The notes under the pieces are model-generated. The model had not been told where the DNA came from. It made no database searches and saw nothing but the letters and a program-made list of their open reading frames with translations. Both the position numbers and the translations under genes were made by a program. Below, one piece after another: positions 1 to 64,000 of a DNA stretch of 64,000 bases; position 1 is the stretch's first letter; each line of letters opens with the position of its first letter. The stretch is taken from the NCBI GenBank assembly GCA_021825585.1, contig JAKAGT010000003.1, forward strand, positions 1 through 64,000, written 5' to 3'. Origin of the DNA: Bacteroidota bacterium. GTDB taxonomy: Bacteria > Bacteroidota > Ignavibacteria > Kryptoniales > JAKASW01.

Positions 1-423
1 AAAGCCCTGAACATGATGAACTTCGAGGTAGGACTTAGCCTCCCGATCTTCTTCGGCGCGAGACAGCAGAAGATGATAGACGAGGCGGACTTCATGCAGC
101 GGGCTTCCGAAGAGCAATATGGCACAGCCAAACTTGGATTGTACAGCGAGCTGCGCTCCACTTACGCCGACGCCGAGGCACAGTCGAAATTGATCCCGCT
201 CTATACGAAAGAATTGATTCCCCAGTATGAGGCAACGTATAACTCTTCGCTCTCCTCGTACTCGGTGGGCAAAACTTCATTTGCAATGCTTATTGACAAT
301 CTCACGACACTAATAAACACCAAAATAGAGCTAACAAAAATAGAATCAGCGTATTTCTCCGCTTCCGCTCAGATTTCAAAGCTGGTCGGAGAAAATTCTG
401 AAGATTATAGAGGTGTGAAATGA
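1..423 (+). CDS. TolC/CusC-like outer membrane efflux protein, C-terminal part
   Basis: Only the C-terminal ~140 residues are in the window; the reading frame is open to base 1, so the true start lies upstream. The segment is helical and carries the pattern of the outer-membrane-factor family: a strand-like stretch (EVGLSLPIFFGARQ) followed by long amphipathic helices and a conserved S-Y-x-x-G-K-T-S-F turn near 'SSYSVGKTSFAMLIDNL'. Outer membrane factors form the trimeric exit duct for RND pumps. The stop codon overlaps the ATG of the next gene (adaptor) by 4 bp, and the RND pump follows, so the three genes form one efflux operon. The family assignment is firm from context and pattern; the metal substrate is inferred from the neighbours. 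Confidence 0.82.
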   Translation, partial: KALNMMNFEVGLSLPIFFGARQQKMIDEADFMQRASEEQYGTAKLGLYSELRSTYADAEAQSKLIPLYTKELIPQYEATYNSSLSSYSVGKTSFAMLIDNLTTLINTKIELTKIESAYFSASAQISKLVGENSEDYRGVK

Positions 424-1943
424 GGAAGACAATTTTAATCATCATCCCGTTATTCCTGGCAGCGCTGATTCTTGGAGGCTGCGGCAAGGCAACAAAGACC
501 GCTGGCACCAATGCAGATTCGACTGCGGCCGCGAGCAAGGGAGAGAGAAAAGTCCTTTACTGGTACGACCCGATGAACCCCACGGTTCATTTCGACCATC
601 CCGGCAAATCCCCGACGATGGATATGGATCTGGTACCGATGTACGCTGATGAAGGAGAGAGCGGCCAGGACGTCATTAGGATCGATCCTGCGATGATTCA
701 GAACATCGGTGTTGTTACAGCGCCGGTGGAACGCAGAAGACTCATCCGGACCATCAATACTTACGGAGTCGTTGTACCGGACGAGAAGAGCATCAGCGAC
801 ATAAACACGCGTGTCAGCGGATGGATCGACCGGCTCTATTTCGACTACACCGGTATGGAAGTGAGAAAAGGGGAGCCCATGGCTGTGATTTACAGCCCCG
901 AGCTCATAGCTGCCGAGCAGGAGTTCCTGCAGGCAGTCAGCTTCGCTTCCGTCAGCGGTAATACCGTCACTTCTTCGAACACGCTAATTAACAGCGCTCG
1001 CGAACGTCTACGATTCTTCGGGATGAGTGACGGTGAAATAGATAAGTTGCAATCGACGGGAAAAGTAATCGACAGGGTCACAATCTATTCTCCGAGCGAC
1101 GGCGTCATCCTTGAAAAGGATGTATTCGAGGGACAGAAGATATCTGAGGGACAGTCTTTGTTCAAGGTTGCAGACCTCTATCATGTCTGGATTCTTGCGG
1201 ATGTGTTTAAGATAGATATGCCGTTCCTGAAACTCGGCTCTCCGGCGACTGTCACCTACAGCAATTCCGAATCGTACAACGGGCGTGTCGATTTTGTGTA
1301 TCCGGAAGTCGATGTGACCGCGAGAAGCGTCAAGGTGAGAATTCCGCTGAACAATCCCGGCCTGGTGATGAAGGTCGGACAGTATGTCAATGTCGCAATT
1401 CATTCGCCTGTCAGTTACGACGCTATTGCGGTGCCTTCTCAGGCTGTGATCAATACCGGGCTTCGGCAGGTCGTTGCCGTTGCACTCGGCGGCGGTCGAT
1501 TTGAAATAAGGCAGGTGAAACTTGGCGCCTACGCGGGCGGATATTATGAAGTCACAGACGGACTCAACGTGGGCGACACGATAGTGACTTCCGGACAATT
1601 CCTCATCGACTCCGATGCGAATTTGAAATTTGCGGGTGCGGCAATGTCGAACATGCCCGGAATGTCGATGCCTCCTTCATCAGCAGCACCTGCTGAAGAG
1701 GACAACTCTTCTTCCATGGAGAATATGCCTACACCGGCGAAGAAGTCCGGAAGCGAGGACAAAGGTATAAATGTAGGCAACATGCCGGGAATGGATATGT
1801 CAGGCCACACCTCCCCTAATACGAAGAAGAAAGCAGTGAAGCCCAAGAAAGACACGATGGAAGGCATGGACATGAGCATGCCCGGTATGGACATGTCGCA
1901 CGACACGACCACTCACGGGTCTTCGACCGGACAGGAGCACTGA
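420..1943 (+). CDS. CusB-type heavy-metal RND efflux adaptor lipoprotein with Met-rich tail
   Basis: Periplasmic adaptor (membrane fusion protein) that links the RND pump to the outer membrane duct. An N-terminal lipoprotein signal ends in the lipobox L-G-G-C (Cys21). Residues ~45-77 form the heavy-metal-binding domain typical of CusB-like proteins (WYDPMNP, then PTMDMDLVPMYADE). The barrel-sandwich/lipoyl and beta-barrel parts follow (~105-400), including 'YSPELIAAEQEFL'. The last ~100 residues form a low-complexity tail with repeated MPGM, MDMS and His residues, a likely Cu(I)/Ag(I) ligand array. It starts 4 bp inside the upstream gene and ends 1 bp before the pump gene. Assignment to the Cu/Ag family is confident; the exact metal is inferred from the methionines. 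Confidence 0.93.
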   Translation: MRKTILIIIPLFLAALILGGCGKATKTAGTNADSTAAASKGERKVLYWYDPMNPTVHFDHPGKSPTMDMDLVPMYADEGESGQDVIRIDPAMIQNIGVVTAPVERRRLIRTINTYGVVVPDEKSISDINTRVSGWIDRLYFDYTGMEVRKGEPMAVIYSPELIAAEQEFLQAVSFASVSGNTVTSSNTLINSARERLRFFGMSDGEIDKLQSTGKVIDRVTIYSPSDGVILEKDVFEGQKISEGQSLFKVADLYHVWILADVFKIDMPFLKLGSPATVTYSNSESYNGRVDFVYPEVDVTARSVKVRIPLNNPGLVMKVGQYVNVAIHSPVSYDAIAVPSQAVINTGLRQVVAVALGGGRFEIRQVKLGAYAGGYYEVTDGLNVGDTIVTSGQFLIDSDANLKFAGAAMSNMPGMSMPPSSAAPAEEDNSSSMENMPTPAKKSGSEDKGINVGNMPGMDMSGHTSPNTKKKAVKPKKDTMEGMDMSMPGMDMSHDTTTHGSSTGQEH

Positions 1944-1944
1944 C

Positions 1945-4900
1945 ATGCTGGCAAGAATAATAGAATGGTCCATTAAGAACCGGTTCATTGTAATTGTACT
2001 TCTGCTGTTCGTTCTGGCGGCAGGCTATTACTCGCTGACTACAAGCCCTGTCGATGCGATCCCCGACTTAAGCGACGTGCAGGTGATTGTCTATACCCAA
2101 TATCCAGGCCAGTCGCCGACTGTCGTGCAGGACCAGGTAACTTATCCTCTTACTTCCTCGCTGATCTCATTACCCAAGGCGAAAGTCGTTCGCGGTTACT
2201 CGTACTTCGGTTTTTCGCTCGTGTACATAATCTTTAAGGATGGCACCGACCTGTACTGGGCGAGAAGCAGAGTTCTGGAGTACCTGAATTATGCCGCCAA
2301 AAGGCTGCCCCCTGGGGTGACTCCGCAGCTGGGTCCAGATGCAACACCGGTCGGTTGGGTCTACGAGTATGCTCTTAAGTCGAACAAGAGAAGTCTCGGC
2401 GATTTAAGATCGATTCAGGATTACTATTTGAAATACGGGCTATCCACAGTCCCGGGTGTGGCTGAAGTAGCAAGCGTCGGCGGCTTTGTCAAGGAATGGC
2501 AGGCGACGCTGGACCCGAGGAAGCTGCTTGCGTACCATATCTCGCCCGTGCAGGTAGTGAATGCCATTAAGCAGAGCAACAACGACGTCGGCGGTGAGGT
2601 GATAGATCACGCCGGATACGAGCTGATGATAAGAGGACTCGGTTACATCAAGAGCCTCGACGATATGAAGGATATTCCGCTCGGAGTCGCTAAAGGCGGA
2701 AAATTTTATCCGCTGGATTCGAAGGCATTGGGACGGTCGCAATCTACCGGAGGTGGAGGCAGTTCAGGCATGTCTGGCGGCGGGGAGTCACCGCAAACCA
2801 ACATGCCTAACGGCTCGCCCGGACAGTCCGCCCTCGCGCCGTTCTTAAACAGAGATTTCTCCAGCGGCACACCGGTTCTTCTCGGTGATGTTGCGGACGT
2901 CCAGATTGTCGCGGCGGCCCGCCGGGGCGTGGCAGACCTGGACGGGGAAGGCGACGTCGTCGGCGGAATTGTCGAAATGAGATACGGAGAAAACGCACTC
3001 AAGGTGATCGACGGCGTAAAGAAGAAACTCGCTGAGCTGAAGCAGGGGCTTCCACCGGATGTCCAGATTGTCCCGGTTTATGACCGCGCCGACCTGATAC
3101 ATAGGGCGATCAATACACTTCAGGATAAACTCATTGAAGAATCGATTATCGTCGCGCTTGTCTGCCTCCTCTTCTTGTTCCACTTCAGAAGCGGATTTGT
3201 CGCAATCCTCACTCTTCCGACCGCGATACTGATGGCATTCATAGTCATGAGGCTTCAGGGCCTTAATGCCAATATCATGTCGCTGGGAGGCATCGCCGTT
3301 GCCATTGGAGCTATGGTCGATTCGGCGATAATTATGATCGAGAATGCACATAAACACATCGAAGCAGACGATGGAAAGACCGACAGATGGAAACTCATCA
3401 CAGAATCGTCTAAAGAAGTCGGGCCGTCGTTATTCTACTCGCTTCTCGTCATCACGGTCTCGTTCATACCCGTCTTCGCACTGACGGGCCAGTCCGGCAG
3501 AATGTTTAAGCCCCTTGCATTCACCAAGACGTATTCGATGGCGGCTGCGGCGCTTCTCGGCATAACCGTCGTCCCGATTCTGATGGGATATTTTATCAGA
3601 GGCAAGATTCCGCCCGAAGAAAAGAACCCTATCAACAGAATACTTATGAGACTCTACACGCCTGTTCTGAATTTCGTATTGAAGTTTAAATGGTGGGTCC
3701 TCGGAACTGCGCTCGTTCTTCTGATGGCTACAGTTTATCCATACATGAAGTTGGGATCGGAGTTCATGCCTCCTCTCTGGGAAGGGACACTACTTTACAT
3801 GCCCTCCACATTTCCGGGTATCTCAATCACACAGGCCCGGCAGACACTTGAAATGACAGACAAGATCATAAAGAAGTTTCCTGAAGTGACGACTGTATTC
3901 GGCAAGGCGGGAAGGGCGAATACGCCGCTGGATCCTGCGGGTCTGGATATGTTCGAAACGACCGTGAATCTAAAGCCCGAGTCTGAATGGCCGAAGGGGA
4001 TGACCCCGCATAAGCTCGAGGCCGCTCTTAACGACGCGCTGCAGGTACCCGGACTCTCAAACGTGTGGACCATGCCCATAAAGAATCGCGTCGACATGAG
4101 TAGTACGGGCATCAAGAGCCAGATCGGCATCAAGGTACTCGGCCCCGACCTTGACTCGCTCCAGGCAATCGGAGAAAGGATAGAAACGCTGCTCAAAGAG
4201 CTTCCGGAGACTCAGAGCGCCTTTGCAGAACGTGTCGGTTACGGAAACTATATCGATTTCAAGATCGACAGGCTTGAGGCTGCCAGATACGACCTGAGCG
4301 TTCAGGATATCGAGAACGTTATAGAGATGGCGATGGGCGGCATGCCTGTCGGGCAGATAGTCTCCGGAATTGAACGCTACCCGATAGATGTTCGTTATGC
4401 GCTCGAACAGAGAGATAATCCTGAGGAGCTGAAGCGGGTACTGATCCCTACACCGAGCGGTGCTCAGATTCCTATCGGTGACGTTGCACAGATGATAATT
4501 CATCATGGCCCGATGTTTATTCGGACCGAAGGTGCCGTCCCGACTATCTACGTCTATGTCGATGCGAATACGTCTGATATCGGCGGGTATGTGAGCAAAG
4601 CCAAGCAGTACCTGGCAAAACACCTGACAATCCCGAACGGCTACTTCATAACTTGGAGCGGACAATACGAGTTTATGAAGGAAGCCGCCAAAACGTTGGC
4701 TTACGTAATACCTGCCACTCTCCTCCTCATATTCCTGATAATATATCTGAACACGAGATCTGCCACGAAAACGTTTATCGTCATGCTCGCAGTCCCATTC
4801 TCGCTCGTCGGTGCGGTATGGTTCCTTTATATACTCGGTTATCAGCTGAGCGTTGCCGTAGCCGTGGGAATGATAGCGCTTGCCGGCCTCGATGCGGAAA

Positions 4901-5253
4901 CAGGGGTTGTCATGCTCCTTTATCTCGACATAGCCTACGACAAGATGAAAGCCGCGGGTCAGATGTTCACGTTCGAGCATCTGAAGGAAGCCATCCACGA
5001 GGGCGCCGTCAGAAGAGTACGCCCGAAGATGATGACAGCTTCCGCGATCCTTGCCGGACTCTTGCCGATCATGTGGGCGACGGGTGCGGGAGCCGATGTG
5101 ATGAAGAGAATCGCCGCCCCGATGGTTGGTGGTATCGTCACAAGCGTGCTGCTCGAGCTCATGGTGTATCCGGTGATTTACTATCTCTGGAGAGGAAGGG
5201 AGCTGAAACAGCAATCGCAAATTCCGGATGCGTCAGTCGGAGGAGCAAAGTAA
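1945..5253 (+). CDS. cusA: CusA-type heavy-metal efflux RND transporter
   Basis: Inner membrane proton-driven pump of the heavy-metal-efflux RND family, 1,102 residues, slightly longer than usual. An N-terminal transmembrane helix is followed by the porter domain with 'SPVDAIPDLSDVQV', diagnostic of HME-RND pumps. TM4 carries 'GAMVDSAIIMIENAHKHIE' (~455-475) and the second half has 'ALAGLDAETGVVMLLYLD' (~965-985). A Gly/Ser-rich insertion (~266-309, including GGGGSSGMSGGGE) lies in the first porter region and is not a normal part of the family. The Met residues of the central pore (around 'NRVDMSSTGIKSQIG') fit a Cu(I)/Ag(I) exporter. It forms an operon with the adaptor and outer membrane factor upstream. 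Confidence 0.95.
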   Translation: MLARIIEWSIKNRFIVIVLLLFVLAAGYYSLTTSPVDAIPDLSDVQVIVYTQYPGQSPTVVQDQVTYPLTSSLISLPKAKVVRGYSYFGFSLVYIIFKDGTDLYWARSRVLEYLNYAAKRLPPGVTPQLGPDATPVGWVYEYALKSNKRSLGDLRSIQDYYLKYGLSTVPGVAEVASVGGFVKEWQATLDPRKLLAYHISPVQVVNAIKQSNNDVGGEVIDHAGYELMIRGLGYIKSLDDMKDIPLGVAKGGKFYPLDSKALGRSQSTGGGGSSGMSGGGESPQTNMPNGSPGQSALAPFLNRDFSSGTPVLLGDVADVQIVAAARRGVADLDGEGDVVGGIVEMRYGENALKVIDGVKKKLAELKQGLPPDVQIVPVYDRADLIHRAINTLQDKLIEESIIVALVCLLFLFHFRSGFVAILTLPTAILMAFIVMRLQGLNANIMSLGGIAVAIGAMVDSAIIMIENAHKHIEADDGKTDRWKLITESSKEVGPSLFYSLLVITVSFIPVFALTGQSGRMFKPLAFTKTYSMAAAALLGITVVPILMGYFIRGKIPPEEKNPINRILMRLYTPVLNFVLKFKWWVLGTALVLLMATVYPYMKLGSEFMPPLWEGTLLYMPSTFPGISITQARQTLEMTDKIIKKFPEVTTVFGKAGRANTPLDPAGLDMFETTVNLKPESEWPKGMTPHKLEAALNDALQVPGLSNVWTMPIKNRVDMSSTGIKSQIGIKVLGPDLDSLQAIGERIETLLKELPETQSAFAERVGYGNYIDFKIDRLEAARYDLSVQDIENVIEMAMGGMPVGQIVSGIERYPIDVRYALEQRDNPEELKRVLIPTPSGAQIPIGDVAQMIIHHGPMFIRTEGAVPTIYVYVDANTSDIGGYVSKAKQYLAKHLTIPNGYFITWSGQYEFMKEAAKTLAYVIPATLLLIFLIIYLNTRSATKTFIVMLAVPFSLVGAVWFLYILGYQLSVAVAVGMIALAGLDAETGVVMLLYLDIAYDKMKAAGQMFTFEHLKEAIHEGAVRRVRPKMMTASAILAGLLPIMWATGAGADVMKRIAAPMVGGIVTSVLLELMVYPVIYYLWRGRELKQQSQIPDASVGGAK

Positions 5254-5272
5254 GGTGGATAGGTTACGTCCA

Positions 5273-5953
5273 CTAGTGCTGTGTAACATAAATATCTCGA
5301 ATACGTCTTAGCTTTTTATTATCATGGGCTAACCGCGGGATCTTCCTTACCATTACCAGCAATCCCCAAACGAGATATAAGAAAAAAGTTGCAAGCAGAG
5401 ATATGGACTGGAAGTCCCGGTGTGTCACTATCCGGTAGAAGTAAACGGTTCCAGATTTGGAAAGGGAGATTAGTTCGATATGAAAATGTGGGAAAGATGA
5501 TACCAGAAACTCCATCGGTATTATGAAAACAGCGGCGTAAAAGACTGCGCTGTTGGTGACGCTGGAGACGTCTCTCGGGAAGTGGTAAGCGGATACAACA
5601 TATATTGCCGGTATGATGAAGATGATTCTGTAAAGTATCTGGGCCGCAAGTGTCGCACCTTCCTGGTTGCCGCTTGCTAAGATGAATATTTCCGAGATGT
5701 TCCATAGCGCGAAGCTGAGAACGACCTTTTTCTGAGAATTCCATTCGTATGAATCCGACATCCTGAATATGATGCACCGTTGATTGAATGGTTCTCTGCG
5801 CACAGAGCATTCGGTTAGGACCGGCAAGGACAAGAATTCCACCCGTCCTTGGGCCATTTTATTTCCAAATCTGTGAGAATCAGTCTTCTTCAGCTCAGTC
5901 AGCGTGCAATTCTCTGCTGCCGGATTCTCCGCGACGAGTTTTTGACTTGACAT
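5273..5953 (-). CDS. Truncated membrane protein resembling a histidine-kinase 7TM sensor region
   Basis: About four hydrophobic helices occur in the C-terminal 160 residues ('LSFALWNISEIFILASG', 'ILYRIIFIIPAIYVVSAYHF', 'VFYAAVFIIPMEFLVSSF', 'LLATFFLYLVWGLLVMV'). The spacing and the W-N-x-x-E motif recall the N-terminal 7TM sensor region of some histidine kinases, but the frame stops just after the last helix, and no dimerisation or ATPase domain follows before cusA. The first ~64 residues are polar and may not be coding; ATG at 5761 is an alternative start. The gene runs divergently from tetR across a short shared promoter region. I read it as a remnant or a small membrane protein of unknown role; expression is uncertain. 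Confidence 0.45.
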   Translation of the reverse strand: MSSQKLVAENPAAENCTLTELKKTDSHRFGNKMAQGRVEFLSLPVLTECSVRREPFNQRCIIFRMSDSYEWNSQKKVVLSFALWNISEIFILASGNQEGATLAAQILYRIIFIIPAIYVVSAYHFPRDVSSVTNSAVFYAAVFIIPMEFLVSSFPHFHIELISLSKSGTVYFYRIVTHRDFQSISLLATFFLYLVWGLLVMVRKIPRLAHDNKKLRRIRDIYVTQH

Positions 5954-5980
5954 CTCGTTTCTTTCGCGTTAGCTTAGCAA

Positions 5981-5992
5981 GTAATCACTTAC
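5981..5992. promoter_or_regulatory. Candidate TetR operator upstream of tetR
   Basis: GTAA-N4-TTAC palindrome (GTAATCACTTAC) in the divergent promoter region, 21 bp before the tetR ATG. It shares the GTAA/CACTTAC core with the perfect 16-bp palindrome downstream of tetR, which suggests autoregulation by the same protein. No binding data. Confidence 0.5.
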
Positions 5993-6012
5993 AAAGCAAG
6001 AGAAAAGAGGAT

Positions 6013-6609
6013 ATGGAAAGGAAACCGACAGAGGTGAGGCAGGAAGAGATCAAGAAGGCTCTTCTCGAGATCGTTGATACCGAAGGGCTCCACAATCTCT
6101 CTACGCGTAAGCTCGCCGAGAAAGTCGGCGTGACCGAAGGTGCGCTGTTTCGTCATTTCAAATCCAAGCGCGAAATGATCCTCTCGATTGTCGACGGAGT
6201 CGAAGAAGTGCTGATGAAGTCACTCCAGACCGTCGCAATGTCCGATGCATCCTCCAAAGACCGGCTCTTCAGATTTCTCTGCGTTCATGTGAGCTATCTG
6301 ATTGAAAATAAAGGGATTACAATGCTTCTCTTCTCGGAAGCGGCACACTCCAATGATTCAGAGCTGAAATCTCGAATGCTGAACGTGTTGAACACACAGA
6401 AGCAGCTGGCAAAAAAGATCATTCAGGATGGTATAGCCGGCGGTGAATGGGACAGCTCGCTCCAGGTGGAAAATGTCGCGACGCTTTACATGGGAATTCC
6501 GATTTCTCTTAACATCGAGCTTGTACTCAATCCGCTCGGCGTCAACACTGAGAACTTCTGTAAGAAGATGATATGTCTTCTCGAACGTGCGCTAATGAAA
6601 TCAAAGTAA
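6013..6609 (+). CDS. TetR/AcrR family transcriptional regulator
   Basis: A 198-residue regulator. The N-terminal TetR helix-turn-helix is clear at residues ~10-55: 'ALLEIVDTEGLHNLSTRKLA' followed by 'EKVGVTEGALFRHFKSK', where the recognition helix ends in the family's FRHF. The rest is the all-helical ligand/dimerisation domain. I chose ATG 6013, not the longer open frame, because AGAGG sits at the right distance and the protein then has normal family length. Candidate operators lie on both sides of the gene (5981-5992 and 6628-6643), the second inside the promoter of the fmdE-tauE genes. It is therefore probably a local repressor of itself and of those genes. Ligand unknown. Confidence 0.9.
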   Translation: MERKPTEVRQEEIKKALLEIVDTEGLHNLSTRKLAEKVGVTEGALFRHFKSKREMILSIVDGVEEVLMKSLQTVAMSDASSKDRLFRFLCVHVSYLIENKGITMLLFSEAAHSNDSELKSRMLNVLNTQKQLAKKIIQDGIAGGEWDSSLQVENVATLYMGIPISLNIELVLNPLGVNTENFCKKMICLLERALMKSK

Positions 6610-6619
6610 AAAAATTTAC

Positions 6620-6649
6620 TTGATTATGTAAGTGGGCACTTACTTTATA
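6620..6649 (+). promoter_or_regulatory. Promoter of fmdE-tauE genes with embedded perfect palindrome (TetR operator)
   Basis: The sequence GTAAGTGGGCACTTAC (6628-6643) is a perfect inverted repeat with a GG centre. It sits between a -35-like TTGATT (6620-6625) and a -10-like TTTATA (6644-6649), the position expected for a repressor operator. The core matches the palindrome upstream of tetR. The start codon of the next gene is at 6670, after AAAAGGAG. Confidence 0.6.
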
Positions 6650-6669
6650 GCTAAAAAAGGAGAACTAAT

Positions 6670-7344
6670 ATGTTGAATGAAGTGTCGAAGATCCCGACTC
6701 AATTGGGAAAACCTCGCGATGGCGGATTCAAAGTACCCGGGTGGCTTTTCGAATTTCACGGCCATAAGTGCCCCTATTCAGTGATGGGGTACAGAATGGG
6801 CGTTGTCGCAATGAGGGAGTTGGGAAGAGAAAAATGCTACGACCACGATATGTTTGTCTTTTCAGAGATGGGCGTTGGTCATCCGCAGGGCTGCATGCAG
6901 GACGGTATCCAGGCTTCGACATCCGCGACTTTCGGAAAAGGACAGATGCACAAACTTTACTTCGGTAAGGTTGCGGCCACATTCTACGACCCTGCCAAGG
7001 GTGCTGTCCGTATTCTTTTCAGGAACGAGTTCATGGATAAGTTAGGTACGCATGAGTTTTTCAAATTCAGGAAGCAGGGAGTCGAACCATCAAAGGTTCC
7101 TGTGAGCGTTGCGCAAGGAGTAGTTGACATGGTACTCGATGCGACCGAAGAAGATCTCTTCAAGATCGAGCGTCTCCCCGACTTCAAGTTCAAACCAGTG
7201 CCTGGTTCCTTCAACAAGGCGAAGTGCAGCGCGTGCGGTGACTATGTATTCGAGCGATACCTGAGGGTCAAGGACGGCAAGCTCGTGTGCCTGAAATGCT
7301 CAGGACATACAGAAGATGAACATGTTATCTACTTGCCATTCTGA
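6670..7344 (+). CDS. FmdE family protein (formylmethanofuran dehydrogenase subunit E-like) with C-terminal zinc ribbon
   Basis: A 224-residue protein with the FmdE domain signature 'FEFHGHKCPYSVMGYRMG' near residues 27-44 (His30, His32, Cys34) and 'GVGHPQGCMQDGIQ' around 74-87. The C-terminal ~40 residues are a treble-clef/zinc ribbon with two CxxC pairs (CSAC and CLKC). FmdE proteins were named from methanogen molybdenum formylmethanofuran dehydrogenase operons, but in bacteria without methanogenesis their role is not established; metal binding is likely. The strong Shine-Dalgarno AAAGGAG fixes the start. It is followed 18 bp later by a TauE-type exporter and preceded by a TetR-operator-like promoter, so the two genes are probably co-regulated. 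Confidence 0.85.
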   Translation: MLNEVSKIPTQLGKPRDGGFKVPGWLFEFHGHKCPYSVMGYRMGVVAMRELGREKCYDHDMFVFSEMGVGHPQGCMQDGIQASTSATFGKGQMHKLYFGKVAATFYDPAKGAVRILFRNEFMDKLGTHEFFKFRKQGVEPSKVPVSVAQGVVDMVLDATEEDLFKIERLPDFKFKPVPGSFNKAKCSACGDYVFERYLRVKDGKLVCLKCSGHTEDEHVIYLPF

Positions 7345-7362
7345 GCGAAAGAACTAATTACC

Positions 7363-8142
7363 ATGGAACTACATAATGCGCTTTTGCTCGCGATAGTGTT
7401 TTCGTTTGTCATTGCCTTTGTGTTTTCGATGTTCGGACAGGGTGGAGGATCAGTTTATTCACCTGTGCTGATTCTCCTTGGCTATGCAATGCTGATTTCC
7501 ATATCAAGCTCTCTCGTGCTGAATTTAATCACATCTTTGTCTGCGGGTTATGTCTTTTACAAGAACAAGATGATTGACATGAAAGCTTCTTTCGCTTTTG
7601 TGCCCGGAATCGTGGTTGGCGCCTTTGCCGGCGGAGTCTGGTCCAAGTATGTCAATAAGTCCCTATTGTTATGGCTGTTCGTTTTCTTTCTGATAATTGT
7701 AGGCGCGCGTATGATCTATGGTTATTGGGAGAAAGCAAGGGGAGATGAAAAACGTCCGGAAAGTGTGTCAACCATGATGTATGTGTTCATCGTGATTTTC
7801 AGTCTCGTTGTCGGCGTCATCTCTGGTTTATTAGGAGTCGGAGGTGGCATTTTGATCGTACCTTTCATGACCTACGTCATGAAGTACCCGACGAAATCCG
7901 CTGCGGGTTCATCCCATTTGATCATATCCTTTTCTGCACTCGCGGGAATCATGGGTCACATGGCTTCCCATCGTCTCGATTATCCTTTGATTGCGGCAAC
8001 GGGCCTCGCCGTACTCATCGGGGGGAATTTAGGTGCGAGATTCAGTCTGAGTGTCAAGCCCCGGATGATAAAGGCCGGACTCGGACTCTTGATGTGGGCG
8101 CTATCCGCCCAGCTCTTGCTGAAACTTCTTGCGGTTATTTGA
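7363..8142 (+). CDS. TauE/SafE family sulfite/organosulfur exporter
   Basis: A 259-residue integral membrane protein with about eight hydrophobic helices arranged as two repeats. Each repeat has the family's Gly-rich signature: 'FSMFGQGGGSVYSPVLILLG' in the first half and 'GLLGVGGGILIVPFM' in the second. TauE/SafE (DUF81) proteins move sulfite, sulfoacetate and related anions across the cytoplasmic membrane. It starts 18 bp after fmdE and is probably in the same TetR-controlled transcript. A porin gene follows about 320 bp later. The substrate cannot be decided from sequence; the sulfur-related operon 12 kb downstream makes a sulfur anion plausible but does not prove it. Confidence 0.9.
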   Translation: MELHNALLLAIVFSFVIAFVFSMFGQGGGSVYSPVLILLGYAMLISISSSLVLNLITSLSAGYVFYKNKMIDMKASFAFVPGIVVGAFAGGVWSKYVNKSLLLWLFVFFLIIVGARMIYGYWEKARGDEKRPESVSTMMYVFIVIFSLVVGVISGLLGVGGGILIVPFMTYVMKYPTKSAAGSSHLIISFSALAGIMGHMASHRLDYPLIAATGLAVLIGGNLGARFSLSVKPRMIKAGLGLLMWALSAQLLLKLLAVI

Positions 8143-8459
8143 CCGGTATTGAAACTAAAATTGTCAATGGAAATGTTATGAAAAAAATTACGGTGTCATC
8201 TTCAATTTCAGCCGGACCAAAAACCTTGAGCGCTGCAACAGAGGCGCATCAGCCTCTGGCTGAAAAGAGCGCGAAGTATTCCCGCAGAGGGATTCCTATG
8301 TTATCCCTCATTCCTTTGCGACCTTCGCGGAATGTGCCCGCTCATTATTATCACAAGAGGAATGTGCGGTCAACGCTTTGCGGGATCACGACATATACCA
8401 TATTTTGGTCGGGAGATGCCGCACCGCGTGGTGCGGTATCCGCGACAAGGCGGCACTTC
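8143..8459. other. Intergenic region with strong hairpins
   Basis: An open frame runs through this stretch, but its peptide looks non-coding before the porin signal sequence. Two hairpins stand out. CAGAGGC/GCCTCTG (8239-8258) overlaps a second possible stem, CAGCC/GGCTG (8250-8262). A 9-bp stem is formed by CCGCACCGC/GTGGTGCGG around 8419-8436. None has a T-run, so they are not simple terminators. No gene is supported. Confidence 0.4.
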
Positions 8460-9476
8460 GTGTCCTTTGATGTTAGATTCTTCAACATTGGATATTTTGT
8501 GGCGGCGCTACTCCTCGTATTCTCGTTCACGCGGGCGTCATTTTCTCAGTCGAAGACCGAATGGGGTGGATACCTTCAGACTCGTTTCTCCGATGACTTT
8601 CACTCCAACGCCGGCTTCTCAATACGCAGAGCCAAGTTGTGGATAGACGGACCTGTGCCGGACGTTACCAACTTCTCTTTCCGCATGCAGGGAATCTTTA
8701 GATACCAGACGAGCGGCACGTTCATGCTCCAGGACGTCTATGCCGAATACAAACTCCCATTTGGCTTTGTGCGAGGTGGGCAGTTTGTTCCAGACTTCGC
8801 CCTCGAGAGACAGCAGGGCGATGCGTTCATCCCGCTCATTGAAAGAGCCGCAGTCGTCAACTCTCTCATTCCATCCGGCGACACTTATGCCCGTGACATA
8901 GGCGCGGAATTCGTGCTCGAACCGAAGGAATCCGGTTTTCACACTAGCTTTGGCATATACAACGGCAACGGCGGAAACACGAAGTCTAATGAAGACAGGC
9001 AATTCCTTTATACCAACAGGACAACCTACGACATTCGCTTCACCGGCAATCTTTCCTGGACTAACGGCTTTTCAGTTGCCTACCGGGACAAGAGAGACCT
9101 CTCCTTCCCAAGCATTCTTGGAAGCGGCAAGACATTCAGCGGCACTGACTTTCGCTGGGGACTCGAGTCACATCTTAAGTCCAGCAAATGGGAAATCCAG
9201 GGTGAATATATTCAGGCTGATCTGGAGAGCCAGCGAAACTACGGTTATTATGTGTTCGGAGGTTATGACTTCGATCGCCTGAACGCGGTTGTACTTTCCA
9301 CCGAGAAGCTTCAGGTGGTCAACACATCGTATGCCAATGCGCCATGGTACATTGTCGGTTATTCACATTTCTTCAACGGTCAGAGATTCAAAGTCATGGT
9401 CGACGGGCGGGCACAGAATGTCAGTGACCATAGCAACTATGGTGGAACGTTGCAACTTCAAATATTCCTCAACTGA
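8460..9476 (+). CDS. OprP/OprO-like outer membrane porin
   Basis: A 338-residue protein with an N-terminal signal sequence ('FFNIGYFVAALLLVFSF', cleavage near S-F-S-Q) and alternating aromatic beta-strands across the rest. 'GYLQTRFSDDF', 'SIRRAKLWIDGPV' and 'GGQFVPDFALERQQ' match the phosphate-selective porin O/P family, which forms trimeric barrels for anions. I placed the start at GTG 8460, where AAGG lies 9 bases upstream and the signal peptide begins; the longer open frame adds ~120 residues without coding character. It lies downstream of the TauE exporter in the same direction. Substrate specificity is not deducible. Confidence 0.78.
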   Translation: MSFDVRFFNIGYFVAALLLVFSFTRASFSQSKTEWGGYLQTRFSDDFHSNAGFSIRRAKLWIDGPVPDVTNFSFRMQGIFRYQTSGTFMLQDVYAEYKLPFGFVRGGQFVPDFALERQQGDAFIPLIERAAVVNSLIPSGDTYARDIGAEFVLEPKESGFHTSFGIYNGNGGNTKSNEDRQFLYTNRTTYDIRFTGNLSWTNGFSVAYRDKRDLSFPSILGSGKTFSGTDFRWGLESHLKSSKWEIQGEYIQADLESQRNYGYYVFGGYDFDRLNAVVLSTEKLQVVNTSYANAPWYIVGYSHFFNGQRFKVMVDGRAQNVSDHSNYGGTLQLQIFLN

Positions 9477-9521
9477 AGAGAGTTGCACACAGGTGAACAT
9501 GAGGAACGACAACGTTTTCTT

Positions 9522-9654
9522 ACCGCAAGGACACAAAGGTCTTACGTCCGTCTCGCCACAGCGTTGTGTACGAGATCTCGCCAAAGGCGGACAAAGGACA
9601 CTAAGAAATATGTTTCTTTGCGATCTTTGTGCTTTTCCTTCGTGATCTTGCGGT
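9522..9654. repeat. MITE-like element with terminal inverted repeats
   Basis: About 133 bp bounded by imperfect 18-bp inverted repeats: ACCGCAAGGACACAAAGG on the left, and on the right the complement of ACCGCAAGATCACGAAGG (15 of 18 match). A smaller inner hairpin, AAGAAA/TTTCTT, lies near 9603-9618. There is no coding capacity. It sits between the porin stop and the 5'-truncated CDF gene, so it may mark the breakpoint that removed the CDF start. Confidence 0.6.
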
Positions 9655-9703
9655 TCAGTGTTTTCACTGAGGTTTACCATGTCAAGAGGGCAATAAATGG
9701 AAC

Positions 9704-10183
9704 ATGAACACATTCGGCCTGAAACGCGCGCAGATACTTGCGGCAATATTCAATTCCGTTCTTCTGATAATCGTAAGCCTCTTTCTGATGAAGGAGGCCG
9801 TGGTGCACCTTGTCCACCCGGCGCACGTCGAAGCGGGCTTGATGATGATCGTAGGAGGGTTCGGACTCATTGCGAACCTGCTCGGAACATTTCTCCTTTG
9901 CCGCGATTCCGCGGATAACATCAACATCAGAGCATCGCACCTGCATTTCGAGACGCATGTGGATGTCGGGCCGGAAGTCGCAGTGAGGGATACTACTGAA
10001 CTGCGAAAGGATATTGTGGCCCGACTTTCGAATGATTTCTGTATAAACCACGTCACATTACAGTTCGAATGCGGGCTGTGCGGGAGGGAAAGAATTGGTG
10101 TGAGAATCGGGATTCGCCAAAGGTCCTCAGTCCCGGCATGTGCTGCATCCATCGTGGAGATTGGGACATTCTTGACCCAATAA
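9704..10183 (+). pseudogene. Cation diffusion facilitator (CzcD-like) remnant with internal deletion
   Basis: The frame opens with 'NTFGLKRAQILAAIFNSVLL', a hallmark of TM3 of CDF (Zn/Cd/Co) transporters, continues through TM4 to 'NIRASHLH', then jumps into the C-terminal cytoplasmic domain ('HFETHVDVGPEVAVRDTTEL', 'INHVTLQFECG'). Missing are TM1-TM2 with the first metal-binding His/Asp pair, and TM5-TM6 with the start of the C-terminal domain. CDF proteins normally have ~300 residues and six helices; this has 159. The junction at H-L-H fits recombination between the two HLH-coding sites usually present in this family, which is an inference. The last ~35 residues after 'CGLCG' look unrelated. 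It is probably non-functional and lies next to the repeat at 9522-9654. Confidence 0.75.
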
Positions 10184-10362
10184 TATCTCTTTCGACAGTC
10201 TGCCAGGCAACGTTCTCCGGACGATCGAGGAGAAATCCGAAGTGCAATCCGAAATCGCGTGTTGATGAGCCTTTTCCTGAGATCGCCCTAAAGTGCGTTT
10301 AATTATATCCGATATCTATGTTGTGACTGTGAAAAAGTAACCCAAGAGAGATTGAATATTAC

Positions 10363-12249
10363 ATGACTTGCACGGTTAGTGTGATCAAAGACCATTCGAG
10401 TACACCTAGATTCACTGAGGTAAGTGAAGACCTTTTCGTGCAACACAACGGTCCACGCTACCGGACACCCATTGATCTCCAACTGACCCCGGATCAACCG
10501 TTGCGATTTCTGGTCGTTGGAGGTTGCCTTGCACAGCCGTTTCCTGAGGTCGCCTCGATTATCAATCCTGAATTCAGCGGTGACTTTATTCTGCTTAACA
10601 ATTTCGACCCCTTTCCTGAAATTCCGCAGGAAACAATATCGCGATACGATTTTCAGATCATCCACCTCCCTCTGCGATCTATCTTGGGAAATGCGTACTT
10701 CCAACTGCCGGATGACGTCGAGAGCCACGAAGAATTCCTGGCACAGACTCAGGATTACCTTGCCCGCTATTTGGCCAACGTCATGAAGTTGAACACGGAA
10801 TACAAGCTCTTGACATTCGTGCTCGGATTTATGGTACCACAGCAGAATCCGCTGGGGCGATTGCAGCCGCGATACGATCTCCGCAACATCATGTACTTCA
10901 TGGAACGGCTTAACATGTTCCTGGCTTCCGAGGTTGGCAGGAGAGAAAACGCGTACTTTGTGGACGTCGACCAGATTTCAAGCGGCATTGGCAAGAAAGC
11001 CGTCCAGGACGACGGGGTGTGGTCATTTTCACATGGGACGACGTTGAGCGACGGCGACCACGACCACGACCTGAACCGCCTCGAGCCGCCCCCCCCGATG
11101 CAGCATCATTATTCCGCCCGCTGGGTCGAATTTTTCGAGGCGCTGCTTTATGAGATCTTTGCAATGCATCGTACACTCAAACAACAGGATATCGTTAAGT
11201 TGGTCGCTGTTGATCTCGATGATACTTTGTGGCGCGGAGTAGCAGCTGACGGAACGCTGGGAGCCATCGAGGGGTGGCCCATGGGATTCATGGAGACGCT
11301 TCTCTATCTAAAAAAGCGCGGCATTCTGCTGGCGATCGTCAGCAAGAACGACGAACAATTCATCCGAGGAAAGTGGAATGATATAGTCCAGGGCCAGATC
11401 GCTCTTTCGGATTTTGCAATTCACAGGATCAATTTTTGCAGCAAGGTGGAGAACCTCGCCGAAATTATTCGGGAAGTGAACATCCTTCCGAAGAATGTTG
11501 TAATGATTGACGACAACCCCGTGGAACGCGCATTGATTCAGGCAGGAATGCCGGACGTGCGCGTATTGGGAAGTCATCTTTACTATTTGAAAAGAATTCT
11601 TCTCTGGGCCTCGGAGACCCAACAACCGATAATCACGCGGGAATCCAGTCGGAAAACCGAGATGGTGCAGGCTCAATTGGAGCGTGAATCTGTCCGCAGG
11701 AAACTGTCGCACGAAGAGTTCCTCCAATCCCTCCATCTTCATGTGGCTGTGTCGATCCTTCATGATACCAGTGACGTGCATATGGGCCGGGCTCTTGAAC
11801 TGTTCAACAAAACCAACCAGTTCAACACCAGAAGCGAGCGCTACACATTGGAGCAATGCCAAAGGAACTTTGCCGCCGGCGAGCGTCTCTATGTCCTGCA
11901 GGCGGAGGATCGCTTCACGCAATACGGATTGATCGGCGCGGCATGGGTGAATGGAAACCGTATCGAACACATGGTGATGAGTTGTCGAGCTCTCGGCTTG
12001 AACATCGAGGAATCCTTCATGGCCTTTCTGGCAAGCCAGCTTGTCCTGGAAAATGAATCGACAATGGAGGGGATATTGCTACTTACCGACGCGAACATTG
12101 CCTGTCGGCAGCTTTTCGCCAATAACGGGTTTGAGAACACGACGGACAACCCATCAATCTGGTCGCGACAGCTTGCAGCACCATTTCCTTTCCCGACTCA
12201 CATCTCCTTCACGGCGCCCGGCATAAAGGAAAACGTTGTTCTTCTCTAA
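10363..12249 (+). CDS. HAD-IIIC family phosphatase / FkbH-like protein
   Basis: A 628-residue protein with an N-terminal SGNH-like region (~40-270), a HAD-IIIC catalytic core and a C-terminal acyltransferase-like extension. The HAD nucleophile motif is 'AVDLDDTLWRGV' with Asp near 283, followed by 'AIVSKNDEQF' (motif II) and 'NVVMIDDNPVERALI' (motif IV). FkbH-type proteins load a glyceryl unit onto an acyl carrier protein in polyketide pathways or act in surface-glycan modification. No PKS gene is nearby, so the role is open. It is a single plus-strand gene converging on the giant minus-strand gene; the ~180 bp between them shows no clear terminator. Confidence 0.85.
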   Translation: MTCTVSVIKDHSSTPRFTEVSEDLFVQHNGPRYRTPIDLQLTPDQPLRFLVVGGCLAQPFPEVASIINPEFSGDFILLNNFDPFPEIPQETISRYDFQIIHLPLRSILGNAYFQLPDDVESHEEFLAQTQDYLARYLANVMKLNTEYKLLTFVLGFMVPQQNPLGRLQPRYDLRNIMYFMERLNMFLASEVGRRENAYFVDVDQISSGIGKKAVQDDGVWSFSHGTTLSDGDHDHDLNRLEPPPPMQHHYSARWVEFFEALLYEIFAMHRTLKQQDIVKLVAVDLDDTLWRGVAADGTLGAIEGWPMGFMETLLYLKKRGILLAIVSKNDEQFIRGKWNDIVQGQIALSDFAIHRINFCSKVENLAEIIREVNILPKNVVMIDDNPVERALIQAGMPDVRVLGSHLYYLKRILLWASETQQPIITRESSRKTEMVQAQLERESVRRKLSHEEFLQSLHLHVAVSILHDTSDVHMGRALELFNKTNQFNTRSERYTLEQCQRNFAAGERLYVLQAEDRFTQYGLIGAAWVNGNRIEHMVMSCRALGLNIEESFMAFLASQLVLENESTMEGILLLTDANIACRQLFANNGFENTTDNPSIWSRQLAAPFPFPTHISFTAPGIKENVVLL

Positions 12250-12429
12250 ATACCGATGGATTCTCCGGTCCATTTTCAACTCGTTAATGATGCGGTTCTG
12301 GACCGTTGATCTGGCGGCAGCTTAGAGACAAATCGTCGGTCTCGCAGTTTACTTGTGCGGTCTTTTAGCGCGTCAGTCGATGTCAGGTCATTTGCCGGAA
12401 ACTATTGTGCGACGTGCCGGGAGAATTTC

Positions 12430-15400
12430 CTATCCGTTTTCGCCTGTCAACTTGGCGATTTGTATCAGGTAAAATCTCAGAAGGTCCTGCTGTTTCGGCT
12501 CCAGCGCCTGCTCCTCAATTTTAATTATTGTCTCGACTTCTCTGAGCGCACGGATTATGTTCACCGGCACTTCAACCATCGATTTCGATATCGTGGTCAA
12601 ATAGTCGAGGGAAGCCGAAAGAAATTCCTGCATGCTGTCGTTAAGATTGGGCGCCGCTAACTGAGGCGGTATCTTTATTCTCTTCGGGCTGAACAAATAC
12701 TCCTTCTGCAATTCGGACGACGACAATGAATTAAGAGCGGTCGCAAGCTCAGAGAAGCTCGCAACCCGTTGGAATACCGGCTTCTCAAGAAGCTGCCAGA
12801 TCTTTGTCCTCAAGGAGCCAACCTCCACCGGTACTTTCAATAACTTCTCGACCTCTTCCAGCCATTTGGCACTTATGCCCGGACCTATTTGTGATTGAAG
12901 CCAATCGGTATCCGTATTGAAGAAATTCTGCTGGAGCAGGACCGCGACATCGGGTCTCACAGTCGGAAGGAGTTGCGGTATGAAGGCGTCGCCGGTGAAA
13001 AACTCGGACACGTCGAGTCCGTGCCTCCGCAGCAATTCCTTTTGAAAGAGCGGCAGGTACTTTTTCATTAGATCGATATCTTCTCGCAGCGCAGTCAGGG
13101 CGGAATTGCCGGGAGGGAAGGCCTTTTCCAGCCTGTCGATGTAAGTCAGATCAGCGTCATGGTAAACCCGCAGGGTGTGGAGCATTTCGTACACAGGAAG
13201 GCGGGGAAGTACCTGGTCGGCAATTAGAGTGAGAGGCTCACCTTCCGTGAATTCCATTTGGGAGAAATTGTCGAGGGCGCGGAAGAGTCCGGCAGTCAGC
13301 TGGTTTATGCCGAGGACCACCGTCTGTGCCTGATTATGGGAAATTGCGCGAAGCAGGCTGCCGTACTTGGAAAGCGGGATAGTACCGGCAATCCTCTGAA
13401 TTATCTCTTCGCCTGCACCTTGTCCCGCTTCTTGTCCCGGCCGGGCTGTGGGCCGGTCCCTGAGAGGAGGCGTCGTTCTCCCGATGAAGTAGGAGATGAT
13501 GTGAATGCCTATAATATCTTCCTCTCTGCCGTAGAGTATCTGCCTGAAATTGTCCCTGTGAATCTCCAGGAATTTATCGAAAATCTTGTCGTGCCTGCCG
13601 ATCGTAAGCCGTTCAAGTTCCTGCAGGCCGCGGGTTCTGAATTGGAGTCTTGTTTCGGAGAGCGGTTCGCTTGCCCTGAACGCCTCGCTTTCGTAGAAAT
13701 CCTGTGCCTTCCGGATATGGTGTATAAGCTGAGACAGCTCTTCCACAGGGAGCTGGCGGCATTTTTCAAACAGGTTGCTCTGGAATGTTCTCAGGTCGCC
13801 GGATGCGAAGACTCCCATGAGTGGAGTCGTCGCGTAGAAAGTGCTGCGCCGCGTAGAGGCCTGAAGGTAGTTTGAGAATCTTCGGGCAGAGTCGTCGTCG
13901 TCGACGAACAGCCGTTTTCCGGATACGGGCGAGTAGTATCCGCCCTGTCGCTGCATGGGCTCGCCGCTGCCCAGTTTCATTCTGAGCTTGCCGATAAGTC
14001 CGTGCGAACTCAGCCATGTCAGCAATTCATACTTTGACTCGAGGTAAAGGGTCATTCCCATCGCCTGACCGACTTGCTGGCTCAGGTCCGATCCGGCTAC
14101 GAAGATTTCCGTTATTATTTCGGAGAACCTGTCGCTGGTCTCCTGGTTCATCCTCCTGCTCTGAAACGCGTAATCCCACACCTTATTGAGATAGTTCTTG
14201 ATTCCCTTCACTGATTCGATGTCCTCGAACAAAGGGACGATCCAGACGTTGGGGATTTCACTATCGCTTCTCTCGCGGAGAATCTCTTCGCGCTTCGAAC
14301 GCAGTTTCCGTTCCAGCGAAATCAAGGCTTCGGGCTTCGTGGTCATGCTGACTTGCAGGGCGAGCACCAGACCGGGATTGCCGTATTTGCCCGACAGCTC
14401 GTTTATCTCATTGATATTGTGGACAGTCGTGTCGATGGCGAATTGATCCTGCGCCGTGACGAGTTTCTGGTGAATGCGTGGAGTGACCACGAACCGCTTC
14501 AGCAAATCCCGGAATTGACTTGCTTCAAGCAGGAGGTCCGGATTCGACAGGTTCTCTACGACCCTGGGAATCAGCGAATGGATGGTCTTTCTCAGCTGCT
14601 TGTTCAGCGAAAAGTAATACTCCAGCGTATCTCTCCGTCTCTTGCGAAGATCGAGCATCTCCCGTTCAAGATGATCGTTGTGCTGCCACAGGGATGTCAA
14701 CGGGTCTTTTGCTACGTGGAGCTTCATCCCTACATTTCGAAATTTCCCCGGTCGCATGTTGACAGGGAGCGTGCCGCGATATCTCTTCTCGAGTTGATGA
14801 GTAAGCCGCGTGATCGTCGAAAGCAAGGCCGAGAATTTCTTGTTGTTATCAGGGAGCTTTTCGATTTCGGTCAGCAGCCGTTCGTCGATCCGGACGTCTG
14901 AATCGGATTTCAGCAGCAACTGGATTATTCGTGCCTGACGAGCCACATTCTCGATCAGAACTGCGCCTGCGAGGCTGTGTCCCTGTCCGGAAGGCCTGTT
15001 GCTGCCGTCCCAATCTCCCCAGAAGGAAAGAAAGGTCTCATATTGGCCGTCAGAATGAAGGCTGAGATAATTCTCGACGGCGATCATGGTACCCAGATCA
15101 AGCAGCAATTCATCGGGCTCCTGGCTCGACACAATGGGAACGTTCAACCCGAAATATTCCCTGACGAGTTCGGTCCCCAGGTTTCTATAGAACCGGTCGG
15201 CGATTTCTTTCTTGTGAAAGACTGCGTCCGTGAGCTTCTCGAACAGCAGCTCAGTCTGCAAAGAGTACATCTGGGTCGGATGTACGGTGCGGTCGAAGAG
15301 TCTCTTACGGAATGCTTCCTTCCGTCTTGACAAATCGTCTTTATAGAATTCCTTTTCCAGAAGTTCTTTCGCAGCCGGGTCGCCGGAGAGATACAGGTTG

Positions 15401-18021
15401 GCCTTCTCATTTATTATTCTCTGCCGATCTTCGAGTCTCGTCCTGAAGACGGCTAACCGGGAAGGGAGAAAATCCTCATCGATCCTTCTCCTGTGAAGTT
15501 CGTCGTCCGCCTGCAGGTCGAATCTACGTATAAACTCTCTTACCAGATTGCCAGTGTTCGCACGAATAGCGGACTCAATTTCTCTCCACCGGTCTGTGCC
15601 GTCAATAATGTTGACCTGTCTTCGATGGTTAAGCTCTCTGTGTTGGAAGTGCCTTCGATTATAATTGGCCGCTTCTTCCGCAATCATCCTGTTCAGATCA
15701 ATTAGAACGCGCCTCGTCTTCTTTACAAGGGTCACGGCATCGTCGGTTCCGCCGAGCGTCAGGCGGAAAGACTTTCTTCCGGTATCGAAACCGCGTTCGG
15801 TACGCGCGAATGTCGATAGCGGGACTAATCCGACACCCTGCCTGGCCAGCCCCGACGCCAACCAGTCGAGTGAGAGGCCCGCAGGGAGATTGTTAATAAT
15901 CATCCTGGGGTACATGCTCCCGACAGGCGGGTCTATCCTGATGTCGAATTGGTTCCGCTCCCTGGGCAAATGTTCGGTGGCATCAAGAAGCGCATCGCTT
16001 CTCGATTTGAATATCCGGTTTCTCAGGCGATAGTATGCATTTACGTTCTCTACTCTGTTCCGGTAAAAGAGGTAAGCGAGGCTAATGGCGCCGACATTCG
16101 GTTCCAAAGCGGAAATCAGGGAGGAGAACCTGGCGAACAGGTCCTTTTGCCTTATTTCAACGACCGATAGCCGCGCACCGGCGAATGAATCTGTTTTCGA
16201 CATGGAATGAACCGTAATGACACGGTCGGACTCTTCTTCGGTAATGTAGCCTGAACGGACGAGGTCATCCGTTGTTTGCCGAATCGTCGGTATCTGTTCC
16301 AATGTTTCGGACGGTTTGACGTTTTGATACGAAAGGTCGTCGATAACGTAGATATTCCGATCGAGGAGCCACTTTATCAGCTCGACAATGTCCGCATGGT
16401 TGAAAATTTGTCCCGTTGCATTGTGAGGGTTATTTATTACAACCGCCCCGTATTTCGACCAATCCGGGTCAGATGCCAGACGCGTTTGGACTGCGCCGAT
16501 AATTGCTTCCACATCGAGTTGATAATCCTCCGTTAAGGCGACGGGGAAGACTTTCGGGACACAATGTTCATACGTCCAGCTCAGGTCGGGGATTACGACT
16601 TCTCTTATCCCGCAATGAAAACCGAGCAGGCTAAGTACTGTCCGCGATGAGCCGCTGGCTACAAGCGAGCACTCCGGCCTGTACTCGGGATGATGATTGA
16701 GGAACGAGCTCAGATAGCTGCGGCTGAGTTCACCTGTCCAGTTCCTGTCATGAATGTTTCTGCCCATTTCCTCAACGAGGCCGACTGCATCGAGGGTCTG
16801 AAACCTGTCGACTTCGGCACGTTCCGCGTGACGCAGGACCGATGCAAGATGCATGTTGACATCGTTTCCAAAGTTCGTGACCGCGCTTTCGATGAGGCGA
16901 CTTCCGTTTTCCACGATTTTCTCGAGCCTGTCCTCGACATGCGACACGATCCTTCCGACGGATTGAAGCGCGGGCACTCCCGCCATCCCTTCGTACTCGG
17001 CCTCCAGGCTTATGTCGTTTTGAGACGCTTCCTTGGCCGGTGGATTAGCCAGCAGATATCCGAGGAGTTCGATCTCCGTTGACGAGGGTGTACCCTTCAG
17101 CTGGAAATGAACCGTCTCAATCACCTGCAGGAAATCCGAATTGCCGGCGAGGAATGTAACGGACAGGTTCTTCAGTCGGGGATCCAACACCGCGGGTGTG
17201 ATAAACCTGAGAACCCGGTTCATCATCTTGGCTTCGCGGGAGAGTGAAAGATGGTTTGGAGCGTCATTGGCTTCGATGAACATCAGGGGACTCGTGAGGC
17301 TCATCTGCCGCAGCTGGCGTCTCGATTCCTCCGACACTACTTCACCCATCAGCAGGAACGCAGGAGATGACTGGTCAGAATCGAGATATCCGGCCAGTTG
17401 ATGAACCATGAGTGATTCGTCATTGTCAAGTGTGACTAACCTGATGTCGGGGAAATCCCGCAGGAAATGGGGTATGTCGATTCCGAAAAGATAGATCGTG
17501 ACAGGGCGAAGTGCCATGAAATCGGACAAAGAATGAAACAGCACCCGGAGTGCTTCAAGTATCCCACCCGAAGCGAGTATGATCTCACGCTTTCCTGTCT
17601 TTTCACCGAGGTCATAAGAGAGAGGTTCCTGCTGTTCTTTTGACAGCCAATCGTTGAAGCGCTGTACCACAGGATGCGGTTTCGATTTCAGGAAGCCGCC
17701 GCGCGGTGAGTACGGCGCGCTTCTTTTGACAAGCTCGGCGAGGAAGGAGACTTTAGTCTTGTCTTCGGATGACAAACCCAGGTACTCGACGATCTCGTCA
17801 AGATTGTCGATGCCTAACTGCTCGCTCGACACATCGATTCCCAGCGCAAGGCGGAGATATGCGGAGTACAGGCGAACATCCTGGACCGGATTACCAATAT
17901 GAAAATTTACGCGTTCCTCCGGAGGGACGGGCGACATCGCGGTGGATTCGCTTATCTCGGAAACCTTTGCCGCACGTATCGGTCTTAACTCGAAGAGTTC
18001 TAACGGATCTTTATCTGCCAA
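12430..18021 (-). CDS. Giant fusion: tandem aminotransferase-like regions plus PEP-carboxylase-like C-terminal region
   Basis: 1,863 residues from TTG 18021. Residues ~140-340 resemble a fold-type I aminotransferase without its lysine. Residues ~400-810 are an intact class I/II aminotransferase: 'INNPHNATGQ' (~529), 'VIDDLSYQN' and 'HSMSKTDSFAGARLSV' with PLP lysine 609. From ~830 to the end, motifs follow the order of PEP carboxylase: 'RTVHPTQ' (His914; family TAHPTE), 'FWGDWDGSNRP' (~1000; family WIGGDRDGNP), 'IVPLFEDIE' (~1262), 'AGSDLSQQVGQ' (~1310; family GYSDSNKDGG), 'GSGEPMQRQGG' (~1350; family HGRGGSVGRGG), ending ..TGENG (family ..RNTG). The catalytic His is kept but several other active-site positions are changed. 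Joint function (oxaloacetate to aspartate, or a regulatory role) is inference. It follows the SPFH gene by 27 bp. Confidence 0.8.
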   Translation of the reverse strand: MADKDPLELFELRPIRAAKVSEISESTAMSPVPPEERVNFHIGNPVQDVRLYSAYLRLALGIDVSSEQLGIDNLDEIVEYLGLSSEDKTKVSFLAELVKRSAPYSPRGGFLKSKPHPVVQRFNDWLSKEQQEPLSYDLGEKTGKREIILASGGILEALRVLFHSLSDFMALRPVTIYLFGIDIPHFLRDFPDIRLVTLDNDESLMVHQLAGYLDSDQSSPAFLLMGEVVSEESRRQLRQMSLTSPLMFIEANDAPNHLSLSREAKMMNRVLRFITPAVLDPRLKNLSVTFLAGNSDFLQVIETVHFQLKGTPSSTEIELLGYLLANPPAKEASQNDISLEAEYEGMAGVPALQSVGRIVSHVEDRLEKIVENGSRLIESAVTNFGNDVNMHLASVLRHAERAEVDRFQTLDAVGLVEEMGRNIHDRNWTGELSRSYLSSFLNHHPEYRPECSLVASGSSRTVLSLLGFHCGIREVVIPDLSWTYEHCVPKVFPVALTEDYQLDVEAIIGAVQTRLASDPDWSKYGAVVINNPHNATGQIFNHADIVELIKWLLDRNIYVIDDLSYQNVKPSETLEQIPTIRQTTDDLVRSGYITEEESDRVITVHSMSKTDSFAGARLSVVEIRQKDLFARFSSLISALEPNVGAISLAYLFYRNRVENVNAYYRLRNRIFKSRSDALLDATEHLPRERNQFDIRIDPPVGSMYPRMIINNLPAGLSLDWLASGLARQGVGLVPLSTFARTERGFDTGRKSFRLTLGGTDDAVTLVKKTRRVLIDLNRMIAEEAANYNRRHFQHRELNHRRQVNIIDGTDRWREIESAIRANTGNLVREFIRRFDLQADDELHRRRIDEDFLPSRLAVFRTRLEDRQRIINEKANLYLSGDPAAKELLEKEFYKDDLSRRKEAFRKRLFDRTVHPTQMYSLQTELLFEKLTDAVFHKKEIADRFYRNLGTELVREYFGLNVPIVSSQEPDELLLDLGTMIAVENYLSLHSDGQYETFLSFWGDWDGSNRPSGQGHSLAGAVLIENVARQARIIQLLLKSDSDVRIDERLLTEIEKLPDNNKKFSALLSTITRLTHQLEKRYRGTLPVNMRPGKFRNVGMKLHVAKDPLTSLWQHNDHLEREMLDLRKRRRDTLEYYFSLNKQLRKTIHSLIPRVVENLSNPDLLLEASQFRDLLKRFVVTPRIHQKLVTAQDQFAIDTTVHNINEINELSGKYGNPGLVLALQVSMTTKPEALISLERKLRSKREEILRERSDSEIPNVWIVPLFEDIESVKGIKNYLNKVWDYAFQSRRMNQETSDRFSEIITEIFVAGSDLSQQVGQAMGMTLYLESKYELLTWLSSHGLIGKLRMKLGSGEPMQRQGGYYSPVSGKRLFVDDDDSARRFSNYLQASTRRSTFYATTPLMGVFASGDLRTFQSNLFEKCRQLPVEELSQLIHHIRKAQDFYESEAFRASEPLSETRLQFRTRGLQELERLTIGRHDKIFDKFLEIHRDNFRQILYGREEDIIGIHIISYFIGRTTPPLRDRPTARPGQEAGQGAGEEIIQRIAGTIPLSKYGSLLRAISHNQAQTVVLGINQLTAGLFRALDNFSQMEFTEGEPLTLIADQVLPRLPVYEMLHTLRVYHDADLTYIDRLEKAFPPGNSALTALREDIDLMKKYLPLFQKELLRRHGLDVSEFFTGDAFIPQLLPTVRPDVAVLLQQNFFNTDTDWLQSQIGPGISAKWLEEVEKLLKVPVEVGSLRTKIWQLLEKPVFQRVASFSELATALNSLSSSELQKEYLFSPKRIKIPPQLAAPNLNDSMQEFLSASLDYLTTISKSMVEVPVNIIRALREVETIIKIEEQALEPKQQDLLRFYLIQIAKLTGENG

Positions 18022-18048
18022 TGTATTCGTGTTCTAAATTGTGGAAGG

Positions 18049-19017
18049 TTACTTCTCCTTGGACTTCCGCGTGCCGGTGGCAAGAGAGTTCTGAAGAAGA
18101 GTCTGTAATGTGTTTATAAGCTCGGAACCTGGCGACATGTCTTTCGACGAAAGCGAAACGACCGTCTTCGCATTCCGCAAGGCCTGACTCGCCTCCGCCA
18201 GCCGCGCGGCCTGAGGGGTGAGTATGAGAAGCTCAGGGTTGTTCTTCAAGAGTTCCAGCTCCTGTCTCTCATATTCCAGCTGCATATTCTTCCGCTTCAA
18301 CTCTTCCTCAACGCGCTTCTTCGATATATCGGCTTCCTTCTCGACCTCGGCTCTCTTCAAATCGTACTTCTTAAGCTCCAGCTGGTTCTCAAGCAGCGCT
18401 ATCTGTTCATCGGCCTGGAACCTCGATTTAGCGGCGGCGATTCTTCCTTTTTGGTTCAGCGCTTCCGTCTGCTCGAGAATTCTGGCAGACTCCTGCTGGC
18501 GAATCGCGTCTGCGATCCTGGCGTCGAGAATTTCCAGCGACTGCACCGCTATCGAAATCATTTCCAATCCGAACTTATCTCTGCTGACTCGGATCTTATC
18601 GTTCAGGTAATCGTAAATCTTCTCAGAAGACAATTCCTCGATCTCGAACTTCTCGGTGAACTCGCGAACGAAACTGTGAACGACAGTTTCCAATTCATTT
18701 GCGGCTTTCTCGACCGCGGATTTATTCCATCCACCGACTTTGATCAATGTCTCGAGGTTATTCAGGGACAACGCTACGGACATGGCCACACGGACCTTGA
18801 CATCCAGGTTGCCCTTCGCACTGGCATCGATGCTAATCTGTGAGGAGTGGACCGTCCTCGGCAATTCAAGGCTGAAATGACGCGGATAAAATCTTCCTTT
18901 TCTCAACGCAATCTTGCCGTCCGACTCATACAACGCAATCTGGTCCGGCCTTCTCAACCTGTATTCGTAAACCAAATACAACACTAAGAGAATGAGTACT
19001 CCGACTAAAACATACAT
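18049..19017 (-). CDS. SPFH/band-7 domain membrane protein
   Basis: A 322-residue protein with one N-terminal transmembrane helix (residues ~1-18), a short basic segment, then an SPFH/band-7 domain (~25-175, with strand-rich 'SSQISIDASAKGNLDVKVRV' and 'DKFGLEMISIAVQSLEILDA'). A long charged coiled coil (~175-260) and a short C-terminal region follow. This is the prohibitin/stomatin/flotillin layout: membrane-anchored oligomeric scaffolds. AGGAG eight bases before the ATG gives a firm start. It is the first gene of a minus-strand pair with the giant aminotransferase/PEPC-like gene 27 bp downstream, so the two are probably co-transcribed. The functional link between them is unknown. Confidence 0.88.
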   Translation of the reverse strand: MYVLVGVLILLVLYLVYEYRLRRPDQIALYESDGKIALRKGRFYPRHFSLELPRTVHSSQISIDASAKGNLDVKVRVAMSVALSLNNLETLIKVGGWNKSAVEKAANELETVVHSFVREFTEKFEIEELSSEKIYDYLNDKIRVSRDKFGLEMISIAVQSLEILDARIADAIRQQESARILEQTEALNQKGRIAAAKSRFQADEQIALLENQLELKKYDLKRAEVEKEADISKKRVEEELKRKNMQLEYERQELELLKNNPELLILTPQAARLAEASQALRNAKTVVSLSSKDMSPGSELINTLQTLLQNSLATGTRKSKEK

Positions 19018-19582
19018 TTTTTCAACTCCTGGTAAACTTCATAGTTGCTTATTCACATGTTGATCTGCTGGTTCAGCCATCGTTCTGGGGCCGGCCCGGG
19101 CAGGTCTGTCACTCGTTTCGATATGAACGGATATTATTAAAGGTGCCGCCTCAGTGAATTGATGCTTTCAACGGCCAAAACCGCTCCATTTGAATGTAAC
19201 ATGTTTGATGGAAGTTACGCAATCTGTAAGTGCGTTTGTTGCTCATTTTCGCATAAAAGGGAAAGCAGAAGCAAATCATGGCAATTTTCGGAAGGGCAGG
19301 GTGTGGAGAGTGCAGCAACCGGCTTTCTTCGCGGGAAGGGGACATTAAGCGTGACCGGCCAAGATCGGGGATAGAATTTCGATTTAGCGATGAGGTAGCA
19401 CGGCTAATCAGAGACGCCGATCGACCTGGGCAGACGTCAAAGTGGCCGGAGGGATCGGTGTAGATTGCGGCATGGTACACAAACGCTGAGGCTGTTTTGG
19501 GAAATATTTCCTCGTCACTTCCATGGAACAGGATAAAAACCGCGTTTCCAGCGGCATATCGTTTGTATTTATAAATACAGGC
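19018..19582. promoter_or_regulatory. Divergent intergenic region with AT-rich palindromes before merR
   Basis: 565 bp between the SPFH gene (minus) and merR (plus) with no convincing gene. Two perfect palindromes occur near merR: GGAAATATTTCC (19500-19511) and GTATTTATAAATAC (19565-19578), the latter ending four bases before the chosen ATG. They are candidate operator or promoter elements for the merR-cytochrome operon. The rest shows nothing I can name. Confidence 0.4.
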
Positions 19583-20059
19583 ATGGAGTCACAAGATAAC
19601 GAAAAACCAATTTACGCCATCGGCGAAGTCGCAGGCAAGTTAGGCATCTCGGTCGAGACGATCCGACTATACGAGCGCCAGGGACTCATAATAATATCGA
19701 AGTCCGCAAAAGGCCAGCGTGTTTACTCGGAGAGTGACATAGAGCGCCTGACATGCATACGCACGGCCATCAACGAGCTGAAAATCTCCATCGAGGGGAT
19801 TCGCCGGATGCAGTCCATGGTTCCATGCTGGTCTCATATTCATTGTCCCGAGGATCAGAGGGAAGAATGTCCCGCATTCCTGCGGGCCAGCGGCGGATGC
19901 TGGACGTACAAACATGCCGAAAACGAATGTGCAGCGCTCGATTGCCGTTCGTGCAAGGTTTACCTGCTCTCCGGCACCTGCGAAAACATTAAAACTCTGA
20001 TCTACAAGGACATCTTACCACAACCAGGAAATCACAGACAACAGGAAGACGAGTTATGA
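19583..20059 (+). CDS. Cys-rich MerR family regulator
   Basis: About 158 residues from ATG 19583 (an in-frame ATG at 19523 would add 20). The N-terminal winged helix is typical of MerR: 'YAIGEVAGKLGISVETIRLY', 'ERQGLI', then 'GQRVYSESDIERLTCIRTA'. The C-terminal half carries eight cysteines instead of a known ligand domain, in the pattern C-x5-C-x7-C, then GGC, then C-x4-C-x2-C and GTC. This suggests a metal- or redox-sensing site, possibly an iron-sulfur cluster or zinc; that is inference. Its stop overlaps the ATG of the octaheme cytochrome gene by 4 bp, so it likely controls the sulfur/electron-transfer operon that follows. I prefer 19583 because family proteins begin just before the helix-turn-helix. 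Confidence 0.85.
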   Translation: MESQDNEKPIYAIGEVAGKLGISVETIRLYERQGLIIISKSAKGQRVYSESDIERLTCIRTAINELKISIEGIRRMQSMVPCWSHIHCPEDQREECPAFLRASGGCWTYKHAENECAALDCRSCKVYLLSGTCENIKTLIYKDILPQPGNHRQQEDEL

Positions 20060-21624
20060 GAAGAATCTTTCTTGCTCTATTCATTCTGGGAATTTTCGCG
20101 GTGATGGTCCCGACAGCACTCCACAAGAACAGCTCAGAGACTCCACCGCTCACGATGCTGAAAGAGCAATACGCAGCGAAGACTAAATCATCGGTAGACC
20201 ATTCATTGTTTCCAGAACTCAAAAAGAATTTCAATCGGCCGCAGGATGTGACGGCGGCATGCATTTCATGTCACAACGGTCGTGCACAGGAAGTCATGCA
20301 CTCCACGCACTGGCAGTGGGAGCGGACCGAGTATATCGCAGGCAAGGGTATCCGCAGCATCGGCAAGCGGAACATATTGAACAATTTCTGCATCGGCATC
20401 ACGAGCAACGAACCGAGCTGCACGCGCTGCCACGCAGGCTATGGTTACTCAGACACGAAGGCTTATTTCAGCGATTCCCTTGATGTCGATTGCCTCGCCT
20501 GCCATGACAACAGCGGCACATACGCGAAGATGAACGAAGGGGCCGGCATGCCCGACACTTCTGTCAACCTGAGCTATGTTGCACAGCACGTGGGGAAACC
20601 AACCCGCGCCAACTGCGGCACATGCCACTTTTTCGGCGGCGGCGGCAACAACGTGAAGCACGGCGACCTGGAGGAAGCCCTGTTCGATCCGGCACGCGAC
20701 GTCGATGTTCACATGGCGACCGACGGGATGAACATGCAATGCGTCGACTGCCATACCGCGCAGAAGCATCAGATGCTCGGGAAAATGTACTCGGTCTCGT
20801 CGATGAGCCGGAACCGCGTGCAATGTGAAACCTGCCACGGTTCCATGCCTCACAAGGATGACGTGCTGAACAACCACACTCTGAAGATCGCGTGCCAGAC
20901 CTGCCACATTCCCGAATATGCCAGGGTAAACCCGACGAAGCTCTTCTGGGATTGGTCGAAGGCCGGGAAGCTGAAGAATGGGAAGCCGTTCGAACTTAAA
21001 GATTCCAGCGGCACCGACGTCTACATGTCTATAAAAGGATCCTTCAAGTGGGGTAAGAATTTGAAGCCCGATTACCTGTGGTTCAACGGGACCGCCACTC
21101 ACTACCTCCTCGGTGACAAGTTCGACCCGTCGAAGCCTCTCGACGTTAACCGCCTCCTCGGAAGCTACGATGATCCCGACTCCAAAATCTACCCGGTGAA
21201 GATTCACCGCGCCGAACAGATATACGACACGAGATACGATTACCTGATCCAGCCGAAGCTTTACTCGGCGAAGAAGGGCGACGGAGGCTTCTGGGGAGAT
21301 TTCAACTGGGAGCGCTCCGCTGAAATAGGCATGAAGGCCGTTGGACTCCCGTACAGCGGACATTACGGATTCACCGAGACCAGGATGTACTGGCCGATAA
21401 ACCACATGGTTGCTTCGAAGGAGCAGGCCGTCAAATGCAACGAGTGCCACACCCGTAACGACGGGCGGCTGGCGGAAGTTGCCGGTTTCTACATGCCGGG
21501 CCGCGACTACAACCCATGGGTCGAGAGATTCGGATTCGGACTGATGGCGCTGACGCTCGGCGGTGTGTTCATCCACGGCGGCGTGCGACTCGCCTTGAGC
21601 CGCAAACGGAAAAGGAGCGTCTGA
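20056..21624 (+). CDS. Octaheme c-type cytochrome, tetrathionate reductase family
   Basis: A 522-residue exported cytochrome with an N-terminal signal/anchor (residues ~1-22) and exactly eight CxxCH haem sites: Cys69, 122, 146, 187, 229, 257, 280 and 461. The fourth is followed by a Gly-rich stretch and 'NNVKHGDLEEALFDPARDVD', as in the Shewanella octaheme tetrathionate reductase (OTR) family. A C-terminal transmembrane helix ('GLMALTLGGVFIHGGV') anchors it, unlike soluble Shewanella OTR. Members reduce tetrathionate and can also reduce nitrite or hydroxylamine in vitro, so the physiological substrate is open. Co-transcription with a membrane cytochrome b and sulfur transporters favours a sulfur oxyanion. 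It starts in a 4-bp overlap with merR. Confidence 0.92.
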   Translation: MRRIFLALFILGIFAVMVPTALHKNSSETPPLTMLKEQYAAKTKSSVDHSLFPELKKNFNRPQDVTAACISCHNGRAQEVMHSTHWQWERTEYIAGKGIRSIGKRNILNNFCIGITSNEPSCTRCHAGYGYSDTKAYFSDSLDVDCLACHDNSGTYAKMNEGAGMPDTSVNLSYVAQHVGKPTRANCGTCHFFGGGGNNVKHGDLEEALFDPARDVDVHMATDGMNMQCVDCHTAQKHQMLGKMYSVSSMSRNRVQCETCHGSMPHKDDVLNNHTLKIACQTCHIPEYARVNPTKLFWDWSKAGKLKNGKPFELKDSSGTDVYMSIKGSFKWGKNLKPDYLWFNGTATHYLLGDKFDPSKPLDVNRLLGSYDDPDSKIYPVKIHRAEQIYDTRYDYLIQPKLYSAKKGDGGFWGDFNWERSAEIGMKAVGLPYSGHYGFTETRMYWPINHMVASKEQAVKCNECHTRNDGRLAEVAGFYMPGRDYNPWVERFGFGLMALTLGGVFIHGGVRLALSRKRKRSV

Positions 21625-21625
21625 C

Positions 21626-22309
21626 ATGACAAGGGAATATATCTATCACAGGTTTGAGCGGTTCTGGCACTGGGTGCAGGCCGCACTTATTATCTTCCTC
21701 GGCGTCACGGGATTTGAAATCCACGGCTTGTTCACATTCTTTGGCTACGAGCAGGCCGTGCAATATCACGAGATCGCTGCGTGGAGCTTCATCATACTGA
21801 TAGCCTTCGCGATCTTCTGGCACTTCACGAAGGGCGAATGGCGCCAGTATCTGCCGACATGGAAAAACGTGCGCGCGCAGGCCGAATATTATGTCTTCGG
21901 CATCTTCAGGAACGCGCCTCATCCGACAAAGAAGACCGTCCTGAGCAAGCTGAATCCGCTCCAGAAATTCGTCTATGCCGGACTCAAGGCGCTTATCATT
22001 CCGACTATGGTGATCACCGGACTCGTTTACATGTTCTACCGCTATCCGCAGAGGTACGAGGTGTTGAGCCTCAACATCGGCGGACTTCAGACGGTCGCAG
22101 TACTCCACACGATCGGCGCATTCCTTCTTGTATCATTCTTCGTGGCGCATCTGTATCTGATAACGACCGGCCATAAAGTGACCTCGAATCTCAAGGCAAT
22201 GATCACCGGATACGAAGAAATACCCGACAGTGAAGTGATGGCTGCGGTGGAAACCGTTCGGACAGGATCAAAAGAGACAGTGGGCGAAACTAAGGAGGTG
22301 AGTCGATGA
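21626..22309 (+). CDS. Membrane cytochrome b subunit (PhsC/FdnI-like)
   Basis: A 227-residue integral membrane protein with four main hydrophobic helices and conserved His residues positioned for two b haems: 'HRFERFWHWVQAALIIFL' in helix 1, 'YHEIAAWSFI' and 'AIFWHFTKGEW' around helix 2, then 'VLHTIGAFLLVSFFVAHLYL' in helix 4. This is the di-haem cytochrome b561/NarI-like family that passes quinol electrons to periplasmic reductases. It begins one base after the octaheme cytochrome stop and overlaps the next gene by 4 bp, so it is very likely the quinol-oxidising partner of the octaheme protein. Confidence 0.9.
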   Translation: MTREYIYHRFERFWHWVQAALIIFLGVTGFEIHGLFTFFGYEQAVQYHEIAAWSFIILIAFAIFWHFTKGEWRQYLPTWKNVRAQAEYYVFGIFRNAPHPTKKTVLSKLNPLQKFVYAGLKALIIPTMVITGLVYMFYRYPQRYEVLSLNIGGLQTVAVLHTIGAFLLVSFFVAHLYLITTGHKVTSNLKAMITGYEEIPDSEVMAAVETVRTGSKETVGETKEVSR

Positions 22310-22818
22310 ATATTAAATATATGAATCCATATCTCGCCGGATTCTTTCTGGGGCTCGTGCTTCTTGCTACGATCTTCCTTACGGGGCGAGGTCTCGGTGC
22401 GAGCGGAGCAGTCAAGGACCTCACGATTGCGATCTCCGATGCCGTCGCTCCAAGGCAAACCGAATCGAATCCGTTTTTCGGACAGTACGCCGGACCGGGC
22501 AAGGAGAATCCGCTGAAATCGTGGCTGGTCTTCGAAATCGTCGGAGTGCTCATCGGAGGTTTCATCTCAGGGTTGGTTTCGGACCGGCTAAAGGTCGTTA
22601 CCGAATCGGGTCCGAGAGTGAAGCCGAAGGCCAGGTGGGTTTTCGCGGCAATCGGGGGAGCGCTTTTCGGAATCGGCGCACAGTTCACGCGCGGCTGCAC
22701 GAGCGGCGCGGCACTGAGCGGCATGGCAGTCCTGTCCACGGCAGGCTTCATAGCGCTGCTTTCAATATTCGGCACCGGGTACCTCGTGGCGTACTTCGGC
22801 CGGAAACTTTGGATATGA
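22306..22818 (+). CDS. YeeE/YedE family sulfur transporter, half-length
   Basis: A 170-residue membrane protein with about four hydrophobic helices. The motif 'GAQFTRGCTSGAALSGMA' carries the conserved cysteine of YeeE/YedE (TsuA-like) proteins, which import thiosulfate or related sulfur compounds through Cys relays. At half the usual length it resembles the split two-protein form of the family, with the other half encoded immediately downstream. It overlaps the cytochrome b gene by 4 bp and is followed 16 bp later by the second YeeE gene. The pair presumably forms one transporter. Confidence 0.9.
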   Translation: MNIKYMNPYLAGFFLGLVLLATIFLTGRGLGASGAVKDLTIAISDAVAPRQTESNPFFGQYAGPGKENPLKSWLVFEIVGVLIGGFISGLVSDRLKVVTESGPRVKPKARWVFAAIGGALFGIGAQFTRGCTSGAALSGMAVLSTAGFIALLSIFGTGYLVAYFGRKLWI

Positions 22819-22834
22819 GAGGAGAGGTGTAATC

Positions 22835-24028
22835 ATGGGACCATTCGTACCTGATCTGATTTCGGATCAACTCAATCTCGTCGTCGCGCTCCTCCTCGGG
22901 ATCGCCTTCGGCTTCGTGCTCGAGCAGGCCGGATTCTCTTCGTCGAGGCGGCTGGCGGGCGTGTTCTACGGTTATGATTTCACGGTACTCCGTGTGTTCT
23001 TCACCGCGGCGGTAACAGCAATGAGCGGAGTCCTCATACTCGGACACTTCGGAATGCTGGACACCGATGTTATTTATGTGAACCCGACATGGCTCCTCCC
23101 CGGAATAGTGGGCGGCGTGATAATGGGAGTCGGGTTCATAATCGGAGGCTACTGCCCCGGCACGAGCGTGTGTGCGGCGGCGATAGGGAAAGTCGACGCA
23201 ATGTTCTTTGTCGGCGGCGGGCTGCTAGGAGTGTACGCATTCGGAGAGCTGTTTCCACTGTACGACAAGTTTTACACGTCCACGTCGCTCGGCCCGGTGA
23301 AGGTATTCGACTCCCTCGGGATGTCGCAGGGACTCTTCACGTTCCTCCTCATCGTCATGGCGGTCGCCGCGTTCGCGGTCACTACAATAATAGAGAAGCG
23401 CGTGGACAAGGAATCAGCTCCCTCGCTGCAGTTCAAACCGGTCAAGCACGCTGTAGTCGGGAGTTTCGCCGTCTTGCTCGGGGTAATATTCATATTCATG
23501 CCCGATCACAAGTCTGGCCTGATTGAGAGGGTGAGCGGCCAGGCATACGCTGCCGTGCACCCGGTGCAGAAGATGGACGCAGACGAACTCGCGTTCCGTA
23601 TTGTCGACCACGAGTCGAACATCAGGATTATCGACATCCGTTCGCCTTTGGACTTCGGTTTGCTTTCGCTTCCAGGTTCGTACAACGTCCAGCGAAACGA
23701 TCTCTTCGGGAAGGACTGGGTCGCGACGTTTTCACGGAGACACCTGAAGAAGGTGGTCGTAGGCGATAACGAAGAGGACGAACGTACGGCGTATTACCTC
23801 CTTCACGAGCTTGGATATGAGAACCTCGCGATTCTTCGCGGCGGAATGGGGGCGTTCAAGAGGACGATCCTCGATTCCAATGTGTTTGTCCCGACCGGCT
23901 CGCGGTGGGACGGAGACGTCAGGGATTTCCGGGTGAATGCTCGTACCACGATTCTCAAGATGATCGCCGAGGCAAAGAACAAGCCGGCGAAGGCGATCGT
24001 CAAAAGGAAAATCCAGGGGGGATGTTAG
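22835..24028 (+). CDS. YeeE/YedE sulfur transporter fused to a Cys-less rhodanese domain
   Basis: 397 residues. The N-terminal ~190 form the second YeeE/YedE half, with about five helices and the motif 'GGYCPGTSVCAAAIGKVDA' bearing the transport cysteines. After one more helix (~207-223), residues ~245-350 form a rhodanese-like domain ('IRIIDIRSPLDFGLLSLPG', later 'AYYLLHELGYENLAILRGGM'). The active-site loop reads 'VVVGDNEEDERTA', so the catalytic cysteine of normal rhodaneses is absent. The domain could bind sulfur carriers or regulate transport, but it should not be a sulfurtransferase. This is the last gene of the merR-cytochrome-transport operon; a strong terminator follows 22 bp later. 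Confidence 0.9.
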   Translation: MGPFVPDLISDQLNLVVALLLGIAFGFVLEQAGFSSSRRLAGVFYGYDFTVLRVFFTAAVTAMSGVLILGHFGMLDTDVIYVNPTWLLPGIVGGVIMGVGFIIGGYCPGTSVCAAAIGKVDAMFFVGGGLLGVYAFGELFPLYDKFYTSTSLGPVKVFDSLGMSQGLFTFLLIVMAVAAFAVTTIIEKRVDKESAPSLQFKPVKHAVVGSFAVLLGVIFIFMPDHKSGLIERVSGQAYAAVHPVQKMDADELAFRIVDHESNIRIIDIRSPLDFGLLSLPGSYNVQRNDLFGKDWVATFSRRHLKKVVVGDNEEDERTAYYLLHELGYENLAILRGGMGAFKRTILDSNVFVPTGSRWDGDVRDFRVNARTTILKMIAEAKNKPAKAIVKRKIQGGC

Positions 24029-24050
24029 AAGCGGAAACAGGGCAAGCAAG

Positions 24051-24072
24051 AAGGGGGCTTCGGCCCCCTTTT
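24051..24072 (+). terminator. Rho-independent terminator after the sulfur operon
   Basis: Perfect 8-bp stem AAGGGGGC/GCCCCCTT with a TTCG tetraloop followed by TT, 22 bp after the YeeE-rhodanese stop. Confidence 0.9.
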
Positions 24073-24126
24073 CTGTCTCTGGGGAGAGACCCCCCGCTGT
24101 GTGAGGTTGTCCCGAAAGTCGCTATA

Positions 24127-24145
24127 TGTCATTCCCGCCTGAAGC
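24127..24145. repeat. Half copy of a GTCATTCCCG-type palindromic element
   Basis: TGTCATTCCCGCCTGAAGC matches one arm of the palindromic element that is complete inside the mod gene (28446-28523). The second arm is not visible here. Confidence 0.35.
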
Positions 24146-24586
24146 AGTGTTAAGCGATGTCCGGAGATCAAATGGGGCCGGTCAGGAGGGGCGATGAAAT
24201 TCTCCTTGCGTCGACGGAATTTTTTGCATACCTTGGGAACAGGCCGCGCATCGTGGTACAATCAAACGGCTGTTCTTCCATGGCACGGCAACGAGGATAT
24301 GGCTCCCGCAGCGGGAGAAGATAGATACAGGCATAGCGGAGTGATTACGGAGATTCCGCTGCCCCGGACGGCAACGGAAGCGGCAAAGGGAATTTAAGCC
24401 CTCACGAAACCCAATCAGCGTCGGACAATCGCAGATCGCGGGCGAGATGTCGTTGCCCCAGGCCGATCAAATTGCGGTTTGATCGACATGTGATACGCGA
24501 TTCGCCTGGTAGCATAAAGCGCCATGAAAGAGATCGGATTGCCGGGAATGGAAGTGGATGGAAGTTCGGTCGACTCTGAATCGATG

Positions 24587-25017
24587 GAAACGGCGAGGAA
24601 ATCCTCGAAAACGAGGAGGATTCTGGGAAATGAGAACGCTTGTAGAGACGATGCGTTTGCATTGGGATCGAAACGGTACGGGGTTTTTGAGACCTATTCG
24701 AATCTCAAGAAATGAATTCGAAAACGGAGAAATGAATTCCGATAATCAAGAAATGAGATTGGATACGGAGAAACGAAGTTGGAAGACGGGGAAATGGAAT
24801 TGGGACGTCGTGGAATGCGACATTGGTTGCCGGAAATGACGGTAGATGTGACGTAATGTCACTGAATGAGAAGAAATGCAGTTGGGATGAACCGCGAGAG
24901 GGGTGGGATTCGTGGAATCGAATGGTGTGCCGGCGGATATGACAAAGTATTTGGCGGAATGGAAAGAGGCGAGTCGCGAAGAGGTATGAAACGAGAGAAA
25001 TGAAGAGAATGCAATCA
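24587..25017. repeat. Degenerate tandem array with ~20.6-bp period, purine-rich
   Basis: A GAAATG-like motif recurs at 24709, 24729, 24750, 24770, 24791, 24813, 24833, 24853, 24873, then less perfectly at 24894, 24915, 24936, 24957, 24978 and clearly at 24997. Spacings are 19-22 bases, averaging about 20.6, which is near two DNA turns. Weaker units continue upstream to about 24587 (24607, 24627, 24670). A rough consensus is GAAATGnAnTTGGnnnCGGn. The period is not a multiple of three and no frame is conserved, so it is not a coding repeat. The plus strand is strongly purine-biased. It lies within the 1.1-kb gap 24029-25174, upstream of the leader at 25078. Function unknown. Confidence 0.65.
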
Positions 25018-25077
25018 GACGAGCGGTTGACCAATTGCAAGACGGATTTGCAGACGAAAGATTCTGGAGAAGCGCCT

Positions 25078-25138
25078 CAGGAGTTTTCTCCTGTCGGACG
25101 GTTTTGCCGGCAGGAGATCGAGCAGGCACACTGCCTGC
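25078..25138 (+). promoter_or_regulatory. Structured 5' leader with mutually exclusive hairpins
   Basis: Three adjacent stems can be drawn. Stem 1: CAGGAG (25078-25083) with CTCCTG (25088-25093). Stem 2: CTCCTGTCGG (25088-25097) with CCGGCAGGAG (25107-25116), ten pairs including one G-U. Stem 3: GCAGGCA (25122-25128) with TGCCTGC (25132-25138). Stems 1 and 2 share the CTCCTG strand and cannot coexist; that strand could also pair with the AGGAG of the Shine-Dalgarno at 25161-25166. There is no T-run. This layout suggests a translational switch; no known riboswitch class is recognised. Confidence 0.5.
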
Positions 25139-25174
25139 GATCCAGAACATTTACAGGGAAAGGAGGTGAATCGT

Positions 25175-25876
25175 ATGAGTAAATATCTGGAGAACAAGAA
25201 GTCCATGTACTTGGGCGTGAAGACCTTCTTCGCGGAGAACATGGACAAGGCAACATCATTGCCGGCGCTCACAAAAGCGATAGCCGACTTCAACCAGGTC
25301 GTAGGGCTGATTGAGACCAAAGCCCTCGAGGTTGACACCGCGAGTGCGGGAAAGGCTAAGAAGAAGGCCAACGCGGAGGAGGAGCTATTGACGGCTCTTA
25401 TTCCCGTTAAGTCTGCCTTAGCCGCATACGCTTCGGAGAAGAACGATTCGGAGCTGAAAGCGCTGACAGAGATAACGGAATCGCAACTGAGGAAGATGCG
25501 GGATACCGATCTGCAGAAAAAGGCGGAAGGCATCCTGAAAAATGGTGAAGAAAGGCTGACCTTAGTGGGCGATTATGGTCTGACGCAGATGAGGCTGACC
25601 ACGTTGCAGGAGAAATCGAGAGCGTTCTCAGATGCTACCGGAGAGCGCGAAGCCAGCGTAGGAAAGCGCGTCGGTGCCAGATCAGCCTTGATGGAACTGT
25701 ACGACAGGGCTGATCGTATCCTGGTGGAGCGCATTGACAACCTGATGAAGCAACTGCGCGACTCGGATCCGCAGGTGTGCGAGGAGTACGATTCAACGCG
25801 TATAGTCCGTGAAGCGGGCTTGAGGCACAGACCGATTGCGCCGCCTGATCAGCAGTCGTCACAGAGACAGCCATAG
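25175..25876 (+). CDS. Hypothetical all-helical cytoplasmic protein
   Basis: A 233-residue protein with no signal peptide or membrane segment; it is rich in Ala, Lys, Glu and Leu and predicted by eye to be almost entirely helical. The C-terminal ~25 residues are Pro/Gln-rich. No known domain is recognised. The start is ATG 25175, preceded by a perfect AGGAGG eight bases upstream; a GTG nine bases earlier overlaps that site and is unlikely. It is a monocistronic gene, bounded upstream by the hairpin leader and the 20.6-bp array and downstream by a strong terminator. The excellent translation signal and elaborate leader suggest a real, well-expressed gene. Function cannot be stated. Confidence 0.8.
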   Translation: MSKYLENKKSMYLGVKTFFAENMDKATSLPALTKAIADFNQVVGLIETKALEVDTASAGKAKKKANAEEELLTALIPVKSALAAYASEKNDSELKALTEITESQLRKMRDTDLQKKAEGILKNGEERLTLVGDYGLTQMRLTTLQEKSRAFSDATGEREASVGKRVGARSALMELYDRADRILVERIDNLMKQLRDSDPQVCEEYDSTRIVREAGLRHRPIAPPDQQSSQRQP

Positions 25877-25892
25877 AAGCAGGAGAAGGACA

Positions 25893-25924
25893 TAGGGGGC
25901 GGCTGAAAAACAGCCGCCCTATTT
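25893..25924 (+). terminator. Rho-independent terminator
   Basis: Stem GGGCGGCTG (25897-25905)/CAGCCGCCC (25911-25919) with an AAAAA loop, followed by TATTT, 16 bp after the helical protein gene. Confidence 0.88.
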
Positions 25925-26255
25925 AACAAATCAGAACGGAGCTGGAAAAGAATGGGGGGCTGCGACGAATCTTGGAGACATTGATTCGAAATCGACGTCT
26001 GCTGGAAGCGGGAAACCCCGCGCAAGGGGGCTTTGCTACACACCGACCTGTCTATTCCTGAAATACGCTTGGAGCGTTGAACCTATCGCGATGCCGACTC
26101 CCGCTCTTTGGGGGCGATGTTTGAATCCTTTCGGCTAAGTGCTTATAATACGGAAGAGAATTCGACCTGGTGGAAAGGGCAGAATTTATTGTGGCCGGCG
26201 GAAGAAAGTGGGTGCGGTGCTCATTTGGTGATGAATATTCAGAGGAGAATAGGGC
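25925..26255 (+). promoter_or_regulatory. Promoter region of the restriction-modification operon
   Basis: A sigma70-like promoter is present: TTGAAT (26121-26126), a 17-bp spacer and TATAAT (26144-26149). Transcription would start near 26156, giving a ~100-base leader before the first gene. A short stem-loop CCCCGCGCAAGGGG lies near 26015. No gene is supported in the rest. Confidence 0.6.
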
Positions 26256-26651
26256 ATGCCTCTTTTAACGGAGAACAGATATCACTTCCTTCATACCGAT
26301 GTAAATCGGATCGACGATGAATCGATGCGTTCGCTATTCACAGAAATTGTGGGACTGAGAGGCGAGCCGCTGCAAGGGTACGTTATCCATTTCCTGGTGC
26401 GGTCCCTTCACCCGTACACTACGATGGAGAAGAGAAGGCCATTCGACAAGTCCGAGTTCCTGCTTCAAAATTATCTTCCAGGCAAAGTGGGCGATTTGAT
26501 GAAAACGGAAATCTACAAGTTGTGTATTGACCTTGTCCGCCTGGCAAAGCTGAAGAGCGCTGAGGATATGGACGGGATGAAGCTCTATGTGCTGCTTAAC
26601 AGGACGGTGCCCCGCGTGGAGAAACGTAAGAAAGACAGAGGAAGATATTGA
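26256..26651 (+). CDS. Hypothetical protein upstream of mod
   Basis: A 131-residue soluble protein without a recognised domain. It is basic toward the C-terminus ('RVEKRKKDRGRY') and has a conserved-looking core ('RGEPLQGYVIHFLVRSLHP'). AGAGGAG upstream supports ATG 26256. Its TGA overlaps the ATG of mod by one base, so it is translationally coupled to the type III methyltransferase and driven by the promoter at 26121. It may be an accessory protein of the restriction-modification system; this is inferred only from position. Confidence 0.75.
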   Translation: MPLLTENRYHFLHTDVNRIDDESMRSLFTEIVGLRGEPLQGYVIHFLVRSLHPYTTMEKRRPFDKSEFLLQNYLPGKVGDLMKTEIYKLCIDLVRLAKLKSAEDMDGMKLYVLLNRTVPRVEKRKKDRGRY

Positions 26652-28756
26652 TGGACGGCAAATCTGCTGACATCAGACAGGCTCAACTCGACAGGCTGAG
26701 AGAACTTTTTCCCGAAGTTGTCTCCGAAGGTAAGATAGACTGGGAAAAGCTCAGGCTGACACTTGGCGAGGACATCACGATCGACAACGAGCGGTATGTC
26801 CTCAACTGGGCGGGGAAGTCCGACGCGTTCAGGGCGATACAGACGCCGACGACGGCAACCCTGAAGCCGCAGCCGGAACAGTCGGTGGACTTTGAGAACA
26901 CCCGGAACATCTTCATCGAAGGCGAGAACCTGGAAGTCCTGAAGGTGCTTCAGAAATCGTACTACGGCAAGGTTAAGATGATCTGCATCGACCCGCCGTA
27001 CAACACTGGCAACGACAGCTTCATCTATCCCGACAAGTTCAGCGAGAGCAAGGACGAATATCTACGACGCATCGGCGACAAGGACGAGGCGGGCTACCTG
27101 ACCAAGGAAGGTTTCTTCAGGAAGAACAGCAGGGAGAACGGGCAGTACCATTCCAACTGGCTCTCCATGATGTACCCTCGGCTCTTTCTCGCGAGGAATC
27201 TCCTGCGCGACGACGGGGTGATCTTCGTTTCGATTGATGATAACGAGGTGCACAATCTGCGGCTGATGATGAATGAGATTTTTGGGGAAGAGAATTTTGT
27301 GGCGAGTGTTGTTTGGCAAAAGAGGACCTCACCTGATGCAAGGCTTCGACTTGGGCCAGCTCACGACTATCTTCTTGTTTATTGTCGGGCGATTGAAATG
27401 TCAGGGGATGCATTCAGGTTGCTGCCTCTTAGCGAGGAGCGGCAGGAGGCTTATGGGAACCCTGATAACGATCCACGTGGGCCATGGGCATCCCGCGATA
27501 TGACTGGCCAGGTTGGTCATGCAACTCCAAGTCAATTCTATGAAATCACAACGCCGGCTGGTGTGAAGTATTCTCCGCCCGAAGGTCGCTGTTGGGCTAT
27601 TTCGAAAGGTACAGTGCAAAAACTGGTCTCCGATAATAGAATTTGGTTTGGAAAAGATGGCAAGACCCGTCCCAGGTTGAAATTATTTCTTTCGGAAAGT
27701 AAAGGCACGCCTAGCTGGACATGGTGGGCAAACGAGGAAGTGGGGCACAACCAGGAAGCAACGAAGGAACTTAATGCGCTTATGGGAATGGGGGAAGTAT
27801 TTGATAACCCAAAACCGACACGCTTAATAAAGCGGATATTGCAGCTGTCAACGTTCAATGAGAATTCTGACATCGTTCTTGACTTCTTTGCTGGCAGCGG
27901 CACGACGGCGCAGGCTGTCATGGAGCTCAACAAAGAAGACGGTGGGAATAGGCAATTCATCCTGGTGCAGCTTCCCGAGAAAACGGATGAGGAGTCGGAG
28001 GCGCACAAGGCGGGGTATAAGACGATTGCGGATATTTGTAAGGAACGGATAAGAAGGGCTGGCAGGAAAATGTCTGAACCGCTGATTACGCAGATGGCTG
28101 CAGATAACGCTGATAAAAAGAAAAGACAGCTGACGATGGAGTTAACCGCTTCGAGTGCGGATAAAGAATCAGCGGCATCAGATTCATCAAAATTATCAGC
28201 GGTCGGATTTAAGGTTTTCACGCTTCAGCCGTCGAACTTCAAAGTCTGGCGAACAGACACGATAGAGAACGGCGACGACCTTGTGAAACAGATGGATGCC
28301 TTTGCCGACCCGGTGCGAGCGGGCTCTGATGCCGACGCGATGGCGTGGGAGATACTTGTCAAGTCGGGGTACGAGCTGACGACAAAGATGGAAAAGCTAA
28401 AGCTGGGTGTGGCTACACAAAGTGGAGCGAAAAACACACCCACTATGTCATTGCCGCATGATTCAAGCGGGAATCCAGCAGTTCCCCGGGATGGATTCCC
28501 GATAGGAGCGTTCGGGAATGACAGTACCGTGTCTTCAGAAAAGGGGCAGAATAATAGTGTCCCCATGTATTCCATAGCTGGCGGGGAAGTGATCCTTGCC
28601 CTTGAGAAGATTTCGCAAAAGGCTATAGATGATGTCGTGAAGATGAAGCCGAAGTTGTTCATATGCCTCGACCGCCTCTTCGCAGGCAACGATCAGCTCA
28701 AGACAAATACCGCGCTGCAGATGAGGGACGCGGGAGTGGAATTCAAAACTGTCTGA
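26651..28756 (+). CDS. mod: Type III restriction-modification methyltransferase (Mod)
   Basis: A 701-residue adenine-specific DNA methyltransferase of the beta class. The catalytic motif DPPY comes first ('ICIDPPYNTGNDSFIYPDKF', ~112-131), then a target-recognition region (~220-390), then the SAM-binding motif 'VLDFFAGSGTTAQAVMELN' (~409-427). 'IFIEGENLEVLKVLQKSYYG' before DPPY is typical of type III Mod. The C-terminal third contains a ~78-bp palindromic repeat read in frame (28446-28523) and another low-complexity stretch (~477-515). The res partner lies 2.8 kb downstream at 31606, separated by inserted genes. The start at ATG 26651 overlaps the upstream stop. The site recognised cannot be predicted. 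Confidence 0.93.
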   Translation: MDGKSADIRQAQLDRLRELFPEVVSEGKIDWEKLRLTLGEDITIDNERYVLNWAGKSDAFRAIQTPTTATLKPQPEQSVDFENTRNIFIEGENLEVLKVLQKSYYGKVKMICIDPPYNTGNDSFIYPDKFSESKDEYLRRIGDKDEAGYLTKEGFFRKNSRENGQYHSNWLSMMYPRLFLARNLLRDDGVIFVSIDDNEVHNLRLMMNEIFGEENFVASVVWQKRTSPDARLRLGPAHDYLLVYCRAIEMSGDAFRLLPLSEERQEAYGNPDNDPRGPWASRDMTGQVGHATPSQFYEITTPAGVKYSPPEGRCWAISKGTVQKLVSDNRIWFGKDGKTRPRLKLFLSESKGTPSWTWWANEEVGHNQEATKELNALMGMGEVFDNPKPTRLIKRILQLSTFNENSDIVLDFFAGSGTTAQAVMELNKEDGGNRQFILVQLPEKTDEESEAHKAGYKTIADICKERIRRAGRKMSEPLITQMAADNADKKKRQLTMELTASSADKESAASDSSKLSAVGFKVFTLQPSNFKVWRTDTIENGDDLVKQMDAFADPVRAGSDADAMAWEILVKSGYELTTKMEKLKLGVATQSGAKNTPTMSLPHDSSGNPAVPRDGFPIGAFGNDSTVSSEKGQNNSVPMYSIAGGEVILALEKISQKAIDDVVKMKPKLFICLDRLFAGNDQLKTNTALQMRDAGVEFKTV
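28446..28523. repeat. Palindromic interspersed element inserted in frame within mod
   Basis: About 78 bp starting TGTCATTGCCGC and ending GCGTTCGGGAATGACA, with internal GCGGGAATCC and GGATTCCCG arms. The ends are inverted repeats (TGTCATT/AATGACA), and the whole resembles the widespread GTCATTCCCG palindromic repeats. It is read through by mod, adding about 26 residues (MSLPHDSSGNPAVP and onward). A length divisible by three keeps the frame. Confidence 0.7.
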
Positions 28757-28821
28757 ACCGCCACCGCTGATGACGCTGATAGAATGATGACCGCAGAAAA
28801 TTGTGAAGAAGTGATGGGCTG

Positions 28822-29028
28822 ATGATAAAAGAAGAGTATAAATATTCCGAGATAACGGAGAAGATCATCGGATGTGCTATGAAGGTGCATAGCGCCCTTG
28901 GCAATGGCTTCCAGGAAGTGATTTATCAGAGAGCCTTGGCGATTGAGTTGAGCAATGCGGGTGTCGAATTCGCCCGGGAGGTCGAGATGCCGATACATTA
29001 CGGTCGAATTCAAAAGAGAATTCGATAG
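28822..29028 (+). pseudogene. GxxExxY family protein, truncated at the C-terminus
   Basis: 68 codons. 'EKIIGCAMKVHSALGNGFQEVIYQRALA' is the N-terminal hallmark of the GxxExxY family (PDDEXK-like small proteins), where G-x-x-E-x-x-Y is conserved (GFQEVIY). Family members have about 125 residues including a later nuclease-like core; here the frame ends after 'EMPIHYGRIQKRIR', just past the first third. The sequence then continues in another frame into the AlbA_2 gene, so a deletion or recombination joined the two. Probably not functional as a nuclease-like protein. Confidence 0.7.
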
Positions 29029-30277
29029 AGAGAAAGATGACAAGGTCAGACTGCTGGATTTCTGTCGAGTGGTTATCGGACTCCTGAATTCAGATACAGG
29101 TGGTGTCATAGTGTTTGGCATTGCGAACGACATTAACGAGAACGTGCAAGATCCGGTGGAAAAGTTCATGGTCGGGCATGCTATCGCGAGAGCAAGAATC
29201 GAAGAGCTAGCAGGCTATCTTAAGGAGAGAATCTGGCCCCAAGAAGTCTGGATGATCCACATAAAACAATTGCCAATTTCAAAAAGTGAAGCCATTACGA
29301 CTGTTTATGTCGGCAGAGGAAGATCGAAACCCTACCTGTATTACGTGCCTAATCATCCACAAAACGGAGTTAGGAGCTTTGCAAGAGGATCGCGAGTGAC
29401 ATATGAATTAGAAGCCCCACAGTTGCACCGTTTTCTTATTGGGGGCAGCGGACCATACCCAATCACAGAAGAGCAGCCTCATCGCCCGAAAGCGGCCAAG
29501 AAAGGCCAGGTAAGTCCAAATGCAGAAGCGGAAGCAGAGCAATCGAAGGAGAGTAAGGGAACGAATGTGAGTTCTCTCCTTGAGGATAATTTCAAAGAGG
29601 TCACACAGATAATAAAAGACCCAGAACAATTTGGTCTTATAACTGTCTGTGTTTGCCCTTCGTCGCAGAATCGCGTTTCTGATGAGGAGATTGAGAAATT
29701 GCTTCAACCAGCCCAAAGAAATGTGAAACGGATGGAAGAAATATGGTACGGAGAAATGCAGGTTTCACAGAAGTGGTACAGAAGACTTTTTGTTCCATAT
29801 CAACTCTCCGAAGAACGGAAATGCACATGGGTAATAACGTGTCAGCGGAAAACAGGCATAATGTTCGTTAATAGTCTGGTAGATGCATACATGCAGGGCA
29901 AGAGATATCTTAACCCCTTCTATCTATCCTATCAGATTCAAAGGCTTCTTCAAATGGCAAATGAATTGTACCAAGGGCAAGTCGGTTCTATGAAATTAAC
30001 AGTGGACTTCAGGTACATTGAGACATTCGGTTATCTCACGCTACTCTTCGGCAGCGTAGAGTCAATCAAACCTTATGTTGCGTACGCCGGACCGATTGAA
30101 CGAGAGGTCAAAGCAGAGAACATTTACGGCGGTGAAAGGGCAGATATACTTATGCCAACTGTACAGGAGTGTATGACTGAAGTGGCTAAAATATTCGGTC
30201 TGATGAAACTGCCAAATCCACTCTCAAACCCAAAAGGTGAGATGATATTCGTTGAGTACTTTAAAGGGATTCGATGA
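28955..30277 (+). CDS. AlbA_2 (Schlafen-like) domain protein of unknown role
   Basis: About 440 codons; the N-terminus overlaps the truncated GxxExxY frame and the true start is unclear (ATG 28955 or GTG 28961). The AlbA_2 signature begins almost at once: 'VEFKREFD' (~17-24), then 'CRVVIGLLNSDTGGVIVFGI' (~36-55). A linker rich in charged residues (~165-210) separates this from a C-terminal domain (~215-440) with no recognised family. AlbA_2/Schlafen domains bind nucleic acid or nucleotides and are frequent in defence islands. Position between mod and res suggests an accessory function in restriction or phage defence. The N-terminus may have been trimmed by the same event that truncated GxxExxY. 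Confidence 0.65.
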   Translation: MRVSNSPGRSRCRYITVEFKREFDREKDDKVRLLDFCRVVIGLLNSDTGGVIVFGIANDINENVQDPVEKFMVGHAIARARIEELAGYLKERIWPQEVWMIHIKQLPISKSEAITTVYVGRGRSKPYLYYVPNHPQNGVRSFARGSRVTYELEAPQLHRFLIGGSGPYPITEEQPHRPKAAKKGQVSPNAEAEAEQSKESKGTNVSSLLEDNFKEVTQIIKDPEQFGLITVCVCPSSQNRVSDEEIEKLLQPAQRNVKRMEEIWYGEMQVSQKWYRRLFVPYQLSEERKCTWVITCQRKTGIMFVNSLVDAYMQGKRYLNPFYLSYQIQRLLQMANELYQGQVGSMKLTVDFRYIETFGYLTLLFGSVESIKPYVAYAGPIEREVKAENIYGGERADILMPTVQECMTEVAKIFGLMKLPNPLSNPKGEMIFVEYFKGIR

Positions 30278-30290
30278 CAGGAAAAGAAAC

Positions 30291-30312
30291 GCCCCGTTTT
30301 CGCGGGGCGTCG
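30291..30312 (+). terminator. Hairpin after the AlbA_2 gene
   Basis: Perfect 8-bp stem ACGCCCCG/CGGGGCGT with a TTTTCG loop, 14 bp after the stop. There is no T-run, so it is a weak terminator or a transcript-end stabiliser. Confidence 0.55.
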
Positions 30313-30399
30313 GACCAATGCTACTCACATTGGTGCTGTTAAACTTCATTGAGAATATAGAGTGAAATTTCAGTGAAGACAATAGACGAAAGGTTCCCG

Positions 30400-30602
30400 T
30401 GCCGCACCTACGGTGCTCGATATGATTTTGGTGTTGAGTTCTATATACATTTCGTCCCTCCGGGACTCAACGCAGACACTGATGGAAGAGGCGAATGCGG
30501 TGGAACATGGCGAAGCCGGATCGGAAACTTATTCACTCCGGTAGGAGCGAAATGTTTGTAGAAAAGGAAATGCCGAAGGAAACAAGCTCCGTCAGGGGCG
30601 GA
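30400..30602. repeat. REP/BIME-like repeat, copy A
   Basis: Contains a series of small hairpins: GCACC-TAC-GGTGC, GTCCC-TCC-GGGAC, GCTCC-GGTA-GGAGC and GCTCC-GTCA-GGGGC. The stretch around ATACATTTCGTCCC is roughly the reverse complement of GGAGCGAAATGTTTGT, so REP units are arranged head to head as in BIMEs. About 128 bp is nearly identical to copy B (two mismatches). Confidence 0.75.
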
Positions 30603-30634
30603 ACGAGAATGCCGGGAGAGAAACAGACCCGCTG

Positions 30635-30836
30635 TGCCGCACCTACGGTGCTCGATTTCGTATTTTGGGTTTGTTTCTATATACATTTCGTCCCTCCGGG
30701 ACTCAACGCAGACACTGATGGAAGAGGCGAATGCGGTGGAACATGGCGAAGCCGGATCGGAAACTTACTCGCTCCGGTAGGAGCGAAATGTTTGTAGAAG
30801 ATAAAATGAGGAAGAAAATAAGCCCCGTCAGGGGCG
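30635..30836. repeat. REP/BIME-like repeat, copy B
   Basis: Second copy with the same order of hairpins as copy A and a nearly identical central block. It ends with GCCCC-GTCA-GGGGC just 10 bp before the transposase start. Confidence 0.75.
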
Positions 30837-30845
30837 ACACAGTTA

Positions 30846-31325
30846 ATGGCTAACACGTTCACACAACTGTATATTCAAATCGTCTTCTCGGTCCGAAGCC
30901 GGGCTTCGCTAATCAAAGATCAATGGCGCGAAAACCTTCACCGTTACATAACCGGAATCGTGCAAAACAAGGGACACAAAATGCTGGCAATCAACTCCAT
31001 GCCCGACCATATCCACATCTTCGTCAGTATGAAGCCGGATGCCGCGCTTTCAGATTTGGTCCGCGACATCAAATCCAACTCCTCGAAATGGATAAACGAT
31101 GAAAAGTCGAAACACGTTAAGTTTGAATGGCAGGAAGGATACGGCGCCTTCTCATATTCCCATTCGCAAATCGGTGACGTGATTTCGTATATCCGGAACC
31201 AACAGGAACATCATAGAAAGAAGCCATTCAGAGAAGAATATCTCGACTTCTTGAGGAAATTCGGCATTTCTTATGATCCTAAATATCTTTTCGATATTGA
31301 GGAAGAAGAATCAAAACAAGCATGA
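30846..31325 (+). CDS. tnpA: IS200/IS605-type Y1 (RAYT-like) transposase
   Basis: 159 residues. The HUH nicking motif is present in 'NSMPDHIHIFVSMKPDAALS' (His-Ile-His) and the catalytic tyrosine lies in 'IGDVISYIRNQQEHH' (~Tyr118). Length and layout fit TnpA of the IS200/IS605 family. The gene is flanked on both sides by REP-like hairpin repeats (copies A and B upstream, C downstream) rather than by classical IS ends. That arrangement is characteristic of REP-associated tyrosine transposases (RAYTs). The frame is intact. It sits between AlbA_2 and res, so it or its repeats may have entered and split the restriction-modification operon. Confidence 0.9.
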   Translation: MANTFTQLYIQIVFSVRSRASLIKDQWRENLHRYITGIVQNKGHKMLAINSMPDHIHIFVSMKPDAALSDLVRDIKSNSSKWINDEKSKHVKFEWQEGYGAFSYSHSQIGDVISYIRNQQEHHRKKPFREEYLDFLRKFGISYDPKYLFDIEEEESKQA

Positions 31326-31389
31326 TATGCAAATTATATTTTACTCTAGCACAGGAACGTGGAGGGTCAAAAATGATTGAAAAGATATA

Positions 31390-31590
31390 TGCCGCACCTA
31401 TGGTGCTCAATGTTGTTATCCTTTGAAGCTACATACATCTCGTCCCTACGGGACTCAAAGCGAGGTATAATAATGTCTGCGAAGATGCCATGGTGATACA
31501 GGCAAGATCTCGGAGGACTGGTTGCTCCGTAGGAGCAAAATGTCTATAGATAAGAAAAGAAAAGGAATTGAGCTCCGTTAGGAGCGAAAC
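31390..31590. repeat. REP/BIME-like repeat, copy C (diverged)
   Basis: Starts TGCCGCACCTATGGTGCTC, includes CGTCCCTACGGGACTC and TCCGTAGGAGCAAAATGT, and ends GAGCTCCGTTAGGAGCG. Same order of hairpins as copies A and B but much more diverged. It lies between the transposase and res, ending 15 bp before the res ATG. Confidence 0.65.
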
Positions 31591-31605
31591 AAGAATATCG
31601 TCAAT

Positions 31606-34278
31606 ATGAAACTCCAATTCGACTCGCATCAGGACTTCCAGATACAGGCAATCCAGTCTGTTGTTGACATATTCGAAGGTCAGCCTCTCAGCACGGGCGA
31701 TTACGAGTTCTCGCTCCAGCAAGGAGATTCGAGTCTTGCTTTCACGGAGAACGGCGTCGGCAATGCAATCAGGCTCACTGAGCAGGAGATACTCAAAAAC
31801 GTGCAGGGAGTCCAGAAGAAAAACGGGCTTGATGTGTCGCCGGAGCTGCAGGGCCTCAACTTCTCCGTCGAGATGGAGACCGGCACGGGGAAGACATACG
31901 TTTATCTCCGTACCATCTACGAGCTCAACAAGACGTACGGTTTCAAGAAATTCATCATTGTCGTCCCGAGCATTGCCATTCGTGAAGGGGTTCTTAAGAA
32001 TCTTCAGATCACACACGACCATTTCCAGGACTTGTACGGGAGGGTTCCGCTCACCTACTCTGTCTACGATTCCAGGAACGTCTCGCTCCTCCGCGGATTT
32101 GCTCTCAGCAACACGATTCAGGTCCTCGTGATCAACATCGACTCTTTCGCGAAAGATGAGAATATCATCAACAAACCGAACGACAAGCTTACAGGCAAGC
32201 GTCCCATAGAATTCATCCGGTACACGAACCCGATTGTCATCGTGGATGAGCCGCAGAACATGGAAACCGACCTGAGGAAGCAGGCTATCGCAAACCTCAA
32301 TCCCTCATGCACGCTTCGCTATTCGGCGACTCACAGGGACGTTTACAACCTGGTGTACAAGCTCAGCCCCGTAAAGGCGTATGATCTGGGGCTGGTCAAG
32401 CAGATCGAGGTCGATTCGGTAGTCAGCGAGGACAGCTTCAATCAGGCGTTCGTGAGGCTGGAGGGAATAAAGACACAGAAAAGAAAACCGCCCAGAGCAA
32501 AGCTCAGCTTCGATTATGAGGGTGCGGAAGCGGTGTTGCGGAAATCTGCATATGCTGGCAGCGGTGACAATCTGTACGATCTCTCGAATAAGCGAGAAAT
32601 GTACCGCGAAGGCTACGTGGTCAATGAGATCGATGCAGAGGAGGGGTTCGTTGAGTTCTCAAACGGGACGAGGCTCGAAGTGGGGGAGACAAAGGGCGGT
32701 CTTCAAGATGATATAATGAAGGTCCAGATCAGGAAGACGATCGAGGAGCATTTCCGCAAGGAAGCGGTACTCAGGCCTAAGGGAATCAAGGTGCTGTCGC
32801 TCCTCTTCATTGACAAGGTGAAGAACTACCGCTCATACGACGACGGTGCGTCCTCAAAAGGCAAGTTTGCGGTTTGGTTTGAAGAGATATTCCGAGAATA
32901 TGCCGCAAGGCCCGAATACTCGGAGGTGATGCCGTTCGATGCTGAGCGGGTTCACAACGGCTACTTCGCGCAGGATAAGAAAGGCGTACTGAAAGACTCG
33001 CGCGAGGGGAGAACTTCGGAGGGCGACACGGAGGCCTATGAGCTGATCATGAAAGACAAAGAGCGTCTCCTCGACCTGAACGAGCCGTTGAGGTTTATCT
33101 TCAGCCATTCAGCGCTGCGTGAAGGTTGGGACAGTCCGAACGTCTTCCAGCTTTGCACGCTGAACGAAACAACGTCGGAGCTGAAGAAACGGCAGGAAAT
33201 AGGAAGAGGACTGCGGCTGGCGGTCAACTCCGACGGCAACAGGGTCTTCGAGAGGGCGGTGAACAGGCTCACCGTCGTTGCCAACGAGAGCTATGAGCAA
33301 TTTGCGAAGAAGCTCCAGAAGGAGATTGAAGACGAAACCGGGGAGAAATTCGAGGGAAGGATAAACGACAAGAACCAGAAGAAGAAGGTAACTCTCCGTA
33401 AAGGATACGAGGCGGACCCGAAGTTCATTGAGCTGTGGGAACGGATACGCCAGAAGACGACCTACAGGGTGGAGTATCAGACGCTCGAATTGGTAAGCAG
33501 AGCCGCAAGACGAGTCGGCAAAATGGCCGAGATTCTGGCGCCGCGGATCGTCGCACAACGTACCAGGGTTCTCATGGATTCCGGAGGAGTATCCGGGGAG
33601 ACGGCTTCGACGAGGTTCTATGAGCCGGAATACGGCAGCGTCGCAATCCCGGATATCGCCGGATACATAGAGCAAAGGACGCATCTGACGCGATCGACAA
33701 TCATGGAAATCCTGAAACAGTCGGGGAGACTGCCCGATTGCCTGAAGAACCCGCAGCTGTTTCTCGATAGCGCAGTACACGAGATCAAGACGGAATTAGA
33801 ATCGATAATGGTAGACGGTGTCAAGTACCAGAAGATCGACAACGACTATTACGAGATGCGCGAGTTTCAAACAGAAGAAATTGAGGAGTACCTGACGAAC
33901 CTTTACAGCGTCAGGAACAAAGAAAAGACTATATTCGACGGTATCGAGATCGATTCTCTCTCAGGACCGGAGCGGAAGTTCGCGGAGGCCTGCGATAACA
34001 GCGAGGATGTCGAATTCTTCTTGAAGCTGCCGCGGTGGTTTGTGATAGAAACGCCGGTCGGCAAATACACTCCCGACTGGGCTTTGCTGCTTAAGAGGGA
34101 CAAGAAGTTGTACTTTGTCGCTGAGACGAAGTCCACCTTGGACAAGAGTAAGCGGCGTGAGGGCGAGAACCAGAGAATCGAATGCGGAAAAAAGCACTTC
34201 AAAGAACTGAAGGAAGTGTATTTCACCGAGGCGACGAAGCTCGAGGATGTGGAAAGAGCTGCGAGTCAGATGGAGTAA
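31606..34278 (+). CDS. res: Type III restriction enzyme, Res subunit
   Basis: An 890-residue superfamily 2 helicase/translocase with endonuclease. Walker A is 'VEMETGTGKTYVYLRTIYEL' (~86-105), Walker B is 'IVIVDEPQNMET' (~210-221), and motif VI appears in 'KRQEIGRGLRLAVN' (~528-541), preceded by 'SALREGWDSPNVFQLCTLNE'. The C-terminal nuclease is suggested by 'YTPDWALLLK' and 'YFVAETKST' (~820-845), a PD-(D/E)xK pattern. Res acts with Mod to translocate on DNA and cleave at unmodified sites. A REP-like repeat ends 15 bp before the ATG, so its original promoter or coupling to mod may have changed. All core motifs are intact. Confidence 0.93.
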   Translation: MKLQFDSHQDFQIQAIQSVVDIFEGQPLSTGDYEFSLQQGDSSLAFTENGVGNAIRLTEQEILKNVQGVQKKNGLDVSPELQGLNFSVEMETGTGKTYVYLRTIYELNKTYGFKKFIIVVPSIAIREGVLKNLQITHDHFQDLYGRVPLTYSVYDSRNVSLLRGFALSNTIQVLVINIDSFAKDENIINKPNDKLTGKRPIEFIRYTNPIVIVDEPQNMETDLRKQAIANLNPSCTLRYSATHRDVYNLVYKLSPVKAYDLGLVKQIEVDSVVSEDSFNQAFVRLEGIKTQKRKPPRAKLSFDYEGAEAVLRKSAYAGSGDNLYDLSNKREMYREGYVVNEIDAEEGFVEFSNGTRLEVGETKGGLQDDIMKVQIRKTIEEHFRKEAVLRPKGIKVLSLLFIDKVKNYRSYDDGASSKGKFAVWFEEIFREYAARPEYSEVMPFDAERVHNGYFAQDKKGVLKDSREGRTSEGDTEAYELIMKDKERLLDLNEPLRFIFSHSALREGWDSPNVFQLCTLNETTSELKKRQEIGRGLRLAVNSDGNRVFERAVNRLTVVANESYEQFAKKLQKEIEDETGEKFEGRINDKNQKKKVTLRKGYEADPKFIELWERIRQKTTYRVEYQTLELVSRAARRVGKMAEILAPRIVAQRTRVLMDSGGVSGETASTRFYEPEYGSVAIPDIAGYIEQRTHLTRSTIMEILKQSGRLPDCLKNPQLFLDSAVHEIKTELESIMVDGVKYQKIDNDYYEMREFQTEEIEEYLTNLYSVRNKEKTIFDGIEIDSLSGPERKFAEACDNSEDVEFFLKLPRWFVIETPVGKYTPDWALLLKRDKKLYFVAETKSTLDKSKRREGENQRIECGKKHFKELKEVYFTEATKLEDVERAASQME

Positions 34279-34389
34279 GTGTCCACCCGCAAGGCAGAGT
34301 TCCCTCGCTCACCTCCACGCGGTTTCATCCGGAATTCGTTTTACCTGTCTGCCCTTCTTGACGATTCTTTAGTCTCTGTCGCATCAATC

Positions 34390-35238
34390 CTAATTCGACA
34401 GCGCCGCGAAGTCCTCGTCCGATAGCTCTACCCGGCTCGCGGCAAGGTTTTCCTGCAGATGCTGAGGAAATCTCGTGCCCGGTATGAGGAGAATATTCGG
34501 CGAGCGCCTGAGAAGCCACGCCAGCGCTATCTGGGCTACTGTGGCTCTGTGTTTCTCTGCTATCTTTTGTGCTTTGTCCTTCATCTTGTTGGGGCCGGAC
34601 GCCAGCGGAAACCACGGGATGAACGCGATTTTTTCTCCGGCAGTGTAGTCGAGTACCCGCTCCCAATTCCTGTTGCCGAGATTGTATAAATTCTGAACCG
34701 ACACTATCGGTACGATCTTCCGGGCGCGCCCGATGGTGTCGACATCAGCTTCCGATAACCCGACAAGCCTGATCTTTCCCGCGTGGATAGCCTCTGCCAC
34801 AGGACCGAGAGTCTCTTCGACAGGCACCTTCGGATCAACGCGATGCAACTGCCAGAGATCGATGCGGTCCCGCTTCAGCCGCCGCAGGCTCCCTTCGATC
34901 GTGTCCCTTATGTATTCCGGCCGGCCGTTGGGAACCCATTTGCCTGGACCGGGCCGTTCGAGCCCGCCCTTTGTGGCTATGACGATCTTGTTGTAGTACG
35001 GGTGAAGCGTTTCTTCTATGAGCGCCTCACAGGTGTGCGGTCCGTACGAGTCTGCAGTGTCGATGAAATCTACGCCTGCCTCAACGACGTCTGTCAGGAC
35101 TTTCTTTGCTTCCTCCCGCTTCGGAGCATCTCCCCAGACTCCCGGACCGGTGAGCTGCATGGCTCCGTAACCCATCCTGTTGATCTTAATTTCACCCCCG
35201 AGCATGAAAGTCGAACCTGAATTTGTTTTGGTCTCCAT
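34390..35238 (-). CDS. Aldo/keto reductase
   Basis: ~282 residues, a TIM-barrel NAD(P)H-dependent oxidoreductase. The family tetrad is visible: Asp in 'GVDFIDTADSYGPHTCE' (with Tyr), Lys in 'KIVIATKGGLERPG' and His in 'DLWQLHRVDPKVP'. The C-terminal 'LLIPGTRFPQHLQENLAA' binds the cofactor phosphate in many members. Two in-frame ATGs are close together; AGGCAG gives better spacing to the second (35238), the first being 35244. A single minus-strand gene with no obvious operon partner. The substrate cannot be inferred; many paralogues act on small aldehydes or sugars. Confidence 0.92.
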   Translation of the reverse strand: METKTNSGSTFMLGGEIKINRMGYGAMQLTGPGVWGDAPKREEAKKVLTDVVEAGVDFIDTADSYGPHTCEALIEETLHPYYNKIVIATKGGLERPGPGKWVPNGRPEYIRDTIEGSLRRLKRDRIDLWQLHRVDPKVPVEETLGPVAEAIHAGKIRLVGLSEADVDTIGRARKIVPIVSVQNLYNLGNRNWERVLDYTAGEKIAFIPWFPLASGPNKMKDKAQKIAEKHRATVAQIALAWLLRRSPNILLIPGTRFPQHLQENLAASRVELSDEDFAALSN

Positions 35239-35581
35239 GTGCATCTCTGCCTTAAGATTTGTGACAATAGAATTGTTTTCAAAAACCCGTAAATCCGTCC
35301 GTCAGAAGCATCCTCCGATATGCGGCCTGGCGCGAAGAGGGAAGCGTCGAAGGTTCCCTGTTATGTTAAACAGAAAAATCCGTCCAATCGCTCCCGAAAT
35401 GTCTGTCAAGGAATTGGAAATGATATCTGTCGGTTCCGCCATCTTATCAAGCGCGGTGGCACAGCGGGGGACGCTCAACCAGCCTGGTCCCGCGTGCAAG
35501 CGGGCGTGTGTGACCGGAAGGCCTTCCGCGGCGCCGATGTCACGGACAGATCGGAAAGCCTTTCCGCGGAAGGCAATTAGA
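35239..35581. other. Intergenic region
   Basis: Holds the promoter area of the aldo/keto reductase (minus strand). A direct repeat of GGAA-GCCTTTCCGCGG type near 35517 and 35553 and a GGAAGGCCTTCC palindrome (35517-35528) are the only structure seen. Open frames here lack coding character. Confidence 0.4.
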
Positions 35582-36565
35582 TTAGAGCCTGCGGAGAGCC
35601 AACATAGTAAGGTCGTCGGACCTTCGCCGGTCGGACGAGAAAGCGTTCAAGTCGTCGAGGTACGCGGATATTAGTTTTGATGGGGTAACAGAGCCCTGGG
35701 ATTTCAGAAGCTTTGCAGCTCTCTCGTCCCCGTACCTTTCACCGGTGCCGCTTATCGATTCAGAGAGTCCGTCCGTATAAATAAGAAGCATCTCGCCATG
35801 CCCGATGTGTGTTTTCTCGGTGCTGTACTTTCCCTCGCATGTGATTCCAAGCGGGAGTCCAGAGGAGGGGAACCGGTCGACCCATTCGCTTCTCAGTGCC
35901 AGCGGAAGGCAATGGCCGGCATTGCTGATTTCTATTTCCCCGTCGCTGTCTGCGACACCGCAGACCAGAGTCGCGAAATGTGTTATCAGGCTCGCTTCGC
36001 AGAAAATCCGATTGGCGCGCTCCATGAGCTGGTTCAAGGGAAGCCCCGTCGCCGAGAGCGCGCGGAAAGTAGCGTGAAGCTGGGACATAAGAATCGAGGC
36101 TGCGATTCCCTTGCCCGTGACGTCGCCGACGACAAAGAAAAATGTCCCGTCTTCTGCGTTTGAGACGATGATGTCGCAGTAGTCGCCGCTTACAGGTCCG
36201 GACGGCTCGTAGTGATAGGCGTTCTCCCAGCCCGGTAAGAACAGGTCTTTCTTCGGAAGGAGTCCCGTCTGGATCTGGCGGGCCAATTCCAGGTCCATCT
36301 CAAGCGCCCGCTGTTCGGTGGAGGTGAGGTGGTCGAGGCAGTACCGGACAAGCGGATCCGCCGTGAGGCGCTCAGGCTCTATCGACTCCTTGCAAATTTC
36401 GCATAGGGCGTACGTGCCGTTGTCAATCTTGTCGAGAGCCCTGTCCACATCCCTGAGAAGGTGCGACAGTTCTTCCGACTTTCCCGTTCGAGCAGTTGCT
36501 TCTTCGAGCCTTTTTCTCCGCTCGTGAAGCTGCTTCGCGAAAATATCTTCGACCCGATTTGTCAT
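35582..36565 (-). CDS. DksA/TraR-type zinc finger fused to PP2C (RsbU/SpoIIE-like) phosphatase
   Basis: 327 residues. Residues ~5-50 are a helical segment, followed by a DksA/TraR-like zinc finger: Cys55, Cys58, Cys76 and His79 in 'YALCEICKESIEPERL' and 'YCLDHL'. From ~90 to the end is a PP2C-type serine/threonine phosphatase of the RsbU/SpoIIE class. 'ELARQIQTGLLPK' precedes it, metal-binding Asp128 lies in 'SGDYCD' and Asp148 in 'GDVTGKGIAASILMSQ', and 'DGLSES' and 'RSDDLTMLALR' come later. Such phosphatases usually control anti-sigma-factor antagonists. The DksA-like N-terminus could tie it to RNA polymerase or serve as a sensor; that is inference. Single minus-strand gene. Confidence 0.88.
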   Translation of the reverse strand: MTNRVEDIFAKQLHERRKRLEEATARTGKSEELSHLLRDVDRALDKIDNGTYALCEICKESIEPERLTADPLVRYCLDHLTSTEQRALEMDLELARQIQTGLLPKKDLFLPGWENAYHYEPSGPVSGDYCDIIVSNAEDGTFFFVVGDVTGKGIAASILMSQLHATFRALSATGLPLNQLMERANRIFCEASLITHFATLVCGVADSDGEIEISNAGHCLPLALRSEWVDRFPSSGLPLGITCEGKYSTEKTHIGHGEMLLIYTDGLSESISGTGERYGDERAAKLLKSQGSVTPSKLISAYLDDLNAFSSDRRRSDDLTMLALRRL

Positions 36566-36783
36566 AACGCCTCCATTTTATGCGTTCCGATTATGCATCT
36601 GCGGAAAATTGCCGACGATCCCTGATGATTACGAAAGAGAGCCGCCTGAAGGTACACATCAGGGCGATCAGTCGTATCGTACGTCGGAAGACGGATGAAG
36701 TAGTCGATTTGGCCGACGAAGACGAGCCTTGAACGAAGGAAGCCGCCGCGCGAATTCACTCGAGCGGAAAGATACCGCGGGAT

Positions 36784-38202
36784 TTACTCCAGGTTAAGCA
36801 GCTTCCTGAGTTCCCCGGCAAGCTCTCTTCGCGGGATTTCTCGTTGAATCTCTCTGCTTTTCTTCAGCCACTCTTCACGCTGCGCGGAGTCTTTGCTGGC
36901 AGCCTCTCCGGCCTTCAGGTCTTTTACGGTAACGACGCCCTTCTCGAATTCGTTTGAACCGACGATGACCGCGACCCTGGCATTCACGCGATCGGCATAC
37001 TGCAGCTGCTTTCGCAGGCCCTTTTCCTCCCCGAGATAGAGGTCGGTCCTAATCCCGGCAGCCCTCAGCTCGTTAGCTATTTTCAGATACTCGTTCAGCT
37101 TGTCGCGTTCCATGATCGTAACCACGGCATCGGCGAACGACGTTTCTGACTGGTCCTCTCCGAGTGCTGCCAATAGCCTGTCCACGCCGATCGAGAAACC
37201 GACCGCAGGAAGTTCTGCATCGGTGAATCTCTTCACGAGATTATCGTACCGCCCGCCGCCTGCTACGCTCCCGAACTGCGGTTTGTCCTTCAGATTTACT
37301 TCGAACACAGGGCCCGTGTAGTAATCCAGCCCACGTGCGATCGTCGGATCGTAAACCACGATGCTGCTGTCAAGTCGGACCGCATCGAGGTATGCGTCAA
37401 GAGCTTTCAGGTCCGAGCAGCTCTCTTCGCCCAGCAGGGAAGCTAATTCGCCGAGGACTTTTTTCCTGTCTCCCTTTGGGAGGGCGAGATAGTCTTTGAT
37501 TCTCGATACGTTGTCGTCGGTCAGTCCGAGTCCAGGTATGAAATCGCCGGATGCGTCGTATCTCCCTTTAGTTAATTCCAGCTCGATATTGTACATGCCG
37601 ATTTTGTTCAGCTTATCGAGTACGCGGAATACATCCTTCGACCTCTCGGCAGGCACTCCGCTGTATTGCACGACGGCATTCAGGACCTTCCTACTGTTTA
37701 CGTTCACGATAAACTCGCCGACACCGATTTCCTGGAGCGCCCTTACGACCGCAGAGATGACTTCCGTCTCTGCAAGCTGGCTCGAGGTTCCCACGACATC
37801 GGCGTCGAACTGTGTGAACTCGCGGAAGCGTCCGGGGTCCGGCTTGTCTGCGCGCCAGACGGAACCGAACTGGTATCGCTTGAAGGGCTTCGGCAGGTCG
37901 TTGTACTGTGCCACTATGCGCGCGAGCGGAACAGTGAGATCGAATCTGAGGGCTACATCCTGTTCCTCGGGGCTCTTGAGCCGGAAGATTTGTTTGGTGT
38001 TCTCTTCGCCGTATTCACCGAGCAATATTTCGAGATATTCCAGCGCCGGCGTCTCGACCGGGAGAAATCCATAGCTTTCGTAGACCTTCCTTATGATTGA
38101 AATGATCCGGTTTTTCCGGTTGGCGATGCGCGGCAGGAGGTCGCGAAAGCCTTTGACACTTTGTGGCTCTATTCTTTCCATGTCTGAACTAAGTGTGCCC
38201 AT
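36784..38202 (-). CDS. hisS: Histidyl-tRNA synthetase
   Basis: Up to 472 residues, class II aminoacyl-tRNA synthetase charging tRNA-His. Motif 1 region: 'GFRDLLPRIANRKNRI'. Motif 2: 'DLTVPLARIVAQ' and 'FKRYQFGSVWRADKPDPGRF'. The histidine-specific signature 'ARGLDYYTGPVFEV' is followed by 'SVAGGGRYDNLV' and motif 3 'AVGFSIGVDRLLAAL'. The C-terminal anticodon domain contains 'GIRTDLYLGEEKGLRKQLQY'. Two starts are possible (38202 or 38181); the shorter fits the family better but neither has a good Shine-Dalgarno. The gene is alone on the minus strand. Confidence 0.95.
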   Translation of the reverse strand: MGTLSSDMERIEPQSVKGFRDLLPRIANRKNRIISIIRKVYESYGFLPVETPALEYLEILLGEYGEENTKQIFRLKSPEEQDVALRFDLTVPLARIVAQYNDLPKPFKRYQFGSVWRADKPDPGRFREFTQFDADVVGTSSQLAETEVISAVVRALQEIGVGEFIVNVNSRKVLNAVVQYSGVPAERSKDVFRVLDKLNKIGMYNIELELTKGRYDASGDFIPGLGLTDDNVSRIKDYLALPKGDRKKVLGELASLLGEESCSDLKALDAYLDAVRLDSSIVVYDPTIARGLDYYTGPVFEVNLKDKPQFGSVAGGGRYDNLVKRFTDAELPAVGFSIGVDRLLAALGEDQSETSFADAVVTIMERDKLNEYLKIANELRAAGIRTDLYLGEEKGLRKQLQYADRVNARVAVIVGSNEFEKGVVTVKDLKAGEAASKDSAQREEWLKKSREIQREIPRRELAGELRKLLNLE

Positions 38203-38300
38203 TTATTGATTTTGATTCTGTTGGTTCTTGCAACGCAGTGAGAAGCAATTTTAGAATTAATGTAGGAGTAATTTACACAGAAATCCGTTGAAATGTGAAC

Positions 38301-38945
38301 CATTTTCTTGGCTTCGTCGGGGGAATTTATCACGCCGAAGCAGATTGGCCCCGGCGCCTACGGATCCCGCCGTCGGGGGATGCAGTAGGGGTGGAACTTG
38401 ACTCCGCAAATATTCTCATGAAGGACGGAACACTGGTGGGAGGGACAATTCTCGGCCAAACCGGGAAGGCGGTAATCATCCTAAGCCCTCACCTCGGGGT
38501 GCTCAGGATCCCGGGGAGCCAAATCGAAAAGATCGCCAGATTTAACCGGAATTATCCCGTCGGGCACAAATGGTCTTTCGATAATCCAAATTATACGAGA
38601 GCATTCGTAATGCCGACTGCCAACACACTTCCCGCAGGAAAGGGTTACGTCGGGACTATGAGCTCTTTTTCCTTACGGCTGCAGTCGGTGTAACAGACTG
38701 GTTCATTCGGCAGCTTCGGAGATCAGAATCAGAAGTCTAATATCGCGTTAGGGAACGCCTTTCTGAGCCGTGGCCACTCTTCAATAGCTTTTGGTGTAAG
38801 CGGAGACCATCGGATTTCTGAAAGCATCAAACTGATGGGAGAGCTGTGGTACCTCCAAAACTCAAACTGGTCGCCGCTCGTTATCGGCGTGCGTTTCTTC
38901 GGCAGTCGCTTGTCGGGCGATCTCGGCCTCATGTATCCCGAATGA
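38301..38945 (+). pseudogene. Decayed outer-membrane beta-barrel protein gene
   Basis: Three reading-frame pieces can be joined. Frame 1 to ~38654 has 'ILMKDGTLVGGTILGQTG' and 'NPNYTRAFVMPTANTLPAGK'. A shift then gives 'YELFFLTAAVGVTDWF', and a further shift with missing sequence gives 'GSFGDQNQKSNIALGNAFLS' and 'WSPLVIGVRFFGSRLSGDLG', ending at TGA 38943-38945. This is the layout of a family of ~300-residue Bacteroidota-type outer membrane proteins that I recognise only by pattern. The deletion and frameshifts make it non-functional. It lies between hisS and the prenyltransferase. Confidence 0.7.
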
Positions 38946-39099
38946 ATTTATGTGTTCCAATGTGCCTGTGTGGCTGATTCTCTTCTTCACAAATTTGTCG
39001 CACACCCGCGCTCTTCGATCCCGCTGAGAAATCGGGTCGGATATTTTATATTATAAGTAACCAAATGAAAAAGAGAACGAATTCAGATAGGAGTTGCCG

Positions 39100-40116
39100 A
39101 TGAACAATGTTGCCGTATCAAAGAGAGAACTCTGGTACAATGCTTTCCGGGGGTTCTACAGGAAGGAGCTTCCCATTGAGCAGCTCGACCCCATATCGCG
39201 TTGGCTATATGCGTCGAGAAGCATAATCCTTGTGATTTCCGCGCAGGCGGCAATAATAGCCGGGCTGTTGGCGATACGCGCCGGCGCGTTTAATCCACTG
39301 TACTTCGTTCTCCTTCTTGTCGGTCTGGTAGTCGCGCACGCCATCAGCAATCTCTCGAACGACTATTTCGGCTTTCATCGCGGACACGACACTCCTCAGT
39401 CTCCGAGGATGAGATACACTCTGCATCCGCTTGCGAGCAACATGATGGATGTGAGCTCATTGAAAAAGGGTATTTGGATGCTGATTGCCGTAGGAGTCCT
39501 GATTGCCGTTTACTTCACGATCGTAAGAGGTCCCGGTGCGGCCATCTTCGCAGCTCTGGGACTGGGAATCTTGTACTGGTACGACGGTGCGCCGCGCGAT
39601 TTGAAAAGCATAGGTTTCGGCGAACTGGCCACACTCATTGTATGGGGGCCGCTTATGATTGGCGGGGGATATTTCTGCCTCTCGGGCAAGCTTTCAACCC
39701 CCGCTTTCCTTGCGTCCATTCCTTACGGGCTCGGCGTAATGTCGATCCTCGTCGGAAAGCATATCGACCAAATGGAATTCGATGTGACACAGAAACAGAG
39801 GACTCTGCCTATCGTACTCGGCGAGAAGCGCGCGCGGCTGTTCAACCAGGCGTCGATCTTCTTGATGTATCTGGTCGTACTCGTGCTGGTTGTGGTGGGA
39901 TATGTCACTCCGTTCGCGCTGATAGTGTTCCTTAACTTCCCGCGCGGCTGGAAGGCGATGGGGGTATTCTCGAAACCTCGGCCCGACAATGCTCCCGAAG
40001 GTTATATAGGGTGGCCACTCTGGTATCACCGGTTCAGTCTTGTCCACAACAAGAAATTCGGGTGGTTATACATACTCGGGCTTGCTTTGGGCGCCGCCTA
40101 TGCCCTCGTATTCTAA
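39100..40116 (+). CDS. UbiA family prenyltransferase (MenA-like)
   Basis: ~338 residues with about eight hydrophobic helices. The first Asp-rich motif is in 'NLSNDYFGFHRGHDTPQSPR' and the second in 'KHIDQMEFDVTQKQRTLPIV', as in UbiA-type enzymes that transfer polyprenyl diphosphate to an aromatic acceptor. The H-x-x-x-x-D-x-P arrangement resembles 1,4-dihydroxy-2-naphthoate polyprenyltransferases of menaquinone synthesis, but no other men gene is nearby. AGGAG six bases before ATG 39100 sets the start; a TTG at 39094 is unlikely. It stands alone on the plus strand. Confidence 0.82.
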   Translation: MNNVAVSKRELWYNAFRGFYRKELPIEQLDPISRWLYASRSIILVISAQAAIIAGLLAIRAGAFNPLYFVLLLVGLVVAHAISNLSNDYFGFHRGHDTPQSPRMRYTLHPLASNMMDVSSLKKGIWMLIAVGVLIAVYFTIVRGPGAAIFAALGLGILYWYDGAPRDLKSIGFGELATLIVWGPLMIGGGYFCLSGKLSTPAFLASIPYGLGVMSILVGKHIDQMEFDVTQKQRTLPIVLGEKRARLFNQASIFLMYLVVLVLVVVGYVTPFALIVFLNFPRGWKAMGVFSKPRPDNAPEGYIGWPLWYHRFSLVHNKKFGWLYILGLALGAAYALVF

Positions 40117-40315
40117 GGGGGTACACGGCTTAATTCGCGGTATTAGTGCGGGGTAAAAAAGGGTCGGGCTGCCAGCAGGTGGGATTTCAATAGCTGACGG
40201 AAATTGGATGCGGGTTTCTGACTAACGGGTCGAGCTTCTCCGTTGTGGCATTGTTCCGGCAGGAGCCGTAGATTGTTATGGCTATTTGCAGGTGACAAAA
40301 ACGGAGGGTATGCAT

Positions 40316-41044
40316 ATGAATCCACAAGCCATGGAGCCTTTTGGCAATGCGCTGGTGGCGTATTTTGAGGGTGACACCGGCGCTGAAGTCGTCGTCCGCA
40401 GGGACGATGGACTGGCGGCGCCCATCCCTGTCTCTCATTTCTTTCGCGAAGAATCGGGCTTCACTGAAATTGAGAAGAACGCAATCGCGCTCTGCAAAGG
40501 GCACATCCTGGATATAGGTGCCGGTACCGGACTGCACAGCATGGTCTTGCAGGGAAAGGGCTGTCAGGTCACTGCCATAGATATTTCTCCGCAGGCCGCA
40601 GGGATAATGAAGATGAGGGGGGTGAAGGACGTCCGCTACGCGGATGTATTCGAATTCGATGGGGGACCGTTCGACACGCTGCTTATGCTGGGGCACGGTA
40701 TCGGAATGGCCGAGAGTATGGTCGGGCTGGACCGTTTCCTCTCAAAGGCACTTACACTCCTGACGGAAGGCGGACAGGTTATCATGGATTCTCTTGATGT
40801 CCGAATGACAGACTCACCCGCCAATCTTGCGTACCACGAAGCGAATCGCAAAGCCGGGCGCTATTTCGGAGAGGTAAGGATGCAATTTGAATTTCGCGGT
40901 ATGAAGGGCCCGTTTTGCGGCTGGCTGCAAGTGGATGATGAGACCATGAGCCAACATGCCGGGATGGCGGGCTGGCAGTGCGAAATCATTCAGAGGGACA
41001 ATACGGGCGATTACCTGGCGAGACTTACCCGGAAGACTGGCTGA
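40316..41044 (+). CDS. Class I SAM-dependent methyltransferase
   Basis: ~242 residues. The SAM-binding motif I is 'HILDIGAGTGLHSMVLQGKG' (~63-82), followed by an acidic residue in 'VTAIDIS' (motif II-like) and 'PFDTLLMLGHGIGMAES'. The C-terminal half is less conserved and the acceptor cannot be named. GGAGGG lies about eight bases before ATG 40316; an ATG six bases earlier is too close to it. An amino-acid permease remnant lies directly downstream on the opposite strand. Confidence 0.8.
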   Translation: MNPQAMEPFGNALVAYFEGDTGAEVVVRRDDGLAAPIPVSHFFREESGFTEIEKNAIALCKGHILDIGAGTGLHSMVLQGKGCQVTAIDISPQAAGIMKMRGVKDVRYADVFEFDGGPFDTLLMLGHGIGMAESMVGLDRFLSKALTLLTEGGQVIMDSLDVRMTDSPANLAYHEANRKAGRYFGEVRMQFEFRGMKGPFCGWLQVDDETMSQHAGMAGWQCEIIQRDNTGDYLARLTRKTG

Positions 41045-41086
41045 TCGTTGGGCTATTCTTGCGGGACAGGTTCGGCAGAAAAGGGC

Positions 41087-41215
41087 CACTCCTTTCACGA
41101 CCAGCGCGGCGATTACGTCTGCCAGGCTGAGGAAACAAAAAAGCAAGCCCACAAATCCCAATGTAAGCAGCGCAACGTGCGGAAACTTGTGCTCCTTGTG
41201 AACGCGTCCGAAGGA
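41087..41215 (-). pseudogene. APC-family amino acid permease fragment
   Basis: About 43 codons on the minus strand read 'SFGRVHKEHKFPHVALLTLG' then 'FVGLLFCFLSLADVIAALVV', a close match to the cytoplasmic-loop and next-helix region of APC-superfamily permeases. A stop codon precedes it and no other part of the permease is visible. A deletion remnant inside the 480-bp gap 41045-41524; the rest of that gap shows no gene. Confidence 0.6.
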
Positions 41216-41524
41216 CTACGGAAGGTCTGGCTGCCTTCTGAGGGGTGGGGCACGCCGGAAGTGAAGAGTTAAAGAAAAAAAATAAAAATACGATAATAAG
41301 AAGAGAACCGAATAGGCTGCGCCTCTTGCACCACATTCGGTTAAAGAGGAACTCGGCCATGAGGTCTCTCCTCAATTTCTACCTTGTTGCGTGAACGATC
41401 TGGACTAAACAACAACTTGTCCGGGTCATAAGTTTTCACGATCAAGATAATGATGTGGTGCCAAATAACCGTCCGAGCTGCCCAGTCACCCTATCGCAGC
41501 AATCGGACAGAACCAAGGGTCGAA

Positions 41525-43354
41525 ATGCGCACGAACAAGATTTTGTGGGTGAGGCTGGATGCGATAGGCGACGCGGTCCTATCGTCTTCGATGCTTCCGT
41601 ACATTTACGACAGATATGATCAGGCAAGTATCACCGTAGTATGCGCCGACAATACTGCCGAAATATATGAGGCATGCCCGTACGTCGACGAGGTAATTGG
41701 CGTCGAGAAGATGAGGCTCTTCATCGACAGCGGTTACAGAAATGACATCGTGCTTCGGCTTCGCGAGAAAGGGTTCGACGCGGCGTTTGATACGACCAGC
41801 ACGTTGTCCGATATGTGCGACCTGTTTCTGGTCGGAAGCCAGGCGCGTGAAAAGTATGCATTTGAGAACCGCGGTGCGCTCACCAGAGAGAGACTTGCCA
41901 GGAAAAGAAAAGTGTATACCAGGCTGGTCCCTTTCCAACGCGACTATGAACCGGAGCTTGAGAGATACAGGGATTTTCTGCATGAAATAGGAGTAGACGT
42001 TCCCGAGCTGAAGCCCAGGGTATGGACAAACAGGGACGACGAGGGGTTCGCCAGTGAAATCTTCGGTTCAAATGGTTTAGATCCAGAGAAGACACTCGTA
42101 CTGTTCGCTTTTGGGCGATCGCACTTGAGGACGTATCCCTATTATGGAGAAGCGTTATCCGACGTGTGCAGGGAAGAGAATCTGTCGGTCATTGCTCTCG
42201 GGGATGGGGCGGCTTTCGGCTTCAACGAATCTTGTCTCAGCAAGATAAATGCTCCGACCGTCAATCTGAGTGGGAAGACGACTCTGAGACAGTCTGCTGC
42301 AATACTCCGAAAATGCAGGATAGCAGTCGGCGCAGAGACCGGGCTAGCGCATCTTGCGTGCGCCGTTGATGTGCCTAATGTGGTAGTCATCGGTGGCGGT
42401 CACATGGGATACTTCATGCCGTACACTCCGATCACGTCTCTTGTGACGCTTCCCCTGGGGTGTTTCGACTGCGACTGGAAATGTAAATACCCGAGATCCC
42501 ACTGTGTTATAGACGTAGCTCCGGAAGTGGTTGAGTTTGCAGTTAGAGAAACACTACGGACTAAGTCGGACAAGCCTCGGTTGTTCATACACCCGCAATC
42601 ACAGTACACGCAGGAAGAGAATATGCCTGCCTGGAAGATCACGGGCAAATATTTAAATGTTGAAAATCTGGATGTGATTCCGGCTGAGTTTGAGCCGAAG
42701 CCGAGAAAAGCAAGAGCAGCACTCAGAACCTTCAAAACGGACGTCAAACCGGATGCAGTGGTGGCTGCCCTGGAGAAGGCAAAGGCGTTGAGAGATGCCG
42801 GAAGAGCCGATGATTCGCTGTCGATTCTTGAAGAGGCTATAGATAAAAACGCCCAATTCCCCGATCTGGTGGTCATGAAGGCCGAGTTGTACATCCAGGC
42901 CGGAAGAATCGAGGAGGCGAAAGAAATTCTCTGGGGCACAATCATGAAGTGTCCATTCGACGTTAATGCGTTGAACAACATCGTTGTAATTGAAATTCTT
43001 CAAATGCGCCACGAGTCGGCACTCGGTCTACTGAAGAGGGTGCTTGACATAGATCCTGAAAATGCAATCGCTCTATCAAACCTCCAGTTCATAGAAAACG
43101 GACTCCTTGTCAGAAGTAAATTAGCCAGCGCGGAACAGTCTATAATAAATGGCGAATTCAAGTCGGCTCGTAAATCGCTGATTGAAATCGTTCACACCTA
43201 TCCGGATAACCAGGACGCTCTCACCGACCTTGCGATCGTTGAAGCACAGGAAGGAAACAACGGAGAAGCGTTGAAAATCCTGCAGATGGTTATTGCGGAA
43301 AACCCATCAAGCGAGTTCGCAGCTCAACTGATGGAGAGAATGCTGCAGAGATAG
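41525..43354 (+). CDS. Glycosyltransferase family 9 (heptosyltransferase-like) with C-terminal TPR region
   Basis: 609 residues from ATG 41525. Residues ~1-350 are GT9: 'KILWVRLDAIGDAVLSSSML' at the N-terminus, 'VGAETGLAHLACAVDVPNVV' (~285-304) for nucleotide-sugar binding, and a Cys cluster 'CFDCDWKCKYPRSHC' (~320-334) common in this family. GT9 enzymes add heptose to lipopolysaccharide core or related glycans. From ~415 to the end is a series of TPR-like helical repeats ('KALRDAGRADDSLSILEEAI', 'EGNNGEALKILQMVIAENPS'). The two-domain layout suggests a glycosyltransferase that also binds protein partners. Single gene. Confidence 0.87.
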   Translation: MRTNKILWVRLDAIGDAVLSSSMLPYIYDRYDQASITVVCADNTAEIYEACPYVDEVIGVEKMRLFIDSGYRNDIVLRLREKGFDAAFDTTSTLSDMCDLFLVGSQAREKYAFENRGALTRERLARKRKVYTRLVPFQRDYEPELERYRDFLHEIGVDVPELKPRVWTNRDDEGFASEIFGSNGLDPEKTLVLFAFGRSHLRTYPYYGEALSDVCREENLSVIALGDGAAFGFNESCLSKINAPTVNLSGKTTLRQSAAILRKCRIAVGAETGLAHLACAVDVPNVVVIGGGHMGYFMPYTPITSLVTLPLGCFDCDWKCKYPRSHCVIDVAPEVVEFAVRETLRTKSDKPRLFIHPQSQYTQEENMPAWKITGKYLNVENLDVIPAEFEPKPRKARAALRTFKTDVKPDAVVAALEKAKALRDAGRADDSLSILEEAIDKNAQFPDLVVMKAELYIQAGRIEEAKEILWGTIMKCPFDVNALNNIVVIEILQMRHESALGLLKRVLDIDPENAIALSNLQFIENGLLVRSKLASAEQSIINGEFKSARKSLIEIVHTYPDNQDALTDLAIVEAQEGNNGEALKILQMVIAENPSSEFAAQLMERMLQR

Positions 43355-43532
43355 GCTCTAAGCCTGTCAGCCGGAAAAGGCGACTCCAAGAGTTACGCGC
43401 ATCCCTTATCGACCGAAGCGGTTGGGGTGTCCGCTTTCGACTGCCGATGAGCATCGGTATCGCGGGGAAATTTCTTCCTGGATTTTCCGGCCTTAACACA
43501 GAAGCTGTGCGGTGAGACTTCTCCCGATGAAC

Positions 43533-43561
43533 TTGTAAATGTTTGTCGTTAATTATATAAT
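43533..43561 (+). promoter_or_regulatory. Promoter of tsaD, probably giving a leaderless transcript
   Basis: TTGTAA (43533-43538), a 17-bp spacer and TATAAT (43556-43561). Transcription would begin at or next to the tsaD ATG (43568), and no Shine-Dalgarno precedes it, so the message may be leaderless. Confidence 0.5.
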
Positions 43562-43567
43562 CTATTG

Positions 43568-44611
43568 ATGAAATTACTCGCAATCGAAACGTCGTGCGAT
43601 GAATGCTCGGCCGCATTAATGGAGGACGAAGATCTTAAATCCATCGTGATCTCCTCCCAGCTTGTCCATAGTGAGTATGGAGGCGTGGTGCCGGAGCTTG
43701 CCTCGCGTGCACACATGGAATTGATCGTACCGGTAATCGAGAAGGCGCTAGGTAAATCCGGATTCGTAAAAGAGGGAATAGACGGGGTCGCGGTAACGTA
43801 CGGTCCCGGTCTCGCGGGTTCGTTGATTGTCGGATTGAGCTTTGCCAAAGCATTCGCTTCTTCGCTCGGGATTCCCGTAGTCGGAGTGAATCACATGGAA
43901 GGGCATCTCTATTCGGCTTTCCTTGAAAAAGAGAAGCCGGATTTTCCATTCATAGCGCTGATCGTCAGCGGTGGCCATACCATGCTGGTCCATGTGAAGG
44001 AGCCTTTCTCGCACGAACTGCTGGGGCAAACTCGCGACGATGCTGCGGGCGAGGCATTCGACAAGGTTGCCAAACTCCTGGGGCTCGGATACCCGGGCGG
44101 ACCGGTCATAGACAAGATGGCGAGAGAGGGGAACCCCGATGCATTTCGATTCCCGCGCGCCTTCATGAACGGGGATTCATTCGAGTTCAGCTTCTCGGGC
44201 ATAAAGACAAGCGTTCTCTATCTTCTGCGCGAACTCAAATACACTTCACCGGACAAGGATGAGAAGCTTGTCCGCGATATCTGCGCGTCTTTTCAGCGGG
44301 CAGTAATCGATGTCCTTGTGGAGAAGACTGTCCGCGCCGCGGAGAAATTCTCGGCTCGCTCCATTGCGGTTGCTGGAGGAGTTGCCGCGAACAGGGAACT
44401 CCGGAACTCGCTGCAGGAGCGCGCGTGTTTGGTCAACGCAAAAGCGTATTTTCCGAGATCCCTTTATTGCACCGACAACGCGGCAATGATCGGCATTGCT
44501 GCCTACTTCAAGTACAGAAAATTCGGGATGGTCTCGGACCTTACGTTGAAGCCCGTTCCGAATCTTCCATTTGTGCCTGAGATCTACCAACCTTCGGCAG
44601 AGAGCCTATAG
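43568..44611 (+). CDS. tsaD: tRNA N6-threonylcarbamoyladenosine transferase TsaD
   Basis: A 347-residue member of the universal Kae1/TsaD family that transfers the threonylcarbamoyl group to A37 of ANN-decoding tRNAs. Hallmarks: 'LAIETSCDECSAAL' at the N-terminus (usually D-E-T), 'VTYGPGLAGSLIVGL', the metal site 'NHMEGHLYSAF' (~108-118), 'LIVSGGHTMLVHV' and the late ATP-site motif 'VAGGVAANRELR' with 'FPRSLYCTDNAAMIGIAAY'. It is directly followed, one base later, by trpA, so the two are probably co-transcribed. Confidence 0.95.
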   Translation: MKLLAIETSCDECSAALMEDEDLKSIVISSQLVHSEYGGVVPELASRAHMELIVPVIEKALGKSGFVKEGIDGVAVTYGPGLAGSLIVGLSFAKAFASSLGIPVVGVNHMEGHLYSAFLEKEKPDFPFIALIVSGGHTMLVHVKEPFSHELLGQTRDDAAGEAFDKVAKLLGLGYPGGPVIDKMAREGNPDAFRFPRAFMNGDSFEFSFSGIKTSVLYLLRELKYTSPDKDEKLVRDICASFQRAVIDVLVEKTVRAAEKFSARSIAVAGGVAANRELRNSLQERACLVNAKAYFPRSLYCTDNAAMIGIAAYFKYRKFGMVSDLTLKPVPNLPFVPEIYQPSAESL

Positions 44612-44612
44612 A

Positions 44613-45416
44613 TTGAATAGAATTCGTTTGCTGTTAAACAGCGCCGCGAAGGGTCACGGCAAAAGGAAATTCCTGAGTATTTATGTGATGCCCGGTTTTC
44701 CGAGGCCAAATTCGACGTTGGACGTACTGAAATCTGCTGAAGCTGCCGGTGCCGATTTTGTCGAGCTCGGCATTCCGTTCAGCGACCCACTCGCTGACGG
44801 TCCTGTAATCCAGCGGGCCTCACAGACCGCTATCGAAAACGGCGTTACGCCCAGTAGTGTCCTCGAACTTGTGAAGAAATTCCGCGCCGGCTCTCAGCTT
44901 CCCATCATCTTGATGGGATATGTAAACTCCTTCCTGAACGGAATCGGCGCAGATTTTCCTGAGAAACTGCAGGAATCGGGCGTCGACGGAGTGATAATTC
45001 CCGATTTGTCGCTCGAGGAATCAGATTCATTGCGGGAGAAAATCGAGAAGGCCGGACTAAGTCTCGTGCTGCTGATTGCGCCCACGTCGAGTCAGGAGAG
45101 GATAAAGAGGATCAACGGTGCGACGAGCGATTTTATTTATTGCGTATCCGTAACGGGTGTTACGGGGGCACGGAAGAATCTCGTTAACAGCGAGGTGACC
45201 GATTTTCTTGGCCGGGTAAGGTCGCTCTCGGCTAAGCCGTTTGTCGTCGGGTTCGGAATATCGACCCCCGAGACGGCAAGAGAGATTTCGCGGTATTCCG
45301 ACGGGGTGGTAGTCGGTTCCGCGCTGCTGCAGTGTATTTCCGGGGCTCCCGAGGGAGAGGAAGGTCAAAGCGCGTTTGAGTTTCTGAAAAATCTCCGAAC
45401 GGCGATCGACGGATGA
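44613..45416 (+). CDS. trpA: Tryptophan synthase alpha chain
   Basis: 267 residues starting at TTG 44613, one base after tsaD. TrpA cleaves indole-3-glycerol phosphate to indole and glyceraldehyde 3-phosphate. Catalytic Glu51 and Asp62 are in 'VELGIPFSDPLADGPVIQRA'; later 'VDGVIIPDLSLEE', 'SVTGVTGARKNL' (phosphate loop) and 'VGFGISTPETAREIS' complete the TIM barrel. The usual YITAGDP is replaced by 'YVMPGFP'. It is not beside trpB or other trp genes; instead it precedes a chorismate mutase domain (4-bp overlap), an aromatic-pathway pairing. Confidence 0.93.
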   Translation: MNRIRLLLNSAAKGHGKRKFLSIYVMPGFPRPNSTLDVLKSAEAAGADFVELGIPFSDPLADGPVIQRASQTAIENGVTPSSVLELVKKFRAGSQLPIILMGYVNSFLNGIGADFPEKLQESGVDGVIIPDLSLEESDSLREKIEKAGLSLVLLIAPTSSQERIKRINGATSDFIYCVSVTGVTGARKNLVNSEVTDFLGRVRSLSAKPFVVGFGISTPETAREISRYSDGVVVGSALLQCISGAPEGEEGQSAFEFLKNLRTAIDG

Positions 45417-46762
45417 AGAACATGAAATCGTTGAGGAAGAAGATCGACCGCGCCGACAAGCGGATCGTGAAACTCCTCAACAAACGTGCGGCCTATGCCG
45501 ATGAAATAGGGAAGATAAAGGAAAAGCTGGGGCTGGAGATATATTCTCCTGAGAGAGAAAAACAGGTAATCGACAATGTTTGTAAGGCGAATCCAGGTCC
45601 GCTGAACGACGAGGCAGTCAGGAGAGTATATGAAAGAATCATCGACGAATCACGCAGGCTAGAAAGGGAAAGCGCTGAGGAGAGGAGAGTCTCCATGCGA
45701 CCAGGTGAACTCTGGAAGGCAATTAAGCGAGGATCACCGCAAATCAACAGTGTCGATCTGCGACAGAAAAAGAATCTTGTACTGCTGGCAGCGAGTGCTC
45801 TGGTGGCTTTCATGGTATTCCTCTTCGTGGTGTTTATCACGCCGTACCACGAAGCGCATGGAAGAGGGATCGTAGTAACCATAGAGCACGGGGCGTCTGC
45901 TGAAGAAGTGTTTACCCAGCTGGCGCGCGACAATCTCATTACGAACAAGCTCTTGTTCAAACTGGCGGCGAGAATCCTTTCTCTGGACCATAAGATTAAA
46001 GCGGGAAAATATGTCTTCGCAGGCCATTTTTCAGATGACGACGTTCTGAATGTCATCTCGTCCGGAAAGAGCAATCTGATCGTCACGGTGACTGTCCCCG
46101 AAGGTTTCACCGTCAGACAAATCGCGTCGGTGTATCATCGTGAGTTAGGTGTCGACTCCCTCAGGTTTGTTCGGGAAGCGCTCGGGGATTCCATGGCTAC
46201 CATATTGAATATTCCTTCGAAGAACCTGGAAGGATATTTGTTTCCACAGACCTACGATTTTTACTATGGTACACCTTCAAGTGAAATAATAACAAGGATG
46301 GTGGAGCAGTTTAAGTCGTTTTTCAATGATTCGCTTCGTTCACGGGCGGTAGAGACAGGATATTCGGTGTCGCAGATAATGAAGATAGCGTCTATAGTCG
46401 AAGCCGAGGCGAAGGTGGACTCCGAGAGGGCTCTGATTGCGAGTGTCTATTACAATCGGTTGAGGAGGGGGATGCCTCTGGAAGCCGATCCGACGATTGA
46501 ATACGCCATGGGCGAACACGCGAGGGTATACTATAAGGACCTGCAGATCGATTCTCCATATAATACTTACCGCAGGGTGGGACTTCCTCCGACTCCGATA
46601 TGCAATCCTGGTGCGAAGTCTATTCTTGCGGCATTGTATCCGGACACGACGAAGTATCTCTTTTTCGTAGCGACTGGCACCGGCGGACACAGGTTCAGCG
46701 ATACTTATCGCGAGCATCTTCGGGCGGTGAAAGCCTACCGAAGAGCCATGATGAGAGAGTGA
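45413..46762 (+). CDS. Chorismate mutase (AroQ) fused to MltG endolytic transglycosylase
   Basis: One uninterrupted 449-codon frame. Residues ~5-90 are a complete AroQ chorismate mutase: Arg8, Arg25, Lys36, Arg48 and Glu49 correspond to E. coli Arg11, Arg28, Lys39, Arg51 and Glu52, and Glu84 sits at the Gln88 position. A transmembrane helix follows (~119-141), then the MltG/YceG domain with 'GYLFPQTYDFYYGTPSSEII', catalytic Glu in 'ASIVEAEAK' (~328-336), 'ADPTIEYAMG' and 'SPYNTYRRVGLPPTPI'. MltG cuts nascent peptidoglycan. A purine-rich Shine-Dalgarno-like GGAGAGGAGAG precedes an internal ATG at 45695, so MltG may also be made alone. A recent fusion by loss of a stop, or a sequencing indel, should be excluded. 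Confidence 0.88.
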   Translation: MKNMKSLRKKIDRADKRIVKLLNKRAAYADEIGKIKEKLGLEIYSPEREKQVIDNVCKANPGPLNDEAVRRVYERIIDESRRLERESAEERRVSMRPGELWKAIKRGSPQINSVDLRQKKNLVLLAASALVAFMVFLFVVFITPYHEAHGRGIVVTIEHGASAEEVFTQLARDNLITNKLLFKLAARILSLDHKIKAGKYVFAGHFSDDDVLNVISSGKSNLIVTVTVPEGFTVRQIASVYHRELGVDSLRFVREALGDSMATILNIPSKNLEGYLFPQTYDFYYGTPSSEIITRMVEQFKSFFNDSLRSRAVETGYSVSQIMKIASIVEAEAKVDSERALIASVYYNRLRRGMPLEADPTIEYAMGEHARVYYKDLQIDSPYNTYRRVGLPPTPICNPGAKSILAALYPDTTKYLFFVATGTGGHRFSDTYREHLRAVKAYRRAMMRE

Positions 46763-48207
46763 AGTCCCTCGTGCTACCGGCGCTGCTTAATCTCAGGCTC
46801 AAGCAAACCGTCAGGGGTGAGGGATTCCGCGGCCTACTGAAATTCCTTGCACCCGATTTACTAGTCGGCTTCTTTCTCGCTTTGACTGCCGAAGGTGTAA
46901 GCATCTTGCTGTTCGCGGACAGGGTTGCAAGTGTGGCATTCGGGGTCGCTCTGTTTACGTTGATTGCGGAAACAAGAAAGTTGTTCTTCAACGGCGGCGA
47001 TATGGAACGCTTCTATTTTGTCCAGCCGACCCTCGCGTTCAGACTTTCCTCGGCCTCCGCGATCTTCCTCTTGGACCTGATGGTGACCTTCTCTGTATTT
47101 CTTCCCGTTATACTTTTCTCCGGCGCCGGACTGTTGAATCCCCTGATAATGGCACAGGCTTTTCTGTCAGCGTCCTGCCTCTCGGTTTCGTTATATGTCC
47201 TTATAGTGTTCCTGGTCTCATTTCTGTCCGAGAAGATGTTGAATCCTGCCTTAACAGGGATTCAGCTTCTGACTGCGCTGGTCCTTCTGGCGCTGTTCCA
47301 ATTGTCGACGGGTCTCGATATCCGGTTGAGTTCAGGCGGGGTATTGTATGCCTCCCTTGTGACTTTGCTTGCGATGTCTCTTGTCTTTGTGTCGTATCCT
47401 GCCGGCGAGGAACTCAGTAAGAAACTGAACCGTAACAGGTCGGGAAGCCGTTTTGATCTCCTGCGTATTTTAGATCGAGTCAGGACTTTCGCGATGATAC
47501 GGAGCTCCGAGGAGAAGGCGGGCTTCATGTTGTTTCTGTCGAGCATCACTCGCAATCCCTCATTCAGGCTTTCGACGATCGGGATCGCGGCGACGCCGGT
47601 TATGGTCGCGGTCTACTGGTCCATGCAGGGTGCCCGGATCATGACGTTCCGGCTGTTCCCCGGTTTTGTAAATTCCGATCTCGTGGCGCCGATGGCGTCG
47701 TTGGTCGTCTCAGCCGTCCTTGTTCACTACTTCCTTTCTCAGAACGTTCTGAGCTCCGTCGATCACGAAGCGAAGTGGCTTGTTGAGACGGCCGGGAATG
47801 TTAACGCCGGCAGGTTCGTGCTGGGCGTCCGGAAGTCGATGCTCCTGGCCGTTCATTTACCCATGACGGCCTTTGTTTACTTTGTCCTGATTTTCGAAAA
47901 CCCGCCGCTTAATGCCGCAGTCGCGGCGGTCACTTTCTACCTGCTGAGTCATGTTGCGGCCAGCTGGTTTTCGGTGATGCAGAAACACCTTCCTTTTTCG
48001 CTTCCGTTTACGAGATTGGGAGCAATTGAGGCCGTAAATCTCGTATTCATGCTGGCATATTCTCTCCTCGTATCCGTGGCTCTCTTCTTTTCTTTCGGCC
48101 AGCCGGAAAAACTTTTGACGGTGAATATTTTAGCATTTATCTTAGTAGGTATTCTGGAGACTTTTTCAACCAGGCTAGTAAACAGAAGAGTGAGACTCAG
48201 TGTCTGA
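46759..48207 (+). CDS. Polytopic membrane protein, ABC-2 permease-like
   Basis: 482 residues from GTG 46759, overlapping the MltG stop by 3 bases (GTGA). There are about ten to twelve hydrophobic segments with a charged central loop (~210-260). The pattern resembles ABC-2-type permeases or exporter components, but no signature is recognised and no ATPase gene is adjacent. Position between mltG and ubiX suggests an operon without a clear functional link. Function not assigned. Confidence 0.7.
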   Translation: MKSLVLPALLNLRLKQTVRGEGFRGLLKFLAPDLLVGFFLALTAEGVSILLFADRVASVAFGVALFTLIAETRKLFFNGGDMERFYFVQPTLAFRLSSASAIFLLDLMVTFSVFLPVILFSGAGLLNPLIMAQAFLSASCLSVSLYVLIVFLVSFLSEKMLNPALTGIQLLTALVLLALFQLSTGLDIRLSSGGVLYASLVTLLAMSLVFVSYPAGEELSKKLNRNRSGSRFDLLRILDRVRTFAMIRSSEEKAGFMLFLSSITRNPSFRLSTIGIAATPVMVAVYWSMQGARIMTFRLFPGFVNSDLVAPMASLVVSAVLVHYFLSQNVLSSVDHEAKWLVETAGNVNAGRFVLGVRKSMLLAVHLPMTAFVYFVLIFENPPLNAAVAAVTFYLLSHVAASWFSVMQKHLPFSLPFTRLGAIEAVNLVFMLAYSLLVSVALFFSFGQPEKLLTVNILAFILVGILETFSTRLVNRRVRLSV

Positions 48208-48811
48208 TACAAAGAAGAAAATCGTGCTAGGGATAACCGGGGCAAGCGGTGCGATTTACGCGCTTCATACCATCCGGGCGATGCTCGTGAACGGTGTGGA
48301 AGTCCATCTCGTGATTTCCGATTACGGTGCCTATGTGATTGAAACGGAGACCGACTTTCCGCTCAAGAGCGGGACAGTGTTGGACGGATTCAGGCAGAAA
48401 TTCGGAGAAGAGGTCCTTAACGGAGACGTTGTGAGGTACAGCAACAAGGACCTCGCGGCATCTATATCGAGCGGTTCTTTCAAGACCGACGGAATGGTCA
48501 TCGTGCCGTGTTCAATGAAAACGCTGTCGGGTGTTTCGAACGGAATTGCGGCAAATCTGATTGAGCGAGCCGCAGATGTCACATTGAAGGAAGGGAGGAG
48601 ATTGGTGCTCGTCCCGCGCGAGACGCCGCTCAACAAGGTTCATCTTAAGAATATGCTTGCAGCTTCGGATGCCGGGGCTCACATCCTTCCGGCCATGCCT
48701 GCTTTTTATCAGAGGCCGTCCACGATAGAGGAGCTTGCGGATTTCATTGCGGCGAGAATACTGGCCTTGTTCGATATCGAAGCAGAACTTTTCGAGCCTT
48801 GGCAGAAATAG
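48200..48811 (+). CDS. ubiX: UbiX family flavin prenyltransferase
   Basis: A 203-residue flavoprotein that makes prenylated FMN for UbiD-type decarboxylases. 'VLGITGASGAIYALHTIRAM' (FMN phosphate site), 'TDGMVIVPCSMKTLSGVSNG' and 'RRLVLVPRETPLNKVHLKNM' are family signatures. The GTG start at 48200 overlaps the end of the membrane protein gene by 8 bases. No UbiD partner gene is in the window. Used in quinone biosynthesis or in aromatic-acid decarboxylation. Confidence 0.93.
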   Translation: MSDTKKKIVLGITGASGAIYALHTIRAMLVNGVEVHLVISDYGAYVIETETDFPLKSGTVLDGFRQKFGEEVLNGDVVRYSNKDLAASISSGSFKTDGMVIVPCSMKTLSGVSNGIAANLIERAADVTLKEGRRLVLVPRETPLNKVHLKNMLAASDAGAHILPAMPAFYQRPSTIEELADFIAARILALFDIEAELFEPWQK

Positions 48812-50589
48812 ACACCTTTCGTCCCTCGACCGATTCCGGCAGTCGGAATTGCGGCTCACATTTGTCCGTGGTATGTCTCGGAAGGCCGTCAAACCGCAGC
48901 CTGAGCCGTCGTTGGATCACAGCCGCTCTGTTAATGTCGGTGGTTTTGGGAATTGCAGGATGCGCCGGTCAGTTTCCACCTTCGGGCGGTCCGGTCGACA
49001 AGACTCCACCGACTATCGTTTTCTCTTCCCCTTCAGAGAAACAACTGAATTTCACTTCGCAGAAGATAGTTCTCCGGTTCGATGAGTACATGTCCGAGCG
49101 AAGTGTCGAAAGTGCTGTCTACTTTCCACCGCTTACTATGTCCGAAATGTCCTTCCATTGGTCGGGGAAGGAGTTGACGATCCGTCTGACGAAAAGACTC
49201 GACACTAACCGAACTTATATCCTGACGATAGGAGCTACTGCAATCGATCTCAGAAACAACTATCTGGGAAGGGCGTATAACCTGGTTTTCTCGACAGGCA
49301 GCAAGATCGATACCGGTACGGTGACCGGCCATGTCTACGGGCCGAAACTTCAGCCGTATACGGTTGCTGCATTCCCCGTGACTTCGGACATCGACACTTT
49401 GAGACCGTCCATGAACCCGGCTAAGTATGTCACTCAATCTGACGACAGCGGAAGCTATGTTCTGCAGGGTCTGGCCGAGGGGAAATACCGGTTGATATGT
49501 TTCGATGACCAGATGCGAAACTTCACCTACGCGCCGCAGGCCGACCTTTATGCTTCCGCCACCCATGATATCGGTATATCGAGGGAAGCTCCGGCTGTCG
49601 ACAATGTGGATTTCATTCCGGCTGAAGAAGACACTTCCTTGCCGCAGCTCTACAGCGCCGACCTGGCGAAAGACGGCCTTATTGTCCTTAAGTTCAGCGA
49701 AACCATCGACACATCTGTTATCAGACCGTCCAATTTCCTTGTGCGAGATTCAATTACTGGTGAGAAGATCCCCGTCGATTTTGCGGCGCGACTCGAGGCA
49801 AATCAATATAACATTGTGATCGGAACGACGTCACCTTTGCCGTTGAAGAGAAAATATCTCATAACTGCGTCGGAGAACCTGACCGACGTCTATCATAATC
49901 CGATAGCGCCGACAAACAACACAACCGTCCTGACGGCAGATAGCGCGACGATGAATCTCGCCCCTTATTACTTCAATTTTCGCGACTCGACCCAGAATGT
50001 CACGTCATACGACACCCTCTTTTGTCAATTCATTTTGCCGGTAGTGCGAAAAGACTCCGCGACGGTGGAAGTCTCGCTCCTCGACAGTACCGGCCTCGAA
50101 CTGCCCGGCTTCGTGAAGCGGACATCCGGGACAATCTTCGGAATTGTGACGAGCGGCCTTAACTCTTCCGAATGGTACACCGCAAAGCTGAAGTACCCGA
50201 TCGAAATAGAAGGACAGAAGAGCAATGAGGCTGGAGGGAGAGACTCGGTGGTCGCTCTTCATTTCAGGACTGTCGATTCGACGGACCTCGGGGACATCGA
50301 AGGGGTGGTGACGCCCGTCGTTCCGGGGAAGAAAGTAATAGTCTCTGCCACAAGAGCTGATGGGCGGAGATTCACCTGTTTTGCCGACACGAGCGGAAAG
50401 TACCAACTGGACGAAATCCTCGCTGGAACTTACACAGTAATGGCCTACGTACAACACGACTCTGTCTCCACTTACTTCATCGGACATAGTTATCCCTACC
50501 AGTTCGCCGAACCTTTCGGTGTGTACGGGGAACCGATAAAGGTGAGGGCACGGTGGACTACAGACGGAGTTTTGATCAGGATGTATTAG
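48799..50589 (+). CDS. Ig-like domain (Big_5) lipoprotein
   Basis: Up to 596 residues; start uncertain (TTG 48799 overlaps ubiX; internal GTG/TTG codons before the signal are possible). The signal 'WITAALLMSVVLGIAGCAG' ends in a lipobox, followed by 'PPSGGPVDKTPPTIVFSSPS', the standard opening of Bacteroidota-type surface/periplasmic lipoproteins with Ig-like Big_5 repeats. Several beta-rich segments follow ('IVLRFDEYMSERSVESAVYF', 'LIVLKFSETIDTSVIRPSNF') and a C-terminal carboxypeptidase-regulatory-like fold ('YQLDEILAGTYTVMAYVQHD'). Exported, outer-membrane-anchored; role unknown. Confidence 0.82.
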   Translation: MAEIDTFRPSTDSGSRNCGSHLSVVCLGRPSNRSLSRRWITAALLMSVVLGIAGCAGQFPPSGGPVDKTPPTIVFSSPSEKQLNFTSQKIVLRFDEYMSERSVESAVYFPPLTMSEMSFHWSGKELTIRLTKRLDTNRTYILTIGATAIDLRNNYLGRAYNLVFSTGSKIDTGTVTGHVYGPKLQPYTVAAFPVTSDIDTLRPSMNPAKYVTQSDDSGSYVLQGLAEGKYRLICFDDQMRNFTYAPQADLYASATHDIGISREAPAVDNVDFIPAEEDTSLPQLYSADLAKDGLIVLKFSETIDTSVIRPSNFLVRDSITGEKIPVDFAARLEANQYNIVIGTTSPLPLKRKYLITASENLTDVYHNPIAPTNNTTVLTADSATMNLAPYYFNFRDSTQNVTSYDTLFCQFILPVVRKDSATVEVSLLDSTGLELPGFVKRTSGTIFGIVTSGLNSSEWYTAKLKYPIEIEGQKSNEAGGRDSVVALHFRTVDSTDLGDIEGVVTPVVPGKKVIVSATRADGRRFTCFADTSGKYQLDEILAGTYTVMAYVQHDSVSTYFIGHSYPYQFAEPFGVYGEPIKVRARWTTDGVLIRMY

Positions 50590-50753
50590 TAGTACTGCCC
50601 CCCGAAGGAAACTGGTTGCCGGTATTGTCGTCATTATCTATTTCAGTCTGAATCGAGTGCCCGAATTACAGGCTTCTTTATATCGGATGCAGGTCTTAAT
50701 TTGCGGTGTCCAAGTGCGTGTGCGCATCGGGCATTCGAAAACTTCAGAACATC

Positions 50754-51407
50754 ATGCTTGAACGAGATTACATATTGCGTATGTTTCAAATGCTTGGGCA
50801 AGCTCTGTCCCGCATAGTCTTCTTCAAGGAGACAAAGGGTTACGCGCAAGCCCTTGTGGAGATCGACAAGGCTGCTCCAGCCATTCTCGGCTTAAGCGTG
50901 GATATGATCGAACGTATCCCGGTTTCCGGGTTGAGAGACGTGTTAGGTTCCGATCCCGCTCTTCTCCATTCGAAATTGTACGCTGCCGGAGTCTTGCTGA
51001 AGGAGAAAGCTGAAATCCTCGAGCTTCAGGAAGAATCGGATGGTAGCGCCCGGCTGTATATGAAATCCCTCGTGCTCTTCGTCGAAGATCTGTCTCCGTT
51101 GAAAGACCGCGAGGACGACCGCGAAATCAAATCAATCGACTTCGCGATAGAGAAGCTGAAAGAATACGAGCTTCCTGTTGAGTTGAAACACAGGTTGGTT
51201 CTCTATTTTGAGATCATGGGCCGGTATGACCAGGCGGAAAACACTGTGTTCGAGATAGTGGATGACGATAGGGGCTACCTGAAGGAGGGCATCTCGTTTT
51301 GTGAACGGCTTCTTCTTAAGTCGGATTCAGAATTGGAGAGCGGGCGACTGCCGCGAAACGAGGTTGAAGAGAGCCTGGCAGTGCTGCAGAAAAGGTCCGC
51401 TGACTGA
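50754..51407 (+). CDS. DUF6483-like helical protein
   Basis: 217 residues from ATG 50754 ('MLERDYILRMFQMLGQALSR'), which matches the usual N-terminus of this uncharacterised helical family (DUF6483, from memory). It has TPR-like paired helices, e.g. 'LVLYFEIMGRYDQAENTVFE' and 'ISFCERLLLKSDSELESGRL'. The longer upstream frame adds a Cys-containing stretch that looks non-coding. It lies between a lipoprotein gene and queF. Function unknown. Confidence 0.75.
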   Translation: MLERDYILRMFQMLGQALSRIVFFKETKGYAQALVEIDKAAPAILGLSVDMIERIPVSGLRDVLGSDPALLHSKLYAAGVLLKEKAEILELQEESDGSARLYMKSLVLFVEDLSPLKDREDDREIKSIDFAIEKLKEYELPVELKHRLVLYFEIMGRYDQAENTVFEIVDDDRGYLKEGISFCERLLLKSDSELESGRLPRNEVEESLAVLQKRSAD

Positions 51408-51473
51408 GGCCACCGGCGCTTCCGTGGGGCGGGCAGGGATAATTTATTCAAGAAGAATCATCGAAGGTAAATC

Positions 51474-51914
51474 ATGGATCGAAAAGGGAAGATGAAGGCG
51501 GAAAATAAAGTGAAGATGACACAGCAATCGGATCTGGCTGACCTGTCGATGCTCGGCAGGAAAACCGAAGCCGTGAGGAAACTGGAGACTTTTCCGAATC
51601 ATCACCCGGACAGAGACTATGTCGTGACTCTGAGGACCGATGAATTCACCTGCCTGTGTCCTGCAACCGGTCAACCCGACTTTGCAGAACTCACGATAGA
51701 GTATGTACCGGACAGGAAGATTGTCGAATCGAAGTCGCTCAAACTCTATTTGTGGTCGTACCGCAACGAAGGCGTTTTCAATGAGCATCTTGCAAATATT
51801 ATCCTTGATGATCTCGTGGATGCCCTTCGGCCAAGATGGTGCAAGGTGACTGCCGACTTCGCGGTCCGCGGCGGAATCGCGATAAGCGTCGAAGCTGAAC
51901 ACGGTAAGCGATGA
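51474..51914 (+). CDS. queF: NADPH-dependent preQ0 reductase QueF
   Basis: A 146-residue type I QueF of the T-fold superfamily, converting 7-cyano-7-deazaguanine to 7-aminomethyl-7-deazaguanine in queuosine biosynthesis. 'FTCLCPATGQPDFAELTIEY' carries the catalytic Cys, 'IVESKSLKLYLWSYRNEGVF' carries the QueF Glu and substrate loop, and 'FNEHLANIILDDLV' follows. AAGG upstream supports ATG 51474. Its stop overlaps the start of the queuosine-precursor transporter by 4 bp. I see no preQ1 riboswitch in the 66 bp before it. Confidence 0.95.
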   Translation: MDRKGKMKAENKVKMTQQSDLADLSMLGRKTEAVRKLETFPNHHPDRDYVVTLRTDEFTCLCPATGQPDFAELTIEYVPDRKIVESKSLKLYLWSYRNEGVFNEHLANIILDDLVDALRPRWCKVTADFAVRGGIAISVEAEHGKR

Positions 51915-52672
51915 GCAGCGGAGGAATTCAACCCGGCCGCCAGTCGACCGGAGGAGAGCGATGGCTTCCCATCATTACTGCAATCTTCGTGACGACCCTG
52001 ATAGTGTCCAACATAATTGCGGTGAAGCTCTTCTCCGTTGGTCCCGTAGTTCTGCCTGCAGGAGTAATAGTATTTCCGATTTCATACATCTTCGGGGATG
52101 TGCTTACCGAGGTGTACGGATATTCGCGGGCGCGCCAGGTGATATGGATCGGATTCGGCTGCAACTTAATCGCGGTCGCGGCGATAATGGTGAGCATCTA
52201 TCTTCCGCCCGCGTCCTTCTGGGATGTAGCCCAGTTAGGGTCGAGTGTCCTTACCCAGAGGGCATACGCTGCGATTCTCGGATTCGCACCTCGCGTGCTG
52301 GCCGCCTCCTTCGTAGCATACCTTGCCGGCGAGTTTCTGAATTCATTCGTGATGGCAAAGATGAAGATCGCGACTCAAGGGAGGCTCCTTTGGTCGAGAA
52401 CCGTGGGATCTACGCTTGTGGGGCAGCTTGCAGACTCCGCTATTTTCATTTCGTTGGCATTTTTGGGTACAGTCCCGGCGGGGGCGCTTGTAACGCTGAC
52501 TGTGTCTCAATGGATTGTGAAATCGGCATACGAAGCAGTTGTGACGCCGCTCACTTATGCGGTAGTGAATTTTCTTAAACGCGCGGAGAATCGCGATTAC
52601 TACGATTATAAGACGAATTTCAACCCGTTGATCTGGGGCGGAGAAGCCGGTGAAAGCGGGGAGAACGTTTGA
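51911..52672 (+). CDS. Queuosine precursor transporter (YhhQ/QPTR family)
   Basis: A 253-residue membrane protein with six to seven helices. The family pattern (YhhQ, DUF165) is seen in 'VTTLIVSNIIAVKLFSVG', 'FPISYIFGDVLTEVYGYSRA', 'NSFVMAKMKIATQG' and 'VGQLADSAIFISLAFLGTVP'. Members import preQ0, preQ1 or queuine for tRNA modification. Overlap with queF (ATGA) supports a shared pathway: imported preQ0 would be reduced by QueF. A short Gly/Glu-rich tail ends the protein. Confidence 0.93.
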   Translation: MSSGGIQPGRQSTGGERWLPIITAIFVTTLIVSNIIAVKLFSVGPVVLPAGVIVFPISYIFGDVLTEVYGYSRARQVIWIGFGCNLIAVAAIMVSIYLPPASFWDVAQLGSSVLTQRAYAAILGFAPRVLAASFVAYLAGEFLNSFVMAKMKIATQGRLLWSRTVGSTLVGQLADSAIFISLAFLGTVPAGALVTLTVSQWIVKSAYEAVVTPLTYAVVNFLKRAENRDYYDYKTNFNPLIWGGEAGESGENV

Positions 52673-52792
52673 AATAGGCGAACTTAGCTTCATGGTAATC
52701 CGGCAGTTTGCAGCGGTCGCAGGCTTTTTCGTGATTGCATATATGGCCGAAACATCCTAAATTTCAGACAAATCCTAAACCGAGGTGAAACG

Positions 52793-53143
52793 TTGTACGC
52801 TTTTTTGGTTGTTTTAGAGATTATCATATCCGTTCTCTTGACCGCAGTTGTTTTGATGCAGTCGAGTAAGGGCGGCGGACTGGCTGGCTCGTTCGGAGGC
52901 GCCAGTGCCGGCTTTGGCAACATGTTTGGGGTGCGGAAGACTGCGGATATCCTTTCGAGGATGACGACAATCCTCGGCACAGTTTTCATCGTGCTGGCAT
53001 TCCTCATAAACCTGTTCTTTCTCCCCAATAAGGCAACGAACGAACAGAAGAGTTTTCTTCAGACTCGGGGCGAGCAGAATCTCCCGGCTCAACAAGTACC
53101 TCAAGTACCTTTACCTTCGCAGCCAAGTCAGCCACAGAAATAG
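52793..53143 (+). CDS. secG: Preprotein translocase subunit SecG
   Basis: 116 residues with two membrane helices ('LVVLEIIISVLLTAVVLMQS' and 'TTILGTVFIVLAFLINLFF'). Between them is the SecG signature 'SSKGGGLAGSFGG' and 'GFGNMFGVRKTADILSRMT'. SecG is the small accessory subunit of the SecYEG channel. The start is TTG 52793, placed by GAGGTG just upstream. The C-terminal tail is Pro/Gln-rich. It is followed 15 bp later by the hybrid regulator gene. Confidence 0.93.
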   Translation: MYAFLVVLEIIISVLLTAVVLMQSSKGGGLAGSFGGASAGFGNMFGVRKTADILSRMTTILGTVFIVLAFLINLFFLPNKATNEQKSFLQTRGEQNLPAQQVPQVPLPSQPSQPQK

Positions 53144-53158
53144 CGGGAATCTTCATAG

Positions 53159-54256
53159 ATGCCCGAGTCCCCTCTCATACTGCTTGTCGATGATGAGCAG
53201 GCTAACCTGGAATTGTTCTCCATAATTCTGCAGGATGAGGGGTACCGTATCCTGGCTGCGGAAGGCGTGATGGACGCACTCAATCTCCTCTTGGAGAATA
53301 AACCCGACTTGATCATCAGCGACATATACATGCCTGAGGTGGGCGGGTTCGAGTTCTATGAGAAGGTGCAGAAGATTCCGGAGCTTCGTTCAGTTCCCTT
53401 CATTTTCCTGAGCGCGCTGGCGGACCGCGCACATGTCCGGGAAGGAAAGGAACTCGGCGCGGACGACTATTTGACGAAGCCCATTGATGTAGATGAGCTG
53501 ATAACAACCGTCAGGGGAAAACTCAAGCGTGCCGCCTCGCTTCGGAGTGCGATGGAAAACGAGTTCAATTCCCTCAAAGAACAGATCCTCTCGACTCTCT
53601 CCCACGAACTTAACACCCCTCTGACTTACATAATTGGTTTTTCGGAGATCATCAGCAGCGGAGCCTCACAGATCTCGACGAACGAGCTCAAGGAGTTTGC
53701 GAACCTGATCCGTCACGGCGGCGGCAGATTGAAAAACCTGGTGGACGACTTCCTCGAGACCATTCAGATTGATTCAGGACAAACGCAGAAGTACTACGAG
53801 AGCGGGAAGCATGAATTCGACCTGGCAGAAACGCTCAGGGCCCTGAAAGAAGAGTATTCCCCGCTGGCTGACGAAAAGAACATTGGATTCAAAGTGAATG
53901 CAGACGGCGACCTTCGTGTCGTTGCTTCCGAATCGTTAATGCGCGATTTGCTTGGCAGACTACTCTCCAACGCAATTAAGTTCACTGCCAAGGGAAGCGT
54001 TACCCTGAATGCATCAAGAGATGGCGACTATGTTGAGCTGGATATAATCGATACCGGGGCCGGGTTCCCCGAGCAGGAACTGCCCAGAATGTTCCAGAAG
54101 TTCTACCAGTTCAACAAGGACAAACAACAGCAACAAGGCGCAGGGCTCGGCCTTTATATCGCCAAGAATCTTGCCGAGATCAACCACTGCCGCCTGACCA
54201 TTTCCTCCATAGAAGGTACAGGAACAAAAGCTTCACTAAATATTCCCGCCCGGTAA
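53159..54256 (+). CDS. Hybrid response regulator-histidine kinase
   Basis: 365 residues. The N-terminal receiver domain (~5-125) has 'LLVDDEQANLELFSIILQDE', phospho-acceptor Asp in 'LIISDIYMPEVGGFEF' (~55) and Lys in 'DDYLTKPIDVDEL'. A HisKA helix carries His in 'LSTLSHELNTPLTYIIGFSE' (~148). The HATPase domain has 'LLGRLLSNAIKFT', 'IIDTGAGFPE' and 'GAGLGLYIAKNLAEI'. There are no membrane segments, so it is a cytoplasmic receiver-first kinase taking input by phosphotransfer. It lies between secG and the BamA-like gene. Confidence 0.93.
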   Translation: MPESPLILLVDDEQANLELFSIILQDEGYRILAAEGVMDALNLLLENKPDLIISDIYMPEVGGFEFYEKVQKIPELRSVPFIFLSALADRAHVREGKELGADDYLTKPIDVDELITTVRGKLKRAASLRSAMENEFNSLKEQILSTLSHELNTPLTYIIGFSEIISSGASQISTNELKEFANLIRHGGGRLKNLVDDFLETIQIDSGQTQKYYESGKHEFDLAETLRALKEEYSPLADEKNIGFKVNADGDLRVVASESLMRDLLGRLLSNAIKFTAKGSVTLNASRDGDYVELDIIDTGAGFPEQELPRMFQKFYQFNKDKQQQQGAGLGLYIAKNLAEINHCRLTISSIEGTGTKASLNIPAR

Positions 54257-54258
54257 TT

Positions 54259-55602
54259 ATGTCTCGTCTGACCGCGCTCCTCGGGGAGACGATCACCGTC
54301 TCCATCCTATTACTGTCGCCCGCGTCGACACTCTATGCCTTCTCGAATTCTTCTCATGGAGACTCTACTACCACTTATGTCCTGAACAGGGTCTTTGTCC
54401 AGGGTAACACTGCGACAAAGTCGTTCATAATACTCAGGGAGCTTCCCTTCAGGGCTGGTGATACCGTGACCGCCGGGGAAATTCAGTACGGCAGGGAAAG
54501 AATATACAGCACGGGATTGTTTACGGACGTGATAACTCAGATCGAGCCGCTGAAAGGAGGCAGGGTCGACCTCCTGATTCTTGTGGAGGAAAGATGGTAC
54601 ATCTGGCCGTATCCGGTTGTCGGCTTTCGGGATGATGATTTGAAGAGAATATATGTGGGAGCGGGCCTCGCGGATTTGAATTTCAGCGGGTCGGATGACA
54701 GGCTCGAGGGGATGTTCGCCTTGGGCTACGATCCTTTCGGTACTATAGACTATTCCGACCCCGCCGTCGGTGTCAACAAGAGATATGTTGTTTCACTCGG
54801 TGCCAGTTATGCACACGGAAGGAGCCTCGGTCAGCAGTCGGGAAATGCCAGCGGCCAATTCGACGATGCCTTTGCAGACATGTATGTCGAAGGGGGAAGG
54901 CGATTCGGCATCTATTCCCTTCTTTCTCTGAAGGCGACTTACAACTACGTCAAAAGGAATGAGGACGCAGCGGGCCTTGTGCTGTCGCCAACCGGTGAAG
55001 ACATATTCGGGTCTCTCAAAGTGGATTACACTTATGATTCCCGCAATCTGAAAACTTATGCGACCCAGGGAGGATACCTGGACCTCGCGGTCGGAAAGTA
55101 CGGTCTGGGCGAAAGCAATGTCGATTTCGGCAGGCTTTCATTTGATGCAAGAGGGTATCTGCCAATTGAAAAGTATCTGACCTTCGCTTTGCGATTGCAC
55201 GGAAACCTGGCGGAAGGCCCGCAAATTCCTCCTTACGACCACGTCTTCTTAGGATATTATGAACGTATCCGGGGCATGTTCTATACAACGTCGGAGGGAG
55301 AGAGCCTGCTGGGCGCGAACGCAGAGCTGCGCATTCCTATTATCAAGAAGATGACTTTCGATCTGCCGGATTTCCCCATGAGAAAGTATATCTCAAACTC
55401 GTTCGGCATTTACTGGAGCTTCTTTTTCGATGCAGGCGAGACCTCCGGTAAACAACTGGACATGCACCTGAACCGGGCATTGTACGGTTATGGAGGAGGA
55501 TTGGTCTTTCTGTTGCCCTATGATTTCGTTGTCCAGGTGGACTTCGCAAGAGGAGGGGACAAAAGGTCCGAGTTCATTCTGGAATTCGGTGAGGCGATAT
55601 AA
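54259..55602 (+). CDS. BamA/TamA-like outer membrane protein (Omp85 superfamily)
   Basis: 447 residues with an N-terminal signal sequence, one POTRA domain (~44-120: 'VLNRVFVQGNTATKSFIILR', 'GRVDLLILVEERWYIWPYPV') and a C-terminal surface-antigen beta-barrel (~130-447). The barrel is rich in Gly, Tyr and Asp ('VDYTYDSRNLKTYATQGGYL', 'GYYERIRGMFYTTSEGESLL'). This is shorter than BamA, which has five POTRAs, and is closer to single-POTRA Omp85 relatives. It starts right after the hybrid kinase stop and overlaps rsmE by one base. Confidence 0.87.
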   Translation: MSRLTALLGETITVSILLLSPASTLYAFSNSSHGDSTTTYVLNRVFVQGNTATKSFIILRELPFRAGDTVTAGEIQYGRERIYSTGLFTDVITQIEPLKGGRVDLLILVEERWYIWPYPVVGFRDDDLKRIYVGAGLADLNFSGSDDRLEGMFALGYDPFGTIDYSDPAVGVNKRYVVSLGASYAHGRSLGQQSGNASGQFDDAFADMYVEGGRRFGIYSLLSLKATYNYVKRNEDAAGLVLSPTGEDIFGSLKVDYTYDSRNLKTYATQGGYLDLAVGKYGLGESNVDFGRLSFDARGYLPIEKYLTFALRLHGNLAEGPQIPPYDHVFLGYYERIRGMFYTTSEGESLLGANAELRIPIIKKMTFDLPDFPMRKYISNSFGIYWSFFFDAGETSGKQLDMHLNRALYGYGGGLVFLLPYDFVVQVDFARGGDKRSEFILEFGEAI

Positions 55603-56324
55603 TGGAGCAATTCATTTTTGACGACCGCAACTTCTCCCTCATGCAAAATGGGAAGAGTATCCTGGTTATCGAGGGCGATGAACATTTTCACCTGTCTCGT
55701 GTGTTGCGCGTCGGCATCGGAGACAGGATCCTGGCCACGAACGGGAAAGGTGCGACGTGCCTTTGCGTCGTGACCGTTATGGAAAAGTCAAGAAGTGTCT
55801 GTGAAGTCCTCGAGAAGTACGACAGGCTGAATTGTTCAGTTCGGAGTTTCCGCATCGGGCTGGCATTCCTGAAACCGGTGTCGAAGATGGAGATGGCAGT
55901 AGAAAAATGTACGGAACTAGGCGCGAGCGGATTTGTGTTGTTTAATACTGAGCGGAGTGAGAGGACGAATCCGCGCCTTGACAGATTGCAGGCCATAATC
56001 AAATCGGCAGTCAAGCAATCGCTTCAAAGTCGTTTTCCTGATTTATCGATCGCTGAAGATTTGGAGAAGGTTGTAGCCGGTAACGTGAGTTTCGAAGAGA
56101 AGATAGTCTTACATGAAAAAGCTGAGGAGATTCTGGATCCTGGATCCTTGCTTCCTTTCGTAAGCAAATCGGTGATCGCACTCGTGGGACCCGAGGGAGG
56201 CTTTTCCGAAAATGAGATTGCCCTTCTCAAAGGAAACGGATATCGAAGTTACTCGCTCGGTAAGGCTCGACTGAGATCCGAAACTGCCGCAATGAAAGTG
56301 GCTTCACTCCTTGCGGCCTACTGA
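55602..56324 (+). CDS. rsmE: 16S rRNA (uracil1498-N3)-methyltransferase RsmE
   Basis: A 240-residue SPOUT-class methyltransferase. N-terminal PUA-like domain (~1-70: 'HFHLSRVLRVGIGDRILATN'), then the SPOUT knot with 'LAFLKPVSKMEMAVEKCTEL', 'ALVGPEGGFSENEIALLKGN' and the SAM-knot end 'YSLGKARLRSETAAMKVASL'. The ATG at 55602 overlaps the BamA-like stop by one base. About 175 bp separates it from ppc, containing a GGCCGG/CCGGCC hairpin without a T-run. Confidence 0.95.
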   Translation: MEQFIFDDRNFSLMQNGKSILVIEGDEHFHLSRVLRVGIGDRILATNGKGATCLCVVTVMEKSRSVCEVLEKYDRLNCSVRSFRIGLAFLKPVSKMEMAVEKCTELGASGFVLFNTERSERTNPRLDRLQAIIKSAVKQSLQSRFPDLSIAEDLEKVVAGNVSFEEKIVLHEKAEEILDPGSLLPFVSKSVIALVGPEGGFSENEIALLKGNGYRSYSLGKARLRSETAAMKVASLLAAY

Positions 56325-56499
56325 CCCAAGCGTTATGACCCTGCCCGGCCGGTTCGATTCCGCTGCCGGCCCCCGTTAGAAGTGCATAACCCGACGGGAA
56401 CCCTTCCTGCACGGCGCCGGAATCGCCCTACCTCGAATACTCGGTTTAATTTTAACTCCGTTCATGACATGGCAATTCAAATGAGAACGTATCGGGATC

Positions 56500-59271
56500 A
56501 TGGAGAGACAGCAAATCGTCAGGTATGAAAGCGCCAAGGACACACCTTTGCACCGCGATATCCGCGAGCTGGGCGCTATCCTCGGTGAGGTGTTGATAGA
56601 ACAGGAGGGGAAGGAGTTTTTCGATTTGGAGGAAAGGCTTCGCGCTTTGACGAAGTCCCTCCGATTGAATTATTCACACAAGACCAAAAAGGAAATTGAT
56701 GAGCTGATCAGCTCGCTCGATCTGAAGAAAGCCAACAAGATCGTGAGGGCATTTCTCCTTTATTTTCTCCTCAGCAATACTGCGGATGAAATCCACCGGA
56801 TCAGGAGGCAGCGTGCGCATGCCATGACCGATGCGACGCCCCGGCGCGGCTCCATGGAGGAAGCCATCATCGACCTTACGAAAGACGGGCACGGGCTGGT
56901 CTTTGTTTTGCAGATTCTCAACTCCATGAAGGTCGTGCCGGTGTTTACCGCGCATCCAACGGAGGCAACGCGGCAGACCGTTCTCAGGAAGATGCTCAAC
57001 ATCAGCGAGCTCCTCCTCAGGCGTGAGACTGCCAGCCTTACACCGGACGAACTGGCGGAGCTCCGCAGGGAGCTTCACGCAGAAATTACGATGCTCTGGC
57101 AGACGAACGAAATAAGGATGAATCGCGTCACCGTTCAGGATGAAATCCGCAGAGGACTTTTCTTCTTCGGTGAAATAATGTATGATGCCATACCCGTGTT
57201 CTATGAACGCGTAAACCGCACGCTCGCAAGAGTGTTCGACAGCAAGGTGACATCGCCTGTGATGCTGAGGTTCGGTTCGTGGATCGGCGGTGACAGGGAC
57301 GGGCATCCTTTTGTGACTGCCGGCGTCACAAAGAGCGCGCTCCAGATGCAAAAGAGGGAGATACTGTTCCTTTATATCAGAGACCTGGACCGGCTGTATG
57401 AGACCATGAGTACGTCCACGCGTCTGGTGGGGGTGTCGAATGAGCTGATGGACTCGGTCAGTAAAGACATTGCGAGTCTTTCCGGCGAGATTCAGGAAGA
57501 GGATTTGAAAGACCAATCCGAGATTTACAGGGTCAAAGTCTTCCTGATGCACAGCAAGTTAAGGAATACCATCGAGGAGAGAGGACATCGTTACGGATCC
57601 GCAGAAGAGTTCGTGCACGATCTTGATGTCATTAATGAGAGCCTTCATTCAAACAAGGGGGAGATAATCTCCGAGTCGAGAATTCTTCCGCTTCTCTATA
57701 AAGCGAAGACCTTCGGTTTCCATCTCGCGTCGCTGGATATCAGACAGAACTCGTCGGTCCTCAGAAACGGCATCTCCGAATTGTTAAAGAATTCCGAGGT
57801 CGAGAATAACTACCCCCGCCTGGACGAAAAAGGGCGCATCAGAGTGCTTACCAGGGAGCTTCTGAAAGCGAGGCCACTTGCAAATGTCAACGCATCCCTT
57901 CATGCAGATACTTCTGAGGTCATTTCGGAATTCGAAGTCATGCGTTTCGGTAAGGAATACGCCGGTGAGGAAGCGTGCAATGATTACATCATCAGCATGA
58001 GCTCTTCGGTGAGCGACGTACTGACTGCTCTGGTGTTCGCAAAAGAGGCCGGGCTGGTGAAGGTTAGAGACGGGAAGGTAGAGGAGTCAAGGCTGGATAT
58101 TCTTCCGCTGTTTGAGACTATAGAGGATCTCAGGAATTCGCATGTCGTCCTGACCGACCTCTTCAGAAATGAGGGATACAGCCAGCACCTCAAACTTCGG
58201 GGAAAGACGCAGAAAATAATGATAGGGTACTCGGACAGCAACAAAGACGGCGGCATAGTAACGTCAAACTTTGAGCTGATAAAAGCCCAGATAAACCTGA
58301 AGAAAGTCTGCGACAAGTTCGGCGTAAGGCTGATATTATTCCACGGCCGGGGCGGAAGCGTTTCGAGGGGCGGAGGTCCGCTGAACCAGGCGATAGTCTC
58401 GCAACCGATTGGAACGATCGAAGGTGAAATAAAAATCACCGAGCAGGGCGAAATGATTTTTGTCAAGTATGCGATGCCGGGGATCGCGCTGAGGAGCATC
58501 GAACTGATGACGTCCGCCGTGATGATCTCCACATCGAAATACAGATCGGGTGAGAAGAACCTCGACAGGAAATACATACCTGTCTTTGAGAGGATTTCGG
58601 AGATCGCATTGAACCGTTACAGGAAACTTGTGAGGCATCCCGGGTTCATCGAGTATTTCAGGCATGCGACTCCCATAGATGTCATTGAACGGATCGAGAT
58701 AGGATCTCGTCCGCCATCAAGGAACAATGGTGCCGGATTGAAGGACCTTCGTGCAATTCCGTGGGTATTCTCGTGGACCCAGAACCGTCAATTGATATCA
58801 GGCTGGTTCGGATTCGGTTACTCTCTGGAGAAGGCGGTCGAAGAGCACATCGTAAGCTGGGAAGATCTGAGAGAGATGTACGGCGAATGGGAGTTCTTCA
58901 AGGCCCTGACGGACAACGTAGAGATGGTTCTCATGAAATCCGACATGATAATAGCGAGAGAATATTTGCGGCTCTGCGGTGATAAGAAGGAGGCGGAAAA
59001 GATCTTCGCGATGATACAGCTGGAGCATGAGAAAACACGGGAGGCTATAATCAATATCACGAAGGAAAACAACCTCCTCGACTCGAACCCATCGCTCCAG
59101 CGTTCACTTAGCCTGAGGAATCCCTACATCGACCCGATAAGCCTGGTTCAGATAAGGTTCCTGGAAATGTATCGCGGACGCAAGTTCAGCGATGAAAACA
59201 AGCAGAATGTTCTTGATTTGCTGCGATCTACCGTGAACGGCATTGCTGCCGGGATGCGAAACACCGGCTGA
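56500..59271 (+). CDS. ppc: Phosphoenolpyruvate carboxylase
   Basis: A 923-residue bacterial-type PEP carboxylase, carboxylating PEP to oxaloacetate. Catalytic His in 'VFTAHPTEATRQTVLRKM' (~150), 'RFGSWIGGDRDGHPFVTAGV' (~257-276), 'IMIGYSDSNKDGGIVTSNFE' (~575), 'FHGRGGSVSRGGGPLNQ' (~614) and the C-terminal 'GIAAGMRNTG' are all intact. It gives a direct yardstick for the PEPC-like C-terminal part of the giant protein at 12430-18021, which has changes at several of these sites. It starts at ATG 56500 without a strong Shine-Dalgarno and is probably monocistronic. Confidence 0.97.
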   Translation: MERQQIVRYESAKDTPLHRDIRELGAILGEVLIEQEGKEFFDLEERLRALTKSLRLNYSHKTKKEIDELISSLDLKKANKIVRAFLLYFLLSNTADEIHRIRRQRAHAMTDATPRRGSMEEAIIDLTKDGHGLVFVLQILNSMKVVPVFTAHPTEATRQTVLRKMLNISELLLRRETASLTPDELAELRRELHAEITMLWQTNEIRMNRVTVQDEIRRGLFFFGEIMYDAIPVFYERVNRTLARVFDSKVTSPVMLRFGSWIGGDRDGHPFVTAGVTKSALQMQKREILFLYIRDLDRLYETMSTSTRLVGVSNELMDSVSKDIASLSGEIQEEDLKDQSEIYRVKVFLMHSKLRNTIEERGHRYGSAEEFVHDLDVINESLHSNKGEIISESRILPLLYKAKTFGFHLASLDIRQNSSVLRNGISELLKNSEVENNYPRLDEKGRIRVLTRELLKARPLANVNASLHADTSEVISEFEVMRFGKEYAGEEACNDYIISMSSSVSDVLTALVFAKEAGLVKVRDGKVEESRLDILPLFETIEDLRNSHVVLTDLFRNEGYSQHLKLRGKTQKIMIGYSDSNKDGGIVTSNFELIKAQINLKKVCDKFGVRLILFHGRGGSVSRGGGPLNQAIVSQPIGTIEGEIKITEQGEMIFVKYAMPGIALRSIELMTSAVMISTSKYRSGEKNLDRKYIPVFERISEIALNRYRKLVRHPGFIEYFRHATPIDVIERIEIGSRPPSRNNGAGLKDLRAIPWVFSWTQNRQLISGWFGFGYSLEKAVEEHIVSWEDLREMYGEWEFFKALTDNVEMVLMKSDMIIAREYLRLCGDKKEAEKIFAMIQLEHEKTREAIINITKENNLLDSNPSLQRSLSLRNPYIDPISLVQIRFLEMYRGRKFSDENKQNVLDLLRSTVNGIAAGMRNTG

Positions 59272-59512
59272 AAAACTCCGGTGGCGGGTTGCTTTGAACA
59301 ATCCGAAGAAGATTTGCGTTTCAGGGAGCTCAGGAAGGCCAGATGTTCTTGCGGAGAGGCCAAGCACGCTAAGAAGGGAATGGATGCAATCCGTCCTTCG
59401 TGCCTTTGCAAGCGTAAAATTTCACTATCTCAAAATGCCCGGCAGCCGCAACCGGGAGATTTTTCCAGCAGCTTTTTCCCCGAATATAAATCCCAGAATT
59501 CTCCAAGAAAAA
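59272..59512. other. Intergenic region between ppc and the minus-strand cluster
   Basis: No gene is supported; weak open frames on both strands lack domain signal. The minus-strand terminator follows at its right end. Confidence 0.4.
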
Positions 59513-59538
59513 AGAAGGCGGTCTGTTAAACCGCCTTC
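59513..59538 (-). terminator. Rho-independent terminator of the Met-rich protein gene (minus strand)
   Basis: 9-bp stem GAAGGCGGT/ACCGCCTTC with a ~7-base loop. On the minus strand the stem is followed by a T-run (complement of AAAAAAG at its left edge), so it ends the minus-strand transcript and may also slow the converging ppc transcript. Confidence 0.8.
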
Positions 59539-59563
59539 CGACATTACTTCTATCTTCGCATCT

Positions 59564-59989
59564 CTATTTGCTTGAGAGCGGCTCGACCTTTTTCACCGAT
59601 ACCTCTTCCATTCCACCTCTCTCGTTCAGTTGTCCGGTGACTTCCACTTGCTCCGCCACATACTGGACAAGAAGTTTATTGGCCGGTTTACTGTTCGGCC
59701 CGATCGCAAGATAAACCTTGCCGGTCTTGGTGAGGATCCCGACTGGCTGACCGCTGTCGATGCATTTCCGGGCGCAGGATGCATGTTTCGCGCCGTGTTG
59801 ACCGGCCGTAAGATAACAGGAAAGGTCCACGACTTCTCCCTGTATTGTAGCCGTCTTTCCGTGGCTGGACATGTTCATCATGTGCATGTCGTTCATTCCC
59901 TTCATGCCTTTCATGCTCTGCGCCTGGCTCATGGAAACGGTCGTGAGGGCCACCATGAGGATAAACGCCGCGAACCTAAGGTATCTCAT
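59564..59989 (-). CDS. Small exported Met/His/Cys-containing protein
   Basis: 141 residues with a signal peptide ('FAAFILMVALTTVSMSQAQS'). The mature N-terminus is Met/His-rich (MKGMKGMNDMHMMNMSSHG). Then comes a beta-rich domain with 'VVDLSCYLTAGQHGAKHASC' and 'ARKCIDSGQPVGILTKTGKV', three Cys and several His that look like a metal site. I recognise no named function; periplasmic copper or other metal binding is plausible. GAGGAGG five bases before ATG gives a firm start. It follows the superoxide dismutase gene by 56 bp and is terminated by the hairpin at 59513. Confidence 0.78.
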   Translation of the reverse strand: MRYLRFAAFILMVALTTVSMSQAQSMKGMKGMNDMHMMNMSSHGKTATIQGEVVDLSCYLTAGQHGAKHASCARKCIDSGQPVGILTKTGKVYLAIGPNSKPANKLLVQYVAEQVEVTGQLNERGGMEEVSVKKVEPLSSK

Positions 59990-60045
59990 ATCATCCTCCT
60001 CGTTTGTTAGTGCAGCACAATCCCGAAAAGAAGGGAGAGTGCGTG

Positions 60046-60636
60046 TTATTTGTGTGCTTTGTCGAAGCGGGCGGCCGCTTCTTTCCAGTTGATGTTCTTC
60101 ATGAATGCAGTGATGTAGTCGGCGCGCTTCAAGCCGTAGTCAATCATGAATGCATGCTCGAAGACGTCGAGTACCACGATGGGGGTGCATCCGGCCAGGT
60201 GTCCCATGTCATGTTCGTTAACCCAATCGTTGTAAAGCGAGCCATTGGAGGTGTCAAGGTAAAGAAGCGTCCAGCCGATACCCCTCATGCTGCCTGTTGC
60301 CTTGAAATCTGTTTCCCAGTTCGCATAGCTCCCAAACTGGTTAGTGATTGCCTGGTGAAGGCCGGTCTTTTCTCCGACCGGTTCCTTGCCGCCCAGGTTG
60401 TCGAAATAATATTCATGCAATCTCATACCGTTGAATTCCCAGCCGAAACGCCTCTTCAACTCCGCGTACTCAGGTGTCCCCGTCTTACCATCCTTCAGCA
60501 TTTGTGACAGGATGTCTGCTAGCTTGTTGGTGTTCGTAACATATCCCTGATAAAGTGTGAAGTGGTTCTCAAGCAGCTGTTTTGAAAAACCTTCCATTCC
60601 GATAAGATGACTGTAATTCTTTGCCTGGTATGCCAT
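60046..60636 (-). CDS. sod: Iron/manganese superoxide dismutase family protein
   Basis: A 196-residue member of the Fe/Mn-SOD family. Metal ligands are readable: His25 ('LLENHFTLYQGYV'), His74 ('GMRLHEYYFDNLGG'), Asp157 and His161 ('VVLDVFEHAFMIDYGLKR'). The usual DVWEHAYY is here DVFEHAFM, and the GSGWAWL loop reads 'SMRGIGWTLLYLD'; these are conservative changes seen in divergent members. Fe or Mn preference cannot be told. The minus-strand gene lies upstream of the Met-rich protein, so the two may share a transcript for oxidative or metal stress. Confidence 0.9.
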   Translation of the reverse strand: MAYQAKNYSHLIGMEGFSKQLLENHFTLYQGYVTNTNKLADILSQMLKDGKTGTPEYAELKRRFGWEFNGMRLHEYYFDNLGGKEPVGEKTGLHQAITNQFGSYANWETDFKATGSMRGIGWTLLYLDTSNGSLYNDWVNEHDMGHLAGCTPIVVLDVFEHAFMIDYGLKRADYITAFMKNINWKEAAARFDKAHK

Positions 60637-60812
60637 TTGTTTTCCCTTTCTTCTTTTGATGAAAAGCTATGCCCGGTGCTGTACCGCTGAAGACCAACGC
60701 TAGTACACTTTGTAATGACAATGCCTGCATTAAAGTTCCATGCAGGCTGGATGTCAAATATCATGACCGTTCATGGTACAGAGAGCCGGAGGTCCTTCGG
60801 AGATACCCGTCG

Positions 60813-61166
60813 TCAGGCGTTGAAGGAGTGGCCGCAGCCGCAAGTGCGAGTCGCATTCGGATTGTCGAACGTAAACCCTTTTCCACTAAGACCATCCTGA
60901 TAGTCGAGAGTGACACCCGACAGATAGGGGAGGCTTCTTTCATCGATGTATACTTTCACGCCGTTGGCGCTCACTACCTTGTCCAACTCACGGGTCTTCT
61001 CATCAAAACCGAGGACATAGGTGAAACCGCTGCAACCGCCCCCCTTTACGCCCATTCTCAGGCCGAATGTGTCGGGTATGTTATTCTCTGTCATTACCCG
61101 CCTGATTTCCTGGGCAGCCTTGTCTGAAATATTGATATTAATTTGATCTATGTCTGTCGCGGACAT
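60813..61166 (-). CDS. HesB/IscA-family iron-sulfur assembly protein (A-type carrier)
   Basis: ~117 residues. 'GGGCSGFTYVLGFDE' holds the first conserved Cys and 'RTCGCGHSF' the C-x-C pair; together the three Cys bind Fe or a [2Fe-2S]/[4Fe-4S] cluster that is passed to client proteins. GGAGG is best spaced to ATG 61166; another ATG lies two codons upstream (61172). It follows the 100-residue protein gene by about 30 bp on the minus strand. An ErpA- or IscA-type role cannot be separated by sequence alone. Confidence 0.92.
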   Translation of the reverse strand: MSATDIDQININISDKAAQEIRRVMTENNIPDTFGLRMGVKGGGCSGFTYVLGFDEKTRELDKVVSANGVKVYIDERSLPYLSGVTLDYQDGLSGKGFTFDNPNATRTCGCGHSFNA

Positions 61167-61196
61167 ATTCATTCCTCCATTTATATATAAATTCCG

Positions 61197-61499
61197 CTAT
61201 CGCACATTGAGTATCGGTTTCCCCGGGGTCTTTGTCCTGAAGTCTGAATAGTTAACCGTCCAAACGCCGCTGGATACCGGTTTAAGGATTCCGTCAGAAA
61301 CCATCTCCCTTATCAACGCCTGCAAAACGGTCTCAAGTTCCACATCCGAGGGGGTGAACTTGTTAGACAGCAGGTAATATTTCAGCGCATAGCGCAAATC
61401 GCGATAAAAAACGTTTGAGAGATGAAAAGTCGGGAATTTGGAGTGAAAATAGTCCAGGAAATTCTTCTTGTTGCTGATGGCAAATTCAATCTCTTTCAT
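61197..61499 (-). CDS. Hypothetical protein upstream of the IscA-type gene
   Basis: A 100-residue soluble protein with no recognised family; helical N-terminal half ('FHLSNVFYRDLRYALKYYLL') and a winged-helix-like C-terminal half ('VLQALIREMVSDGILKPVSS', then 'GVWTVNYSDF'). AAGGAAGGG six bases before ATG gives a strong start. It is probably co-transcribed with the IscA-type gene. The C-terminal W-T-V turn is compatible with a small DNA-binding or adaptor protein, but this is only suggestive. Confidence 0.72.
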   Translation of the reverse strand: MKEIEFAISNKKNFLDYFHSKFPTFHLSNVFYRDLRYALKYYLLSNKFTPSDVELETVLQALIREMVSDGILKPVSSGVWTVNYSDFRTKTPGKPILNVR

Positions 61500-61533
61500 C
61501 GAGGTCCCTTCCTTTTATATAATATAGATTTGA

Positions 61534-62685
<1,152 letters not shown>

Positions 62686-62770
62686 TTTTCCGGCAGCCCG
62701 CCAACGGTCAAATCTGTTAAACGAGCTCCCACGTCGAAGTTGCATCACTCCGATGCGATTTCGGCGCGGG

Positions 62771-62789
62771 ACCGCGGGCCGCGGTTTTC
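62771..62789 (+). terminator. Terminator after gapA
   Basis: Perfect stem ACCGCG/CGCGGT with a GGC loop, followed by TTTCT, 85 bp after the gapA stop. Confidence 0.7.
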
Positions 62790-62820
62790 TTCATCCTGAG
62801 TATTTTGTTGAAAGGGAAGA

Positions 62821-63492
62821 TTGAACTTCTTTCTTGTAGCTGCATTTGTCTTGTCTCTCCATCCGAACCGTGTCCCTGATAGTTATACTCCTCATGAGCT
62901 TTTCGAGAAGTGCAAGGACCGCGCGGCCCGGATCGATAGTACGTTGAACAAAATGAATATCCGGTTCATCCAGTCGGTGGAGATGAGATCGAGGACCGGA
63001 ACGGCAGACAGCCTTGCGTTTGAGATTACCTCCGATCACGGCAGGCTCACAAGGCGCCTTTTGTTCAGTAGTGTTCCGAATGGTGGCAGGTTTAACGGCG
63101 GTTACGATGCATTCGACCGTATGTTCCACTTGTCCGACTACTTCTCAGGGAGGGGGAAGGTCCTGTCTTCATGCGATTTCGGTAAGTCGTCCTGCGGGAA
63201 ATGTCTCGGCATCAGATTCACACTTTCAAGTCCTTCCGATCCCACAGATCCGCTAAGTACAGTATCCGCTTCGGTGGATGCGTCGGACTTCACCCCGGTT
63301 CACATTGAAGAGCATCTTAAAGGACTTCCACTCGGCGTTGAGTTCGAGGACAATGTGGATGTCGCTTACAACAACGATTTGAAAGTCTATTTTCCGAATA
63401 AGATAGTGATGCAGGTGTACGGGACGCTGTTCTTCCTCAAAGGCGAAGTTGCAGTCATCACGATCAGGAATGGAGATCTGCAGAGAATATGA
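62821..63492 (+). CDS. Hypothetical exported protein between gapA and pgk
   Basis: 223 residues from TTG 62821 (GAAAGGGAAGA upstream). A short hydrophobic N-terminus ('[12 protein letters not shown]') suggests export. The rest is beta-rich with alternating hydrophobic residues and a Cys pair region ('[13 protein letters not shown]'), reminiscent of outer-membrane-lipoprotein-sorting folds such as LolA, but no signature is certain. The gap-X-pgk order suggests it is transcribed with glycolytic genes by position only. Confidence 0.7.
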
Positions 63493-63550
63493 GGCACGTG
63501 GCATCTCTCGTCCGAGGTTTCTCTTTGTGGGCATAGGATCAATCAGAATA

Positions 63551-63563
63551 ATTGTTGAACAAT
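63551..63563. promoter_or_regulatory. Perfect palindrome upstream of pgk
   Basis: ATTGTT-G-AACAAT, flanked by direct AATCAGA repeats, 24 bp before the pgk ATG. A possible operator; nothing further is known. Confidence 0.35.
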
Positions 63564-63586
63564 CAGATTTCAAACTGGAGCAGGAA

Positions 63587-64000
63587 ATGGATACAACATT
63601 TAACAAGAAGACTGTCGACGATATTAGTCTAAAGGGCAAGAAAGTATTGGTGCGGGTCGATTTCAATGTCCCGCTTGATGAGAATAAGAATATCACCGAT
63701 GATAACCGCATTGTGGAGTCTCTCCCGACGATTAAGAAGATACTTGCAGATGGCGGTACACCGATTCTAATGAGTCATCTTGGACGGCCGAAGGGGAAAC
63801 CGAAGCCTGAGTTCTCGCTGTCGCCTGTCGCAAAGAGGCTGGGTGAGTTCCTGTCCGCGAAGGTTGTGATGACACCAGATTGTATAGGGGCAGAGACCGG
63901 AAAACTGGCCGGAGCGGCGAAACCGGGAGATGTGGTCCTTTTGGAGAACCTTCGATTCCACGCGGAAGAAGAGGCAAACGACACCAATTTTGCGAAGGAG
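63587..64000 (+). CDS. pgk: Phosphoglycerate kinase, N-terminal part (window ends inside the gene)
   Basis: The first 138 residues of Pgk, open to the last base. '[20 protein letters not shown]' is the N-terminal signature, and '[20 protein letters not shown]' and '[14 protein letters not shown]' follow, including the substrate-binding Arg and His. Catalyses ATP formation from 1,3-bisphosphoglycerate, the step after GapA. ATG 63587 is preceded by GGAG. The gene continues past the window. Confidence 0.95.

Follow-up and report, generated by a model that had tools for sequence, protein, structure and literature searches.

What could an aminotransferase and a remote likeness of phosphoenolpyruvate carboxylase (PEPC) do together in a single polypeptide chain? 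This is the question raised by one giant gene of the window, as we call the whole stretch of 64,000 nucleotides, from a genome of the class Ignavibacteria, that was analysed here. PEPC fixes bicarbonate onto phosphoenolpyruvate (PEP) and is one of the chief routes by which inorganic carbon enters metabolism. Two types, distant in sequence, have been described, the bacterial/plant and the archaeal, the latter compact, free-standing and of about 55-60 kDa (PMC8100219). A preliminary description of the window, made from the letters alone, had proposed an ORF of 1,863 residues at 12430-18021 in which an intact aminotransferase precedes a region with altered PEPC motifs. The ORF is present, and we add that it lies on the minus strand; what it encodes looks like an aminotransferase joined to a distant third branch of PEPC. 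Its parts are the following.

12430-18021, minus strand: giant fusion protein, 1,863 residues, TTG start, stop codon at 12430-12432; full-length relatives are known
17632-18021, minus strand: residues 1-130, N-terminal segment of the aminotransferase (PDB aminotransferases align over 4..781 of the model; inner boundary placed by inference)
17032-17604, minus strand: residues ~140-330, inserted alpha/beta domain with seven predicted strands (DSSP strand order)
16810-16959, minus strand: residues ~355-404, long helical linker, partly of low model confidence and poorly conserved
15664-16809, minus strand: residues 405-786, large and small domains of a class I/II aminotransferase (PF00155, fold search)
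16195-16197, minus strand: Lys609, the PLP Schiff-base lysine, invariant in the alignment
12433-15624, minus strand: residues 800-1863, PEPC-like region, predicted TIM barrel with helices and a PEPC-like C-terminus (profile comparison, predicted fold)

A frame of this length invites the suspicion of an accidental read-through or of an assembly artefact, and both were rejected, since dozens of genomes keep the frame open and its dN/dS is far below 1. About 60 relatives have the same architecture. They occur in 55 of 391 genomes (29 of 190 genera) sampled from the Ignavibacteria, in 12 of the 40 genomes of a Calditrichota sample and in 3 of the 297 of an Acidobacteriota sample, the full-length proteins of these groups being ~40-76% identical to that of the window. 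Within the window's own genus the gene is found in five genomes (G000, G004, G009, G011 and G012) and is missing from eight others. The frame is almost always one ORF of ~1,800-1,960 codons; shorter versions mostly appear cut by contig ends or by single frameshifts at differing places. Thus the frame is broken once, each time at another position, in the draft genomes G110 (locus L063), G400, G808, G890, G896 and G902, and we consider such single breaks to be sequencing errors or sporadic decay. In the close pair G009/G012 dN/dS is ~0.04-0.15 across the protein; residues 1-345 have 0.11, the aminotransferase and the PEPC core 0.07 each and the C-terminal part 0.04, so that every part is under purifying selection. 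An anti-phage system was also considered and rejected, PADLOC giving no match.

In a Pfam search of the giant only the aminotransferase is recognised (PF00155, residues 443-762, E=8e-15), with 55.3 bits against a cut-off of 19.7, and the same family is found in all 28 relatives searched. N534, D562, Y565, K609, R617 and R753, which we take to stand at the positions of N194, D222, Y225, K258, R266 and R386 of aspartate aminotransferase (AspAT), are invariant across the aligned relatives, so that the intact PLP site around Lys609, already proposed in the preliminary description, is there in full. The giant has the full catalytic set in common with class I/II aminotransferases (PF00155; LysN 2egy, AspAT, ACC synthase), including Lys609 and the substrate-binding Arg753. 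No substrate-specific family can be assigned, since the best NCBIfam match, GntC, reaches 37 bits where the cut-off would require 415; the AspAT family models score far below their cut-offs. The model of residues 1-800 (pLDDT 86.8) aligns with PDB aminotransferases from residues ~4-37 to ~781 over ~330-390 residues at Z ~29-32 (with 2egy 2..395, for example, 377 residues of the range 4..781 at Z 31.9), these alignments giving the first and last aligned residues only, so that the inner boundary of the insert is our own placement. Such a span suggests that, in the model, the N-terminal segment belongs with the large domain to one aminotransferase, the two being separated by an inserted domain of ~300 residues that class I/II aminotransferases lack. 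Residues 1-404 are thus the N-terminal segment of the aminotransferase followed by the inserted domain, which corrects the preliminary description, where the insert at ~140-330 did not appear. The seven strands predicted for this insert follow an order like that of the large domain of aminotransferases, with no lysine at the PLP position. Since a profile comparison of the insert with the aminotransferase part gives nothing (score 16.6, a value reached by 33 of 60 shuffles), it is from the model that we infer a degenerate large domain, that is, a pseudo-aminotransferase.

The remainder of the chain raises the more difficult question of whether it is related to PEPC at all. Against the curated cut-offs of every PEPC family in Pfam and NCBIfam (PF00311/PRK00009 and PF14010/TIGR02751 included) the window protein falls below; a genome-level PF00311/PRK00009 match to one giant was likewise under cut-off, and no giant was listed above the archaeal-type cut-off (PF14010/TIGR02751). 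Weak and consistent matches are nevertheless found below these thresholds: PF00311, PF14010, PRK00009 and TIGR02751 each match one or two relatives, at E ~7e-5 to 8e-3, and single relatives are matched unaided by PF00311 (7e-4), PRK00009 (2.5e-4) and TIGR02751 (4e-4). In the other direction, a profile of 12 relatives matches, unaided, a canonical PEPC of another genome (L042, E=1.6e-5). The profile-to-profile check that had been proposed for this region places homology above chance: the giant scores 45.8 (E=4.3e-4) when compared with 14 aligned bacterial PEPCs, whereas 60 column shuffles reach 30.0 at most, the reversed profile 20.7 and unrelated families 21-23. A forced full-length alignment of the profiles sets TVHPTQ against TAHPTE and LRAI against LRAI by itself, and a search of 177,635 PDB sequences with the profile of the core has as its best match the archaeal-type PEPC 3odm (E=0.016), with TPRI set against TPRI.

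The predicted fold agrees with this. The AlphaFold2 model of residues 800-1863 (pLDDT 81.5, pTM 0.83) has 41 PDB matches at E<1e-3, every one of them a PEPC. In VIA-align it reaches Z 18.6 with the archaeal-type 3odm (3.6 A, 480 residues) and Z ~14-17 with plant PEPCs and with E. coli 1jqn over almost the whole length (11.4 with 1fiy), the next fold after PEPC being malate synthase at Z 11.1. The absence of a PEPC barrel from this half, named beforehand as what would overturn the proposal, is not what the model displays: it has the PEPC TIM-barrel, with strands predicted at ~909-912, 998-1003, 1177-1184, 1221-1225, 1260-1265, 1305-1308 and 1346-1350, together with PEPC-type helical additions, and the motifs are predicted to sit on these strands or at their C-terminal ends. 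We can therefore discard chance resemblance of motifs, on the strength of the profile comparison, the shuffles and the fold; as judged from profiles and model, residues ~800-1863 are a true homologue of PEPC, whose predicted structure is nearest to the archaeal type, a closeness of which the preliminary description made no mention.

The residues of this half that bear on its activity lie as follows.

15271-15288, minus strand: TVHPTQ 912-917 with the catalytic His914; invariant, aligned to TAHPTE
15004-15021, minus strand: WGDWDG 1001-1006 (PEPC GGDRDG); invariant
14473-14484, minus strand: TPRI 1180-1183 with Arg1182; aligned to TPRI of the archaeal PEPC 3odm
14221-14235, minus strand: PLFED 1263-1267 with the putative metal ligand Glu1266 (conservation, profile alignment)
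14086-14094, minus strand: GSD 1310-1312 with the putative metal ligand Asp1312; Q1315 at the place of K546 (conservation, profile alignment)
13939-13971, minus strand: GSGEPMQRQGG 1351-1361 with Arg1358; S1352 at the place of R581 (conservation, profile alignment)
13450-13461, minus strand: RDRP 1521-1524 (PEPC GSRP; archaeal KNRDR); approximate alignment
13342-13356, minus strand: LLRAI 1556-1560 (PEPC LRAI; archaeal PRAI); conservation, forced profile alignment

The four motifs of the preliminary description thus stand in the order it gave (TVHPTQ 912-917, FWGDWDG 1000-1006, SDLSQQVG 1311-1318, GSGEPMQRQGG 1351-1361), and the chain does end in the PEPC-like LTGENG. H914, R1182, E1266, D1312, R1521, R1523 and R1558 are invariant in 30 relatives, the catalytic histidine having been kept as had been supposed, and R1358 is present in at least 90% of them. 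By alignment H914, E1266, D1312 and R1358 correspond to H138, E506, D543 and R587 of the E. coli enzyme, and R1558 to the arginine of its LRAI; R1182 may be R396, and R1521 or R1523 may be R713. Of these equivalences that of R587 comes from the profile alignment, that of R1182 from the TPRI of the archaeal type, and R1521 and R1523 are aligned only approximately. What has changed is also clear: the glutamate of TAHPTE and the arginine of GGDRDG are replaced by invariant residues proper to the family, and Q1315 and S1352 stand where we take bacterial PEPC to have its active-site residues K546 and R581.

How much these replacements mean depends on which PEPC is taken as reference. Among 40 Calditrichota genomes, where PEPC is otherwise of the bacterial type or the giant, a single full-length archaeal-type enzyme was found (L121:142-1599, genome G769, E=2.3e-191); its motifs read MSTQHPDN, WDCEGK, LRVPN, PLFED, ARSDPAANYG, GVGSAPFRGN, PSRRKR and LPRAI. 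An archaeal-type PEPC was also sought on plasmids for comparison, and none was found. L121, like 3odm, is without K546 and R581. The earlier statement that key lysine and arginine positions differ is correct for those that stand at K546 and R581, yet both are also missing from archaeal-type PEPC, so that their replacement alone is no argument for a different chemistry; several of the altered positions follow from closeness to the archaeal type, and the step from altered motifs to altered chemistry is weaker than it looked. The archaeal type (PF14010/TIGR02751; 3odm; L121) resembles the giant in its barrel fold and in the motifs TPRI, PLFED/PLVED, SD, the arginine of FRG/QRQ, NRDR/RDR and RAI, but it is a stand-alone protein of ~490-560 residues, whereas the PEPC part of the giant has ~1,060, is fused to an aminotransferase, carries PEPC-like extra helices and C-terminus, and misses the PF14010 cut-off. 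The bacterial/plant type (PF00311; E. coli 1fiy/1jqn; the window's own enzyme at 56500-59271) shares with it the size class, alignment to the C-terminal end, the histidine, the metal-binding glutamate and aspartate, R587 and the GSRP-like and LRAI motifs; it differs in that identity in structural alignments is ~12-16%, in K546 and R581, in GGDRDGNP, which becomes GDWDGSNRP in the giant, and in the absence of a fusion. By alignment, residues common to both types are kept and mostly invariant, which makes the giant look like a third branch of PEPC rather than a ruined one.

Two other readings of this pocket must be weighed here. The PEPC-like part may be an active enzyme with a new chemistry on another substrate, which for example carboxylates, decarboxylates or cleaves at a C-C bond some other enol or oxo-acid and, coupled to the aminotransferase, serves the making or degradation of an unusual amino acid or of a membrane-linked compound. 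The invariant or nearly invariant Gln and Ser in place of K546 and R581, the Gln of TVHPTQ and the Trp of WGDWDG, a set of invariant motifs proper to the family (DRTVHPTQ, WGDWDGS.RPSGQG, GSDL.Q, GEPMQRQGG), the great sequence distance from both PEPC types and an aminotransferase in no known substrate family all speak for it; the retention, by alignment, of what bacterial and archaeal PEPC have in common, and the lack of two of the replaced residues in the archaeal type itself, speak against, and we hold this main rival to be a serious possibility, on balance doubtful. That the region is a non-catalytic sensor or scaffold, binding for instance PEP or aspartate and regulating the aminotransferase or the assembly of its partner, seems to us improbable: the large helical additions, the loss of some residues of bacterial PEPC and an obligate scaffold partner are what it would predict, but a dead pocket is expected to drift, whereas across the three phyla the metal ligands and the catalytic histidine and arginines vary hardly or not at all, and few regions of the protein are better conserved than the barrel core.

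The window also encodes the ordinary enzyme.

56500-59271, plus strand: ordinary bacterial-type PEPC (ppc), 923 residues; a yardstick outside the module

Its presence there had been noted correctly, and so had the view that the giant is no replacement for it: of 80 genomes, drafts among which may miss genes, 37 carry the giant and 9 of these have a canonical PEPC, against 12 of the 43 non-carriers. With no association the replacement hypothesis is ruled out, and there is no dependence either. The same figures leave 28 of the 37 carriers without a recognisable canonical ppc, a fact not in the preliminary description. Because carriers often keep ppc and non-carriers often lack it, comparative genomics gives no proof that the giant supplies oxaloacetate, and this lack of a link with ppc also accords with the new-chemistry reading. 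As a side observation, G738, G751, G771 and several Bacteroidota genomes have PEPCs of ~850-890 residues whose match to PF00311 is split into two pieces; these are, from their sequences, a divergent bacterial-type subgroup.

The immediate neighbour of the giant, which the preliminary description had not reported, is a scaffold gene.

18049-19017, minus strand: SPFH/band-7 partner, 322 residues, PF01145 over cut-off, 27 nt upstream of the giant

As read from the alignment, this protein has an N-terminal hydrophobic segment and, beside its SPFH domain, a coiled coil; the hydrophobic segment is followed by Arg-rich sequence, which suggests that the SPFH domain faces the cytoplasm. Among 31 giant loci examined, the gene stands directly upstream on the same strand in 28 of the 28 with upstream sequence, two loci apparently without it (L055 and L058) being gene-calling errors where tblastn recovered it, and no other neighbour is widely common to these loci. 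A profile of the subfamily matches 36 of 37 carrier genomes and 0 of 43 non-carriers; in the sole exception, G753, the frame of the giant reaches the contig end. Against PDB sequences the same profile has no match at E<=0.1. Residues ~261-289 of the window's SPFH protein (PELL.LTPQAARLAEASQ..NA.TVVSLS) form an almost invariant C-terminal motif of the subfamily, at which the giant may dock. Adjacent genes can be inherited together, and the association is known from genes alone, so that the SPFH gene could have been passed on with the giant merely as its neighbour, the giant itself being a bifunctional enzyme of the usual cytosolic kind; but same-strand adjacency is complete while all other neighbours vary, and the co-occurrence holds across three phyla, which leaves very little room for this explanation. 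The two genes form a conserved module with strict pairing. Elsewhere around it, the window encodes an FkbH-domain HAD protein at 10363-12249 on the plus strand (TIGR01686, E=6.9e-54), convergent with the giant and not conserved beside it in other genomes. At 19523-24028, also on the plus strand, we read from the sequence a MerR-like regulator, a large multi-CxxCH protein resembling multihaem cytochrome c, a membrane protein that resembles cytochrome b and a pair of YeeE/YedE-like membrane proteins, of which the second has a rhodanese-like domain at its C-terminus.

Our preferred reading, tentative and held at somewhat short of an even chance, is that of a membrane-scaffolded bifunctional enzyme which turns PEP into oxaloacetate, or a close oxo-acid, and this into aspartate or a relative. 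The PEPC-like half would bind a divalent metal through Glu1266 and Asp1312; with His914 and the arginines common to both PEPC types it would probably carboxylate PEP, or a very close enol, to oxaloacetate. The fused aminotransferase would then take over the oxo-acid and, through Lys609, aminate it to aspartate or a close relative with a donor such as glutamate, while the SPFH protein would form oligomers at the membrane and keep the giant in place there. We count against PEPC activity that no family cut-off is reached, that the TAHPTE glutamate and the GGDRDG arginine are replaced and that the R396 and R713 equivalences come purely from alignment, and against amination of oxaloacetate that the aminotransferase matches no substrate-specific family. 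The boldest version of this proposal, that a third PEPC class exists only as the C-terminal half of an SPFH-scaffolded 'aspartate synthase', making aspartate from PEP and bicarbonate in one chain held by a dedicated SPFH ring or cage, we regard as rather unlikely; no free-standing gene of this PEPC branch was found.

The folds themselves are known. The searched open literature holds no description of this PEPC branch, which stays below family cut-offs, of its fusion or of its partnership with an SPFH gene, and there is a real chance that a third class of PEPC is at hand. A 2009 survey of prokaryotic SPFH proteins distinguished 12 subfamilies and described operons with NfeD-type partners (PMC2636767); the words 'aminotransferase' and 'carboxylase' are absent from it. 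The present module resembles those operons in its two genes and in the hydrophobic N-terminal segment, SPFH domain and coiled coil of one product, but the partner is a metabolic giant and not NfeD. Given the strict pairing, three or more bacterial phyla would seem to possess a membrane-linked enzyme system that is as yet undescribed. A third branch of PEPC that keeps the common set of residues would separate the indispensable residues of the active site from those peculiar to one lineage, and through the fusion with an aminotransferase a single chain would link the assimilation of carbon to that of nitrogen. For most SPFH subfamilies it has yet to be learnt what the scaffold holds, and the strict pairing makes of this one a clean and testable case for the cargo of a bacterial SPFH scaffold; if the boldest version of our reading is true, an SPFH assembly would here be devoted to a metabolic enzyme.

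Follow-up and report, generated by a model that had tools for sequence, protein, structure and literature searches.

Phased 21-bp repeat arrays upstream of a helical-protein gene family in Bacteroidota: a possible relocating module

The stretch of DNA analysed here (the window; 64,000 nucleotides from a Bacteroidota bacterium) contains, in a non-coding gap, a tandem array that represents the degenerate extreme of a far broader pattern found across Bacteroidota. In this pattern, 8 to 20 direct repeats, 21 bp apart, lie directly upstream of a gene for a helical protein, and the array and the gene duplicate and relocate as one block of ~1 kb. That the two form one relocating module was not foreseen in the preliminary description of the array. 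Our best explanation, to which we give about an even chance, is a mobile module in which a fast-evolving helical protein is accompanied by its own phased direct-repeat recognition array, in the manner of an iteron or a centromere.

The preliminary description placed GAAATG-like motifs at 15 successive positions with spacings of 19-22 bp, which agrees with a free chain fit (15 units, spacings of 18-23 bp, mean 20.57 bp). The tandem array is real and covers 24696-25017 of the plus strand, with a mean spacing of 20.6 bp. The autocorrelation of 24680-25017 peaked at lags 41, 103, 21, 20, and 83 (Z of 5.0, 3.8, 3.8, 3.4, and 3.2, respectively), and its maximum was reached by none of 500 dinucleotide shuffles; this confirms the array by the shuffle check that had been proposed. 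The wider interval, 24587-25017, likewise exceeded its shuffles (p = 0.004), and a chain with spacing free between 14 and 30 bp beat 99% of them (p = 0.01). The signal comes mainly from 24680-24860, which alone gave autocorrelation lags of 21, 41, 20, and 62 (0 of 500 shuffles), and Tandem Repeats Finder (TRF) reported periods of 20-21 at 24696-24807. The periodicity of 24860-25017 alone was not significant (p = 0.35). The same holds for 24500-24690 (p = 0.57), so the weaker upstream units that had been proposed were not recovered. The other check proposed, Fourier analysis, gave only borderline power at 20-21 bp alone (p about 0.06-0.07), because drifting spacing smears the signal. With steps of 18-23 bp, the window array has lost the strict spacing of its relatives and is probably a decaying copy of the module. 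Rfam gave no match to it. The features of the locus are collected in Table 1.

Table 1. Features of the array and the adjoining gene in the window
Feature	Position	Strand	Description and basis
Array, best-preserved part	24696..24860	+	Direct repeats of ~20.6 bp, consensus AGAAATGAAATTGGAAAACGG; TRF and autocorrelation
Array, decayed continuation	24861..25017	+	GAAATG-like units at 18-23 bp; chain fit
TGAC-N5-GTCA palindrome inside the array	24849..24861	.	TGACGTAATGTCA; sequence search
Two adjacent leader hairpins, array to RBS	25088..25138 (25088-25116, 25122-25138)	+	MFE -43.3, z -3.5
Shine-Dalgarno AAGGAGG	25160..25166	+	Sequence
Array-associated gene, 233 aa	25175..25876	+	All-helical protein; homologue searches

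The leader hairpins are not consistent across the family (mean leader z -0.67). Among 68 related arrays, the palindrome is matched exactly only in that of the window; with at most one mismatch it has 24 matches versus 5.2 in shuffles, many of them concentrated in few arrays, and it is a minor feature of uncertain standing.

The preliminary description had suggested looking for such arrays in front of homologues of the gene at 25175; this search found strong arrays (TRF score of at least 120; period of 20-22 or 41-43) directly upstream of 59 of the 83 homologues. Downstream of homologues, strong arrays were found in 1 of 81 cases. In a scan of 827 kb, 5 of 494 generic open reading frames, taken regardless of family, had a strong array upstream; three of the five are family loci and two represent one orphan array. 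When the score was lowered to 90, 66 of the 83 homologues had an upstream array, and several of the remaining 17 still have a weak one. The arrays upstream of the homologues have the same period and quite different sequences.

The 233-aa protein had no family match in Pfam, NCBIfam, or PHROGs. Its AlphaFold model is all-helical (mean pLDDT 83, pTM 0.53) and found no convincing or outstanding match among PDB and viral structures; no DNA-binding fold was recognised in the family protein, and the mean pI of the family is near neutral, at 7.2. At least one family match is present in the window's genome and in 10 of 12 other genomes of the same genus, and copies per genome reach nine (G308). The family is found in 19 of 395 genomes sampled across Bacteroidota and in 25 of 61 genomes of one other genus, g109. 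Its named relatives belong to Candidatus Kryptoniota and unclassified Bacteroidetes MAGs, and phage, plasmid, and viral collections yielded none. In profile comparisons, the window group was linked both to the g109 group (E = 1.6e-37) and to a more distant one (E = 3e-9), some of whose members have fibronectin-like tails. Five distant members (L047, L048, L049, L044, and L058) bear extra C-terminal beta-rich tails, fibronectin-like or other, and keep the upstream 21-bp array.

The spacing was determined in the 68 arrays by a chain fit in which all jumps from 17 to 26 bp were equally likely. Exactly 21 bp separated the units at 598 of 722 steps (124 differ), which bears out the suggestion that spacing is kept while the sequence drifts. 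When jumps were freed to 14-30 bp, 543 of 752 steps were still 21 bp and shuffled arrays were flat. Among 52 arrays selected for regular spacing, 11 non-21 steps stood against 3013 substitutions (departures from the column consensus), i.e., 0.4%, a ratio to be read as a lower bound; neutral non-coding DNA would probably accumulate far more small indels. In the paralogues L082/L083, the arrays are ~87% identical without a gap, and the leader directly after the array has gaps. A minisatellite, produced by slippage and drifting neutrally, would account for the tandem layout, the variable copy number, and the homogeneity of some arrays (L047, L039), but the near absence of small indels and the single period across a phylum-wide gene family speak against this origin, which we consider extremely improbable.

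Twenty-one bp corresponds to two helical turns and also to exactly seven codons. A coding heptad repeat was ruled out, since unit conservation has no 3-bp harmonic; arrays L003, L007, L008, and L020 contain stops in all six frames, and the occurrence of 41- and 43-bp arrays also counts against it. The array had been described as neither coding nor CRISPR, and both statements hold: the units are contiguous, 50-90% alike, and without spacers. RNA folding of the arrays stayed at shuffle level on both strands (mean z about -0.5), and palindromes in general were fewer than in shuffles (52 vs 71). Given that exact 21-bp steps occur in non-coding, unstructured DNA, B-DNA helical phasing fits the spacing best. 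The conserved columns had a 10.5-bp power of 1.96 versus 1.05 when permuted, and p was 0.16 for h2/h1 against a smooth null; a 10.5-bp periodicity in unit conservation is thus only suggestive.

Paralogues within a genome carry different units. Across modules, the units resemble each other more the closer the proteins are, down to about 40% protein identity (p of 3e-6 and 2e-5 versus a reverse-complement control, against which the relation is absent). The pair L008/L019 has saturated 4-fold sites (0.26 observed vs 0.27 expected) and a unit similarity of 0.79; L028/L030 is similar (0.34, 0.28, and 0.67, respectively). In other pairs the silent sites are unsaturated, and shared ancestry alone could therefore explain the likeness there. 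These sequence comparisons indicate selection on the unit sequence that is linked to the protein, and the pairs whose units stay alike although silent sites are saturated are further evidence against slippage with neutral drift. The preliminary description had offered phased protein binding or DNA shape. Helical phasing fits the exact steps, and from it we infer protein binding; since the unit sequence itself is conserved between related proteins, more than DNA shape is involved. In many arrays (L007, L015, and L018, for instance), the 21-bp period is kept at a unit match of only about 56-60%, which is loose for a sequence-specific site and counts against cognate binding.

A single motif common to all arrays was rejected: the weak core MAWTG occurs on the sense strand in only 15 of 46 arrays, versus 7 antisense (null 2.9, maximum 8). 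Purine-richness was likewise dismissed as a defining trait. It had been noted for the plus strand of the window and is present there (24600-24999; GC skew 0.39-0.51, AT skew 0.19-0.31), but it is a local bias shared by a minority of the related arrays, 27 of 68 being over 55% purine and 17 under 45%. The array could also be a cis element, enhancer-like or DNA-bending, that acts through DNA shape or is recognised by a host factor and not by the downstream protein. Its position directly upstream of the gene, the core MAWTG/AAATG that is partly common across arrays, and one orphan array without the family gene (L107) would agree with this. However, a single host factor could not recognise by sequence all the different units found among the paralogues of a genome, and neither the dependence of unit similarity on the linked protein nor the joint movement of array and gene is in its favor; we judge this reading unlikely.

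The limits of the module were defined by comparing its copies. In the paralogues L074/L075 and L082/L083, homology runs from the 5' end of the array to just past the stop codon, and the flanks are unrelated. Only the module block is common to the cross-species pairs L146/L147 (88%), L147/L148 (87%), and L134/L135 (74%); L142/L143 and L149/L150 have one flank in common as well. Seven relatives share synteny with the window locus up to 24026-24075, near the preceding gene's terminator and just before the module. The L083 module starts directly after its neighbour's terminator and is absent behind the same gene in the closest relative, where that neighbour gene is 96% identical. Such boundaries would also be expected if the array served as a transposon-like end, its repeated sites marking one side of a ~1-kb element that its own protein, or an enzyme acting in trans, mobilises. 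Against this, no terminal inverted repeats were recognised at the module ends, which were inspected by eye, no transposase-like family or fold was found in the module, and the array is restricted to one end. Target duplications were not seen. A clean empty site was not found either: the L083 neighbour is conserved to its terminator, after which both sides differ. We regard a transposon end as very unlikely. A GC-rich stem-loop (CCGCCGCTGC...GCAGCGGCGG) lies at the module's 5' edge in L146, L148, and L160 (~1090-1150) and is kept in different flanks.

A comparable arrangement was found in DUF6261 (PF19775), a Pfam family without assigned function, in which 12 of 16 loci have a 41-42 bp array directly upstream (L206, L207, L209, L211-L214, L216, L069, L070, L072, and L073). 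DUF6261 proteins (240-280 aa) are helical-looking and, like the family described here, occur in Bacteroidota in several copies per genome, downstream of arrays; the two families differ in that the DUF6261 arrays are mostly palindromic, with centres ~20.5 bp apart, whereas the array family has 21-bp direct repeats. In L209 and L213, two different palindromes alternate. Profile homology between the two families was not detected (hhalign E = 0.15), and the window protein did not match the DUF6261 Pfam model, with one distant family member at E = 0.07. We lean slightly towards the view that relocating ~1-kb modules, in each of which a fast-evolving helical protein has a private two-turn array, occur phylum-wide and were reached at least twice, in the 21-bp family and in the 41-42 bp arrays of DUF6261, and that they constitute a new protein-DNA (or protein-RNA) array system.

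The DUF6261 arrays bear on the main rival of our explanation, an array that acts as RNA. In this view, a protein-binding motif of 21 nt would be present 8-20 times in a long transcribed 5' leader or in a separate RNA. The position of the array, always 5' of the gene, and the sense bias of MAWTG are consistent with this, and many of the DUF6261 arrays, being palindromic, would form stable RNA folds (z of -7 to -14). But the arrays of the 21-bp family do not fold and their strands behave alike, nothing in RNA requires exact 21-nt steps, and in the DUF6261 stems (23 GU, 54 broken, 7 double changes) GU wobble is not clearly above chance. On balance, we consider an RNA-level binding array rather unlikely.

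In the mobile module that we favor, the array would be the recognition half and the helical protein encoded immediately downstream the other half. Protein units in one orientation would bind successive 21-bp direct repeats and touch each other, and, with a spacing of two helical turns (21 bp), all would lie on one face of the DNA. Rigid stacking would forbid indels, and the unit sequence could drift if the cognate protein drifts along. The nucleoprotein complex formed in this way would regulate the gene of the module, the maintenance or movement of the module, or both. The lack of a recognised DNA-binding fold, the near-neutral pI, the members without a detectable array, the only suggestive 10.5-bp signal, and the lost spacing of the window copy count against this explanation.

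Several known systems resemble the module in part. Iterons are found in plasmid replicons such as RK2, R6K, P1, and F, where direct repeats of 17-23 bp period adjoin the initiator gene; the module has repeats in this period range next to its linked gene. As in iterons, the repeats are about two helical turns apart, directly upstream of the (here putative) binder gene, with cognate specificity between relatives. Unlike them, the module has no Rep domain (Pfam, NCBIfam, PHROG), is chromosomal, dispersed, and multi-copy, comprises 8-20 or more units, and has no plasmid or phage match; the window locus itself lies on a 274-kb contig whose adjoining genes are syntenic in relatives, with no plasmid match. 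Partition centromeres (the 43-bp repeats of sopC, parC of R1, and parC of pSK41) also link a phased repeat array to the gene of a small DNA-binding protein, as the module probably does, but the module is chromosomal, its protein is unrelated to any solved family, and no NTPase is seen alongside. No ParA/ParM/TubZ NTPase occurred among the window neighbours scanned, nor as a recurrent partner among the families listed (25 of 91; 20 loci). Tn7-type transposon ends carry 22-bp TnsB sites and resemble the module in that sites of roughly two turns are repeated at a single end of a mobile element; the module, however, lacks a transposase gene and known end sequences. The SV40 and HTLV-1 enhancers contain 21-bp repeats, through which Tax of HTLV-1 acts on its own promoter. 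They too are two-turn direct repeats upstream of a promoter, but they are few, fixed in sequence, from animal viruses, and unrelated.

The best-known bacterial repeat arrays are mostly CRISPRs, iterons, centromeres, or minisatellites. If the explanation is true, a recurrent array-plus-protein system that is open to testing would be added to bacterial genomes, and a first handle on DUF6261 would be obtained. The claim of novelty is bounded by the library scans and one collection of papers, mostly without subscription journals and preprints, in which we found no description of such arrays or gene family and nothing relevant on 21-bp arrays in bacteria or on DUF6261. The near-perfect copies elsewhere (L047, L039, L022, and L038) make binding and phasing experiments simple.

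The neighbourhood of the module is mixed and includes some defence genes; among the families listed (25 of 91; 20 loci), no recurrent partner gene or defence island was seen. In the window, a likely type III restriction-modification gene pair adjoins the module at 26648-34278. Between its DNA methylase gene (likely Mod) and its large helicase-like gene (likely Res, 31606-34278) lie a gene with an AlbA_2/Schlafen domain (28955-30277) and a Y1 transposase of the IS200 type (30846-31325). Elsewhere in the window's own genome, contig C78 bears the orphan array (L107, 6841-7200), which has 21-bp units with an AAATG core and no adjoining family gene, as well as a C-terminal family fragment at 11777-11980. 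A second array of 22-bp units (AAGGTGAAACGTAGAGACGTGA, 8.8 copies) lies 1-192 bases past the family stop codon in L036, and L039 has, just past the stop, a 7-bp tandem array (GATTTCG, 13.6 copies), whose period is a third of 21.

Follow-up and report, generated by a model that had tools for sequence, protein, structure and literature searches.

The window, by which we mean the whole 64,000-nucleotide stretch of DNA analysed, holds a reading frame in which a chorismate mutase (CM) runs directly into the cell-wall enzyme MltG. Is this frame a genuine gene, what would its protein do, and what brought its two parts together? In this study, the frame was read in the window and compared with its relatives. 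It is single and without interruption over 449 codons (45413-46762, + strand), and the encoded parts follow in the order AroQ CM (residues 7-84), flexible linker (about 94-117), transmembrane (TM) helix (117-142) and MltG (155-440). The gene and its parts are as follows.

45413..46762, + strand: CM-MltG fusion gene, 449 amino acids, TGA stop, ATGA overlap with the stop of trpA
45431..45664, + strand: AroQ-type chorismate mutase domain (CM_2, PF01817), residues 7-84, from Pfam, alignment and predicted fold
45665..45760, + strand: C-terminal tail of the CM and flexible linker, residues 85-116, from dN/dS and the fold model
45761..45838, + strand: single transmembrane helix, residues 117-142, from the fold model and hydrophobicity
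45875..46732, + strand: MltG/YceG endolytic transglycosylase domain with the catalytic position Glu332, from Pfam and alignment

The first-pass annotation had recognised an AroQ and an MltG domain in this frame, and both identities were borne out by profile matches above the cut-offs and by structure matches of the predicted fold. CM_2 matched residues 7-84 with an E-value of 1.6e-25 and 89.5 bits (cut-off 27), and the NCBIfam model TIGR01807 (CM_P2) matched with 70.1 bits (cut-off 69.55). YceG (PF02618) matched residues 155-440 with an E-value of 3.3e-88 and 296 bits (cut-off 32.4), and the MltG equivalog TIGR00247 with 272 bits (cut-off 103.4). AlphaFold2 was run on the 25 fused orthologues and gave a mean pLDDT of 80.5 and a pTM of 0.55, with the relative placement of the domains uninformative. 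The model has the three-helix AroQ fold (helices 2-39, 46-58 and 66-94). In Foldseek, its CM part matched 2d8d and 2d8e with a TM-score (target) of about 0.9, the rmsd to 2d8e being 1.0 over 83 columns; 5gmu and 1ecm were further CM matches, and the MltG part matched the MltG structures 4iiw, 2r1f and 8yq7.

In the alignments, the core catalytic residues are retained in both parts of the frame. R8, R25, K36, R48, E49 and S80 correspond to R11, R28, K39, R51, E52 and S84 of EcCM, all six being identical. The earlier claim that all key catalytic residues are present holds for these six, but D48 of EcCM aligns with Ser45 and Q88 with Glu84; in the CM of family f22, the position of Q88 is Gln. E332 aligns with the catalytic E218 of E. 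coli MltG, whose E218Q mutant has served as a catalytically inactive control (PMC8135044), and it is invariant in the 25 fused proteins. A separate observation concerns names. In E. coli, mltG comes after pabC, the aminodeoxychorismate lyase gene (NC_000913.3, 1153300-1155134, L121), and the E. coli MltG structure 2r1f bears the title 'predicted aminodeoxychorismate lyase', which was probably carried over from this neighbour. Chorismate chemistry should not be read into MltG itself, since the real lyase gene in E. coli is pabC, beside mltG.

We then examined whether the frame could be an artefact of assembly or sequencing, or the result of readthrough with the CM domain dead. Full-length homologues without a stop are encoded in seven congeners at 65-88% identity, so the frame is due neither to chance nor to an assembly error. 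The fusion had been proposed for a search in related genomes, and it was found in two families of the order and in a third family of the class. In total, at least 25 sampled species, all within a group of uncultured bacteria, are fused: eight in the own genus (f1), seven in the sister family f2 and at least ten in the distant family f22. Sampling covered the class and the phylum, and the species counts are lower bounds. Stops between the two domains do occur in some relatives, a point in favour of an artefact or readthrough. Such stops, which the first-pass annotation had regarded as decisive against the fusion, were found in four congeners, but there they separate genuine split genes, beside eight fused congeners, and the fusion stands. 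The dN/dS values of the CM domain (0.03-0.10) and of the MltG domain (0.05-0.10) indicate that purifying selection acts on both. With 25 fused species, this selection, the catalytic residues kept and the fused CM as the only one in the genome, an artefact or a dead CM is next to impossible; the artefact reading is ruled out by the occurrence of the fusion in the 25 species. Judged by these sequences, the CM-MltG fusion is real and not an assembly error, and the earlier claim of an in-frame joining is upheld by the uninterrupted frame, the Pfam and NCBIfam matches and the stop-free homologues.

Profile searches were also used to ask whether the fused genomes hold other copies of either enzyme. 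Each of the 25 has one YceG match, which is the fusion gene. The fused CM is the only CM_2 match in 24 of the 25 (14/15 in the order and 10/10 in f22). The remaining fused genome, G017, has a second CM_2 match at C3:19224-19451 (- strand) in a frame of 363 codons, possibly a DAHP synthase-CM or similar. In the genome of the window, a profile search found no AroH-type CM (CM_1 match), and a search of the genome found no second CM or MltG. Prephenate dehydratase (PDT, 307 codons) and prephenate dehydrogenase (PDH_N, 392 codons) are encoded at other loci of this genome. On this gene content, the cell plausibly relies on the fused CM for making phenylalanine and tyrosine; if both are made by the usual route, the fused CM must work. 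The fusion unites in a single polypeptide two housekeeping activities that are unrelated and predicted to lie on opposite sides of the membrane, and this polypeptide is the only source found for both, which for the AroQ-type CM applies to 24 of the 25 genomes.

The TM helix (117-142) is predicted by AlphaFold2 to lie N-terminal to MltG, and its segment is hydrophobic in all 25 fused proteins; its orientation is taken from knowledge of the MltG family. The earlier proposal that the cytoplasmic N-terminus of MltG carries the CM agrees with this predicted single helix, which would place CM inside and MltG outside the membrane. Our main reading, to which we give a probability of about 85%, is that a genuine bifunctional membrane protein arose from fused neighbours of the gene row tsaD-(trpA)-aroQ-mltG. 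In this proposal, aroQ and mltG, adjacent in the conserved row, would have fused into one frame. The AroQ domain would remain in the cytoplasm and provide the chorismate mutase activity of the cell, the linker and the single TM helix would cross to the periplasm, and the MltG domain there would cut nascent peptidoglycan. Two MltG units would be brought together by dimerisation of AroQ. Production of the long protein, activity of both domains, the topology and this pairing are all presumed from the sequence features.

Since the first-pass annotation had suggested dual products from an internal start, the region between CM and the membrane helix was scanned for in-frame ATG, GTG and TTG codons. 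The internal start is the following feature.

45677..45697, + strand: Shine-Dalgarno (SD)-like GAGGAGAGGAGAG with the in-frame ATG 45695 (Met95), from the sequence and the alignment of relatives

The ATG and its strong SD-like stretch are present as had been described, with a duplex energy of -8.4 kcal/mol. A shorter MltG made from ATG 45695 beside the full-length protein would fit this stretch, which occurs in the window genome and in its nearest relative, G006, and also the split congeners, which begin mltG at an ATG close to the CM stop. However, of the 15 fused species in the order, only these two keep Met95, and the other 13 lack it. The SD-like purine run consists of codons of an EERR motif that is conserved in fused and split congeners. 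In G013, G015 and G019 of f2, no in-frame start precedes the TM helix and only a TTG inside it is present, and no in-frame start codon was found in the scanned stretch of G299 and G156 of f22; the simplest reading for these species is that all MltG is made as the fusion. Within f22, four fused species (G259, G256, G265 and G250) retain a Met at the position where unfused relatives start mltG, and the other six do not, a pattern that a dispensable start codon would produce. The internal start as a general feature is ruled out by the relatives without Met95 or without any in-frame start. These results suggest that a short MltG form is possible in the window species but not indicated by conservation, and we consider dual products doubtful, although this genome, which keeps the possible start, might make more than the long form.

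We next turned to the origin of the fusion. Two genes lie directly upstream.

43565..44611, + strand: tsaD, conserved as the upstream neighbour at almost every locus examined in the class
44571..45416, + strand: trpA (tryptophan synthase alpha), the upstream neighbour in the order and in several families

The row tsaD-(trpA)-aroQ-mltG is conserved, with aroQ and mltG normally separate neighbours, and so the fusion joined genes that were already adjacent. Downstream, a frame of 482 amino acids (46759-48207, + strand) overlaps the fusion stop; it has many hydrophobic stretches and no Pfam match, is conserved in the genus and is followed by a ubiX-like flavoprotein gene. Eight of the 12 typable f1 species are fused and four are split into two genes that differ in frame and overlap or almost do so; G008 was left untyped, its locus being interrupted by a contig end. 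All seven f2 species are fused. The ten or more fused species of f22 belong to six genera, and in other members of the family the two genes are adjacent or non-adjacent; in the unfused G128, the CM ends at an in-frame stop 27 bases ahead of the mltG ATG. Elsewhere, aroQ and mltG are neighbours separated by a stop, both in several further families of the class and in families belonging to other classes, and among the matches listed for the sampled phylum, none outside f1, f2 and f22 is full-length and stop-free. In family f6 (L023-L027, L077), CM and MltG share one frame, interrupted by a single stop (TAG or TAA) that is directly followed by a start codon in several species, and are one base change from fusion.

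A recent fusion had also been suggested, which its presence in two families of the order and recurrence in a third do not support. From this distribution, it occurred at least twice. In the gene tree, the split f1 species are not set apart from the fused ones, and a single origin, with one clade uniting all fused species of the order, was rejected (AU p 1.75e-05). For f1, one fusion followed by two fissions would require fewer changes than repeated fusions, given that f2 is wholly fused. The CM proteins of the split f1 species have long tails resembling the linker, which would fit fission after fusion, and some congeners have probably split again. As four congeners have two genes, whether reverted or never fused, the fused state is not indispensable. 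With repeated fusion over a conserved row, and fission in some lineages, these genes offer a natural experiment on whether fusion comes from function or only from adjacency.

A functional coupling, in which a membrane-tethered CM or an AroQ-dimerised MltG would be a selected coordination of aromatic and wall synthesis, could account for a fusion that arose at least twice and persists across genera, and the AroQ of E. coli forms an intertwined dimer (PMC10520331). However, gene adjacency by itself explains the recurrence, the fused species form no single clade, and tethering gave no catalytic benefit in exported CM-dehydratase fusions (PMC10520331). The tail and linker are the fastest-changing part of the protein (dN/dS 0.17-0.32 where dS is unsaturated), and the linker (94-117) is of low confidence or disordered in the AlphaFold2 prediction. 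The speed at which the linker changes, its probable flexibility and the existence of split relatives speak against a tight mechanical link. We therefore regard coupling as unlikely. A selected device that holds the only CM at the membrane, pairs MltG through the AroQ dimer and links aromatic flux to peptidoglycan strand length is improbable. Most likely, the fusion was driven by synteny and tolerated through gene adjacency and the cytoplasmic N-terminus of MltG, rather than being a regulatory link.

We found no description of a CM-MltG fusion in the open-access literature, and the architecture is provisionally novel. Its MltG domain is that of known MltG/YceG proteins (E. coli MltG; Listeria Lmo1499, PDB 4iiw), with the same catalytic Glu and conserved C-terminal motifs and, by prediction, a single N-terminal TM helix as well. 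In E. coli MltG, the N-terminus ahead of this helix is short, whereas the fusion has an enzyme domain of 84 residues there. MltG of S. pneumoniae likewise carries an additional cytoplasmic domain, described as of unknown function (PMC8135044), and that of the fusion is a recognisable CM. The bifunctional AroQ enzymes (E. coli PheA and TyrA; DAHP synthase-CM) are likewise two-domain proteins with an N-terminal CM. Known AroQ fusions unite steps of one pathway (PMC10520331), and the partners in these enzymes are cytoplasmic, in contrast to the membrane-anchored wall enzyme here. Exported CM-cyclohexadienyl dehydratase fusions are also rare CM fusions beyond the classical list (PMC10520331). They contain an AroQ-gamma CM with a partner of the same pathway, and their genomes also encode an intracellular AroQ-alpha CM-prephenate dehydratase (PMC10520331). 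In CM-MltG, by contrast, the CM is predicted to be cytoplasmic and is the only one found in the genome.
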